Shown one piece after another: positions 1-64,000 of a stretch of DNA of 64,000 nucleotides. The stretch covers positions 558,001-622,000 of the forward strand of contig JAMYGW020000003.1 in NCBI GenBank assembly GCA_025617375.2. Reading direction: 5' to 3'. Position 1 is the first letter of the stretch. Each line of letters starts with the position of its first letter. The notes below the pieces were generated by a model. The model saw only the letters and a program-made list of their open reading frames with translations. It was not told where the DNA came from and ran no database searches. Both the position numbers and the translations under genes were made by a program. The stretch comes from Acarospora socialis. Taxonomy: Eukaryota > Ascomycota > Lecanoromycetes > Acarosporales > Acarosporaceae.

Positions 1-2
1 TG

Positions 3-662
3 AAGGCTGATCCCGACTTGTTGTCAATCTATGGTCTCCCGAGCTCTCCCTCACTCCTCGATACCCTTACACGATTCATGGCCCTCTCTGCCGCACAGGC
101 GGCCATGATCAGCTCAGGCACAATTACAAAAGCGTGGATGTTGCTGGCGGTGCAGTACATGACGCAATCGGCATTAGAGCAATATCTCGCCTATGGCGAA
201 CAGGGGTCCGAGCCCTTGCTGGAAGCCTTTTCCTGGGGTTTTGATGCATGCTTGGTGGCAGATGCGATTAGTGATGAATGGAGGACCAACGCCATGTTCT
301 GGGATGAAAATGGTGAAGTAGAAGGATGGGAAGATATTAGAGACAGACATATGCGAGCTGTGAGTCGAGATCTAAGGGTAATCCCCGGCTGATGCTCATG
401 ATATTCACAGTTCATACCAGAACCTGGCGAATCCTTGAACATTCATCTTGAAGATCTAGCAGTACGAAATCCAATCGATAAGTTCGAAGACGATATTATG
501 GCGTTCCTGGAGGCTTTACTTGTGTGTCAACCAAAGCCAATCCTTGCGCAGATGGAGGCGGCGGAGCTGAACGGGCTTTCGGGCCTGGAAACGGAGTTGC
601 TGAAGCAGCGAGTCGGCTTTACGAGTCAATGCGTATATAGCACGTATCAAAATCCTTCTTGA
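3..662 (+). CDS. Unrecognised protein, 5' truncated by window edge
   Basis: The reading frame is open from the first bases of the window, so this is the 3' part of a gene that begins outside. A short intron at 360-410 is inferred: donor GTGAGT after the codon GCT, acceptor TTCACAG, phase 0. It joins the part ending DRHMRA to FIPEPGES. Translation ends at TGA 660-662. The visible ~200 residues are mostly helical and slightly acidic, with no signal peptide, membrane segment or catalytic motif that I recognise. Codon use and GC content match the neighbouring F-box gene, so it is a host gene rather than a transposon relic. It is convergent with that gene, with about 125 bp between the stops. I assign no function. 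Confidence 0.7.
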
Positions 663-787
663 TGCTCAACTTGTGAATACCTAACAGTAGCCAAGGAATG
701 CTGGCCACCTTCTCCTTTGCCATCGGTGTAGGAAATTATCACTGGTAGAATTTATTTGTTGCCTAAGCTTTTTGCGCCGAGTGTTCT

Positions 788-2804
788 CTAATCATCGGGA
801 TACTCGTCCCTGATGTTACTGATGAACGTGCGGGAGCGCTTGTCCCACCTTTTGAAGTGCGAGCCTGCCAAGGCTATCAATTTGTGAGGCATTTCAGGCC
901 TAACGATCTGGATATTTTCTTCAGCTACATATCGTACGCTCCCATCTTCGACCCTGCAATGACTCAGTCAGCGACAGCTTCTCGTAGCCACTAATTGGCA
1001 AAACAGGCATACAACGTACAAGACATGGTAGAAGCTCTGCTGTCGTCCTTGCGATAATTGATCCACGTGCATGCGCTCCATCCAGTGCTCACCGGCACTG
1101 CACTCCACATCCCAGCCGGTAATGGTAGCTAGATAAGTATAGCGTCTGTGTCGAAAGACCTGCCCAACCTTATGTCTGACATGTCGAGCGACTTCCTCAG
1201 TCCGCAGCTTGACTTGCTTAGGCATCATGTCTCCCACGCGGATGACCCGTACCGTCTCACGCAGTTGCTCCAACTCGGGCAGACTCTGGAATAGTGGCAG
1301 TATATAACGCTCGATCATTGAAACGTCAGTCGGAAAATATGTCTGTAGGTGTTCCACCACGAAGGGCACGACCTGCCGCTGTCGGAATGTAGCAGTCGCC
1401 AAACCATCGCTCTCCGAAGGTATGCAGACCAGAACCAAAGCCCATAGTGCACCGAAGAATGCACTCTCCATGTCAGGGAAGCTGGAGATCGTTGTCTGGT
1501 GATGAGGATCAGGGTCATTGTGCACGGTGACCGGATCTTGATGTGCCTTCTGCACTGAGGCCATAATGTTGTTGGCCGATCTTAGTACCATCTCGATGGT
1601 GGTGGTGGACTGGAGGAACGTCGGAAAGTTTGCCGGCACAACTCCGAATGCGGACAGCTGTGTTTGGATCCTGTCAATTGGAACCTCTTCCGCCGACTGA
1701 AAGGGGTCCAGGTACATAGGCTTCTCGCCATCTGATGCGTGGAAAATCTTACCGTCGATGGTGGTACCTTTGGGTGGGAACACGATGGCGTAGACATGAA
1801 ACGGTATCGCGCAAGGACGTGCATCGAGCCCCAATCTTTGAGCGACCGAACAGAATATAGCAACAGATATCAACGGCATGGCTGGATGATCCTCGTCACG
1901 CAATGCAAGTGCAATGAAGTTGTTCTGAAGGTCATGATAGGTGTTCTCAGACTTGACTCCTGTGAGATTTTGCGCTATCAAAAAGCGTGCAATGGCGAGG
2001 GCTTTAGCACGCGCGGAAGAGCCCTGGAAGTCGGTATGTTGACAGTAGATCTTGTTGGCGATACCGTCGAGGACTTCAGATACCTAATCTCATTTAACAA
2101 GGCCCGAAAGGCTGTCAGAATGCTTGTCCTACAAAATCAAAATCTCCCTCTCTGTCATGCAAAATGAACATATCGTACGCTGCCAGCGTCCGCTCTAGCG
2201 TTACTGGTTCCCGTTCTCGAATTTTCGACCACTCTTTGAGGGCAAAGGTTCGATGCAAGTAACCTCGCACGGAATTGCTGTAATATCTAGAAATATCCGA
2301 ATATCAACCAGCCGCTGATAATATCTGAAGCTGCCGAAGTACACACCTTCTCGCCAATACGTCCTCTGCGTCATTCGCCACGCCGTACTGTTGCATCAAG
2401 GTGTCTTTGGCATCGTATCCAAGGTCCACTATTTTCTCGTACTTTTCTATCCGCCCAATCTGGGTTGAAAGTATGCTGTCAAGAATGCGGCAGGTTGTAC
2501 GGTCAATAATAAATCGGTGCTCATAGAGTTGTTTCCAGTCGACGTCTGCGACATAGCCTTTTAATTTCTGCTGGATTTTATGTTCCTCACCCCAGTGTCT
2601 GAATTCCTTAACGCAGTAGTAGCGCCACAACAGCGGCTCCTTTGTGAGGTCATTGAATTGTCTCGATGCCTGTTGTAGCGCAGGTATGGAAACTGGCGGC
2701 ACATGTCGCAAAATTTGTTGTATCAGCTCGTCTGGCAAAGTTGCAAGAGAGGGGTTTGGCAATGACATTCTTGCAGGCAATTTAAAGGATGGGTGAAGAG
2801 GCAA
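788..2804 (-). CDS. F-box protein with transglutaminase-like and YccV-like domains (FBXO21-type)
   Basis: Four exons: 2804-2347, 2277-2133, 2083-1020 and 953-788. The introns are 69, 49 and 66 nt with GT-AG ends; total 1833 nt, 610 aa. Residues ~20-65 are an F-box (LPDELIQQIL...FNDL...LWRYYC). Residues ~265-345 match the SirB1/transglutaminase-like core (MPLISVAIFCSVAQRLGLDA, then PFHVYAIVFPP). Residues ~505-585 match the YccV/HspQ hemimethylated-DNA-binding-like fold (VGQVFRHRRYTYLATITGW, ending VRYVAEENIQIV). This order is that of FBXO21, an SCF substrate-recognition subunit, so the product should bridge Skp1 to substrates; the substrate is unknown. Met 2768 is an alternative start 12 codons downstream. 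The reading frame is undamaged although the gene borders a transposon block. Confidence 0.88.
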
Positions 2805-2889
2805 CTATGGATTGCCTTCAGTATTCAAGTTTGCTACCTAGGTACGGTACGAAGTCAGAAGACATAAGTCTAGGCGAGCCCCACCATCA

Positions 2890-3231
2890 GGATCACAATC
2901 AAGTATCCACAAATTATATAGCAACAACCATACAATTCTGTAGCTTCAAATCTTAGAATCAGATAGTCATTATATTCATAAACTTTGTCTCAATTTTCTG
3001 TAAGTCAATAACATCAGTAAGATATGAAATATTCATTTCTATTCACACATTTAGTCATTTGCTTCAACATTGTAGTGATGCACTTCTGAATTTCCTTGTA
3101 AGAGTATAGATCATAAGTCATAGAACAGATTCTAAATTTTCTAAGTTCAAACTCACATACAAAGTTTTGAAGACTGTCCTACAACTTATAGCTTATACTC
3201 TTACATCAAGATCTTTCACTTTCTAATTAAA
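2890..3231. other. Boundary from gene island to AT-rich transposon block, no gene
   Basis: Upstream of the F-box gene the composition changes sharply near 2900. After the last CC/GG/CG-containing stretch (the 'gcgagccccaccatcagg' area) these dinucleotides almost disappear. I see no coding potential. The segment ends at the (TTTA)n tail of a minus-strand LINE. Confidence 0.5.
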
Positions 3232-4306
3232 GCTGTTTATTTATTTATTTATTTATTCTTCATTCTATGCATGCAGCTATAAAAGCTATAACAGTTAATA
3301 GACATATAGTGAAAGATGTAGACACAGAACAAAACTCAAAATCTTGTACATGTGAATAATCAATCTGAATGCTTTTTGATCACTTCTGTTCAGTCAATCT
3401 GATGTTGATTGTCAATTAATATCTTTTCTTTCTTCTCACTCTTTTTAGATCTCATCTTCACTCTCAACTTCTTTGCTATGAACATTGTGTAAAGTGAAAG
3501 AAGAATGATATTTTCTAAGCTATGATATCAGTCAGTTATATACATGAGGAGTAAATTCATAAGTAAGATGAATCACACACTCATAAAATGAGTGAATCAT
3601 ATGTTGTCAGCAATCTAGTCAGTGATGTCATGAGCAACTTTGTCAGCAACTTCATCAGCAATCTCTAGTCACTAGTCATAACATTCTTCTAACAATCACT
3701 TTCTAGTGACTACTATAATTTTCTTCAACAACATCAAAGTAGCTTTGATTTCATTCTTAATGATAAATAGCATCTTTGCTGTGTATAACAGATTGACATT
3801 TCTGAGCTGATTTTTCAGCTTAGTTTGCTGATATTTATTATGTTGACAAGCTGTCAACAAATGCTCTGAAGTTTGATCTTTGTTGTATACATCATTGCAT
3901 TTCTTGCTGTTATAGTCTGATAATCTATGCAAATATGCTTTGAAATAATCATGATCTAGTTTCATTTGTGTAAAAATAGCAAATAAAAGTCTATCTGCAC
4001 TTTTCAGATCTTCTTTGATGTGAAAACTAGATGTTTGATCAAACTGAGCATAGTATCTTTCTTGAGTTGTTTTTTTTCAGTGAGTGATTCAGTTTTTCAG
4101 TACTTTGATCTTGATTTTGTGTTTACTATAGCTAATAAATGTAAATCTATCAATATTTGATGAAATTGACTGTTTTGCATCTGATTTTGTGACTTCATCT
4201 GCTATTTCATTGTCTTTGATGTTTTTATGTTCAGAAATTCAATGAATATGAGATGTAATCTCATACTTTATGAGTTTTTGAAGAGTTTTCTGACATTTAA
4301 TAGTCA
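3232..4306 (-). mobile_element. 5'-truncated, degenerate LINE copy (copy A)
   Basis: On the minus strand this matches the 3' end of the LINE copies at 6.1-12.9 kb and 26.5-33.4 kb. The (TTTA)n run at 3236-3256 is the complement of their (TAAA)n tail. It is followed by the shared 3' UTR and the end of ORF2: MKLDHDYFKAYLHRLSDYNS at ~3965 with the terminal zinc-binding C..C..HLLTAC region, then part of the RNase H tail. Homology stops near 4306. A solo LTR is inserted at 3474-3683. Many substitutions are transitions. Confidence 0.85.
3474..3683 (-). mobile_element. Solo LTR of the Gypsy-2-related family, inserted in LINE copy A
   Basis: Begins TGCTATGAACATTGTGT and ends CATAACA on the plus strand, resembling the 172-bp LTRs at 35380 and 42141. 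It is flanked by a 5-bp direct repeat TTCTT (3469-3473 and 3684-3688). Removing the insert and one TTCTT restores the uninterrupted LINE sequence found in the other copies. It is longer (210 bp) and diverges in the middle, so it is probably a subfamily member. Confidence 0.85.
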
Positions 4307-4339
4307 AATATTAAGTACACAAAAAAGAACTACAGATCA

Positions 4340-5310
4340 GCATCAATTATACAGAACAATCAAATCAGCTATTAAAATTCTGAATAGAGCAAATTCTTGT
4401 TCTCATTCACTTCTATAAACTCTCAAAACAGCTTATCTTCATCATTGATATTGATGATGAACATTAACATTTAGTTATTCAACAAGTTAATCACTTTAAT
4501 AAGACTCACAAGAAAGATCATACAATAATAAAAGATGATGAAGAATCAGAAGAAACATGTTGCAGTGAAATTTCACTTAAGCAAAAAGTTCATCTTTTTC
4601 ATTACTCTCAAAGTCTCTCAGAGACAATCAGCACTCTAGATTGTTTTGTATGAATTAGTAACTGTTTAATTAAGATAAAAGCAATCTGAAAAATGATCAG
4701 AATCATAACACAAAAAGAAAAGAATAATACTTTGAATACTGATCTTCAGAAGATTAAAAAGCAAATTAAGAATTTTACAAGTATTGTATGAGATCTTATC
4801 AAAGTTCTCATACTTTCACAAACATACTCAGCAGTAGCAATCAGTTTCAAGAGTCTTGAAACAAAAGTTTTATCAGTGTTTCAAAGAAAATATTAAAAAA
4901 TAATAATCAAATTAAAAGCAGAAATAGAAATACAAAGAACAAGAACAGAATAGAACATTATACAAGAGATACAAAAAGAAATAGAAATTTTAGAAATAGT
5001 AATGACTGCAAGATGTCTGCTCAGTAATGATGTAATTTTTATTTTTGAGAAGAAAAAGAACAAAATAATGTTAAAAAAGAGAGAGAATTATACAAGTCTT
5101 TGAACTCAATGTCAGAATCAAGCAGCAAAAGTACATCATCATGACTTATAAAATTCAAATCATTTTTATAAACAACAAAAATCAAGCTAAGACAATAGAA
5201 ACTCTTTACATGCAAAATTCACAATTTAAGAGACAAATGAAGATTCTATAAGTAAAATGATTCAAGAAGACAATTATACAAAAACATTACTTTGAATCAC
5301 TTCACATCAA
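4340..5310 (+). pseudogene. Degenerate ORF1 (gag-like) relic of a second non-LTR element
   Basis: 4350-4470 matches, with transitions, the reverse complement of ~33385-33480, which lies just upstream of LINE copy C. Around 4885-5110 the plus strand gives, with one or two stops, a charged helical stretch followed by TARCLLSNDVIFIFE. This resembles the 'ARRLPSGDVVLTF' segment that precedes the zinc knuckles in fungal Tad1-type ORF1 proteins. It is not the ORF1 of the main LINE here. The family assignment is an inference; no intact frame remains. Confidence 0.4.
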
Positions 5311-5322
5311 AATAGCAAAAGT

Positions 5323-5536
5323 GAGTGGTCAAGCAGTATAGTGAATGTATACTGCTTGGGTGATCTAAGAAATTAAGTGAAAACCTAGAAAAGTAGTGAT
5401 CTCACTAGTATATCACTTAATTTCAAAGATCATGAGTTCAAATCCCACACCACTCACCAAAAACCAACCACTGAGCCATTCAGTTATATAAGAAAAACAA
5501 GTGATGAAAATTCTACAGATCATAGTTGTCTATAAA
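5323..5536 (+). mobile_element. tRNA-derived SINE, copy 1 (3' part interrupted)
   Basis: Starts GAGTGGTCAAGCAGTATAG (A-box-like) and contains GATCATGAGTTCAAATCCC (B-box-like) about 110 bp later, then CCACTCACC. The 5' GAGTGGT can pair with ACCACTC as in an acceptor stem. Two further copies are at 5818 and 15839. Similarity ends at 'tctataaa', where a MITE-like segment begins. Confidence 0.8.
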
Positions 5537-5817
5537 TAGAGTAATCATTGAGTCAAGTTGAATCAAGATTTTCTGACTTGATCTGATTCACAGATCAAGT
5601 CAGACTCAGAATTTTGATCTGACTCAATCTGCAGACTGAGTCAAGATTGAGTTGGGTCAGACTTGACAACTCATTCATACTAAATATAGTATATCTAACA
5701 CTTATTTCTAACAAATCTAGTTTGTGATCAATAGATTGAGACTCAAAATTTCTAATAATAGTATATATTCTGACTCTGATTAACCTGTGAGTTGGGTCAG
5801 AGCAATTGGTTTGACTT
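5537..5817. repeat. GACTC/GAGTC-rich MITE-like fragment
   Basis: Begins TAGAGTAATCATTGAGTCAAG, close to the TIR of the complete MITE at 14328-14800. It carries the same alternation of GACTTGA/TCAAGTC and GACTC/GAGTC words. The left end interrupts SINE copy 1. The right end runs directly into SINE copy 2 and has no clear TIR, so it is truncated or rearranged. Confidence 0.55.
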
Positions 5818-6056
5818 GAGTGGTCAAGTGGTATAGTGAATGTATACTGCTTGGGTGACCTAAGAAATTAAGTGAAAACCTAGAGAAGTAGTGACCCCAC
5901 TAGTATATCACTTAATTTCAAAGGTCATAAGTTCAAATTCTGCACCACTCACCAAAAACTAACCACTGAATCATTCAGTTGTATAAGAAAAACAAGTGGT
6001 GAAAATTCTACAGGTTATAGTTGTCTATAAAAGACACTATACACACAATCATTTAC
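5818..6056 (+). mobile_element. tRNA-derived SINE, copy 2
   Basis: GAGTGGTCAAGTGGTATAG is the A-box-like head. The B-box-like motif is AGGTCATAAGTTCAAATTC. The acceptor-like complement follows, then the common 3' region to ACACACAATCATTTAC. Copies 2 and 3 differ mainly by transitions. LINE copy B begins ~20 bp downstream. Confidence 0.8.
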
Positions 6057-7217
6057 TCATGAATCATCAGTCAAAACCCTCAAACAACATTTTGAACATC
6101 AACATTACCACAACCAACACATTTTCAAAAAATCTGAAGCAGCAGTTTTCTTCACCTTGATCTCTTCTAAAATTCATACTATTACTGCTTTTTGATATCT
6201 TTATTGCTCACAAAGTTGTTGAACTGTTTAGTTGTACCCCTTAGTATCTAGTTTTTGAAGTTCACAAATTTTCACTTAATTTTTCTAGCTTGCTTGACAG
6301 AATTTCTGCACACCAAGCATCACCAGATACCTCAACTAAGTCTCACTCACACCAAAACACCAAAAACACCAAAACAACCAAGAAAACACCAAAAACACCA
6401 CTTTTACGCCAACTACACAGCAATTCCAGCCTATACACACCAAGCTACATCAATTCATGCATCATACAACATACCTACATAGCTCCACCATCAAAACAAG
6501 CTATTGTATCAACAAAATTGACTACTTTTCAGCTATTTTCGCCCAAAAACCAGCATTTCAGGTCAAATTTCTAAGCATTACAGGCTGAATTACACCAAAT
6601 CGCTCAATTCCAGCAACTGCACGCAGTTTCCGCAAAAACTAGCCGCAAAATAGCCATTTCTTGACAGATTTAGCTGGAATCTGAGCATTTCTTCTGTCAA
6701 TTGATTAGCGTTTTGCATGCAGAAAGAACCTACCAGTGAAGACATACCCTACACTAGAAGCATCTCACAAAGACCTAGTGAAGAGTATAAGCAGGTAGCT
6801 ATTTTCTAGCCCTATCTGCTGGTAAAAGCTTAGACTGACAAACAATGTTGTCTGAGTAGTTGAGATATAAATATGAGACTTCACATGAAAATCTTGCCCT
6901 AAACACATCTGCCCCAAGACCTAGTGGTTGAGTGACTTATAGTATAGTCTTGCTTATAGTAGAGCTGGTAAAAGTCTATTGTAGAGTCTATCTACTCTAG
7001 GTGAATTGAGATATTAAGCAACATCTGAATTAGACAATTGAGTACAGTCTATTCTAGATGAAATAAGAATTCAAAGCTTCTATAATCTAGAACCTCAGGA
7101 AAATCTAGTTTTTATCTTTCAAAACTAGATAATTACTGCTAGACATAGATCTTCTGAACCTGAATTTGAATAGGATTTTGGATTTGAACAGAATGAACTT
7201 CAAAAACACCTCATATC

Positions 7218-8807
7218 ATGGCTTTCACACTGAACTCCAGCAATTTCATGCAAGATTTCAACATAGAAAACCCAAAAACACCCACAAAACAACAAAAATC
7301 ATCAAAAACAGCACTCCCACAACTCTTTATGAGTTCACCAGACCTGTTGAGATCACAAATCATCATGAAACTCTCTCAAAAGACTATTCTAAAGTCTAAA
7401 AAGAGAAGAGTCATTGTCAGTCCAGTACTAGAAGCTATTTCTTCTGATGAAGAATCAAATCAGCATGAAATTCATCATGCAAACTGCACAGATTCACATC
7501 AAAAAAGTTAAAATGGTGACAAACTTCTTCAACAAGTCAGAAACTACCTCAAGCAAGCTATTCAGCAACTCACAAACCCTAGAGTTCAACAAGAACTAGA
7601 AACTAGCATCAAGACACTGAATCAAGCAAGACAGAATGCAAATCTAGACTCACTCAAACAGTCAGATGAAGCATTTCATCAGAAACTAGATGTTCAACAA
7701 CAACTAGATAGCTTCAAAGATGAAGTCAACATCAAACTAGACAAAATTCTTCACACAATGTCTAAAACAAAGTCAGAAACCACAGAGAAACCAGCATTTG
7801 TCTTTCAGACAAACAAAACAAACTCTATCAACTTTGTACAGACAAACAAAACCAGCTTTGGACAGTCAACATCAACAAAAACAGTGAAATCAGCAACATA
7901 TGCATCAATTGCAAGCAGCAAAGATCAAAATGCTCAAAACTCATGGACAACTGTTCAAAAAAAAGCACCAAAGTCAAAAGTAGTGGATAAACCCATTACT
8001 TTCAGAGAAAGACGTCTAGTTATAAAGTCAAAAACACTCACAACTACTATCAATGCCATAGACATGCGCAACAAAATCAACAACGCACTTAAAACAGCAA
8101 AAATAGACAATTTGCTGGTTTCCACAGTTGCCATTTCACAATCCAAAGCTAGTATAGTGCTCACAACCAGTGAAGGCACAGCAGAAGACTTGCTAAAACA
8201 TCAACAAATCTGGAATTCATCATCTGAATTCATAGAAATCAAAAAGGATGAAAAGTGGTACAAAATAGTAGCACATGGAATTCCCACAGCTATTTTCAAC
8301 GGCAAAGAAGACATGCAACTAGTCAAAGATGAAGTAGAAACCTTCAACAAAGATATCAAACTAGCTATTTTACCATGCTGACTTACTTCAGAAGAAGTCA
8401 GACAGGAAAAACAGCATGCATCTATTGTCTTGACAGTCAAATCAGAACAAGAAGCTCAAAAAGCACTCAGAAACAGACTGATAATTGCTGAAACATCAGT
8501 TAGAACTGCAGTCTACAACACTTGCAAACCAACAGATCAATGCAGAAAGTGTTAAAAGTTTGAACATACTCAAAAAGTATGTAAAAATCAAGACACATGT
8601 CAATTCTGTGCAGGAAACCACAATACTAGAGAACATGGCTGTTTTCTTTGTCTCACACAGTCAAAAGAAACCACTTGCGCACATATAGTCTATAAATGCA
8701 GCAATTGTGGTGAGAAACATCAAGCAAATAGTGCAGAATGCAGTGTTTTCAAAGCACTACAGTCTATTTCTTCAACAGCAGATCCACTATCTATGAAAAT
8801 GTCATGA
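7218..8807 (+). pseudogene. LINE copy B ORF1: gag-like RNA-binding protein
   Basis: Starts ATG at 7218 (MAFTLNSSNF). The N-terminal part is broken by stops near 7511. An open segment at 7758-8381 includes the KWYKIVAHGIP motif typical of Tad1-type ORF1. Downstream are three zinc knuckles: C-x2-C-x4-H-x4-C at ~8537 (its central residue replaced by TAA), CQFCAGNH..C, and CSNCGEKH..C ending ~8750. The frame stops at TGA 8805-8807, overlapping the ORF2 ATG. It is expected to bind element RNA. The TAA in the first knuckle is also present in copy C. Confidence 0.85.
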
Positions 8808-11800
8808 ATAACACAACAAATTCATCACAAATCACCATTCTACAACACAACTGCGCAAGATCTATGAATGTCATGTACTCATGTCTGAATTCAGCTACAA
8901 AAACTGCAGACATAGTTCTTCTTCAAGAATCATGGGTTGCAAGAGACAACAAAACCACTATTTCACATTCATCTTTTACTAGTTTGATACCCACATCTAA
9001 TCTAGATATTAGACCTAGAACTATGGCATTTGTGTCTAAAACTAAACAAGATTTAGTGTGTATATCAAGACCTGACTTGTCAAAAGACTCAGATTTGCAA
9101 ATACTCAGTATTTCAGCAAATGGAATTTCTAGTACACTGTTACTTAATATATACAATGAAAAGTCACAGCAAATCAACAATGATCAATGAACTATAGACA
9201 GATGTTTAACAGCAATTCAACTACCACAAAGAGCTATTATCTGTGGAAATTTTAATGCACATCATGCATGGTGAAATTCATCAATAGAAAACTCTATAAG
9301 AGCTACTTCTTTGATAAACTGGCTGAAAATTCACAACTGTGAGCTATTAAATACACCAGACATAAACACCTATACACATCACTCAGGAAATGCCACATCA
9401 GTGATTGATTTGACTTTTGCAACACTCTTACTTTGCAATTTCATCAGAAATTGGCAAGTAAATCAAGACATGGAGTCTGAATCAGACCATGAAGTTATTC
9501 AGTTTCAAATAACTGCAAATGAGTCTGAATGAATTGAAAGTCCACTGAGTGCATCATACAATATAGACAAAGCAGACTGGGTTAAATTTGCAGAAACTCT
9601 GCAAATAAACTCAGTACAAACCAGTGTTCAAATTCAAAGCTTAATGCAACATCTATCAGATCAAAATCTAGAAGAAATGACTATTTCTCTCAGAAATCTG
9701 ATAGCAAATGCAGCAGATCAGCATATACCAAAGAGAAAACCTTGTTCAAAAGTCAAAGTATGATGATCTGAATCATTATCAGTACTTAAAACTGAAATGA
9801 GTGGTTTTAGAAGATACTGAAAACATCACAAATCACAAGAAAACTGAAATCAATTCAGAAATGCAAGAAATAGATACTTTCACGCAATTCAGAAAGCCAA
9901 ACATACCTCATGGACTACTTTTCTGCAAGGTGCAGCTGGAAAAGATGTTTTTACAGCATATCATTACACTAAACCACGAAAAATAGAGAAAACACCTCCT
10001 ATAAAGCATGAAAACAAAGTGGGACTCACATTTAAAGACAAATGTGACTTGTTTCTTGAAGCTATGTTTCCAAAACCACCTCAAACAAGTCCAGTTGAGC
10101 TAGAATGTGATAATAGTCTCACAAAACCATGGTTTTCAGTCATTTCTAAGGAAATAAAACAAGCTATTATGACTTCATCAACAAAGAAAGCACCTGGGCC
10201 AGATGGATTGTCCTTTTTAATAATTCAACATGCATATCAAGCTATATCTGAGTTATTTCACACTGTTTATTCAGTTTTAATAAATCAAGGCTATCATCCA
10301 GTATGCTGGCGTCAAGGAACTGGTGCAATTCTAAGAAAAGAAGACAAAGCAGACTATTCAATACCCAAAGCATATAGGCCAATCACTCTACTAAATTGCT
10401 TGGGCAAATATCTGAAAAGATAATGACAACAAGACTTTCCTATTGGGCTGAAACCACAGACTTGCTATATCATGAGCAAATGGGTGGTAGAAAGCAAAGA
10501 TCAGTGGTGGATGCAGCTATGTGTTTAACACATGACATTCAACAAGCAATCAACAACAACAAAGTCTTGACAGCTTTATTCTTGGATGTTAAGGGTGCAT
10601 TTAACTATGTGTCTTTAAATCAACTGCTAAAAGTCATGAAAAGACTACATTTACCACAAACTGTACTAAAATGGGTGCAATGCTTTCTTACAAATAGAAC
10701 AATTGCTCTAGCTTTTGATGGTGAAAAAAATCACTCACAAAGTGTCAATTCTGAAATTCCACAAGGATCACCTATATCATCAATGCTATTTTTGATCTAT
10801 ATGCGATTTCTATTCACAAAAATCAACAATAAACATACTCAACTAAAGCTACCAAGCTATATTGATGATGTGACTATTATTGTAGAAGGAAAAACAGCTG
10901 CAGACAACAGCAAAACACTAGAATCAGTCACAAAAACTGCATTTCAATGGGCTGAAGAAAATGCAGTTATATTTGATGACAGCAAATCAGAACTCATTCA
11001 TTTTCAGAAAGAAAATCAAGCTATATCAACAGTAAAACTACCAAATAACACTGTTATACATCCTTCTAAAGTTGTATGCTGGCTAGGTGTTTGGTTTGAC
11101 ACTAAAATGTCTTTTAAGACACATGTGCAAAAGAAAATAGTCTCTGCAACTAGAACCTTGCACTTGCTACATAGACTGATGAATTCTGAATGGGGTTTAT
11201 CAACATCAGCTGAAAAACAGCTGTACACAGTCTGCATCACATCTATAAGTGACTATGGAAGCCCAGTATAGTGGAAACAACAAAAGAATTTTGAAAAGCT
11301 GTTTCAAAAACTTCAAAATTCAGCAACTAGAAAAATTCTAGGTGCATTTAGGTCTTCACCATCAGCTGCTATGGAGCTAGAATCAGCTATATTACCACTC
11401 AGATTTAGACTTGATCAAAAAACAGAGCTATATGCTTTAAGAATAGCTACTTTGTCAGAAAATCATCCAATTAAACAAAGAACTCCATACACCTACCCAC
11501 CAGGACTTGGAACTGGATGTGATATTGATGAAAATCATTATCTTGACTGGAATCAACATCCAAACTCTCTCATTAAGAAGAAACACCCAACTCAGTTGAT
11601 TAAAGTGCTATATAGCATTTGCAAATATCTACCAGAAACACTAAATTTGGAGGTTTCAACTCAAAATGAGTCACACTGTGCACCATGAAGTGTTTCACCC
11701 ACAATAGACATTCAAATCAGCAAATCTGACAAGAAACTAGCTACTTTGAAACATCTAAAGAGACTAGAAACACTTCTCTCTAAGGAAACCAAGTTTAAAA

Positions 11801-12678
11801 ATGCTGTTTTGTACACAGATGAGTCAAAACTAGATGAAAATCTAGGTGCAGGTCTTTGCTACATGTATAAAGATATTATACATCAACAATCTTGAAATCT
11901 AGAAACCACCATGGAAGTCTATGATGCTGAATTGTTTGGAATTTCACAGTCTTTGAAGTTAAGCCTCAAAGAAATCATGAAATATCAAAGAATCAAAGAC
12001 ATATGGATCTTTTCAGACAATCAAGCAGCTATACAAAGAATTCAAATCACAAATCAAGGATCTGGACAGCATCTAGCTATTAAATGTCAAGAAACTCTTC
12101 AAAAACTCATAGATTATGAAGTTACACCTCATATTCATTGGGTCCCTGGACATGAGAACATTAAAGGCAATGAAATAGCAGATAAAGCTGCAAAATCAGG
12201 TGCAAAGCAGTCAATTTCATCAGATATTGATAGATTTACATCTATTAGCTATATTAAACACAAAATCAAGGTCAAAGCACTGGAAAACTGGACCACCCAC
12301 TGGAAAAAGACAACTCAAGGAAGATATTATGCTCAGTTTGATCAAACACCTAGTTTTCACATCAAAGAAGATCTGAAAAGTGCAGACAGACTTTCATTTG
12401 CTACTTTTACACAAATGAAACTAGATCATGACTATTTCAAAGCATATCTGCATAGATTATCAGACTATAACAGCAAGAAATGCAATGGGACATGCAACAA
12501 AGATCAAACCCCAGAGCATTTGTTGACAGCCTGTCAATATAACAAAAAGAAGCAAACTGAGCTGAAAAATCAGCTCAGAAACATCAATTTGCCATATACA
12601 GCAAAGATGCTGTTTACTATCAAGGAAGGAATCAAAGCTACTTTTGCTGTTTTTGAAGAAAACCAAAGTAGCTACTAG
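8804..12678 (+). pseudogene. LINE copy B ORF2: endonuclease-RT-RNase H polyprotein
   Basis: ATG at 8804 overlaps the ORF1 stop as ATGA. The APE-like endonuclease shows LLQESWV, then GNFNAHH at ~9250 (the family consensus has Asp where Asn is read, GAT>AAT) and SDHEV. The reverse transcriptase spans ~10019-11690 with KAPGPDG, LDVKGAF, GSPIS and YIDDV. RNase H spans ~11810-12215 with LYTDES (Gly codon altered), ELFGI, SDNQAAI and HWVPGH..GNEIAD. The tail has C..C...HLLTAC. In-frame TGA codons occur at Trp positions (for example the second Trp of HAWW at ~9272). One TAG at ~11269 is Trp in copy C. The protein would mediate target-primed reverse transcription; this copy cannot make it. Confidence 0.9.
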
Positions 12679-13139
12679 AAAATGATTATTAGAAGAAGTT
12701 GAGGGTGAAGATGAGATTTAGAAAAGAAAAAAGATATTGATTGACAATCAGCATCAGGTTGACTGAACAGAAGTGATCAAAAAGCATTCAGATTGATTAT
12801 TCACATGTACAAGATTTTGAGTTTTGTTTTGTGTCTACATCTTTCACTATATGTCTATTAACTGCTATAGCTTTTATAGCTGCATGCATAGAATGAAGAA
12901 TAAATAAATAAATAAATAAACAGTGTGTTCAACATACTTTCAAAAAAAACAACAACATATACTTCTGCAGCTTCTTGCAGACTTTTTATGACTGAGATTT
13001 AAAATTGAAAACTTTTGTCATGATGTCAAATCTTTATTAAATAGTTCTGAATGATTTTTCAACATAGTTGTTAAAAGAAAAGTTTTTTTCATTAAGAAAT
13101 CAGTTGATCTCTGATAGCAACACATTTCATGAAGAGTAA

Positions 13140-13840
13140 CAGTTATAAAGTAAAATTGAGTGTTAAAATTGAGCATTAGAATTGAGCATTAAAATTGAAC
13201 AATAAAATTAAGCAATATTATGAACATCATCATCAAGCATTAAAACAAAGTATCAAGACAGAGCATCAAAACTAAGCACTGTCATGAAGTACTGTCATAA
13301 AGTATTAAAATAAAGCATCAAAACTGAGCATTAAAACTGAGCATTAAAACTGAGTATTGTCAGAAAGCATCATCACAAAACATTAAAACTGAGCATCAAA
13401 ATTGAGCATCATCACAAAGCACTGTCATGAAGCATCAAAATGAAGCATTAAAACTGAGTGATAAAATTGAGCAATAAAATTGATCAATATTATAAGCATC
13501 AAAACAAAGCACAAAATTGACATCAAAACTGAGCACTGAAACAAAGAATCAAAATAAAGTACTAAATAAAGCATCATCACAAAGCATTAAAACTGAGCAT
13601 CAAATTTGAACATCAAATCTGAGCATTGAAACTGAGCAACAAAATGAAGCATCATTACAAAGCACTAAAATAAAGCATCAAAACTGAGCATCAAAATTGA
13701 GCAATAAAATAAAGCATCAAAATTGAGTATCAGAACAAAGCATCAAAATAAAGCACTGAAATGAAGTTTTAAATTGAAGCATTAAGATGAGACATCAAAA
13801 CTGAACAATAAAATTGAACAATAAAATTATACTTACTGTT
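13140..13840 (+). repeat. Degenerate tandem array of a ~13-bp unit (GAGCATNAAAACT)
   Basis: About 50 imperfect units of GAGCATCAAAACT / GAGCATTAAAATT, with AAAGCATCAAAAT and GAGCAATAAAATT variants, run across ~700 bp. Differences are mostly C/T and G/A. The array lies directly after LINE copy B and ends near 13840. The complementary unit occurs at 14905-15452 and 24829-25085. Confidence 0.85.
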
Positions 13841-14327
13841 TAACATTCAGCAGTGAGTTAATTTAGATTTTACAGTGACTATCTGAGTTTCTTCATCTTT
13901 ACTCATATTTACAGCAGTATTTGTCTCAATCTTTATTCATATCTCAGCAATATTCTCTTTCATATTTTCTTTATTCTTTTCATTTTTCTTTTCTTCACTG
14001 CAGATTTTCTCACTCTCATGTGTCTTTTCAGCAGTCAGTGTCTTTTCTCTGCTCAGTACTCTCTTCATAGTGCTGCATTTTATTGAAGATTTCTTGTTAC
14101 ATATCATGATGTGAAATAATGATTTGATGAAGTTCTAAGATTAAGTTAATAGAAGTATTGTAAGAAATTAATATAAAGATAAAAATATCTTTGAGTGACT
14201 GTGAGTTTTAATGTATGTGAAAGACTGAGTTGATAAGAAAGTTGTAGTTTGAAGTTCATTGTTGAAAGATGTTATCAAGATGTTAGAGAGACTGAGATAT
14301 TATGTTAGTAAATATTACATTCACTTA
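13841..14327. other. AT-rich, pyrimidine-rich spacer without a gene
   Basis: About 490 bp between the 13-bp array and the MITE. 13880-14100 is a run of CTTTATTC/TCTTTTC-type words on the plus strand. No ORF or TE domain is recognisable. Its right end includes a ~30-bp segment that recurs in diverged form at ~14835-14865. Confidence 0.4.
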
Positions 14328-14800
14328 TAAAGTGATCATCAGACCAGACTGAGCTCAGTTTTTGAAACTTAAATCAGTTTGCTAAGTCTAACTTTGCAAT
14401 TTGATCTGACTCTACTCAGAGTTGAGTTTTGAGCAGAGTTGAGCAGAGTTTTGCTTGACAGCTCAGTTTAAGATCACTTTAGGATAAATTATCAAAAATA
14501 CAGTATATTACATCTAAATTACCATTTTAGGTGTTGCAAAGTATAAATTTCACATATGATAATTTATAATTTTATAAATTACATAGTTGCATAGTCTAAA
14601 TTTAGACCTATCATGCCTATATACATGTCTATTTGTAATTTATGCAGTTATGTAAAACTCAGACTAAAATTTCAGATCAGATTAAGCTCTTAAAGCAAGT
14701 TCAGATCAAATTTTCAAACTCAATTTTTAAACTCAATTTGACTCTGCTCAGAAGCTCAGTTCAGGTTGATTTGAGTTAACTTGACTTGATGATCACTTTA
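14328..14800. mobile_element. hAT-like MITE with 8-bp target-site duplication
   Basis: Perfect 14-bp terminal inverted repeats TAAAGTGATCATCA at both ends, flanked by TTCACTTA on the left (14320-14327) and right (14801-14808). The 473-bp interior has no coding capacity and is rich in GACTC/GAGTC/GAGCTC words. An 8-bp duplication and TIRs beginning TARAGTG point to the hAT superfamily; that assignment is inferred from these signatures. Confidence 0.85.
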
Positions 14801-14904
14801 TTCACTTATGATATATATGTTAATGTTATGATGCTAGTAAACATCATATTCACTTATGATATGTGCATCAATATTATAAGTAAATACATCAACACATCTA
14901 TCTT

Positions 14905-15452
14905 TAATACTCAGTTCTTATCTTTACTTTTATTGCTCAGTCTTTAAACTCAGTTTCTACACTCAGTCTCTATATTCAGTCTCTACACTCAGTATCTATA
15001 TTCAGTAAATTTATTATTTTACTTTGATGCTTTGTTTCAGTACTCAGTTTCAGTATTTTGCTTTGATGCTTCATTTTAATGCTTCATTTTGATGTTTTAT
15101 TTTAATGTTTGATTTTGATGCTCAGTTTTGATACTTTAATTTAATACTTTATTTTAATGCTTCATTTTGATGCTTCATTCTGATGCTTAATTTCAGTGTT
15201 TTGTTTTGATGCTCAATTTATCACTCATTTTTATCACTCAGTTTTGATGTTTCATCTTGATGCTCAGTTTTAATGTTTTATTTTAATACTCAATTTTGAT
15301 GCTTCATTCTGATACTTAGTTTTGATGCTTTGTTTTAGTGCTCAATATATTGCTCACTTTTATCACTTTGTTTTGATATTTTGTCTCAATGCTTCATTTT
15401 AATATCTTATTTCAGTACTTAATTATAATGCTTCATTCTGATGCTTCATTCT
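14905..15452 (-). repeat. 13-bp-unit array in reverse orientation, left half
   Basis: Units read AGTTTTGATGCTC / CATTTTAATGCTT, the complement of the array at 13140-13840. The array is cut at 15452 by the Copia LTR (target duplication ATTCT at 15448-15452) and resumes at 24829. Confidence 0.85.
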
Positions 15453-15692
15453 TGTTGAGAAGTATGATGTTTTAACTGCTTTTATTGTTTTAGTTAGCTT
15501 TAATGTCAGAGATTGATCTGCATAGTGAATAAAGTTGATTGTAGTTAACTTCATTTAATAATCTTTATAATTTATGTGAACTATAATCAAGATAATTGAC
15601 ACACATTAACTGCAGTCAATCTCAACAGTGTATGTTTCACTAAATAGACAGTATAGCACAAGTATTCTTTAAATCTTTCATTATATTTCATA

Positions 15693-15707
15693 AATTATGA
15701 GCTCAGA
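15693..15707 (+). promoter_or_regulatory. Primer-binding site of the Copia element
   Basis: AATTATGAGCTCAGA follows the 5' LTR directly. TTATGAGC(C/T)CAG is complementary to the anticodon-stem region of initiator tRNA-Met, which Copia elements use as a half-tRNA primer. One C>T change is assumed. The same word occurs at 56404 after another LTR-like end. Confidence 0.65.
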
Positions 15708-15838
15708 TTAGTAAGAGACTTTTTAGAGAAAGTGCATACTTTTAGTGTCTTGACAGCTTTGTTATGAAACTCAAACAGTTGAGCAAAACAAGTACTCTCA
15801 ACACTCAATATAAAGCTCAAAAGATTAAACAAAACAAA

Positions 15839-16314
15839 GGGTGGTCAAGTGGTATAGTGAATGTATACTGCTTGGGTGACCTAAGAAATTAAGTGAAAAA
15901 CTAGGGAAGTAGTGATTTCACTAGTATATCACTTAATTTCAAAGGTCATGAATTCAAATCCCACACCACTCACCAAATCAATCACCAGGTCATTCAGTTG
16001 TATAAGAAAAACAAGTGGTGAAAATTCTACAGATCTTAGTTGTCTATAAAAGACACTATATACACAATCATTTACCTATTATTTAGGCACCAAACCCCAA
16101 ATTTCCTTAACTATTGGTCATTGAGGCCCACAATCAGGTTGACTGCTCAGAAGTGATCAATAAGCAATCAGAATTATCAGAATAAATCTGTAATTCATAT
16201 ATTATACATATGAATTGTCAGAATAAATCTGCATATTCAACAAATATCTTATCACAAGTTCATCATAGTGCATGTTTGCTGTATATGAACTATAAAATGA
16301 AGTATAAATAAATA
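15839..16314 (+). mobile_element. Full-length tRNA-derived SINE with LINE-like 3' tail, copy 3
   Basis: Flanked by a 15-bp direct repeat ATTAAACAAAACAAA (15824-15838 and 16315-16329), which defines a 476-bp insertion. The head is GGGTGGTCAAGTGGTATAG with a B-box-like AGGTCATGAATTCAAATCCC and an acceptor-like complement. After the common body, 16125-16180 resembles the LINE 3' UTR (CAGGTTGACTG..CAGAAGTGATCAA.AAGCA). The end is ATAAATAAATA, like the LINE tail. It contains CC and GG dinucleotides, unlike the surrounding Copia sequence, so it arrived later. Confidence 0.9.
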
Positions 16315-16512
16315 ATTAAACAAAACAAAACTCTCAACAACTTGATACAGAGCTCAAACAGTTGAGTAAAACAAGCATATATTCTCAGTAACTTACTATG
16401 AGTCAATAAAAAAAATAAGCATCTATCTACTGTCTTCATTTAAAGAAGACATTTAACACATTTTTTTTCTTACTTTGTTCATTGATTATATTCTTATTAA
16501 TACTTCATTTCT

Positions 16513-16630
16513 TATACTCTAGGTTTCATTAGATGCAATAGAGTAAAACATCACTTTCTAGATAGTTTTTCTAAACAATTAACACATTTATCATAGACTT
16601 AGAAATCAATCATATAAATTGATTCTAACA
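16513..16630 (+). repeat. LTR-like repeat at the 5' side of Gypsy 1
   Basis: About 112 bp from TTTCATTAGATGC to TTGATTCTAACA is repeated at 19393-19509 with a single C/T difference. The second copy has TGTTA...TAACA ends. After this copy, ATTGATAGCATCAACTG resembles the sequence after the 5' LTR of Gypsy 2 (ATTTAATAGCACCAACAG), so both may be primer sites for the same tRNA. This supports its being the 5' LTR. Confidence 0.6.
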
Positions 16631-16679
16631 ATTGATAGCATCAACTGATTAAAGAATTCAGTCTAAATCTTTATGTCTA

Positions 16680-19170
16680 GATGTCAGTGAGCTCAGAATA
16701 TTGCATTAAATGTTCTTCACATTAGTTCATGAAATCAAACAAAAATACAAAACATTTGCTTCATCAAATCAGTCTGTTTTTAATGTTAAAAACAGTCTCT
16801 TTTCAGCATGATCAACATCAATCTAATCAATATACATCACAAAAACAAGACAGCAATCATACAGTTCAATAACTTAAGTTCTGAATCTCATCATTGCTTT
16901 GTTTAAGACTTTATAAACACTCTTGTCAGTCAAATAAAGAAAACTCATCTAACTGATGTCAAAAAGCAGCAGAATAATCTTATTTTAACAGATATTGATG
17001 AAATATACAATACTATTAAAAAGTCTAACACAAATCTGAATGTCAAATTAGACACTTGATTCAACAAGATTCTCAAGACATTACATTGTCAATTCACATC
17101 ACAACAGTCTTAATCACATCATTCTGACAGTTCATCAATCTCATTAAAGATCACAGTTAGATGATCTTCAACAGAGTGATTAGTGAAGAAAGAACTACAG
17201 AATAATAATGACTATGATCTAGAGAGTTTGAGCAAGAATTGTGTTAAGAAATGAAAAGAAAAAGAGCATAAAATTATCACAGTTCTCTGTGATGATGATG
17301 AGTCTCATTCAATAATGTTTTGAGTGAACAAAATAGACTTCTTTGACTCACATCTTGATGAGATTATTGATGAAAGCAAGATCAATATTGTTCAAGTTAA
17401 CTGTGATGTCTATTACTATGATGTTCATTTCTTTGTTGATCAAGTCAGAACTATAATCAATGTCAAAGACAGTTATTATGTATAAATTGATCTGTATTTG
17501 TGTCTCTGCAATGTTATTCAAGAATGATATGTAGTTAAACTTGACAACATTTAACAAGATGACATGCAAAATGATCACAACATCATCAACTGAGTAAATG
17601 TTTTAATAACTCAATTCAAGCAATCAAAGCAAGTCATACTCAATATTTTTCTTACTTTACAATACAGCATCAAGAACATTCACAAACACAGCTCTGCATT
17701 ATATATTTAGACTGTTGTTCAATACAGAAGAAATGCTGATCTTTTTATGTTAAATCAGTTATTCATAATCTGAAACAAGCTTAATGTTAATCTTTAACAC
17801 AATATTTCTCATTCTACAATTCACATCATCATTGTAATCTTTATTCAGCAATTGAAAGATTACAAGAACATGTGAAAATGACTGTTTTCTTGTTCACTGT
17901 TGTCATGAGACTTTTGATGATATGAATCTTCAAATCATGATTACTTTACAAATTCATCATCTTATGACAATGACTCATATCTAGATCACAGTGAAAACAA
18001 TCATCAAAATAATATGTCAAATCACTGTTATTCATCTCATTCTTACAAAAATTGTGACTATAATTCACATCAAAATGATACATCAAATTAAGAAAATCAC
18101 TCATCACAGCAACAACTCTTTCATTCTTAATTTGTCAATCAGTCATCTCATGAACACAAATCTCAAGAACAGCAATCTCAGTCAGTTTATCATGTGAATT
18201 TTGACAACAACATTGATGCACACTCAATGACTTACTATGTGAATCAACAAAATGACAAGTACATCAATCAAAACTCTAATCAAAACAAAACAGAGATGCA
18301 TAACTACACAAATTGAACAATTACACAGCAAACTTATTCATGTCTGACATATGAAAAGATCTTTTCTTCAGTCATACATCTCAATTATTATGTCACTGAT
18401 GTTTACTACAACTATTTTGTCTTGTCATATCACACTGACATCATCATTTCTATCAACTACATCATCATGAAGATCAGCATCAGCAGTCTTATCATCAAAT
18501 TTCAGTCTATCTGTCTAGACTCTGACATCATTTACATGCTTATTGATCACAGTTTAGCTGCTGAAAATCTTTCACAATTTAGTGAAACAATCTTACAAAT
18601 CAAGAATATCATCAGCAACTTTATCTTCAACAAGCATGTCAATCTATGTCTCTACATTCATGATGATGATGATAAAGATAAAGAAAAGATCTTTGTCAAT
18701 TGCAAGACTTATATTGTGAATGATCTTGACACAGACATTCTTATTAATGTGAATGTTATGCAGACAAAAGACATGATTTTGAACTGTGAAAATGACAAGT
18801 TAATTATGAATAGTCATCATGAATTTATGACTTTCTTTATTAGATTCTCAAAGACAAGTGACACAAAACAAGCTGTCATCTTTTTCTATGAAATGACAGT
18901 ACATATGACTATGTTAAGTTTTCACAAAAAAACATTCAAAAAGATCTCAAAAAACATGCAAAATTCAGTGATTCTGAACATTAAATTAAACACTAAAATG
19001 ATTGTTAAATCAATGACAAAATCACTTTCTTATGCATGTCACACATGTCATGCATCTTACTCATCATCAAATAGTCTTCACAGACATCTTCAAATGTCTG
19101 GTCACATCTTATTTTGTCATTCTCATTCTTGTCATTGTTGTTCATGTTGTCAACTTGATAAATTATGAAG
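16680..19170 (+). pseudogene. Gypsy 1 gag and protease region, degenerate
   Basis: The plus strand carries a series of open segments with stops. A gag-like part runs to ~17.7 kb, then a His/Asn/Ser-rich linker (17.9-18.35 kb), then an open block 18422-19168. That block ends in the C2H2-like finger YACHTCHASYSSSNSLHRHL, a motif seen in this position in Gypsy 2 too and in other fungal chromodomain Gypsy polyproteins. CG, CC and GG are nearly absent throughout. Confidence 0.65.
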
Positions 19171-19392
19171 AAAAAACATTGATGAAGAAATCATAATGAA
19201 AAAAATTATGTAAGAGGTTTAGATGCAGAATTTAGCAAAAAACCTTATTGTTGTCTTGCTTCATACTAGTATGACTAGCATACACAATGAGAGCATAATC
19301 TTTTCTGTTTTTTGTGAGTAGTTGTTATGAATTTGTCATAAAGCTCAGTGAGATTAAAACTCTGCAATAAAATAAGACTCTGTGAAAGTATC

Positions 19393-19509
19393 TGTTACTA
19401 GATTTCATTAGATGCAATAGAGTAAAACATCACTTTCTAGATAGTTTTTCTAAACAATTAACACATTTATCATAGACTTAGAAATCAATCATATAAATTG
19501 ATTTTAACA
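19393..19509 (+). repeat. Second copy of the Gypsy 1 LTR-like repeat
   Basis: 117 bp with TGTTAC...TTTTAACA ends, nearly identical to 16513-16630. It lies where the N-terminal third of reverse transcriptase should be: sequence before it ends in the finger region, and sequence after it resumes in the middle of RT. It could be a solo LTR, the scar of a deletion, or a rearrangement junction. Confidence 0.7.
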
Positions 19510-19519
19510 GATTGTGTCT

Positions 19520-22270
19520 TCTTTTTCTATCAATGACTTGTCAATTCAGTAGATTGATCAAAGTTCACAGTGATTTTGCACTGTGATCAAGAGCACTTTA
19601 ATGTTGCTGTTATAAACTATTGAAACTCATCTCTCTACATACAATGACAAATGAATAGAATACTCTGTGTTTTTTGTGATTTTGTATGTGACTATGTTAA
19701 TGATATTGTTGTGTTTTCAAAGATGCTGAATGAGTATGTCAGTCATTTACATCAGATTTTTCAGTTATTTCAGAAACTGAGCATTAGTCTTGAATTTAAG
19801 AAGTTCTTTCTAGATTATTCTATTGTCACACTCTTAAATCAATGAGTAGATGCTTTAGAACTTATGACTATCTTTGAGAAAATTCAGACAATAGTGAATC
19901 TTCAGTTTTTAATGATGTTTAAGACTCTTAAAACTTATCTCAGTCTTACTGACTGATTATAATTCTATATATTCTATTATGTTCAAATCACAGATTCTCT
20001 TTAGACAAGAAAAACTGCTTTGATGAAGATTTTGTCAGCAAAGAAAAATGCACAAAAACAGTATATGAGTCATGTATCAGTGAACAAACTCAGTTTTGAG
20101 AAACTGCACATGTTTAAAACTCTACAAGATCTTTTCACAATGTCTATCTTTCTGATTCACTTTGACTCAGAGTGTTATCTATACATTGATGTGAATGTGT
20201 TCAAAGCAATATGATTTTGAAATCATCATATATTAAATGAAAAGTAATCTGAATTCAGTGTTCACTGATGCAAAGATTACAGAATTTTCACATCATAAGA
20301 TTCAATCAATTCTGTTTTTCAGCAAACTGCTAATACTGACTGAATGAAACTACTGATTTATTAAAATGAAAATAGCTGATCTGATGTGAATAGTATGAAA
20401 GATAAAACATCTTATTGAATTGATTTCATTAAAACTAACAATTATAATCTTTACTGATCATTTTATCACTATCTTTATAGCACAACAGATTCATCTTATC
20501 ACAACTATCTTGATGAATAAGCTGAACTTACAACTCATATAAACATCACAGTATCTCAGTTAATTCAATTTAAATGTACAGCATCACTCAAAGAAGATTC
20601 ATCTGATTTCAGATGCATTATTGAGATTATTAAATGATATGAATGTTAAAACAGAGAATAAGATTGACATTCTTGATGATTTAATTATAGAATTGTATCA
20701 TGTCACACTGATAGAATTGACAGACAATTTCAAACAATGACTAAAAAATGCATACAAAAACAATTTGCAATTTGCAATGAATACTGAATATAATCAAATC
20801 AATAAATCTATCTTGTCAAGATGTCTTGAACACAACTTATAACAAAAATATCACAAACAAATCAGTTAGATTACACTTCACTTATTGAAATGACCTGATC
20901 TACTACATAAACAACATCAATGATCACAAGCATCTATGCATATCAGTCTGTTTTAAGAAGAAGATATTTGAACTGACACATGACAGACAATATCATGATG
21001 ATTTTCACTGCACATATGACTGTATATTAATCTTTCTATTTATGCAACAATTATTCAAAAAACTAAAAATCTATATTGTTCATTGTTCTGAGTGTCAGTT
21101 AAATCAGATGAGATGTTATGCACTTTATAAATTACTCAACTCAATATCAACATCATCAATTTCATTTCATACAATTATCATGAATTTTATTCTCACCTTA
21201 TCACCAATCAATTCAGATCAATTCAATAACATTTTTACAGTCACAGATAAGTTTACAAAGTGAATGTTACTTCTGCTCAACAAATCTATCTATATTGTTA
21301 TGAATTAAGTGAATATCTTGCTTTCAGAACTTATCAGTCATAATTAAGACATATCTCAGTAGATCATTAGTGATCACAATAAAAAGTTTCTTTCATCATT
21401 TTAACATATCATTTTTGAGTACTTAGTCACAAAACTACTCACATTTACAGCATATCACTCTCAAACTGATGATCAATTCAAACAGACTAATCAGATAGTT
21501 GAAATTGTCTTATAATACTTCATCACTGCAAGATCTGACAAAGTCTTCATCACAGTACTATCATATCTGCAAGACTATCTTAATAACTTTAAAATCTTCA
21601 TCAACTATGTCTCAAACAAGCTGACTTATGACTTCTGCATCAACAACACTCTTAATGCACTATTATTGACAAATTTATTATCTAAAAACTACACTTGTCT
21701 TCATCAGATGTATTGTGAAGACTCTGAACATATTATTATATTTGTGAATATAACAACAAAGTACTACTATGATGTGAAGCACACATTACTTTCACTTGAA
21801 TTGATGATCTATCTGTGCTTATTTCACAGATACATCATATTAGACTTGACAAATTGCAAGTTATTAAATCAGCATATGAACTCATTTTGAATTCTAAAGT
21901 GTGTTGATTAACTTGTATATTGTCTTGAATTATCATCTATAATGCAAATATATTCAATGATATTAATCACTCAGCTGAAGTCAGTGTCTCTGTTAGAACA
22001 CAACTCATATAATTGTCAGTTAAATGTGAACTCTCTGCTGATTGAAAATGAGAATATTACTGATGATGTTGAAACAGCATTTTTTTATGAAATTGAGCAT
22101 CTATTTAATAAATGAACTCAATGAATCTGCAGTAAATCTGTTATTGAGTATCTCATTAAGTGAAAGAAATATAATCATAGTTACAATGTATGATATGACA
22201 TGAAAGATCTGACTGATATCAAGAATCTGATGAAGAACTACAAGCAGAACAATACAATGAGTTGAGTTAT
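19520..22270 (+). pseudogene. Gypsy 1 RT (partial), RNase H, integrase and chromodomain
   Basis: RT is recognisable from ~19530. The active-site block reads FVCDYVNDIVVFS at ~19675 (YVDD changed to YVND). A DSECYLYIDVNVFKA RNase H segment follows at ~20170. The integrase zinc region has CSECQLNQ at ~21090, then ITVTDKFTK-like text at ~21235 and further catalytic-core remnants to ~21650. A chromodomain is recognisable at ~22080-22265 (YEIEHLFNK...VIEYL...YNHSYNV..DMKDL). This order is that of a chromovirus. The frame has many stops; no 3' LTR is evident before Copia sequence resumes near 22380. Confidence 0.8.
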
Positions 22271-22389
22271 GAGTTTCTTTGTTGTTAAAGTCTATGTCAA
22301 TCTCACTGACATGCAATTTTAACAAGATCATCAGCTTTACTTAATGAGAGACAGATTGTTATGAATAGAAAGTTAACTTCATTATTTTG

Positions 22390-24561
22390 ATCTCAGTCTT
22401 TGAACATGATTCATCAGATCACTTAGCAATCTCATTGTCATCATGAACTTATAAACTAAAGTGCTAGATCTGAAAGAAATCTCTATGAATATATAGTCAG
22501 ATTTTTTCATAGATAGATTCTTAGCAACTACATACTTCATGAACACAATACAATTCTAATATCACAGATTCAAATCTGTGAGTTTAGATGATAAAAAGAT
22601 GTTGAAATTAATTGTAGTCAATCTTAATACATCTGCATCAGACATCAATGCAGTGAATAAATTGATTATGATTAACTTAAATAGATTACAGACTAATAAA
22701 TAAGACAAGATTAAGCAGTTCTAACATATTAAGATCTTCATTAACAAAACAGACAAATCAGCAGAGAACATCTTAACTAAGAAAGTCAGAACATTCTTGT
22801 GCATTGAAATTTCAAAGAGAAAGTAAAACAATGATGATGACAAGCAAAACTTGAATAAGTTCTTGTTCAAGATATCAAAAGTCATGCTAACATTAATCAT
22901 TTTCACAACAGATAAAGAAGATCACAACAACATCAGATCTAACATTTCTACATTTGTTATCTATGCTGAAGCAGTGAAAGATTCAATTTAAAAAAGAATG
23001 TAAAAGAATGTTATTCATGCAGAGTTAACAGTTTTGACAGCAAATGAAATCTAAGAAGAAGTTGTGTCATTAAAGAATGCAAACATTGTGACAAACAAAT
23101 AAATGTTTAAATTCAAGCTGAACACTGATGAATCTCTGAACAAGTTTAAGACAAGAGTTATGATGAGAAATTTTTTTCAGATGTATAACATTGATTATGA
23201 GAACATCTTCACATCTACTATTAAATTTGACACTTTTTGAGTCTTTCTAATCATTGTCACACTTAAGAATCTGAAGTATCATCAAATAAATGTCAACAAT
23301 GTTTTCACAGAATTTTTTTTTCAAGAAAACTATCTACATAATGATTTCTTCTGAAGTCAAAGTTACATTTAGTTGTGTATTGTGCATACTGCACAGTTTC
23401 TATAATTTTAAATAAGCTGTACAGAACTAACATAAGTGATGTATTAATAAGTTAAAGAAATTAAACTTTCATTAAAGTGATATGAAATCTTGTCTTCTTA
23501 TTCACAGCATTAAAAAGATCATGCTGTTTCTTTATGTAAACAATATCATTGTGATTTCAGTGAATCTGTTACATGTTCTCTGATTTAAGCAAGTTCTTAT
23601 GAAGATGTTCAAAGTTAAGAACTTGAGAAAAACACAAAAAATTCTTGACATTCAAGTTACACACAATCACAAGAGAAGAACTTTGCATCTGAATCAAACT
23701 CACTATGTAAATAAGATGCTGAAAGATCTTCATATATGATCTGATAAGCACAGAGTCACTGAGATTTTACTTAATAAATATGATATTCTTTATTCTGCTG
23801 ATTTAACTGATCAAAAAATAGATTAAAGACAGTATCAGCAAGCAATTGAAAGTCTGATGTATGCAACAATTCATATTTAACTGAACATTGTCTTTAATCT
23901 AAATCAACTAAATCAATATTTCAGTGATTCTGCAGAACATTATGAATATATATTTAAAGAACTATTACAGTATGTCAGATTGATCATCAATCTTAATATA
24001 GTGTATGAGTTTAGTGAAAGTTAATTCATACTTAAATACTCTAACTTAAACTATACATCAAACAAGCAAGATCAGAAGTTCATTTTAAAACATGTCTATA
24101 TGCTTAAAAATGAATTAGTATTATGAGCAAGTCAAAAGCAGAAATCTGTTATCACATTAATCACTGAGATCAAGTATATAATCATGTCAATATGCACAAA
24201 GACTGAAATCTGACTCACTCAGATGCTGAGAAACATGAGTATAAGTAAGCATCTTGAAGACAACTCATACTGTGTAAACATTAAAGAAGATAAAACTCAT
24301 CAGATCACTTTATTTCTTCAGTTCAAAGAAGACAATCAAGTTGTTTTGATTTTGATCAAAAATGCACATGTGTATGAGCAATTAAAACACATTGATGTTG
24401 TTTATCATTATATTCATGATCTGCAGAAGAAAAATCAAATTCAGATGAACTTTGTATTTAGTTGTAACATAATAACTGATGAATTAACTAAGTTCTTATT
24501 TAGACAGATCTTTGAGTGCTTTATTAAACAGTTGAAATTTACTGTCAATGAAAGTCAATAG
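22390..24561 (+). pseudogene. Copia RT and RNase H region, degenerate
   Basis: Read through stops, 23090-23400 gives the Copia RT start (FKLN.DESLNKFKTRVMMRNFFQ..IDYENIF). It continues HQINVNNVFTE, then LFLYVNNIIVIS at ~23527 (the YVDD site reads YVNN). The RNase H part ends in an open frame at 24223-24561 (LRNMSISKHLEDNSY ... FLFRQIFECFIKQLKF). The stop at 24559-24561 is 22 bp before the 3' LTR. The product would have been the C-terminal half of a Copia polyprotein. No integrase or gag is recognised upstream. Confidence 0.82.
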
Positions 24562-24828
24562 ATGCAGTGTCACTGAGTGAAAGTGTTGAGAAGTATGATG
24601 TTTTAGCTGCTTCTATTATTTTAGTTAGCTTTAATGTCAGAGATTGATCTGTATAGTGAACAAAGTTAACTGCAGTCAACTTCATTTAACAATTTCTACA
24701 ACTTATGTTGATCACAATCAAGATAATTGACTCATGTTGACTACAGTCAATCTTAACAATGTACATTTCACTAGATAGACAGTATAGCACAAGTATTCTT
24801 TAAATCTTTCACTAGATTCAATAATTCT

Positions 24829-25085
24829 GATGCTTTATTTTGATGTTTAATTTTAATACTTTGTTTTAATGTTTCATTCTGATGCTTTGTCTTGATGCTT
24901 TGTTTTGATGCTTGATGATGATGCTTATGATATTGCTCAATTTTATTGCTTATTTTTATCACTCAATTTTGATCTTTTGTTTTGATACTTCATTCTAATG
25001 CTCAATTTTAATCTTTTGTTTTGATGCTTTGTTCTGATGCTCATTTTATTGCTTAATAATAATGCTTATTTATAGTGCTCAAAGC
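24829..25085 (-). repeat. 13-bp-unit array in reverse orientation, right half
   Basis: Continuation of the TTTTGATGCTTTGTTTTGATGCTT-type array (14905-15452) on the far side of the Copia insertion. Confidence 0.8.
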
Positions 25086-25924
25086 TAACTTTACATTCTA
25101 AACTCTCACAATGATAAAATTCTCAGACATTAAGTTTTTACTTTTCTCTATCATACAACTTGTCTTTATTTTGTCAACAGACTCAAAAAATATCTTAAAT
25201 GTTGACTCTGATTATTGTAATCATTATTATAAGTTATTATATGATTTAAAAAAGATATTTAATGAGTATTTAAACAACTCAAAAACTATACAGACATGAA
25301 AGAAACATCAGAAACTTAAGAAGAATGAAGACTTCAGATAAATTGAACATACAAAGATAATAGAGTACAGAGTTGTGAAATGAAAGAGAGACACAATGAA
25401 AAAGTTAAAAAAATATAAAACTGTGAATTCTACTGTACAGAAACTCATGAAAGAGAAGATAAAAAAAGAAGTTTTGAAGAAGCAATACAATTGTAAAATA
25501 TTTGATAGATTTCAAGAATTATAACACTTTGTTATAATGCTTCTAACTATTTGCAGCTGTCTATTATGAAGATGAGCTTAGAGCTTGTTTAATGAAGCAA
25601 AAGAATCAAGCTTAAATTGATGAGAAAACTGAAAAGAAAAAATTATATACTGATGTTTTGACTCTGAAAGAAAAGCATGAGTTTAAAAAATCATGACAAG
25701 AGATATACTCTATATCAGAGTTTTATAGTTTCTCTTACTTTTTTTTAAAATATTGACAAAGATATTATCATCAATGAAAAGTACAGCAATATCAATCAGC
25801 AGATTGACAAATGTTTTATTGTTGTAATAAAACATTAAAAAAAATTATTGATCTTACAAAAAAGCAGAAGCTATGTAATGCTGAAAATTCTGATTTTGCA
25901 AAGACAATATATCTTTTCTATAGT
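25086..25924. other. AT-rich segment without a recognisable gene
   Basis: Contains short open frames (for example 25111-25299, plus strand, hydrophobic start) and lysine-rich translations around 25300-25500, but no domain I recognise. CG, CC and GG are nearly absent. It is most likely an eroded transposon. Confidence 0.35.
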
Positions 25925-26480
25925 ATTATTTTTATTTTTATTCTTCATTCTATGCATGCAGCTATAAAAGCTATGGCAGTTAATAGACATATAGTGAAAG
26001 ATGTAGACACAAAACAAAACTCAAAATCTTGTACATGTGAATAATCAATCTGAATGCTTTTTGATCACTTCTGTTCAGTCAACCTGATGCTGATTGTTAA
26101 TCAATATCTTTTTTCTTTTCTAAATCTCATCTTCACCCTCAACTTCTTCTAATAACCATTTTCTAGTAGCTACTTTGGTTTTTTTCAAAAACAGCAAAGT
26201 AGCTTTGATTCCTTTCTTGGTAGTAAACAGCACCTTTGCTGTATATGGCAAATTGATGTTTCTGAGCTGATTTTTCAGCTCAGTTTGCTTCTTTTTGTTA
26301 TATTGACAGGCTGTCAACAAATGCTCTGAGATTTGATCTTTGTTGCATGCATCATTGCATTTCTTGCTGTTATAGTCTGGCAGTCTATGCAAGTATGCTT
26401 TGAAATAGTCATGACCTAGTTTCATTTGTGTAAAAGTAGCAAATGAAAGTCTGTCTGCACTTTTCAGATCTTCTTTGATG
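25925..26480 (-). mobile_element. 5'-truncated LINE copy D
   Basis: The 3' end of the LINE family on the minus strand: a T-rich tail at ~25925, 3' UTR, and the ORF2 C-terminus up to IKEDLKSADRLSF. There homology stops and the (TTA)n tail of copy C begins at 26481. The two copies are head-to-tail, so one inserted at the tail of the other. Confidence 0.85.
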
Positions 26481-26717
26481 TTATTATTATTATTATTCTT
26501 CATTCTATGCATGCAGCTATAAAAGCTATGGCAGTTAATAGACATATAGTGAAAGATGTAGACACAAAACAAAACTCAAAATCTTGTACATGTGAATAAT
26601 CAATCTGAATGCTTTTTGATCACTTCTGTTCAGTCAATCTGATGCTGATTGTCAATCAATATCTTTTTTCTTTTCTAAATCTCATCTTCACCCTCAACTT
26701 CTTCTAATAACCATTTT

Positions 26718-29700
26718 CTAGTAGCTACTTTGGTTTTCTTCAAAAACAGCAAAAGTAGCTTTGATTCCTTCCTTGATAGTAAACAGCACCTTTGCTGTAT
26801 ATGGCAAATTGATGTTTCTGAGCTGATTTTTCAGCTCAGTTTGCTTCTTTTTGTTATATTGACAGGCTGTCAACAAATGCTCTGAGGTTTGATCTTTGTT
26901 GCATGTCCCATTGCATTTCTTGCTGTTATAGTCTGATAATCTATGCAGATATGCTTTGAAATAGTCATGATCTAGTTTCATTTGTGTAAAAGTAGCAAAT
27001 GAAAGTCTGTCTGCACTTTTCAGATCTTCTTTGATGTGAAAACTAGGTGTTTGATCAAACTGAGCATAATATCTTCCTTGAGTTGTCTTTTTCCAGTGGG
27101 TGGTTCAGTTTTCCAGTGCTTTGACCTTGATTTTGTGTTTGATATAGCTAATAGATGTAAATCTATCAATATCTGATGAAATTGACTGCTTTGCACCTGA
27201 TTTTGCAGCTTTATCTGCTATTTCATTGCCTTTAATGTTCTCATGTCCAGGGACCCAATGAATATGAGGTGTAACTTCATAATCTATGAGTTTTTGAAGA
27301 GTTTCTTGACATTTAATAGCTAGATGCTGTCCAGATCCTTGATTTGTGATTTGAATTCTTTGTATAGCTGCTTGATTGTCTGAAAAGATCCATATGTCTT
27401 TGATTCTTTGATATTTCATGATTTCTTTGAGGCTTAACTTCAAAGACTGTGAAATTCCAAACAATTCAGCATCATAGACTTCCATGGTGGTTTCTAGATT
27501 TCAAGATTGTTGATGTATAATATCTTTATACATGTAGCAAAGACCTGCACCTAGATTTTCATCTAGTTTTGACTCATCTGTGTACAAAACAGCATTTTTA
27601 AACTTGGTTTCCTTAGAGAGAAGTGTTTCTAGTCTCTTTAGATGTTCCAAAGTAGCTAGTTTCTTGTCAGATTTGCTGATTTGAATGTCTATTGTGGGTG
27701 AAACACTTCATGGTGCACAGTGTGACTCATTTTGAGTTGAAACCTCCAAATTTAGTGTTTCTGGTAGATATTTGCAAATGCTATATAGCACTTTAATCAA
27801 CTGAGTTGGGTGTTTCTTCTTAATGAGAGAGTTTGGATGTTGATTCCAGTCAAGATAATGATTTTCATCAATATCACATCCAGTTCCAAGTTCTGGTGGG
27901 TAGGTGTATGGAGTTCTTTGTCTAATTGGATGATTTTCTGACAAAGTAGCTATTCTTAAAGCATATAGCTCTGTTTTTTGATCAAGTCTAAATCTGAGTG
28001 GTAATATAGCTGATTCTAGCTTCATAGCAGCTGATGATGAAGACCTAAATGCACCTAGAATTTTTCTAGTTGCTGAATTTTGAAGTTTTTGAAACAGCTT
28101 TTCAAAATTCTTTTGTTGTTTCCACCATACTGGACTTCCATAGTCACTTATAGATGTGATGCAGGCTGTGTACAGTTGTTTTTCAGCTGATGTTGATAAA
28201 CCCCATTCAGAATTCATCAGTCTATGTAGCAAGTGCAAGATTCTAGTTGCAGAGGCTATTTTCTTTTGCACATGTGTCTTAAAAGACATTTTAGTGTCAA
28301 ACCAAACACCTAGCCAGCATACAACTTTAGAAGGATGTATAACAGTGTTATTTGGTAGTTTTACTGTTGATATAGCTTGATTTTCTTTCTGAAAATGAAT
28401 GAGTTCTGATTTGCTGTCATCAAATATAACTGCATTTTCTTCAGCCCATTGAAATGCAGTTTTTGTGACTGATTCTAGTGTTTTGCTGTTGTCTGCAGCT
28501 GTTTTTCCTTCCACAATAATAGCCACATCATCAATATAGCTTGGTAGCTTTAGTTGAGTGTGTTTATTGTTGATTTTTGTGAATAGAAATCGCATATAGA
28601 TCAAAAATAGCATTGGTGATATAGGTGATCCTTGTGGAATTTCAGAATTGACACTTTGTGAGTGATTTTTTTCACCATCAAAAGCTAGAGCAATTGTTCT
28701 ATTTGTAAGAAAGCATTGCACCCATTTTAGTACAGTTTGTGGTAAATGTAGTCTTTTCATGACTTTTAGCAGTTGATTTAAAGACACATAGTTAAATGCA
28801 CCCTTAACATCCAAGAATAAAGCTGTCAAGACTTTGTTGTTGTTGATTGCTTGTTGAATGTCATGTGTTAAACACATAGCTGCATTCACCACTGATCTTT
28901 GCTTTCTACCACCCATTTGCTCATGATATAGCAAGTCTGTGGTTTCAGCCCAATAGGAAAGTCTTGTTGTCATTATCTTTTCAGATATTTGCCCAAGCAA
29001 TTTAGTAGAGTGATTGGCCTATATGCTTTGGGTATTGAATAGTCTGCTTTGTCTTCTTTTCTTAGAATTGCACCAGTTCCTTGACGCCAGCATACTGGAT
29101 GATAGCCTTGATTTATTAAAACTGAATAAACAGTGTGAAATAACTCAGATATAGCTTGATATGCATGTTGAATTATTAAAAAGGACAATCCATCTGGCCC
29201 AGGTGCTTTCTTTGTTGATGAAGTCATAATAGCTTGTTTTATTTCCTTAGAAATGACTGAAAACCATGGTTTTGTGAGACTATTATCACATTCTAGCTCA
29301 ACTGGACTTGTTTGAGGTGGTTTTGGAAACATAGCTTCAAGAAACAAGTCACATTTGTCTTTAAATGTGAGTCCCACTTTGTTTTCATGCTTTATAGGAG
29401 GTGTTTTCTCTATTTTTCGTGGTTTAGTGTAATGATATGCTGTAAAAACATCTTTTCCAGCTGCACCTTGCAGAAAAGTAGTCCATGAGGTATGTTTGGC
29501 TTTCTGAATTGCGTGAAAGTATCTATTTCTTGCATTTCTGAATTGATTTCAGTTTTCTTGTGATTTGTGATGTTTTCAGTATCTTCTAAAACCACTCATT
29601 TCAGTTTTAAGTACTGATAATGATTCAGATCATCATACTTTGACTTTTGAACAAGGTTTTCTCTTTGGTATATGCTGATCTGCTGCATTTGCTATCAGAT

Positions 29701-30592
29701 TTCTGAGAGAAATAGTCATTTCTTCTAGATTTTGATCTGATAGATGTTGCATTAAGCTTTGAATTTGAACACTGGTTTGTACTGAGTTTATTTGCAGAGT
29801 TTCTGCAAATTTAACCCAGTCTGCTTTGTCTATATTGTATGATGCACTCAGTGAACTTTCAATTCATTCAGACTCATTTGCAGTTATTTGAAACTGAATA
29901 ACTTCATGGTCTGATTCAGACTCCATGTCTTGATTTACTTGTCAATTTCTGATGAAATTGCAAAGTAAGAGTGTTGCAAAAGTCAAATCAATCACTGATG
30001 TGGCATTTTCTGAGTGATGTGTATAGGTGTTTATGTCTGGTGTATTTAATAGCTCACAGTTGTGAATTTTCAGCCAGTTTATCAAAGAAGTAGCTCTTAT
30101 AGAGTTTTCTATTGATGAATTTCACCATGCATGATGTGCATTAAAATTTCCACAGATAATAGCTCTTTGTGGTAGTTGAATTGCTGTTAAACATCTGTCT
30201 ATGATTCATTGATCATTGTTGATTTGCTGTGACTTTTCATTGTATATGTTAAGTAACAGTGTACTAGAAATTCCATTTGCTGAAATACTGAGTATTTGCA
30301 AATCTGAGTCTTTTGACAAGTCAGGTCTTGATATACACACTAAATCTTGTTTAGTTTTAGACACAAATGCCATAGTTCTAGGTCTAATATCTAGATTAGA
30401 TGTGGGTATCAAACTAGTAAAAGATGAATGTGAAATAGTGGTTTTGTTGTCTCTTGCAACCCATGATTCTTGAAGAAGAACTATGTCTGCAGTTTTTGTA
30501 GCTGAATTCAGACATGAGTACATGACATTCATAGATCTTGCGCAGTTGTGTTGTAGAATGGTGATTTGTGATGAATTTGTTGTGTTATTCAT
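26718..30592 (-). pseudogene. LINE copy C ORF2
   Basis: The longest surviving piece is 29000-27708 (430 aa), covering most of the RT and the following linker. It includes LDVKGAFNYV, GSPISPMLF and YIDDV, and keeps the Trp at ~28129 that is TAG in copy B. RNase H is open from 27485 to 27105. The frame is interrupted by TGA codons at the same sites as in B around 30137, 29870, 29633 and 27707. The ATG overlaps the ORF1 TGA as ATGA (30592-30589). Confidence 0.9.
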
Positions 30593-32178
30593 GACATTTT
30601 CATAGATAGTGGATCTGCTGTTGAAGAAATAGGCTGTAGTGCTTTGAAAACACTGCATTCTGCACTATTTGCTTGATGTTTCTCACCACAATTGCTGCAT
30701 TTATAGACTATATGTGCGCAAGTGGTTTCTTTTGACTGTGTGAGACAAAGAAAACAGTCATGTTCTCTAGTATTGTGGTTTCCTGCACAGAATTGACATG
30801 TGTCTTGATTTTTACATACTTTTTGAGTATGTTCAAACTTTTAACACTTTCTGCATTGATCTGTTGGTTTGCAAGTGTTGTAGACTGCAGTTCTAACTGA
30901 TGTTTCAGCAATTATCAGTCTGTTTCTGAGTGCTTTTTGAGCTTCTTGTTCTGATTTGACTGTCAAGACAATAGATGCATGCTGTTTTTCCTGTCTGACT
31001 TCTTCTGAAGTAAGTCAGCATGGTAAAATAGCTAGTTTGATATCTTTGTTGAAGGTTTCTACTTCATCTTTGACTAGTTGCATGTCTTCTTTGCCGTTGA
31101 AAATAGCTGTGGGAATTCCATGTGCTACTATTTTGTACCACTTTTCATCCTTTTTGATTTCTATGAATTCAGATGATGAATTCCAGATTTGTTGATGTTT
31201 TAGCAAGTCTTCTGCTGTGCCTTCACTGGTTGTGAGCACTATACTAGCTTTGGATTGTGAAATGGCAACTGTGGAAACCAGCAAATTGTCTATTTTTGCT
31301 GTTTTAAGTGCGTTGTTGATTTTGTTGCGCATGTCTATGGCATTGATAGTAGTTGTGAGTGTTTTTGACTTTATAACTAGACGTCTTTCTCTGAAAGTAA
31401 TGGGTTTATCCACTACTTTTGACTTTGGTGCTTTTTTTTGAACAGTTGTCCATGAGTTTTGAGCATTTTGATCTTTGCTGCTTGCAATTGATGCATATGT
31501 TGCTGATTTCACTGTTTTTGTTGATGTTGACTGTCCAAAGCTGGTTTTGTTTGTCTGTACAAAGTTGATAGAGTTTGTTTTGTTTGTCTGAAAGACAAAT
31601 GCTGGTTTCTCTGTGGTTTCTGACTTTGTTTTAGACATTGTGTGAAGAATTTTGTCTAGTTTGATGTTGACTTCATCTTTGAAGCTGTCTAGTTGTTGTT
31701 GAACATCTAGTTTCTGATGAAATGCTTCATCTGACTGTTTGAGTGAGTCTAGATTTGCATTTTGTCTTGCTTGATTCAGTGTCTTGATGCTAGTTTCTAG
31801 TTCTTGTTGAACTATGAGGTTTGTGAATTGCTAAATAGCTTGCTTGAGGTAGTTTCTGGCTTGTTGAAGTAGTTTGTCACCATTTTGGCTTTTTGGGTGT
31901 AGGTTTGTGCAGTTTGCATGATGAGTTTCATGCTGATTTGGTTCTTCATCAGAAGAAATAGCTTCTAGCACTGGGCTGACAATGGCTCTTCTCTTTTTAG
32001 ACTTTAGAATAGTCTTTTGAGAGGGTTTCATGGTGATTTGTGATCCCAACAGGTCTGGTGAACTCATAAAGAGTTGTGGAAGTGCTGTTTTTGGTGATTT
32101 TTGTTGTTTTGTGGGTGTTTTTGGGTTTTCTATGTTGAAATCTTGCATGAAATCGCTGGAGTTCAGTGTGAAAGCCAT
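30589..32178 (-). pseudogene. LINE copy C ORF1
   Basis: MAFTLNSSDF at 32178, first open block to 31831, second block 31638-31015. The second block encodes a 207-aa sequence identical to that in copy B. Zinc knuckles follow to ~30660. One copy-specific stop is near 31832 (CAG>TAG relative to B); the knuckle TAA at ~30843 is shared. Confidence 0.87.
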
Positions 32179-33366
32179 GATATGAGGTGTTTTTGGGGTC
32201 CGTCCTGTCCAAATTCAAAATCCTATCCAAATCCAGGTCCAGAAGGTCTATGTCTAGCAGTAATTATCTAGTTTTTGAAGGTAAAAACTAGATTTTCCTG
32301 AGGTTCTAGATTATAGAAGCTTTGGATTCTTATTTCATCTAGAATAGACTGTACTCAATTGTCTAATTCAGATGTTGCTTAATATCTCAATTCACCTAGA
32401 GTAGATAGACTCTACAATAGACTTTTACCAGCTCTACTATAAGCAAAACTGTACTATAAGTCACTCAACCACTAGGTCTTGGGGCAGATGTGTTTAGGGC
32501 AAGATTTTCATGTGAAGTCTCATATTTATATCTCAACTACTCAGACAACATTGTTTGTCAGTCTGAGCTTTTACCAGCAGATAGAGCTAGAAAATAGCTA
32601 CCTGCTTATACTCTTCACTAGGTCTTTGTGAGATGCTTCTAGTGTAGGGTATGTCTTCACTGGTAGGTTCTTTCTGCATGCAAAATGCTAATCAATTGAC
32701 AGAAGAAATGCTCAGATTCCAGCTAAATCCGTCAAGAAATGGCTATTTTGCGGCTAGTTTTTGCGGAAACTGCGTGCAGTTGCTGGAATTGAGCGATTTG
32801 GTGTAATTCAGCCTGTAACGCTTAGAAATTCGACCTGAAACGCTGGTTTTTGGGCGAAAATAGCTGAAAAGTAGTCGATTTTGTTGATAAAATAGCTTGT
32901 TTTGATGGTGGAGCTATGTAGGTATGTTGTATGGTGCGTGAATTGATGTAGCTTGGTGTGTATAGGCTGGAATCGCTGTGTAGTTGGCGTAAAAGTGGTG
33001 TTTTTGGTGTTTTCTTGGTTGTTTTGGTGTTTTTGGTGTTTTGGTGTGAGTGAGGCTTAGTTGAGGTATCTGGTGATGCTTGGTGCGCAGAAATTCTGTC
33101 AAGCAAGCTAGGAAAATTAAGCGAAAATTTGCAAACTTCAAAAACTAGATACTAAGGGGTACAACTAAACAGTCCAACAACTTTGTGAGCAATAAAGATA
33201 TCAAAAAGCAGTAATAGTATGAATTTTAGAAGAGATCAAGGTGAAGAAAACTGTTGATTCAGAATTTTCAAAGACGCGTTGGTTGTGGCGATGTTGATGT
33301 CCGAAATGTTGTTTTGGTTTTTTGGGAGGAGGTATGCGAAAAATTTTGGGAGAATGGTAATTGAGG

Positions 33367-35379
33367 TCCCTCACCACCAGTATTGATGATGAAGATAAGC
33401 TGTTTTGAGGGTTTATGAAAGTGAATGAGATGAAGAATTTGCTCTATTCAGAATTTTGATAGCTGGTTTGGTTGTGATTCTGTGGTTTTTACTTTTCTGA
33501 TGATAAGTGAACACACTGTTATAAAACTATAAACTAACTTGTTCAGATATTATTCTTGCTGCAATTTACATAAAATGAGTTATTCAGCAAAAGAATATGA
33601 TTCTTATTAAGAGATACATGCATAACTGAAATATTGCATCAAAAAATGTAAATTGAAGTAAAAATGATTAAAATTACTTCAGAAATACTGTGTTCTTGAT
33701 GTGATAAATAATAATTTTAGAATGAAAGCAATATCTTTGTTCAATATATAATGCTTATTTATAACACTCATGTATCATACTCTTTCAACTCAAATTCTTA
33801 AATTCTAACTTAAGAGTTCACTTATTAATCATAATCATAATCATTAAAATCTGAACTAAATATCTGAACTGAATTAAAGCTTTCAAATCAAATCTGATTT
33901 GAATCTTCAAACTTGAATACTCAACTCAGTCTGACTCAGCTCAAAAGCTCAGTTCAAGTTAATCAGAGTTAATTTGATTCAGCAGTCACTCTATTCATAA
34001 TATCTTCACTTAAAATATATTCTGAATCTCTTCACTGACTTAACTTTGAAGATATCATTGTTTATTACAAAAAAGATAAGATAATTAAGCAGAGAAAATA
34101 TAGAATCATTATTTTCTTTATCAATAATCAATGTCTTCTTAAAGACACACAGATTAGTAACAAAATATAATTCAGCAGCAAATCAGCATTGCTTACATTT
34201 GTGAATTATTATCTTTATCTTTTATATAAAGAAGTATGATCTTCATAAAGATCATGTTAGATTTTTCAAAAGTCTCATTGAAAGCAATAATAATGATGAA
34301 ATGCTGATACAGAAATGCTTAAGTCTTCTTAGTCTCAGCATTACAGTCATCATTAATATCACAATCATTGTTATCAGTATGATACATTAAGCTGAGATCA
34401 CTATCACTATTATTTTCACAGACAATGCTGAAATTATTGTTGCTGTTATCATCAAAAGCTGTGCTGAAATCACTGTTAAACTTATAATCAGAATTAATGA
34501 ATATTACAATATCATCAATGCACTTACAGTGTGTATCTCTCTCTGTGTTCATATCAATGTTGTTTAACTAATATTTTACATTAATTTGATCATCATTGAT
34601 CAGCTTGTTCAACTTCTTGTTAAGTTTGACTTGAGTATTGAATAATGAGCATGATCAACAATCAAAAAAAACAGCTGTAAGAAGCTCTGCAGTCATCTGA
34701 ATTTACTGATGCTTATTTTTGTATGTTTAATTATTAAGAACTCAGTGTGTGTAAAGAAAAAGATGAAAATTGTTAAGATTAATGACAGATTTCTTTTTGA
34801 GCACAGTACAGAGATGATACTCATCAATGAGCAAGTTGAGATACTGTGTATAGTTAAAACATCAGTGAAAATTCTTTTCAGATTCAAATAATTAAGTTAT
34901 TTACATTGTGTATATCTCTTCTTTCATGCTGATTAAAGTCTTAATCAATTTTATCAAAAATGTACATGTGTAGAATTCATCAGTAGTTCTTGAAACTGAA
35001 GATTGTCTTGATTCTGTTGTAGCAATTCAATGTTTATCTTTAGAAGATCTTGAAATTCAGTACTTGTGCTGCTTTGAAGAAGATCTCAAAGTTATGATTA
35101 AGTTCATCACAGAATTTAATTAATGAATTAGTGACAGCAGCAAATCATGATCAAAGATATTTTATCTTTTTCATTTTCTCAATATAGATAACAGACTCTT
35201 CTTTGTGTTGTTTGCAGTCTTTGACTGTGTTCAGTCTTATATTACAAGCTCTTAATGCTGCTGAAAATAATAGTTTGATGATAATCTGTTAATTTTGTGA
35301 TTTTTACTGATTATTATGTGTAATGATTAAACAAGAGCTCAAAAGAAAGAAACATAGATCAAAAAAGTCTTGAGAAATC
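33367..35379. other. AT-rich segment with a shared LINE-2 piece and a MITE end
   Basis: 33385-33480 is the complement of ~4350-4470, a piece of another dispersed element. 33880-33987 contains the GACTC/CTGACTCAG words of the MITE family and ends TCACTCTA, the complement of TAGAGTGA, so it is probably one MITE end. The remainder (33.5-33.87 and 34.0-35.37 kb) holds only short frames, such as an acidic Asp/Asn-rich one at 34552-34319 on the minus strand. I recognise no domain. Confidence 0.45.
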
Positions 35380-35551
35380 TGCTATGAGCATTGTGTGAAG
35401 TGAAAGAAGAATGGTATTTTCTAAGCTATAAAGTTAACTAGATATAGGTGAGAGATAAGTCTCATAGCAAGATGAGTCACAACATGATGTCAGTGACAGT
35501 GAAATAAGAAAGACATGCTCACTGAAAAGCATGTTGAGTAAATCTGTAACA
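35380..35551 (-). repeat. Gypsy 2 3' LTR
   Basis: 172 bp, matching 42141-42312 with scattered transitions. Flanked on the outside by AAATC. Confidence 0.9.
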
Positions 35552-35589
35552 GTCTGTCAGCAAAGTAAATAAGATGATGTCTCACTGTT

Positions 35590-38500
35590 ATATTCATACT
35601 GATATAGATCTTCTCACTGTTCTACAACAGCATCACTTTCATATTCACTCTATCATCACATTCAAAGCTCTTCACTAACTGCCTTGCATTCTTGAGATCT
35701 TTGACATTGACTCAGCTATCAAATTCTGACTTATATTCTGTTCAATGCATCAAGTATTCTGTGATAAAGCTATAATCTTTTCAATAAGCTTGTTTCTGAA
35801 GTAATTGTTTGAGCTTTTATTTCAGTTCTGTGTTGAATGCAGTGATAATGATATCAGAATGATTGAGTTAAGAATGTTGATAAGAATCATCTTCAAGTTG
35901 CAAGACAGATTTAAGATGAGCAATTGATATGATATTGTGAATTTTTCACATAACAGACAAATCAAGACAATAGACTAGCTGTTTTATTTGTTCAATGATG
36001 CATAATGAGTCAACAAATTGCTGTTCTAACTTCTTATTCTCTACATCAGATAAGATGTATTTGTGATGTAATTGCAGATTGACAGTGTCACTCTCATTGA
36101 AGAATTGCAGCAGATGTTTCTTATCATAGTATTTCTTTATATGTACTGCAGTAAAGACAATTGCATTCTTTGTGTCAATATGAGCTGGTCAATATTGATC
36201 TAAGATGACTAACTTCACACATTTTAAAGTATTCATTGAATTCTCTGCAGAAAGAGACTGCTTTAATGCTCTTAATGGATGTGCTGAATAAGCTGATTCA
36301 ATGACATTGAACTCATTAACACATAGTAAATCAAGAATCTCACAAGTTCAAAAGTCAAATAGAATCTGATTTGAACTCAGGTTTGTGATGTTCTTAGTTG
36401 AGTTGTTTAGTGCTGCTTGTAAATGTGATAAAATGATGAGTCATTTGTCTGATCATTTCAAAGTAATAAGTCAGTGCTGTAATACTATTTCTGTAATCTG
36501 GTTGATGACTTTAAAACTATTGTTGATTTGTGAATGATAAACTGTTGAAAACATGAGATTCATCTGCAGTTGATGAAATAGATCTTTTCATAAAACAGCT
36601 GTAAATTTTTGGTTCTGATCTGAAATAATAGTTTGAGATAAATTTTAATTTAATAAGACAAGACAGTTCATCAGATGTATTGCTCATTTCTTAACTGTCA
36701 TGATTTTTCATTCAAATATAAAAATAATTGTCTTACTAAACTTATCAGTTACAGAGAGAATGATGTCATATTTCTCAGGTGAAACAGATAATGCAAGAAT
36801 GAAATTGATAATGAGTATATGAAATGATCATGAAGACATAAGAATGAATTGCATTGATTTATAGAGATAATGCTGTGATGTTTGCATAAGCTGATATTGT
36901 AAACAATGTCATATATACTCATGCAGATGCTTCAATAAATCTGACAGATATAGATTATCAGTAAGTTGTTCATGTGTATGAGCATAGTTAAGATGACTCA
37001 TAAAGTTGTAAGTCAAAATAAACACTTCTTCATACAGATATGAGAATATACACAAGTGATAACTCTTTTTGATGTCATTGTAGTATAGAAGATCTTGTAT
37101 GTGCATATATGATAGTCTGATGACATTGATATTGAGAATGTTGTTTTGTTTAATCATGTCAATGACTTACTGTCAATGTGATTTCCTGACATAGTCATCA
37201 AGAATGCATTGCTAGAACTTGAATGACACTTTGATGAGACTATTTGCATAGATAGACACTGTCAAACTGTGTAGTGTGTCAAGACTGAATTTGTCTGACT
37301 CAAATTGATATTCACAACTAGTCAGATGAGATAGTGCATCTGATACTATGTTTGTTTTGTTAAATTTATATTAAATGTCAAGTCAGAACTGTTGTAAATA
37401 CTCAGAAGCATGTATGAGACATAGATTTAACTTTTCAATATCAATGATATTCAGACTCAATTAACACACAATAAAAATCACAATAAAATGATCAGTATAT
37501 ATGATTGTGATTTGTTCAGCTGCTTCTATCATATGTTGCATTTTCTTTATTACTCAGACAATGTCTGCAATCTCTAGTTTTGTAGATCAATATTGTGTTT
37601 TAATGTTTGACAGAAGACAACTGAGAAACAAAATAGACTTGATTTCTTTCTATGATGATGACAATGTCAAGTTAGCTTCAGATTTGCTGTGATAAATGTA
37701 AGTATCAAAATCAAATTTCTTTGAGACATCTAAATCAATATAAAGCTGATGTTTTGAGTCAAAATGACTGAGTATTGTAAGTCTCAAAAACATGATTTGT
37801 AGCTGGTGAAAAGCATTGAGTTCTTTTAAAATAAAGTCAGTTATACTGATATGATCAGTCAGTTATTTTCAGTCATTTTGTTCTGTGACAATCATTTCAT
37901 GATCTTTATGTAGCTGTTAATTTAATAGAGTTTTGTGTAGCTGCAAGAATTTGACAATTGTGATATAGCAAGATACATACTGACAAAGATAGTTGATCAT
38001 GTCTAAATACTTTTTCAACTGAGTAAGTGTCTGTGAAAACTCAAGATTCATTATAGCTGTCAGTTTCACTTTCAATGTAGTCAAATCTAAAGTGTCAACT
38101 CATTGATCTAAAAATTACATCAACAAATATTCTAAAAAGTTCTTTTCAGATATCAGACAGATTCTTTTAGCTATCAGTTCATCAAATATTTGTCAAAGAT
38201 GAAGCACATGTTCTGTCAATGTGACAGAGTATATGACAATGTTGTTGACATAGATGCAAGAATACTTGCAGTGTAATCATAGTATCTGATCAGTCATTTG
38301 CTGTATATAGACAGGTGTGTTGCAATATCTTATGACTTTAACTTTGAAAATTTCTTAATCATGATATAAGACAACAGTTAGATGATGATGATGCTCTGAT
38401 TTAATTTGTTATTGATAGAAGTAAACACTGCAATCAACTGTGAAGATGTATTTGACACTTTGAATAACTGCAAGAATGTCTGTCTGTAAAGACACTGAGT

Positions 38501-38890
38501 AAATATTTGACATGCTGATCTTATTAAGAGCTCTGATATTAATGACAACATGATTTTTCTGTGTGTTACTTGACAGTGTTTGTCATACAATAAAGCATGA
38601 AAAGAAAAACAGAGTGAATTCAGTTGTTCAGTTCATTCAATTCTGACTGTGTAACTTATTAAATGCTTTGTTGACTATTGCTCAATCATTGACATCTAGT
38701 AAGTATATTCTGACTTAATCAGACTTGTACTGATTCTGTTAATCATTCAGTAAAAGTATATTTATTCACTTTTTTTTGAGTATGTCAACAATGTTACTGT
38801 GATCTTCTCATAGATGTGAGTAGTTGTGAATGATGATCTTGATTTGTGTAGTGATGTTGTGACTAAACTTGTACATCATGACATCATTAA
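35590..38890 (-). pseudogene. Gypsy 2 RT, RNase H, integrase and chromodomain
   Basis: RT at ~38890-37960 includes VVINIRALNKISM (~38560) and YVNNIVIYS (~38250; the YVDD site changed to YVNN). RNase H and connection follow to ~37260. The integrase zinc region and core span 37157-36150, with ILSVTDKFSK (~36770) and TIISDQNQKF (~36620) around the second catalytic Asp. The chromodomain at ~35800-35610 shows TEYL..TEYKSEFDS..NVKDLKNARQLV. Many stops are present. The chromodomain would have directed integration to heterochromatin. Confidence 0.85.
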
Positions 38891-39499
38891 ATAGTTTTTG
38901 TTCTACTGACCTGTTCATACTGGTATGAAAAATGACTGCAGCAGCTAATATGCTGTGCATAATGATTCAAATTCATTCTTGAGATTTAGTCAGTCATTTA
39001 ATAGATAAAACTAATACTGCATCATCTGCTGTAGTCAGATAACAGTTTTCAGTCTCATATTTGATGATCTGATTCATACAGAACTTTTGTGAAATTATCA
39101 GTGAAATGTTGTCATTGTTTTGTATATATACTTTGATCATAATGTAGTCAACAATGTGTATATAAACTGCTGTGTCTGCATGTTGACAATTGAATTCAAA
39201 TAAAAAGTCATGATTTTGAGACAGATCAGATTGAATGATAATAACTGTGAGATTGCTTTGTGACAATATAACAGTATACTGCTCAAATAGAATGATGTGA
39301 CTGATCTAATTAATAAATTTGATCATAATGATCAACAGAATCTCAATGTTTTGACAACTGTCAATAACAGTTATCTTGTGAAACAAATTCATGATAATGT
39401 CTTCAGATGCTAGTATGTTCATGTTAATAAGCATTTTGATCTTGAGATTCTTGATGATATAAATCTTTCATGTGATAATGATGATGCAATCTTTTTCAG

Positions 39500-41300
39500 A
39501 TAAGTAGATATTCACTTTGATGTAGTGATCAGAATTATGAATGATAGAATTTAATTCTTGTATCAATATAGATGATGACATACAGTTAATTACCATATGA
39601 AACATCTGTTTCATAAGAAACTGCTTATCAATGAAAATCATGATGCACTCAGTGTCAAGACAGATAAGTTCTGTTTTGATCATCAGTGATAGTTTTGCAT
39701 TTGTTGTAGCATAATGTCAATCTTGAAATTCATAGTTGTTCAAACTGAGTCAGTTTGTGACAGTAAATTTAACAAGAATAATAAATGACATGTAGCTGTC
39801 TGAACTGAGTTGATTTGCAGTGATAGTTTTGTTGTAGATAGATGTTAAGATCAATGACATTGATATTGTCTTCAAGTTCAATTTCATAACAAATTTACCA
39901 TGATTACATTCAGCACAGAGATATTTGTGTAACTGGTTATTGAATCAAAAGAACTGATGACAAACATGACATTTGAGTTTGAACAATTTCACAACATAAT
40001 CAACATCAACTGTATCATTGTAATTCTCATCAATCAGAATCAGTTTCTTCTGTCTCAACAGTGTTCTCATTATCTGTTGAATTGTTTTCATAGTATACAT
40101 TCTTGTACACTTGATATTTCTCTTGTTCATTGAGTTAATCATTCTCATGATAGATCTGTGACCAATTATACTGATATGAAGAATGATAAGATCAGTATGA
40201 CTGATAAAAATGATTGAGTTGATAGAATCATTTTGAGACATTTGAATCATAATGAAATTGATTTGTATTCTGATACAGCTCAGACAATAGTCTTTTATTT
40301 TTGAAGATTATTTGTAGAAACTGCTGAGATGCAGACAGTTGTTGATTCAGTGAAGAATAGCAATGTGATTTCTCTGCAGCATTACTGCAATTCTAATAGT
40401 TCTGTTGATGATTATTTCATTGTTTATAATTATTAGAAAACTGATTTTCATAAGAAACATAAGAAAACTGATTGTTATAAGAAACTCAGTCATAATGAAA
40501 AGATCTAAATTGATTGAGTTCATCAAATCTGACATTAAAAGATTAAAATGAACAATTTCTACCAAATGCCTGAGACTGCTGATATTGCTGCAGTCTATTT
40601 GATGATGTTGACTGAGCTTAAGCATAGATATTGAATCAGATATTCTTTTGAGCATTGATGTTCAATGAGGTTCTCAATCATAGACTTGTCAGTTGATGAT
40701 AGTAAATATAGACACAATTCATCATTCATATGTTCATAGATCAAAAGAACTTGAGAGTAATTGTTGACAGCAATATCAGCATTTTTTCTGTGCAAGACAA
40801 CATTCTGAATATAGTTAACAGAATTTTTGTGTTGATGTACATCATTTAGAGTATATTGTAGTGACTCAAGCATGAATAAGACACAACTAGATGAATCATG
40901 AAATCTAGTTTCTAGTGTCTTGCATCACTCTTCAATGTTTTTATTATTGTTTTAAAAATCAATTCATGTCAAATGACTAAGTTTCTCAGTGTATCAACAA
41001 TCAGTCTTATCTAAAAAACATAACTTCAGGTTTTTCTGTAGAATGACTGCATTCATGATAGTTGTCTTGACTTGCACTCAGTTCATAAAGATGAAAATAT
41101 TATGATAGATTTGCTTATTGTCATTCATCTTGACTGAGTCAACATCTGAGTTGAAGTCAAAGTAGTCAATGTCTCTGACACAAAAGTGATTCTTTGTGTC
41201 ATGATCATTGAGTTCATCTTGTTCATCATGATCAGACTGCTCTGATAAGTTCAGTAGATTTAACAAATCTGACTGATCAGTCTGATGTGCAGCTAAAACA
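39500..41300 (-). pseudogene. Gypsy 2 gag, finger and protease region
   Basis: Reading down the minus strand: an acidic segment at 41266-41078, then gag helices at 40873-40595 (MLESLQYTLNDVHQHKNS), then to ~40060 a broken stretch, then KCHVCHQFF with a following His/Cys-bearing part at ~39975-39910. This is the same C2H2-like finger as in Gypsy 1. Protease remnants probably lie at 39270-39680, where open frames persist. Assigned by order and resemblance to Gypsy 1. Confidence 0.65.
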
Positions 41301-42140
41301 GCAGCAACAGCATTATGAACAGTGATCTGTACAGAGACTTGTACTGCTTTTTGAATTAGATATTGTAGCTCTGCTTAATTCAGTGAATTTGTTATGACTG
41401 AGTTAATTTCAGAAAATTGATACAGAGATGCTTTGAAAGATAGACTAAAGTCACACTGAATTTCTTCAATAGAATCAGACAGTCATTGTTCTTCAGACTG
41501 ATATGAAGACAGTGTTTTGAATGAGATAGATGTTTATGAGATGCTGAATTCATAATGTTCATCAAATTGAGTGATCTGTCAATAATTCTTAGTGTATGTT
41601 CAAAGTCTCTTTACCATACAGTTGTAGTTGAACTGACTAAGAACAGTGTCAAGTACTAATAGTGAACTAGATTTAGCTGAATGATGAATAACAGCATCAA
41701 TAAGATCTTAATTCAATGAATATAGCTTATCTGAATAGATAAAGTCTTGTCTGATTAGTTCAGCAAGTTGTCAGACAAGTATGATGACATTATGAAGTGA
41801 ATTCAGATTGATGACTCAATGAATTGAGAATATTAATACAATCTAAATAAACTCAACAGAATGAACAAATCAAAAAGGTAGATTCTGTAGAACAGACAAA
41901 TCAATAAGATAAATACAAACAAGATAAAATAGAGTGACAAGACTGTTAACTGATCTACTGGTTTAGAATGATGAGATGTATATTGAGTAAGAAATGAAAG
42001 AATAAGATGATGATGTAACTGTGACTCAATTTGAAGATCTTGATAGATTCATGACAATTAATGGTGTTGAGAATCTTAATGTGACAAACAATGAATCAAT
42101 GATTGTTGTCATCATGATGAAGCTGTTGGTGCTATTAAAT

Positions 42141-42312
42141 TGCTATGAGCATCATGTGAAGTGAAAGAAGAATGGTATTTTCTAAGCTATGAAGTCAGCT
42201 AGATATAGATGAGAAGTAAGTCTCATAGTAAGATGAGTCACAACATAATGTCAGTGACAGCAAGATAAGAAAGACATACTCACTGAAAAGCATGTTGAGT
42301 AAATCTGTAACA
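42141..42312 (-). repeat. Gypsy 2 5' LTR
   Basis: 172 bp with TGTTACAG...CATAGCA ends in element sense. Directly inside, ATTTAATAGCACCAACAG may be the mutated primer-binding site; a similar word follows the Gypsy 1 LTR. Confidence 0.9.
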
Positions 42313-42317
42313 AAATC

Positions 42318-43660
42318 ATATAGAGAGTGAAAAAGTGAATTGAGAGCAAGAAAGAGAGCTTTATGTTTCTATTTATGTTCATTGTCTCACTGCAACTCAG
42401 ATATAACAGAAAGAAGTAAAAGAACAGAAAATAACTGAAACTACAAACATCATGTCAACAGAGAAGAATAATTCAACAAGATTTCTCAAATACAAAGTAT
42501 ATTGTCTTCTTTAATCATTGATACATAGTTTATCTGATTCAAACAGATTCTTCTTGATGTTCAGACAGCTTAAAGCAGCTGTTAATCTATCTTTTAGCAA
42601 CTTTGACATCAAAAAATAGATTCTATCTGTAAAATATTCTTGATGATAGATATTGAAACTTACAAGAAATTAGTTTTGATATTAGTAGATATATATTGTA
42701 TTATTTTATCATTAAATAGTTTGTGTATTATTATATTTCACACTGTTATAAATCTATTCTAGTAATCTATTCTTAATAATAAATATTGAAACTTATAGTG
42801 ATCATGTGTAGACTGTTAAGATTGAAAATATTGACTGACTGTGTATAAAACATTGATATAACTTAATGTGTATAGATTAGCTGTATAGCTCTGTCAAATT
42901 TATATCTTTAAGACAGACAAAAAAGATACTGAAAGAAATTGAACATAAAGAAATGATTGTGAATTTTATTTTTAATGTTAATAAATTATATCTTTTTACT
43001 CTCTTTATTTGAGACATCTTTAACTAATATATAAATCAAATAAAAATAGTTTTTTTACTTAACAAAGATCAGCTTTTTCTGTTGTTCATTTTTTTTATTT
43101 ATCTTTAAGTGTTTTGAGTCTTGCTGTGATGATGAATACAGTTAAGTATAAAATAAAATCTTTTACTGCTTTTGATAACAAAAATATAACTTTAATTAAA
43201 GATATAATCTAGAAGTTTCTGTTTTTCTGTTTTTTTGTTATTAACTTTTTTGTTTTTATAAAATTTAATTAAATATTCAGAGAAAATCAAATTGCAAATT
43301 TTTCTAAAAGTCTTTAAGAACTTCAGATGCAATTAGATACTGAAAGACAGAATGTAATTTATTTTGTATGTAGTTTATATAGTAAATTGTTCTATTAATG
43401 TCTACAAGTTTCTATGTGCTATGCTGCAGTTATATACTTTTTCTTTTTCTTTTAGACTTTGTTCATGTTCTATCTCTGCAATAGTGATGAGAGAATTATT
43501 ATTAATTCATTTCTAGATCATAGTCTAAATTCTATCTTTTTATTTATGAATTTTTCTTTCTTCATGTCTGATTTTGTTAGTAGATTCTGTTCTGAGAGGT
43601 TCTGTTTGAAGTGTGTATGATGATGTTACATTTCAGTAATCTATCTTAGTGTGTTGCAGA
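42318..43660. other. AT-rich segment to the edge of the second gene island, no gene
   Basis: Very low GC, no ORF above ~60 codons and no domain remnant I can identify. A diverged pair (TTCTTGATGATAGATATTG at ~42640 and TTCTTAATAATAAATATTG at ~42770) suggests a short local duplication. Composition returns to normal near 43,700. Confidence 0.4.
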
Positions 43661-43885
43661 ACTTATGTTTGTTGTCTTCTGTAGGTGTTTGAGTTGGTCT
43701 TGTAATATATTGAAAGATACTGTTGTTTCGAGGGGCAGGTTTAGAGTCTTTATGCAGGTCCGGGGACCACTGAAGTCTTTTACTCGAGGAACTTTCAAAG
43801 ACAACAGCACAACCTACTTACACCACTTCTTACACATTCTACCTACCCTACTCGCAAGTACCATTCATCAATCCATTAACCCACC

Positions 43886-44121
43886 TTGCACCTGCGCCTC
43901 GTCTCCCTCCTCTTTATCCTCTTTCTCTTCCTTGCATCCCTTTCTCGCCGGCGCCTAAGCGGCAAGGAAGTCGGCAAGGACGGGATCTACAACGAGACGC
44001 GCCCGCCCTCGGAGCTCAGCAAGAGCACCGACCCCGAGGGGCAGACGAAGGAGAGCTCAAGGCGTGCATGGACGTGCTGGTGCAGAAGAAGAAGCCAGCG
44101 GTCATGGGCCGACAATGTTGA
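43886..44121 (+). pseudogene. Probable frameshifted small gene at the island border
   Basis: One frame gives LSGKEVGKDGIYNETRPPSE then LSKSTDPEGQTKE (to ~44051). The next frame over continues naturally with ELKACMDVLVQKKKPAVMGR and a stop at 44119-44121. The GC-rich, codon-like sequence switches frame within GGAGAGCTCAAGG. I do not recognise the protein. The two halves look like one compact, hydrophilic conserved protein with a single indel, but an unusual intron or sequencing error is possible. Upstream 43720-43880 could be a 5' UTR. Confidence 0.35.
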
Positions 44122-44679
44122 TGAGTAAAGGCGGAAGCTTGACCGAATAACCAGGGGTTTCAGATGGCGGGTCGCGTACGGCGATAGGAGGGCATGTGTA
44201 AGGGTTTCAAGGGGAGGGAGTTCTGTTTGGGGAGAGGGATCTAGCAGGGTGATTATTCGTATGGGAGAAGTGGTTGGTGGTGAGGGTGGTGAAAGACTTG
44301 CTGGGGGTGGATGGGGGTTAAATATGTGGGACTTTCAGTTTGGGTACGGGTAGGGATGGATCGGCGAGCTGGCTTGCTACTTGAGACATCCATGTAAAAG
44401 TTTCTGTTGAGCTAGAGTCGTTCTCAATGAAGCAGTCACTATCAAAAAATGTAAGGTAGGAAGCATGTTCAATGTAAACTCGTTTAATGACTTGAGACGT
44501 GGCTTGTTGAAAGCCCCAATTGAACTAGCCAAGGAATGACAATATAGCAGTCAGTATCGGTTGAACCTGCAGTAAGAGAATGAAAGAAAGCGACTCTGAT
44601 GAATCGAACCGACAGGATTCAAATTCAAATGCAGCCGTAATCTCGTTCTTGCCAGAGTTCTCTTTGTTGATTCTTGATT

Positions 44680-45107
44680 TTAAGAAGGGCATTTAACTGT
44701 TTGCGAGGAAGCGGGTCCACAGCCAACCCCAGTACCAGTCTACCCAAGCCAGTCAGTCAGCCAACATAGTTTGAATGCACACCCAAAACAGCCTTTCTTA
44801 CCGCAGTCTCAAGTTGATCACAGCAATAGATGTGACTTGGATCGCAGGCACCCGCAGCTTGGTTATTGACGTCTAGAAACAATTTCGGGTGAGCTGAAAC
44901 TGCTTTGCGGGAAGAGGTAGTGAAAGACAACATACAGGGCTCGCAACCAGACTTCGTGGAGAGACTGTTGAGCCCGGTATCACTGCAGCATGCAAGTTGG
45001 TTCTGGGAACTCGAACATGAGTACTGCACACAAGTTGACTTGGTTGGTGTGCCGAACACCGTCGCAGACGCTGCAGCGAACAGGATGATCAGCGATGAGA
45101 AGTGCAT
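44680..45107 (-). CDS. Hydrophobin-like small secreted cysteine-rich protein
   Basis: Three exons: 45107-44936, 44872-44802 and 44739-44680. Introns are 63 and 62 nt (donors GTATGT and GTAAGA, acceptors CTAG and GTAG). Total 303 nt, 100 aa. An N-terminal signal peptide (MHFSSLIILFAAASATVFG) is followed by ten cysteines: C-x4-C-x8-CC-x13-C-x11-C-x6-CC-x12-C-x9-C. The C-CC-C-C-CC-C core matches hydrophobins, which coat aerial hyphae and spores at air-water interfaces; the first and last cysteines are extra. The acceptor of intron 2 was chosen because it restores the expected cysteine. Without that intron the frame ends 16 codons later with no further cysteine. Class I or II cannot be decided by eye. 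Confidence 0.72.
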
Positions 45108-45228
45108 GGTGAATTATGTTGTGACGAAGGAGTGAATCAGATTGTTTGTCTGTTGACGATCACGGAGAAGTCTCAAAGATGCAAGCTGGGGAGTCAAGGA
45201 GTGATGAAGAGCTGGGAGCTCAAGCAGT

Positions 45229-45236
45229 CTTTTATA
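45229..45236 (-). promoter_or_regulatory. TATA box of the hydrophobin-like gene
   Basis: TATAAAAG on the minus strand, about 120 bp upstream of the ATG at 45107. A strong TATA box fits a highly expressed secreted protein gene. Confidence 0.5.
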
Positions 45237-45239
45237 GGT

Positions 45240-47489
45240 TTTGGAGATCGTGCTGCAGCAGTCTGGCTTCAACAGTCTGGACTCTGGTCTTCTCCAAGAT
45301 GATTTGCAACTTCGGGGACACATGCCCCCCTATGGAACCTCTGGTTGTTTGTGGCAAAAGAAAGTATGGTGATTTCATGAACGTACAATCCAGTGAGTTT
45401 GCTGAATCGCATCCACGAAGGCACATCCGGGCGAAGCCAAGGAAGGTATTGCACTGCTTGATTGGATCTGGAGGTAACATCCAGACCACTCTGTCCAACA
45501 CCAATCTGTTGAAGCGTACCGAGCTGCAGATCAGGAGCATATCAAAGAGTGTCAAGACTTGCCTTCAATTTCGCGGTCCATGTTATAGTCGGATGGGTTC
45601 AGTGATCTGGCGAGGCATGATGACCGGTAATTGCTTAATATTCTCAGTAATGCTGACGCAAAACTAGTAATGTGAGACACCTCCATGCATGCCAGTAGAT
45701 CATCATTGCAAGGTCCGGACCACTTCAAGACCGCCGATTCGATCAGGAAATTTTGCTTTGAAAACAAGGTTATTCCCGCACTCAGCAGGGACCGCTCAAG
45801 CTGCCGGTTTACCATGGTCGGTAAGCTCAAGACGTGTGCGACAAGAACTGGGATATGAGGAAGAATCTAACCCGGTCCAGTAATGGCTCTGCGAAGGACG
45901 ACTTACTCCCTTCTAGCCAAGCTTAGAATAGCAGAACAGGTTGCTTATCCGTCAACCTCAAGATCCCGAATGGGTAGTCTAATCGAATCTCAACCCATCA
46001 GCTTGAATGGGTAATGGTCATGATCTCATGAGTTCTGAGCACGGTTTGTTCGACAGCTCGTCTCTATCGGCACGGGAGTTATCATGTTGGCTTTGACGCC
46101 ATCATGCCCCAATTCTGGGTATGGCAATCTTCTCCAGCAACTCCGTTCCTCTCCATGCGAACAAGGGGGTCATATGGTGGTCAGCGCCACGAGAAGAATC
46201 CCGGATGCTACAACCGCTAATGAGCGCTTGGAAGCCGGTCAGAGTTTCATGTATGTAGGTCCTAGGTCCAATAGAACGGCACATCTCTAAGCCTAAACTT
46301 CAAAGCTTCCGCGGTAGGGTGTGTGGCAAGCGGCGGGTCGCCTCACGAGCGTAAGATGAAGATGGTTTGTCTTGAAGAAATCCAATTAAACCTCAGGTAC
46401 CATGGTAGGGGGCGTAGTGCCAAACCCATAATTTGGAATGATGAAGATCTCCTCGGATCTTAGTAGCAAACTCTTTTCGAGACACATACGACAGGTGTAT
46501 CGTCGTAGGATGAAAGACAGAATCCCACTCACGGCACTGAAGAACATATATTGAATAAGTCATGAAGCCATCTGTGCTTCATTATGGCGCCTTCTGCTTT
46601 CAGCATAGTTGATGAGGGTGAAACTGTGAATGCTAAGGTCGCCCATGAAAGAGGTAGGCTTGAATGTTGGCTTGACATCGACCAACATCGTACCTTGATT
46701 CTAGTGTTGAATCAAAAGGAGGCTGTGTAACATAGGTGATCCCACTGCCGGCGAAGCGCCGAATTCGTGTTTGCATGCCAACTTGTAATTTGCTGAGCAA
46801 AGCCATCCACGAGTCAGCTTGATCGGAAGCACATACCCTCCGGAGGGTCTGAAATCAGGTCAGCGTCAGATGTTTAAAACAGTTTCAAGTTTGGTGATGA
46901 GATACATGCAGATCTTAGGTGTTTGCGTGCATTGGTGCTCACCTTTGGCAGTCGAGTTACTCTAGGATGATCACACGGAGGAACGATGTGGACCCTGAGT
47001 TGGTGTACTGTAAAAAGTGGTGCCACCACACTTCACTTCATGTTGATGTCCCCACCCTTTATTCATCCGTGCATATACATAAAGTCTTAAATTCTGTCTT
47101 GAGAAGCTGAGCGAAGAGGTTTTCAGCGTCCCAGGTCTGGCTTCTGTGTACTGTCAGATGAATGTGTATGGATATGGATCGGGATACCTTAGACCTCGGC
47201 TTGGTGGCCAACTGCTATGACTCTAATTGCCTCAACCCTCTCTCACAGATTATTTCAAATTGCCGCATGTGCCGAACAATATGATTTTTAAAATAAAGAA
47301 AGTTATCGTGTAACATAAGATGATAGACCAAGCTGACCTGGTGACCGGGTAGGCCCGATTCGGCTCGGTTCCAAGACTTGATATCCCACTGGCGTGAAGG
47401 TACTTTACCTTACATAAGGTAGGTATCTAGACCCCTCTGGAAATATGAGTGGCAAAAACTACAACAGGAGCCAGATAATTTTGAATTGA
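45240..47489. other. Long intergenic region without a convincing gene
   Basis: About 2.2 kb of normal GC content. Several overlapping short frames exist on both strands (the longest 45146-45667 plus), but they lack homology-like features, and the first overlaps the promoter of the hydrophobin-like gene. A degraded gene, lncRNA or simple regulatory sequence cannot be excluded. Confidence 0.4.
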
Positions 47490-49000
47490 TTACATTACTA
47501 CACATTTATCATAGTCCTCACCGTACCTGTCAATGCCTGAGGCTCGCTCGTTACTCTTCTGCTTCTCTTTGACCTCCTTGGGGAAATATTTCGTGAGAAA
47601 GTTCATCAATGCTGGGTCAAGGTTGCCTGCTTACCCAGTCAGTACTGTACATATCTTAATTCTTGCTTGCTTGCTAACGCACCGCTATCTGCTTGCATAA
47701 CCACAGACTCCCGACACAGAGGACAATGATCATCCCTTGCGCGTTGCATCACGATCAGGCATCGGATGCAGAAGATGTGTCCACATCTTAGCCGAATCGG
47801 CTTGAAAGCGAGACTGAAGCAAACAGGGCATAGGTAATCGTTGAGCCGTGGCACGATCGCGAGCAGCTCTTGAGAAAGTTTGAAGCAGACCGCTTTGGCT
47901 ATGGGTTGCGCAAGGAAGGAGTCCGTTGCGACCATCTCCGGGAAAACGCTTTTTACACCGAGTGCGGTCCGCTTGTCGAATTCTAGGACATGGAGTCAGC
48001 TTCACGTTGTATACGCTGAGGCTAGGGACTCTTACTCTTCAAGATTTTCGCCATTGCGGTTTGATTTATCTCCTGGAACTTCAGGTTACGCAGCAGGTCG
48101 AGATTGATGCGTAAGAATTGCCCTAGGGCGATACGGCTCTCTTTTCTCTTCAGTCTCTTCAAGCTTTCCTGCACGTCGAGGTTGTTCATGAACCTTTGCA
48201 GCTGTGCTTGCGCCACTGTTGAGTTTCTCGTACCGCCGTCTTGTTCGTTAGTCGAGAAGAAGACCCCGGACTCGATATACATTTCGAAGATATCCCGCCA
48301 CGCATAAAGATCGGATACTTTAGGGCTTTGCAGTGGGTTGGCAGCTTTAGCAATTTCACGCGCCAGAGTGTTGATATCCGTGGTCATCTGAACTCGCTCG
48401 TCGGCCTGTAGTGCCCCAAGACTCGACAACTCTTGCTGCAGCATTTGGAAGAATTCCGAATCTGACTGCAGTGGCACCTCGACTTTGTGATAGACCTCTG
48501 AGGGTCTACGTGGGGTGACATCGTGTGGTTCCGGGGACAAAGCAAGTGCCGGCTCTTCAGCGATCTCTGTAATGCGTGTATTAGTTTGTCGCTGGTTCCT
48601 GGTTAGATTTTGGAGGTACTCTCGGGTCTCCGGTGACAAAGCTGCATCTACGGGAGCACCATCGCTCGGGTCGACAAGAAAGACCAACTTGGGTCGGAAT
48701 GTAGTGAGATCACCTATAACAGCGGTTAGCAGCAGAATGTATAGAGACCAAGCTTGGCAACAGCTGACCGGCAAACGTGTATAGAAACGGTGGACTGGAG
48801 CTAGACCCCAAACGTACACGCCCATCGAAAGATTGCCATAAATGACTGAGCGTGTCGGAGTCAAGCCCTAAACCAGAGAGTTCCCGCTGTACTTTCTTGA
48901 TGCATTTCTTTAGCTGCCGGTACGAAATTGCATTTTGTACCCAATGGGCCGGATAGTCGTCCTGTTTTAAGGCTTCTTCAAACTCGTGTGCGAATTTCAT
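47490..49000 (-). CDS. SPX-domain RING-finger protein (probable E3 ubiquitin ligase)
   Basis: Four exons: 49000-48769, 48713-48036, 47982-47683 and 47626-47490. Introns are 55, 53 and 56 nt; total 1347 nt, 448 aa. The N-terminus (MKFAHEFEEALKQDDYPAHW) with ISYRQLKKCIKKVQREL is an SPX domain; the Tyr and Lys cluster binds inositol pyrophosphates in this family. SPX helices continue to ~residue 290. Residues ~354-394 are a C3HC4 RING (CPVC...CGHIFCIRC...CPLC) that should recruit an E2. The fungal SPX-RING ('RING-14') type is implied. The gene is divergent from the Jjj1 gene, sharing a 553-bp intergenic region. The terminal exon is supported by a codon split across the intron giving DSGNLDPALMNF. 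Confidence 0.9.
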
Positions 49001-49553
49001 GCTTGCTATAACTCGTTGACACCCATGTCAGGTCCGGCTTATGTTGTTACCAGAGACTCGGCCAGAAAGCGCGGTTGATTAAAAGCCAATGATGGTTCAT
49101 ATTCCTGCCTCTGGGGAGTTCTCCTGCCACTCAAACTGTCCAATCTGTCCCAGCTCGAAAGAATGTAAGCTTGTTAAATAGAGACGACAAATTGCCTCGT
49201 CAGAGAACGGAGATAGTAGTAGCTGAACAGAGTAAGAGAACATGCTTAGCTGGAGGACTGCCTTACTGCGCGCTCATTGTGCACATGTCGAAGATATGGG
49301 ACTCCTAGGTAGGTAGGTATGGTAGTGAATGTTAGTGAGGAGACTTAAATCTAAACCACGCGGTACCTACCTACGTAACTTCCTCGCAAAATCCTCGGGC
49401 ACAACTTTCTCGTGTCATGGGATCACACTGTCCATTCAACTTACGTAATCTCCGTCGACCTCTTGTAACGTTAGTTTATCGCAGGTATATGGTCATTTTG
49501 AAGCACCTGTCACGGTTTCGAGGCGCATACATAGGTTCCGGTTGTTCTCTTGA

Positions 49554-51365
49554 ATGGGGGCCAAGCCGTCATCCAACGGAGCTGGAGGTGATTCGCGTGG
49601 GCCGGCAACAGGTGGTCCAGCAGAATCAAGGACTTGCTACTATGAGCTTCTAGGCGTCGATCGGCAGGCTACTGATGAGGAGTGAGTAAGTCTTGAGGCC
49701 CTTCCAAACATGGCCACCGTTCCTGACTGTATCTACAGCATCAAAAGAGCTTATCGAAAGAAAGCCCTCGAGCTGCATCCGGATCGGAATTATGGCAGCG
49801 TGGAGGACACGACCAAGCTATTCGCCGAGGTTCAGGCTGCACATGGCGTGCTATCAGATCCACAGGAACGAGCCTGGTATGACTCGCATCGAGATGCAAT
49901 ACTACGCGGCAAGCCGGAGGATCCGAGTGATCACTACGAGCACGATGTACGAATGACTACTGCGAATGACATCATGAGCTTGTTCACAAAATTCAATGGA
50001 CCGATAGATTTCTCGGATTCTCCATCTGGCTTTTATGGGCTGCTGCGAGACACGTTCGAGGTACTTGCTCGAGAAGAAGATGCAGCTTGCGAGTTGAGGG
50101 GACATGAACCTGTGGATTATCCATCATTTGGCCATGCGAACGATGATTATGAGCATGTTGTGAAATCGTTCTATGCTGCCTGGAGTGGCTTCGCTACCAG
50201 TAAGAGTTTCTCCTGGAAAGACGCGTTCCGATATTCGGATGCTCCGGACAGGCGTGTTAGGCGAATGATGGAGAAGGAAAACAGGCGCCTGAGGGACGAA
50301 GGAATCCGGGAGTACAACGATGCCGTAAGATCTATGGTAGCCTTTGTTCGCAGACGGGATCCCCGGTACATACCTAACTCTCAGAGCGAGGCTGAACGGC
50401 AGAAAATCCTCAGAGAAGCTGCGTCTGCGCAAGCGGCTCGGTCACGAGCGGCAAACCAAGCCAAGCTAGACGAATATGTGCGTCCGGAGTGGACCAGGAC
50501 ACAAGCCTCGGGAATGAGCGGGGATAGCGAAGATGAAGCCAAAGAAGCTGAAGAAGGACGGATAGAAGAGCTTTATGAATGTGTGGCTTGTGGGAAGACA
50601 TTCAAAAGCGAAAAGCAATTTGAGGTACACGAAAAAAGCAAAAAGCATATGAAAGCGGTCCGACAGCTGAGGAAGACGATGCAGAACGATCAGGAAGTAC
50701 TGCATCTTGATGATTTTGTACACGATGAAACTGCCTCGTCACTCTGGAAGGTCCGAGTAGAGCCCCAGGCATGTGGTTCTGAGATGGATAGCGAGCTATC
50801 GGGGTCGAGGGAAGGAGGTCTTTCACTCTCTAATCTTGATACGACCGGTACTGGGGTCAACATGGATAGCAGATCAGATAGATCATCCTCCCAGAGCGGC
50901 ATTCTCTTACAAAACAAGAATGCATACTTAGACAAGGATCTAGATTTTGATAGTGACGAGTATGCTCCTAGAGAGCAATTCGAGAGCCGAGTATCTGGTG
51001 GTACCGATGTTCCACACTCTTGTTCAGAGGAAGGAAACGAGGGCAAAGATGTGACAAGAGGATTCAGTGCTCTGTCTCTAGAAGATGATAATGCCCTCCC
51101 AAGTTCTAAGCTAGGAAAGGCTAAGATGAAGAGAGCAAAAAAGGTCTTTGGAAAGGAGGGCACTCAGCGAGATGGCGCAGAGGTAGGACCTACCATTTTT
51201 CCTCGCAAACTACGTACCAAAGCTTACTCAGTTTGGTAGTTCACCTGCTCCACTTGCAATGAGAATTTTCTGTCGAAGACAAAGCTTTTCCAACATATTA
51301 CCGCTTCGAGGCACGCTCGGCCATTGCCGGATCTACTGAAGCCCCCAAAAGGGAAGAAGCGATGA
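49554..51365 (+). CDS. jjj1: DnaJ-class co-chaperone Jjj1 (DNAJC21-type)
   Basis: Three exons: 49554-49681, 49739-51182 and 51240-51365. Both introns are 57 nt; total 1698 nt, 565 aa. The ATG at 49554 precedes a Gly/Ser-rich leader. The J domain follows at residues ~29-95 with HPD at 56-58. A U1-type C2H2 finger is at ~322-346 (YECVACGKTFKSEKQFEVHE). A second finger is encoded by the last exon at ~525-549 (FTCSTCNENF...FQHITASRH). This J domain plus two C2H2 arrangement is that of yeast Jjj1/human DNAJC21, which stimulates Hsp70 in late 60S maturation and release of shuttling factors. It is convergent with sqs1, with about 400 bp between stops. Confidence 0.92.
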
Positions 51366-51763
51366 GTGTCGCTGGTGACTGACAGTGGTCTCGGACTTAG
51401 AGCAAAACCTCCTCTGCAAGGAAAGCGACGGCCGCAACTTGGAAGATGAATTCTATAGCTGCTAAGGAATCTGAGCGCGAATGGCGAAAGAAACACTGCC
51501 ATTTCGGCTTGAGTCCAAAAGCGGACTAGGGCACAGCAAAGCCCATATTCTAGTACACAGTTACATCAATCCCCGACCTCAGGCAGATCGTGACTGCTCT
51601 GTGCGTCTTTACGCCATCTCTCACAATGACTATTCCCCAGCGACGCTAGCCAGCGGCTCTGAGGCAACAAGCTCTGGAAGAACGCTTAACCAATGCTACT
51701 ACCAATGAAGGACTTTAATCTATGAGACAGCACAGGTTGCAAACGTTGAAATCCTTCGGTGTA

Positions 51764-54383
51764 CTAGCCTAAACCAGCTTTGCTAGTCTTCACCACGTGC
51801 GGTACGGGTTGCAAGATGCCTTTGTTGTTAGAGGCTCCGAGCGCTGTACCGGTACTCCATCCCATTTTCTCGAGCATAGCCCGGCCTCTGTTCTCCGCAC
51901 CCAGCTCAGGGGCCGTTGCTCCCACTACTTCACCATCTTGATAAGAAAATGCCGCGCCACCCGGACCAGCCCTCCCTCCTGCTCCCCTTCTGGGAACGAC
52001 GGGGCCTCGTTTCGCACGTTTGTCCATGCGTGGCATGTAGACTCTTCGGCTAAGTCGGGATTCAATGTTCTCAAGTGAATCTCTGCTCAAATTGCTAGTT
52101 CGGGAGGTTTTGTAGAGCACAGGGAATCGAGTTCTTCCGCCCCCAACCGATTTTGACTTTAGACTAAATGCGTTGGCGATTTCATGCACTGTCTTGCGGT
52201 CTTTCTTATCCATAGGCGGAAGAGGCAGGCTTTGTAGCGTTAGCTCAAATATGCAGAACAAGCAAGTCAGTCAGCCCCAGGTACCTTTCATTAGTGGAGA
52301 AAATGAATCCTCTGATCTCATCTTTGACCTGGTCAATCGTCATACCCTCCAAGTATTTCGCCCGCAGATCGGCTTTCTTCCTGTTCTTCTTACCCAACAA
52401 GCCTTGAGCACGGAGTTCCTCGCGTTCTTGTTTCTTCACTTGTTTCTTCAGGCGGTCTTTATGCCATGCAGAGGAGAGCGATACTTGCAGTTCCGTGTCG
52501 GATAAATCAAAAGGCTGTGCACCTTGTTGTCCCATCGGTCTTGTCTTAAGGCTAGGCCGTTCACGATCCATGACGTCGAAACCACTGTAACAGTCCTGGT
52601 CTAGTAAACCCGCGAATGAGGCAGCTTGGTGAAAGGCACTTTTGGAGCGTTTGGTCATCTGTCTTTGATAGCGTACCGAACCAGAGTTCTTTGGAATGGA
52701 AGAGACATGTTCGGCGTCAATGTCATCGCTGTCATTGACATCGTCAACGAAGTCATCGTCAAACAACACGACCTCATCCGAGCCCATGCCCAGCTCTTCC
52801 TGCTTAGCAAGCAGTCTCGCTATTTTTTCGTCTGTCATCCTGTCCAATCTCCTTTGGAGTAAATCCTCTTCGTCTCTCGGAGCTTCGAGCTCGTCATCAG
52901 TAACGGATTCCCTATATCTCTCTGAACCCGACAGTAAACTCGCTTCACTATCAATAGTAGAGCAATGGCTTTGTAGCTGCTTCTCCGTATCGTAAAGCCG
53001 GATTTGTTCAAGGGCACTCTGGTTTTCCAAAGACGTGTGACGAATCCACCTTGCATCATCCACCGTATAGCCTTCGTAGACAACGAGATACTGCAATCCT
53101 GATGGTCTTTCTCGTTTCGAGATTACAGCTTGTATGGCCCCAAACTCGTCGTCCGAGGTACTCAAACTTTGGAGGTCGTCAATGTCCGATATATTCCATC
53201 CAGAACTTAAAGTGGAGTTATTCTTCGCTTGGCGCTTGGCAATCGATGAGTCTGTTGTACTACGAACCTTTCGAGTACCCATAGCAGGTGGGCCCTGTTC
53301 ATGGATAGGGGTTGTGGCAAATGAGCTGTTCTCTTGCCCACCATCGGATATATTTGCAATGTAATCAGCGAGGCTCGCGTCTTCAGTCTCGTTCAGTTGC
53401 CCAATCATACTTGTTGACTTCTTAGCCATTTTCTTCCGGTTCCCCTTGCTGCCAGTTTGTTCAAGCCGTCTATGGACCGCCACAGGCTGGCTCAAGATGA
53501 CATTCTCCTCGAACGAGCGGACAGCAGGCGCTGTTACTCTGGCTGCGTCGGAAGTCAATGAACTGATCTTCGCAACCCGGTCTTCCATTCGTTGAGAATC
53601 GACACAACCATTCCCATGCGTATCCGGACCTGTAGCAGACCTCCCTACTGACTTGACCTGCGAAAACCTCGTACCCTTGGTTCGACTTCTTCCAGTAAAA
53701 ATGACAACCTCATCACATGAACTGGAAGCGGAAGGAGAGTAGGATCGGAGCACTGGAGGCATCATTCCTGTGTCGATTGACGTTCCCGAGCCGACGATAT
53801 CGATCAGAATTTCTTGTTCACGTGGGACCGGGGAGGATGTACTCTCCAAAGACTTGCTCAGTTCGTCGAGTAACACTTCAACGTCCAATGGCCCATCTCT
53901 GCTAGCATCTTGGATGTTACAATCTTCTAGGTTTGTTTGAATGCTTCTACACGTGCTATTCGGATGCGCTGAGGGGCCTGAGTCGGCACGCTTTGTTGAG
54001 TTCCCGCTTTTACCGTCCTCGCCCCGTGATTCTATGAGCGTATTTGGGTCGACGTCCTCCGCCCTGACAAAATTGACTTGAGTGTGCCGTAAGTGGACAT
54101 TAGAGCTCCACAATGAGCGACGCTCCGTGTTTCGAGCTTCATCCCGGAGTGACAGGAATGGCGGACTCAGAACTGTTTGTATACATCAGCAAGCCATACC
54201 TTCGTGGCCTGGGGAAGATACTGCACCATGGCGGGAATCTGCAAAGAGGCGTTCGTGTCTTGGCGGACCAGTCCGAATCCCATTGTTACCTGCCAAAGAG
54301 ACGAAAGAATCACACAGACTTTCTTGGCGACCACGTACGCCATGTCTCGATTTCGTCCGAGAGGCTCCCTTCTTTCCTGCCAT
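51764..54383 (-). CDS. sqs1: Sqs1: R3H and G-patch protein, Prp43 cofactor
   Basis: Three exons: 54383-54290, 54172-52285 and 52229-51764. Introns are 117 and 55 nt; total 2448 nt, 815 aa. N-terminal KKGASRTKSRHG then LRDEARNTERR fits the start of fungal Sqs1. The centre is acidic and disordered. The R3H domain lies at ~640-705 (DKKDRKTVHEIANAFSLKSK) and a G-patch at ~760-805 (RAMLEKMGWSTGTALGA, then GILQPVPHVV). In yeast Sqs1 activates the helicase Prp43 in ribosome biogenesis and affects splicing. The first ~40 residues rest on my choice of intron 1 (donor GTAACA) and of the ATG at 54383, so they are less certain than the rest. Confidence 0.88.
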
Positions 54384-54479
54384 CAATCCACTCAAAGGTC
54401 CAAGTGTTGGCACACTCAGGGAGCCAGGTACCAGACATATGCTATGACGCTTACTGGCTATGTACTTAGTACCTACCTA

Positions 54480-54569
54480 CAGTGCCGGAAAAAACTCTGT
54501 GCCATTCACATCATAGACAAAAAAACCACCACTTTTTCTAGTAAATCCTGTCATCCCTGTATTCACTCA
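54480..54569 (+). repeat. Left 90-bp terminal inverted repeat
   Basis: CAGTGCCGG...TATTCACTCA, matching the complement of 63502-63591. Confidence 0.9.
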
Positions 54570-56302
54570 CAAAATTATGCATTCACAAGATCAATTGATA
54601 CTCTCTGAGTTCTATAATGACAGTCTCAATGCTGAAGAGTAAAAAGAAGAATTTTAAGACAAAAACTTCATCAAAATTGATTCTGAAAAATCTCAGACAT
54701 TTTTTTTTGTCTTTATTACTTAAGAATGCTGAGAACATCAATGTTAATGAATTTCAGAACATCAACACTGTCAATTTGACAAAGAAGATTTCATCTAAAA
54801 TCTCAATTATATTTTTCATTCATTGAACTGTTTTTCTGAATAAGATAAATCAATATTTTAAGATTAAGATAATTGATCTCATCAATTTTAACTATTTAAC
54901 ATTTCTGATAAATGAGCAGATCAAATTGAAGAAAAAAACTCAATCAAAAAAATATTAAATGCAATGACAGCAGATCAGAACAGAACTATTATTCAGTGAA
55001 GTTAGAAAATAAAATCTTATGATTTTGAATCTGAAGAATGTTGAGAAATGAATTAATTTAAAAATTATATTTTTAATCTGATACAAAAACAAGAAAAAGA
55101 GTATTCAGATGTCTATAGATATCAAATTTACACAAAAAATAGTTTTAAAATTTATTTAAGATTTTTTTACAGACAACAATGAGTTAAAGTTTTCAGAAAA
55201 AGAAGAAGTATTTTTTTAAAAGAAAAAAATAAATCAATTGTTTTCTGTAGAACTTTTATATTAATTTTACTTAGAAAATAGTTACAGACAAGCATTAAAC
55301 AGTCATAAAGAAATAAAAGAAGCTGAAATTGAAACTGAATAATTATATAAAATAGTTGATTCATCAATGACATTGTGAAAATGCAAATTGCAAGAATAAA
55401 AATGAAAAATACTTAATATTAAAAGAAAAACATCATGTTCTGAATTCTAATCATTTTATTGTTTAAAATAAAATTATTAACAATGATAATGTCATTATTG
55501 AAAGTTTTTCTCTTTAAATATTTCACATATTTATTTAACTTTCTTCTTTAATCTTCAAGTCTGCTTTACAGTCTGCTTCATTTTTTACATTTATTTTTAT
55601 TTTTTAAATCTATTTATGTTTATATAAAACAGACATCATCAATGTCATTAATATCATCAATGTTATTAATATCATCAATATCATCAATGTTCATATAAAG
55701 TTTCTAACAGTACTTATTGTTATACATGTCTTCTTCACTTTATCTGTCTTTATTATTATATCTGTAATTTTATCAGTATTTATATGCTGCTTTATTTTCT
55801 TTATCTTTTTCACAATATTCTCTGTATTATTCAATGTATTCTTTTCATTCATTCTTGTCTCAGCTATCTTTAAATTCTTTTTTAAAGTCTACTTCATAGT
55901 CTCTGCATTGTTTATTTTCACAATGATTTGTTTTATATAAAAAAAAAATAGCTTTGTCAGCAGTGACAGCACAAAATTTATGAAGCTTTTATATCAATAT
56001 ATAAAGTAATTTAAGAAGTAAGTATTAAAGTACTCAATTTCACTGAAGAATGCATACAAATAGTTGCAAAATTAACTGTATAATGTAAAACAGATAAAAA
56101 AAACAAAGATTCAAGACTGAAAAAACTTAAACATTTCTCTAAATCTAAAAAAACAGTTAAAGAAGAAAGTTAAAAAGTGAATTAAAGAAAGAAAAATTAT
56201 GAAAAATATGAAGATTATGAAGAAAAAAAGTAATGTTGTTAACTCATTAATATAGTTAACAATAGTTGCAGAGTTTTTAGAGTCTTAAATAGTATTAAAT
56301 TT
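54570..56302. other. Eroded left interior of the TIR element
   Basis: Very AT-rich. 54617-54826 (plus) is open for 69 codons, rich in Lys, Ser and Asn. 55170-55370 and 56040-56230 give Lys/Glu-rich translations broken by stops. Short tandem words (ATCATCAATGTCATTAAT) occur at 55630-55700. No domain can be assigned. Confidence 0.35.
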
Positions 56303-56415
56303 TGTTGAAAATTGAGTTTAGTCACTCACCTGTCTTAGTATATTACATAGAAAATGTACACAGCATTTAGTTTAATAACAACAACATCAATCATTTCAAC
56401 AGATTATGAGCTCAG
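56303..56415 (+). repeat. Possible short Copia LTR (99 bp) followed by a primer site
   Basis: TGTTGA at 56303 and TCAACA ending at 56401 are inverse complements, the termini seen in the 15.45-kb Copia. The next bases, GATTATGAGCTCAG, repeat the half-tRNA-iMet primer site found there. The rest of such an element is not visible, because Gypsy 3 begins 205 bp downstream. Confidence 0.45.
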
Positions 56416-56620
56416 ATTCTGTGTAATTCACATTTAAGTTTGCTTGTTTGTTGTTTCATTAGTAAACTATGAGAAGTTTTACATTCACAGTTGTTTTCTA
56501 TCTTGCTGTTGTCATTATCATGAGTTCTAGTTCTACTATGCATCATAATTACAAATGTTATCTTTATCATTTCTAAACTTATGAAACACAACTTCATGAA
56601 GTGACTTGTTAATATATAAA

Positions 56621-56936
56621 TGTTACAACCATACCCCAAAAAGAAATAATGAAACACAGAAGTACACCTGAGGGGTGTAGATCTGAGCACAAAATGACAA
56701 AATGCTGAGCATTCTCTTGTGAGCATGTGTCAGAGACACATCAAAACACTGGAGCATGAAGTGTGCCAGTGTGCTCATTTCTATATAGTAGGATTGATTT
56801 TCTTATGAAATTGATCATGTTCAACTCATCTAGTTATGCAATACAAAGCTACTGTTTACCTAGAACCTTTGGATCTTTATATCAAAGAGCACAAACCCTA
56901 GCCCTATAACCAAGGAATCTCAGTTGGGATGTAACA
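56621..56936 (+). repeat. Gypsy 3 5' LTR
   Basis: 316 bp, same length as the 3' LTR. CpG and CpC sites kept on the right are mostly TpG/CpA and TpC/GpA here. Confidence 0.92.
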
Positions 56937-56962
56937 CTTTGAACACCCTTACAATATAAAGA

Positions 56963-58714
56963 ATGTCATTCAAAGAATCAACCTCAGACAGTGTGTCACA
57001 GAGCATCAAACCAACAAAGATAGTCAACATTGATCACAAAGTACTCAAAGTCAAGACTTCAGAGAACTTTACAGGAGATCAATGAACTCTGAGGCAATTT
57101 CTTGCTCAGATTGACCTGTATGTTGACTTCAACCAAAAGAAGTTTGAAAGCAACATCAACAGAGTCTTATTCACAACATTCTACATGAAGAACACAGCAT
57201 TTGACTGAATTGAATCACAGCTCAACAAGTTCATGGTCAAGAGCATTTCTGATCAAGAATGAAATACATCTTGCATAGAAAACTGAATGCAGTTCAAAGA
57301 AGAGCTGAGAAGAACCTTTGAGGTGGTTGACAAGAAACATGTGACAAAACAAAAAATCCACACATTATGACAAGAAGAATCTGCAGCCAAGTATGTGGCA
57401 GAGTTTCAATGAATTGCAGTGCTTATGCAATGAAACTTGAATCAGTTAGCATTGACTTACTATTGAGACTTGAAGAAATCTATCAAAGACAAGATTGCAC
57501 AAAGCAACAGGCCAGATGACCTACAAGAACTTATCAACAAGACAATCATGATAGACAGCTGTCAATGAAAGTGACAGATGAAAAGAAAAAACTACTGACA
57601 TCAGGGATGAACAGGATGAGCTGATAGGGGAAATCAAAGATGACATTACTTGAACCTCATGAATCTCAACATGATGAAATAAGATTGACCTTTGGTACAG
57701 AGACCAAAGAAAGCATTGCAAGAAAAGAAATGATTCTCAGAAGAGAAGTCTCTGAGCTATCAAGAAATGTGAAAATGCTATAATTGTAATATTATTGGGC
57801 ATCTTGTGCGAGACTGCAAGAAATCAAAGAAAAAAAGAAAGAAAGCTGTGATCACAACTAAGAGAGTAGTGCATGATGACCTTAGCTGGACAGCTTGCTA
57901 CAACAACATGTGTTGAATTCACATGAGCAGCAAGAATGAAGCTGAATACTATTCAAAGAAGTCATGCCAGAAACAAGGAGCTTATGATATCACAGGATGG
58001 CCTAGATCAGGTGATACTGTGAAAAAAGAACTGTGTGTTCTGAAAATCAAGATCAAAGAGACTGATACTTGTGAAACTCAGATAGAAAAAGACTACAGTG
58101 ATAGCACCTGAATTGCCTTGAATTTGAATGCAGACCAAGAAGAAGTCAATCAATGAGAAATTGACATGAGGCTGAAGACAGAGTACCAGCACCCTGAGAA
58201 CCAACAACAAGTGTTGAAAGAAGAAAAGCTTCAATTCAAGAAGCAAGAGCTCAAGCAAGAAATGCAAGCTTGAAAACAGAAAGCACAACACAGAGAAGTG
58301 AAAGAACAGAAGGCATGCAACCAGTTAGAGAAACTGATGACAGCTGTTAAAGATGAATGTTTCAGCAGTGACAATGTGACATTGCTGAAATCCCTTGTTT
58401 GAAAGACAAAAAGCCACAAGATTGAGATATGCTTACCCAAAGAATATATCACACAGAATGAAGACAGATGAATCTTCAGTGAAGAATATATATCATCTGA
58501 ATTCCTGCAAAGAATAAGAGCCTTTGAGAGTCAATTGCAGATGGAATATGATCAGTATGAATCTCAATTACATTCCAAAAGACACATTGAGTGGCACAGC
58601 CTAGAGTATGCAAGTCTTATGATCAGAAAGAAACCAAGATGGTTTCAAGAACTTTGAAGATGAGCTGAACAACCAAGTGAGTCAAAAAACAAAGAGCTTC
58701 CTCAACAAGACTAG
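56963..58714 (+). pseudogene. Gypsy 3 gag
   Basis: From ATG 56963 (MSFKESTSDSVSQSIKPTKI) to TAG 58712-58714, about 583 codons with numerous in-frame TGA codons where Trp fits (for example ~57207 and ~57263). Capsid-like helices span ~57050-57560. A CCHC knuckle CYNCNIIGHLVRDC is at ~57776-57817. The C-terminal part is Lys/Gln/Glu-rich coiled coil. A slippery heptamer A AAA AAC at 58684-58690 sits in the gag frame 22 nt before the stop. Gag would package element RNA; this copy makes only fragments unless the stops are read through. Confidence 0.87.
58684..58690 (+). promoter_or_regulatory. Candidate -1 ribosomal frameshift site (A AAA AAC)
   Basis: The heptamer is in register with gag codons (TCA AAA AAC). 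The -1 frame is exactly that of pol and is open across the gag stop, apart from one TGA of the kind caused by the mutation process. No structure downstream was evaluated. Confidence 0.55.
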
Positions 58715-61700
58715 AGAAACAGAAGCTAGTGGTGTCTCAAAGACAGAACAATGGTCATAGAATATGAATCAAGATTATGATTGATGAACACCAAATCAAT
58801 GCATTGGTAGATTTTGAAGCAGACAGTAACATTATGAGTCAACAAATAGTCAACATGTTGAAATTAGAGACACAGCAAGTGTGCTGTTCATTTAACATAA
58901 GAATGATGAACAAAATCATTGAAAGAATTGATGAGAAAATCTGTGTGAAGACCTCAATCCTTGAAAACTCACAGAAGATAACATTTGATGTTATGAAATC
59001 AATCAGATATGATGTGGTACTAGGGATGCTCTGGTTATGTGGAAGGAATTCATGAATTGATTGGGTTACAAAAGAAATATGTGCAGTGAAAGACACATAT
59101 GAAATTTCTGAACAACTCAAAATGAGCTTATCAGAACATAAGTCATGGGATCATGAAATATTGCTATTGGATGGAAAGCAACTCAAATGAATGCCACTAT
59201 ACCCAATGAGTGAAGACCAACTCAAGAAAGTAAGAACTTACCTTGATGAGAATCTAAAGAGAGAATTCATTAAATCATCAAAGTCACTGGCAGAATACCT
59301 GATCCTGTTTGTACCAAAGAAAGATGGCAAGAAACAACTATGTGTCAACTACAGACAACTCAATGAGATAACTCATTGAGACAGTTATTCTCTACCATTA
59401 ATAGAAGAGTTGCAAGATCAGTTAAGTAAGACTAAGTGGTTTATGAGCTTAGACCTTAAGAACACCTATTACTGAGTTAGAATGAAAGAAGATGAAGAAT
59501 GAAAAATGACATTCTGAACAAGATACAGACATTATGAATATACTGTCATGCTGTTTGAGCTAAAGAATGTCTCAGCCATCTTTCAGAGATTAATCAATGA
59601 CACATTGAGAGAGTACCTTGATGATTTTGTGATCATGTATCTTGACAACATCCTCATATATTTGAAAGACCTCAAGAAGCACCACAAACATGTATGCAGA
59701 GTATTGATGAAGCTCAATGAGAGAGCTTTATACGTGAAAAAATCTAAAAGCAGGTTCAAAACCAAGAAAGTTGAGTTCCTGAATTATGTGATTTGACCTG
59801 AACAGATTGAGAAGAATTCAAAGAAAATGAAAGCAGTCAGGGACTGACCAACACCAAAATGAATCAAAGAAGTACAAGTCTTCCTAGGGTTAACAAACTA
59901 TTATTGGAAGTTTGTACCAAACTATGCAAGAATTGTGAAACCACTAACACATTTGACACACAAGAGCAAAGAATAGCATTGGGATGAAGAACAGAAAGAT
60001 GCATTTCACACATTAAAGAAAAGTCTTAGTGGAACAGCACACCTGAGGATACCCAACCCAGCATGTGAAAAAACACTGAAAACTGATGCTTCAGATTTCA
60101 CAGTAGAAGCATGTCTATACCAGATTGAAGATGGACAACAGAGACTCATAGCATATCAATTTAGAAAGTTATCAGGACCCAAGAAAAGGTATGAAGTTCA
60201 TGACAAGAAACTTCTCACAATAGTCAAAGCACTACAAGATTGAAGACCTTACCTCACAAGAACAAGCAAGCCAATTCAGATCTATATGGATCACAAGAAT
60301 CTGAGGAACTTTGCAACAACAAAGCAACTCAATTAACAACAAGTTCATTGAGCAGAACAGTTAGCAGATTATGAATTTCAGATTCATTACAAGAAAGATA
60401 ATGAGAATGATGAAGCAGATGCCTTGAGCAGGTGATCTGATCATGAAGGTGTACAAACAATACATGTTGGAATTCTAAGCAAAGACAACAAAGAAATCCT
60501 CACAAAGGGCTTAGCAGCAACATACAAGATAGAGCAAGCTCTCTTAATGGATGAAGAACTAATAGAAGTGTGTCACTACGGCAAGGTTGGGAAACACTTA
60601 GAAATCAAATGCACCAAAGATCTAGTGCAAAGAAGACACAATGTTAGCAACCTCAGAAATTGAGTCACCAGAATGATTGCTGTGTGTGACTCATGTCAAA
60701 GAAATAAAATCAATTGAGACAAACAGTATGATGAAGTAACATGACTAGGTGCACCAGATGCACCATGGGAGTTGGTTATCATGAACTTCATTATGAAGTT
60801 ACCACCATCAAAGGACCCAGCATGGGGGATAAGATTAAATAGCATATTGACTATAGTGAACAGATTGACCAAGTACACAATGTTCATTTCATTCAAAGAG
60901 ACTGCAACAGCACCAATGTTGGCATACACAATACTACAAGAGTTGGTTAGCAATCACAGGCTACCAAAAGAATTTATCACCAATAGAGACAAGCTGTTTA
61001 CAAGCAAGTTTTGGGAAATGCTCACGGCAGAACTCAGAATAAAACATAAGATGTCAACCACATATCACTCACAGACAGACAGACAGAGCAAATGAATGAA
61101 TCAAATGATAGAAACATACTTGAGACACTATGTCAACAAAGACCAGAACAACTGGGTATGACTGTTATCAATGACACAGTTTGCATACAACAATGCAAGA
61201 AATGAGACCACAGAAGAAATGCCTTTCTATGTGAACTACAGCTATAACTCAGAGGTATGATGAGATCTCAAAGAACATGGATCATGGAGTCAGAAAGCAA
61301 TCTTGAATATTGTTCAAATAAAGAAACTGCACCAAGATCTAACAAAATGAATTGAACAGCAGACAGAACAAACAACAGAGGCAAAATCATTTGAAGAGGG
61401 AGAAAAGATATATCTAAGAACAAACAACATAAGAACAAGAGGAAGAAGCAAGAAGCTGAAAAACAAGAACATTGGACCATTCAAGATAAAATGGAACATC
61501 AAGGAATTGAGCTATGAGCTAGACTTATCTTGAGAAATGAGAATACACCCAGTATTCCACATGTTCATGCTACAGCATTGCAACCAGTCCATACCACTTC
61601 AAACCAATGAAACACCTGTTGAACCCAACGAAGAATATGAAGTCAAGAATATCCTAGGAAGAAGAATGATTAGTGGGAAAGCCTACTATCTCATAAAATG

Positions 61701-61833
61701 AAAAGAATATGATACCTCAGAAAACACCTGGGAACCCAGGGAGAATCTCAAGAACTGTGTGAGGACACTTCAATGTTTTGAGAAGGAGAACCAAGGTTGA
61801 GATCAGCCCAAAAAGATGGAGACATCACATTAA
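58711..61833 (+). pseudogene. Gypsy 3 pol: protease, RT, RNase H, integrase, chromodomain
   Basis: In order: protease NALVDFEADSNIM (~58800; the DSG site reads DFE). RT from ~59215 with KKDGKKQLCVNYRQLNE and MYLDNILIYL (~59636; YLDD reads YLDN). RNase H KTDASDFTVEACLYQ (~60079). Integrase zinc pair CDSCQRNK (~60688) and core to TTYHSQTDRQSK (~61059-61094), then the GPFKIKW module (~61477). A chromodomain YEVKNILGRRM...YYLIKWKEYDTSENTWEP lies at ~61636-61785. TAA at 61831-61833. Stops are mainly TGA at Trp sites; one TAA is near 60336. Chromodomains in such elements bind methylated H3K9, so targeting to heterochromatin is expected. Confidence 0.92.
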
Positions 61834-62146
61834 TGAGTTGCAACAACAGTTGAGGAAGTTCATCCTCTGTCCCATCATTATCATTCACAAGCTCTTCAGC
61901 AAGACACTTTGCTTTTGTATTGATGCAAGCTTCAGACTGTTTCAGGATTTTCTGTAATCTAGCAATTTTTGCAAGAAGCATGGGGAGTTGCTCATCAAGA
62001 GCCAACAACAGTTCATTTTCAGTTTTCAAACAAACAAATTCCAGGGAATCCAGGAAGAGACCGACACAGGAATGACCTTGACGCACACACTCAGCACACT
62101 TTGTGAACTTCAATGAGTCAGATGAGGTGGAGGGATCAAGAGACAT
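61748..62146 (-). CDS. Antisense ORF in the 3' region of Gypsy 3, unknown function
   Basis: 132 aa from ATG 62146, uninterrupted although the sense ORFs are full of stops. The N-terminal part has FTKCAECVRQGHSCVGL, a C-x2-C-x6-C group that could bind zinc. It is followed by a long amphipathic helix (ENELLLALDEQLPMLLAKIA) with heptad leucines and an acidic then Ser/Pro-rich tail. It overlaps the last 86 nt of pol in antisense and lies before the 3' LTR. I have a general impression that similar short cysteine plus coiled-coil hypotheticals are common near fungal Gypsy elements, but cannot verify it. Whether it is expressed is unknown. Confidence 0.55.
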   Translation of the reverse strand: MSLDPSTSSDSLKFTKCAECVRQGHSCVGLFLDSLEFVCLKTENELLLALDEQLPMLLAKIARLQKILKQSEACINTKAKCLAEELVNDNDGTEDELPQLLLQLINVMSPSFWADLNLGSPSQNIEVSSHSS

Positions 62147-62328
62147 TATGATGCACAAGAGGCCGATGCTCAGACAGCGATCACAAGGAACAAGTGCAGG
62201 ATTTTCTTTACAAAATATTGTATCAGTGAGTCAAAGGCAATTTTTGGATTTTGGATGCATCGTCAAAGGGTGATGAGCAGACGCCGATATATACTCTCAC
62301 TTAAATAGGCCTAGAGGACTAGCGCCTA

Positions 62329-62343
62329 GGAGGGAGAAGATGG
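62329..62343 (+). other. Polypurine tract of Gypsy 3
   Basis: GGAGGGAGAAGATGG abuts the 3' LTR, the expected plus-strand priming site for retrotransposon DNA synthesis. Confidence 0.7.
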
Positions 62344-62659
62344 TGTTACAACCATACTCCAAAAAGAAATAGTGGAACACAGGGGTACACCTGAGGGGCG
62401 TAGACCTGAGCACAGAACGACAAAACGCCGGGCATTCCCTTGTGAGTGTGTGCCAGGGGCACACCGGAACACTGGAGCACGGGGCATGCCAGTGTGCTCG
62501 TTCCTATATAGTAGGATTGATTCCCTTATGGAATTGATCATGTTCAACTCATCTAGTTATGCAATACAAAGCTACTGTTTACCTAGAACCTTTGGACCTT
62601 TATATCAAAGAGCACAAACCCTAGCCCTATAACCGAGGAATCTCAGTTGGGACGTAACA
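62344..62659 (+). repeat. Gypsy 3 3' LTR, weakly mutated
   Basis: 316 bp retaining CpG and GG/CC (for example AACGACAAAACGCCGGGC), in contrast to the 5' LTR. Confidence 0.92.
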
Positions 62660-63501
62660 AGACATATCTTGAAATGATGAATACATGCATTATTCATAAT
62701 AAAAACAGATTTTATTCTCAAAAAAGAACTGCACTGTAGCAAAATCTCATTTTTTATAAAGAAGTTAAATAAGACTTCTGTTATAGAGCTCTGTTTAATT
62801 ATTTATGTGATGTATTTTTTGATAGTGTATGTTGACAGTATACTTCACTGTTCACTTTGTTTCAATGAAATTAATATTAAGATTTTCATTTCTTAATGAA
62901 CTCAGTCAAATTTTTAATTCTTATTTCATTTATTTACAGTTAACTCATCAACAAAGATAAACTGATCTACAGTTTAATTGATTAACTGTACAAGTCATTT
63001 CACATATAATTTATGATTTTGTTGAGCAGCTTTCTGTTGTAGTTATTAAAATTATAAATATTAATTATTGAATTATTAAACAAAAATTCTTACTGTCTTT
63101 CATATATGTCTCATTCTCTTCAGAACATTAAACAATGTTCTGAAATTAATATTAATTTTAAATTTATCTTAAAAAAATCATTTCATCTCATCACAGTATA
63201 TTCAGAATCTTTTCTCAAAATATTCAGCAAAAATTTCTTTCATTGCTGAGATTTAAAGCTCTAAAATAATCATTTTTTTTAAGTCTGAAAATTTCAGAAG
63301 ATTTTTATACTCACTGATTGCTTTACATCTTTCAGATTTGTCAAATAAACATTTTTGTGTTCTTATGAATCAATGAAATTGACATTTCACAGAACAATTA
63401 TTGTTGATGAGATCTCTAGTATATTCAGATAATGAGTGAGATATTGCTGATGTATGAGATATAGTTGTGAAGATTGTGAATTTTGTTTCATGATGATAGA
63501 A
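62660..63501. other. Eroded right interior of the TIR element
   Basis: AT-rich with no frame or domain recognised. CG, CC and GG are nearly absent. A short word pair (ACATTAAACAATGT at ~63125) is palindromic. It probably contains the rest of the lost transposase region. Confidence 0.35.
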
Positions 63502-63591
63502 TGAGTGAATACAGGGGTGACAGAATTTACTAGAAAAAGTGGTGGTTTTTTTGTCTACAATGTGAATGGCACAGAGTTTTTTCCGGCACTG
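63502..63591 (-). repeat. Right 90-bp terminal inverted repeat
   Basis: Complement of 54480-54569 with about four transitions, ending CCGGCACTG next to TA. Confidence 0.9.
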
Positions 63592-63593
63592 TA

Positions 63594-63947
63594 CTTTATA
63601 CAGTACGCGAATGACTAAACTTTAGGATCGGTCGAATGATCCATATTATGTCCAGTGATCAATGACTGCCCTCCTACCTACCTACCTACTTCTACTTGTT
63701 TATTTTTACAGGATGCACTTAGGCAACAAATCCCTTACTAGAAGTACTGTCCACTAAACGCTGATGATACTGGTCCCTATGCTTTGACTCTGAGAAGACG
63801 ACGCATGCGACTACCTCTATCGTCTTTCTGTGAGCGCCGCCCGTTCCGGATTCGACCGCTGCTCCAAGACACTCGAACAGTACCTCTGATTGTCCTGAAC
63901 CCGGGCCAGCAAGATTATAACCACTTGCCCTTCGATTGCGCCTAGCG
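63594..63947. other. Flank and probable 5' leader of atg4
   Basis: Normal GC content returns. CCTACCTACCTACCTACTT repeats at 63670-63690 resemble the CCTACCTAC next to the left TIR (54471-54480). No ORF was assigned before the ATG at 63948. Confidence 0.4.
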
Positions 63948-64000
63948 ATGACAAATGTAGACTTTGCGCGTTATAAACGGATAGTGCAGTACTTCTGGGA
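63948..64000 (+). CDS. atg4: Atg4 cysteine protease, first codons (cut by window end)
   Basis: ATG at 63948 opens a frame reading MTNVDFARYKRIVQYFW up to the window edge. This matches the N-terminus of fungal Atg4 (VD..RYKRIVQ.FWDPEP), the protease that trims and deconjugates Atg8 in autophagy. Only 17 codons are visible, so the call rests on this short motif and the normal GC context. It is divergent from sqs1, with the 9.1-kb TIR/Gypsy composite in between. Confidence 0.65.
   Translation, partial: MTNVDFARYKRIVQYFW

Follow-up and report, generated by a model that had tools for sequence, protein, structure and literature searches.

Transposon copies in the genome of Acarospora socialis carry C>T mutations whose placement follows the 3' base: cytosines followed by G or C are mutated on both strands, and the traces are found in retroelements and in DNA transposons. 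The mutated zone stops at or inside the repeat edges in most cases examined. Judging from sequence, we consider it likely that the transposon blocks result from homology-dependent C>T hypermutation of the RIP type with a changed 3'-base preference, probably carried out by RID- or DIM-2-type methyltransferases. The target would be a cytosine with G or C at +1 (CS) on either strand, with CpG attacked at least as strongly as CpC in most comparisons and CpA and CpT some ten times more weakly. Triggering by homology and action in the sexual cycle, as in RIP, would complete the process, and RID-type and/or DIM-2-type C5 methyltransferases with a +1 specificity unlike Neurospora's CpA preference would be the catalysts.

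The window, that is, the whole 64,000-nucleotide stretch analysed, holds the following features:

1..2928, unstranded, unmutated gene island, GC 49%
6082..12903, plus strand, element encoding a reverse transcriptase (RVT_1), inferred to be LINE-like, with 98.4% identity to 26493-33314
15453..15693, plus strand, LTR-like copy forming the left flank of the block at 16650-24580, 86% identical to 24584-24824
16650..24580, unstranded, saturated block, the LTR-flanked interior of an old element, Gypsy-type by eye, GC 28.5%
24584..24824, plus strand, LTR-like copy forming the right flank of that block, paired with 15453-15693
26493..33314, minus strand, inverted copy of the LINE-like element, paired with 6082-12903
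34000..42300, unstranded, second saturated block, CG 0, CC+GG 28, GC 30.0%
42174..43598, unstranded, CS-free stretch, with repeat homology detectable up to about 43606
43607..54477, unstranded, unmutated gene island, whose 44-54 kb part has GC 47-51% and CG odds of 0.65-1.00
54478..63593, unstranded, element with terminal inverted repeats (TIR) of about 92 bp, starting TACAGTG, Tc1/mariner-like by eye
56621..56936, plus strand, LTR of a younger Gypsy element (Gypsy 3), one of a repeat pair
62344..62659, plus strand, second LTR of Gypsy 3, the other of the pair

The preliminary description had held that CG, CC and GG are absent from long stretches of the old transposon blocks. This was correct for CG, which did not occur in 16650-24580, 34000-42300 or 54600-56600, and slightly too strong for CC+GG, of which the first block retained 6, the second the 28 listed above and the third 1. 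Dinucleotide counts in 16650-24580, where pieces of a Gypsy polyprotein-like open reading frame were recognised by eye, gave 1350 CA+TG and 908 CT+AG. Mononucleotide shuffles of this block (n = 200) contained on average 159.5 CG (minimum 138) and 326.9 CC+GG (minimum 289), so that CpC/GpG lay far below expectation from base composition, as had been predicted. TA/AT, which was expected not to rise, was 0.62, and together with CA odds of 1.3-1.9 across the saturated blocks this low value led us to reject RIP of the CpA type. CC odds in the gene island between 44 and 54 kb were 0.84-1.04. The interior of the TIR element (54557-56302 and 62660-63513), within which the Gypsy element at 56621-62659 sits, had no CG, CC or GG, and its terminal repeats retained 9 each.

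Alignments of copies agreed with the earlier proposal that C>T strikes both strands where the next base is C or G and largely spares CpA and CpT, and tabulation by 3' base did not show CpA to be the main target. A directional pair of Gypsy copies (L005, the young copy, and L065) differed by 364 transitions and 0 transversions over 1997 aligned bases, with C>T at 82/146 CG, 187/227 CC, 41/295 CA and 39/269 CT, and with both strands mutated (204 C>T, 145 G>A). Nearly all CC/CG positions were lost in L065 (370/373, 99%): 269 were mutated, 64 went from CG to CA via the other strand, 37 from CC to CT, and 3 were kept. Simulated saturation of the young copy at CpS gave odds of CG 0, CC 0, CA 1.66 and TA 0.45, close to those observed in L065 (CG 0, CC 0.03, CA 1.57, TA 0.56), whereas simulated CpA saturation gave CA 0 and TA 1.72. 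The Gypsy comparison took in 6 of the 40 scored matches plus the window copy, and its pooled rates include L069, an unmutated relative that served as negative control and had no context preference (CG 0.19, CC 0.12, CA 0.10, CT 0.17). Differences between the Gypsy 3 LTRs fell mostly at CpG and CpC and left CpA mostly intact, as described before (CG 9/18, CC 19/66, CA 4/105, CT 2/81; transversions 0).

The two LINE-like copies in the window differed by 100 transitions (CG 17/96, CC 51/562, CA 20/2317, CT 12/1848) and 7 transversions. Across 29 LINE-like copies, left after L018 and L030 (82% identical) were dropped from 31 rows, C>T cells numbered 563/5073 at CC, 27/288 at CG, 186/18399 at CA and 155/14004 at CT, a CC/CG to CA/CT rate ratio of 10.5 (95% 8.2-13.3, bootstrap over columns); older subfamily differences are mixed into this alignment, as its 300 cells with a transversion and 263 with T>C show, and its most divergent member (L026) had CA 38, CT 34 and CC 30. 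Columns mutated at least once were 136/174 for CC, 8/10 for CG, 93/627 for CA and 74/477 for CT. The CpA preference typical of RIP, though not universal in it, is thus absent here, CpC and CpG being hit about ten times as often as CpA. There is a minor CpA/CpT component, which amounts to 14% of sites in L065 (80/564) and to more in older pairs. An older LINE piece had CA 24/200, CT 20/162 and CC 23/27, and in the oldest LTR pair (15453-15693/24584-24824), where CG and CC are gone from both copies, all 29 transitions were at CA (19/72) or CT (10/62), beside 4 transversions.

Effects of further flanking bases were modest. A strict trinucleotide rule was rejected, both in the pooled Gypsy set (TCC 0.68, CCC 0.63, GCC 0.59, ACC 0.53) and in the LINE set, where ACC (0.066) stood at about half of GCC (0.158) and TCC (0.146); by +2 base, the LINE set gave CCA 0.125, CCT 0.100 and CCC 0.049. 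Runs of mutations on one strand were not clustered in 13 copies (z -1.6 to 1.8), and single mutation events therefore cannot be discerned. The prior observation that Trp codons are broken to TGA rather than TAG extends beyond the window: among the matches listed, 127/150 for RVT_1 contained stops (418 TGA, 60 TAA, 21 TAG). The TGA excess was shared by the DNA-transposon domain DDE_1, with stops in 13/17 matches (53 TGA, 16 TAA, 6 TAG, counted by eye).

We followed the mutation across repeat edges in one family, the TIR element, at 8 ends of 7 copies; of 7 other long matches 6 were taken, all but C1:873669, whose start lies within the terminal repeat. At 7/8 ends the flank was unmutated and mutation started about 80-200 bp inside the repeat, whereas at the eighth (L081) terminus and flank were both mutated. 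Pooling all 8 ends gave a CS density per 100 bases of 12.1 over the 200 bp flanking the repeat, 12.5 and 11.9 for the two 40-bp bins just within it, then 7.8 and 4.4, and 0.25 at 200-400 bp. Three unmutated flanks searched against the genome matched only themselves, and the CS-free L081 flank had no other matching place there; it may be an old diverged repeat or mutated unique DNA. Mutation was confined to repeats at 43.6, 54.5 and 63.5 kb; besides the L081 flank, the exception was at 2.9-3.2 kb, where a CS-poor zone extended about 290 bp past the detected repeat. The spared edges may serve as a readout of homology length.

Genes of both methyltransferase types, which the preliminary description had suggested looking for, are present in the genome. 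The DIM-2-type gene has PF00145, with BAH slightly below the cut-off and a best solved chain at E 1.3e-191, and it scores 62% against a protein named Dim-2 in Pleopsidium flavum. The gene at C2:1420221-1421136, with PPCQ, ENTSG and QARKRL motifs and an apparent intron starting GT, we presume from its motifs to be RID-type. A SNF2-linked methyltransferase gene is also present.

Compositional drift or misassembly deserves almost no credence: AT-rich blocks are hard to assemble, but composition-matched shuffles kept at least 138 CG and the C>T changes are directed in multi-copy alignments. An APOBEC-like cytidine deaminase working on single-stranded retroelement cDNA is very improbable. CC is a known deaminase context, yet it is the 5' C of CC that changed and not the 3' C (CCA 43/3304 and CCT 27/1421, against GCC 110/696 and TCC 242/1653), there is no one-strand bias, and DNA-transposon domains show the TGA excess too. 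We also think it improbable, though less so, that heterochromatic 5mC laid down at CpG and CpC by a DIM-2-type enzyme simply decayed by slow spontaneous deamination without an active mutator. Spontaneous deamination of 5mC gives a roughly ten-fold excess, far below 364 transitions to 0 transversions in 2 kb, and fading of mutation inside the repeat at 7/8 ends, with no spread into the flank, also speaks against it. Points in its favour are the DIM-2-type gene, the early loss of CpG in intermediate copies, the mutated L081 flank lacking a detected repeat, and CpG signatures in other fungi that the accessible text of PMC4352252 and PMC4165359 ascribes to 5mC deamination.

The rival we take most seriously, while still judging it unlikely, combines chronic CpG loss through methylation and deamination, in living and dead elements, with a separate acute mutator of CpC (and CpG). 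Intermediate copies lost CpG well before CpC (W3: CG 0.03, CC 0.72), which may indicate two processes; the LINE-like copies have CG odds of 0.02-0.09 but CC odds of 0.48-0.84, and the cores of three DNA transposons (L074, L075, L076) have CG 0.00-0.13 with CC 0.81-1.08. Against this, CG and CC rates per C are similar in young pairs (0.18/0.09, 0.50/0.29, 0.09/0.11), and CG offers a target cytosine on either strand. Moreover, silent CC (codon position 3-1) is low too in the LINE-like frame (0.27-0.30), and for this reason the high overall CC of these copies may be held largely by selection; the low silent CC also led us to reject horizontal composition alone as the source of the low CG in this living family. 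The CpS-poor living retroelement suggests loss of targets as an escape route. Extending RIP-type hypermutation, we tentatively propose, at somewhat under even chances, a distinct RIP class in this lineage: a methyltransferase-type enzyme would read G/C at +1 and not A, homology measuring would leave the terminal 80-200 bp of repeats untouched, and the LINE-like family, its frame intact, would have been driven to escape by shedding almost all of its CpG along with most of its silent CpC.

To our knowledge, the determinant of RIP's sequence preference, and whether RID is the catalyst, are open questions. According to the available part of a 2026 review, no catalysis by RID has been detected in vitro. 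A near-inverted preference offers a natural swap system, in which target-recognition regions compared with those of CpA-type RID and DIM-2 could show which enzyme picks the base. The order seen here nearly reverses the one known from the most closely studied systems of repeat mutation in fungi, as given in the accessible part of PMC5496416: CpA>CpT>CpG>CpC in Neurospora crassa and CpA~CpG, CpT>CpC in Trichoderma reesei. A. socialis shares with both C>T in repeats on both strands, sparing of single-copy genes and RID-/DIM-2-type genes, and differs in that CpG and CpC far exceed CpA and CpT and TA/AT stays low. Strong CpG depletion recalls the RIP-like mutation of Uncinocarpus reesii, Microbotryum and Coccidioides, for which the available excerpts report no CpC target, and a CpG bias in repeats recalls MIP or CpG methylation with deamination in Ascobolus and Tuber melanosporum, from which, going by the accessible text of PMC4165359, CpC co-targeting and saturation without transversions in the clearest pair set it apart. 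Zymoseptoria tritici likewise has a repeat mutator linked to a DIM-2-type gene, but its Dim2-dependent changes are CA>TA in CpA context in the available part of PMC8016269. RIP in Monacrosporium haptotylum (Orbiliomycetes) is reported to favour CpA less than in its relative, but with raised TA/AT (1.12) and with TAA/TAG stops expected, unlike the low TA/AT and dominant TGA here (PMC3828140, in part). Our literature search, working from partial texts and with Clutterbuck 2011 outside its coverage, found no CpC-preferring RIP.

With the index thresholds given in the accessible part of PMC3897900, 7/64 1-kb windows of the stretch had TA/AT of at least 0.89, 0/64 had a substrate index of 1.03 or less, and 0/64 passed both, so that genomes like this would score as RIP-free. 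The usual RIP indices thus have a blind spot, in which CpG/CpC-type hypermutation escapes notice. Among 20 spaced 3-kb samples from C1-C8, two were CS-free or nearly so (CG 0.00, CC 0.00-0.01) and the other 18 were unmutated (CG 0.64-1.04, CC 0.83-1.03).

The window corresponds to C3:558001-622000 in an assembly comprising 31.1 Mb in 38 contigs. The genes are those of a filamentous ascomycete, taken here to be lichen-forming or a relative of such fungi. At 1-kb resolution the window showed three rough classes of sequence: gene islands (GC mostly 45-52%, CG odds 0.65-1.00), intermediate elements (GC mostly 32-39%, CG mostly 0.00-0.20, CC about 0.4-0.9) and saturated blocks (GC 21-32%, CG 0.00, CC mostly 0.00-0.16). 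The preliminary description had reported long stretches devoid of CG, CC and GG within the old transposon blocks. This was true of a 4771-bp run (21204-25975), the longest in the window lacking all three, but only for CG in the interior of the old LTR-flanked element at 16650-24580, where six CC/GG remained. The depletion exceeded what base composition predicts, as had been proposed, since 200 same-base shuffles of this block gave at least 138 CG and at least 289 CC/GG. The TA/AT ratio there was 0.62, in keeping with the expectation that it should not rise. The saturated state was present in two of 20 spaced 3-kb samples from contigs C1-C8 and absent from the other 18.

We compared a young Gypsy stretch (L005; GC 47%, CG 0.66, CC 1.03) with a mutated copy (L065) and six further copies (L066-L070 and the window copy). 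Over 1997 bases, L005 and L065 differed by 364 transitions and no transversions; 370 of 373 CC/CG positions were lost, and 80 of 564 CA/CT positions, distributed along the stretch, were mutated. Saturation was seen in L066 and L067 and an intermediate state in L068, L070 and the window copy; L069 was unmutated, with 121 transversions and no context preference. Simulated saturation of the young stretch at CpS (C followed by C or G, either strand) gave GC 0.335, CA 1.66, CT 1.34 and TA 0.45, beside 0.302, 1.57, 1.28 and 0.56 observed in L065; simulated CpA saturation gave CA 0 and TA 1.72. In an alignment of 29 LINE-like copies, which includes 300 transversion cells, C>T rates were 11.1% at CC, 9.4% at CG, 1.0% at CA and 1.1% at CT, a CC/CG to CA/CT ratio of 10.5 (8.2-13.3). 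The target within CC was the 5' C, the second C (as CCA or CCT) being mutated at 1.3-1.9%. Both the proposed preference for C followed by C or G and the minority of CpA/CpT changes were thus borne out. RIP-like hypermutation aimed at CpG and CpC is therefore well supported; its mechanism is likely RIP-like, and its enzyme, timing and homology trigger we infer. The cores of three DNA transposons (L074, L075, L076) had nearly lost CpG (CG 0.00-0.13) with CpC near normal (CC 0.81-1.08); CpG was lost first there, perhaps by a second process.

Copy pairs in the window gave the following spectra.

C>T changes between copy pairs, by context
Inverted 6.8-kb LINE-like pair (100 transitions, 7 transversions): CG 17/96, CC 51/562, CA 20/2317, CT 12/1848
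Gypsy 3 LTR pair, 56621/62344: CG 9/18, CC 19/66, CA 4/105, CT 2/81
Older pair, 3684 vs 12077: CC 23/27, CA 24/200, CT 20/162
Older pair, 5322/5817: CC 8/26, CA 8/64, CT 2/58
Oldest LTR pair, 15453/24584: CC and CG gone from both copies; CA 19/72, CT 10/62

The Gypsy 3 LTRs differed mostly at CpG and CpC, as first described, and CA/CT changes were commoner in older pairs. Stop codons were informative, as C>T before C or G converts TGG and CGA to TGA, and C>T before A yields TAG or TAA. In-frame stops occurred in 127 of the 150 RVT_1 matches listed (435 candidates), with 418 TGA, 60 TAA and 21 TAG among them. Stops were present in 13 of 17 DDE_1 matches (53 TGA, 16 TAA and 6 TAG, counted by eye), indicating that DNA transposons were mutated too. 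Tryptophan codons had been said to break as TGA rather than TAG, which both domains confirm.

We then considered the edges of the mutated zones, including those of a terminal-inverted-repeat (TIR) element.

54478-54570, near terminal repeat of the TIR element; homology starts at 54478, CpS-free zone only after 54556
63502-63593, far terminal inverted repeat of the same element; CpS-free zone ends at 63514
43.6 kb, edge with CpS absent up to 43598 and repeat homology extending to about 43606
2.9-3.2 kb, edge where the CpS-poor zone begins about 290 bp ahead of the detected repeat

The 290-bp excess may indicate either leakage or an undetected old repeat. Pooling eight ends from seven TIR-element copies, CpS per 100 bases was 12.1 outside the element; inside it, the two outermost 40-bp bins gave 12.5 and 11.9, and the density then fell to 7.8 at 80-120 bp, 4.4 at 120-200 bp and 0.25 at 200-400 bp. 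Unmutated DNA adjoined seven of the eight ends, where the outer 80-200 bp escaped mutation; three of these seven flanks (L078, L080, L082) were searched and had no genome match beyond themselves. At the eighth end (L081) flank and terminus were both CpS-free, and therefore the terminal sequence is not protected as such. Another repeat had been expected in the L081 flank, which had no other match in the genome; it may thus be a repeat decayed past recognition, or mutated unique DNA. That mutation fades out before the repeat edge is reached is more consistent with a homology-sensing process than with methylation spreading from heterochromatin.

RID- and DIM-2-type methyltransferases had been suggested as worth seeking, and both candidates were found among four PF00145 matches.

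C3:855595, DIM-2-type gene
C2:1420221 and 1420936, two exons of a RID-type gene
C8:614409 (locus L003/L071, G000:C8:612909-620000), third gene for a C5-methyltransferase, with an SNF2 domain after it

A protein named Dim-2 from Pleopsidium flavum (Acarosporales, Lecanoromycetes) shares 62% identity with the DIM-2-type protein, whose closer relatives reach 85%. A pattern search found all three RID-type motifs in 11 of 13 homologues; P0012, a partial sequence, had none and P0013 lacked the second. The third gene has FSCVDFS at the usual PCQ site and, with its SNF2 domain, is presumably of the RAD8- or DNMT5-like kind.

The following comparisons concern the accessible portions of the sources cited. 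The target order is CpA>CpT>CpG>CpC in N. crassa and CpA~CpG, CpT>CpC in T. reesei (PMC5496416); CpC, ranked last in both, is here a target together with CpG. CpA, a weak target here, is the context of Z. tritici Dim2 (PMC8016269), and the U. reesii signature is given as CpG (PMC4165359), which CpC joins here. CpA, CpT or CpG signatures are tabulated for ten fungal genomes or strains (Table 2 of PMC4352252). CpA is dominant in Paecilomyces (PMC6300479), rRNA pseudogenes of several ascomycetes (PMC5555474), Ophiocordyceps (PMC7493409), Monilinia, with CpC>TpT double changes mentioned (PMC8959702), and S. nodorum repeats, where CpA, CpC and CpG are scarce (PMC2621366); a weaker liking for CpA is reported in M. 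haptotylum (PMC3828140). Among lichens, RIP was scored with classical indices in Endocarpon (PMC3897900) and is strong in Cladonia rangiformis, where TE GC content peaks near 16% and the main text mentions neither CpG nor CpA (PMC12542154). The accessible text of a genome-wide Ascomycota survey lacks the terms CpG and CpC (PMC7882544), and that of a 2026 review lacks CpC and CpA (PMC13297926). In a Rhizoctonia AG8 table, apparently uncorrected for dinucleotide frequency, CpC SNPs are the closest-spaced single CpN class (PMC4014442). No report of CpC-preferring RIP was found among the titles, abstract openings and text passages covered, which do not include the main survey (Clutterbuck 2011) and do not establish absence from print.

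Many LINE-like copies carry stop-free open frames of 873-1329 codons around the RT domain, and many are near-identical (window members 6082-12903 and 26493-33314). CG odds in L006-L034 were 0.02-0.09, and CC 0.48-0.84. At codon positions 1-2, 2-3 and 3-1 of one copy (L009), CC was 0.82, 0.62 and 0.30 and CG was 0.15, 0.00 and 0.05; silent CpC was 0.27-0.30 in two copies, and this codon-position pattern was absent from two control genes of the host. Since C>T is silent at position 3, the lineage appears to have been purged of CpG and silent CpC, with protein-required CpC retained. This is a living family from which most targets of the mutator have been lost. The end of a LINE-like element carries a 557-bp head-to-tail duplication (25926-27037), whose units differ by transitions at CC 7/26, CA 3/182 and CT 4/156. 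Diverged arrays of a 13-bp tandem unit lie at 13152-13829, 14980-15465 and 24783-25095; the first is inverted relative to the other two, which adjoin LTR-like copies.
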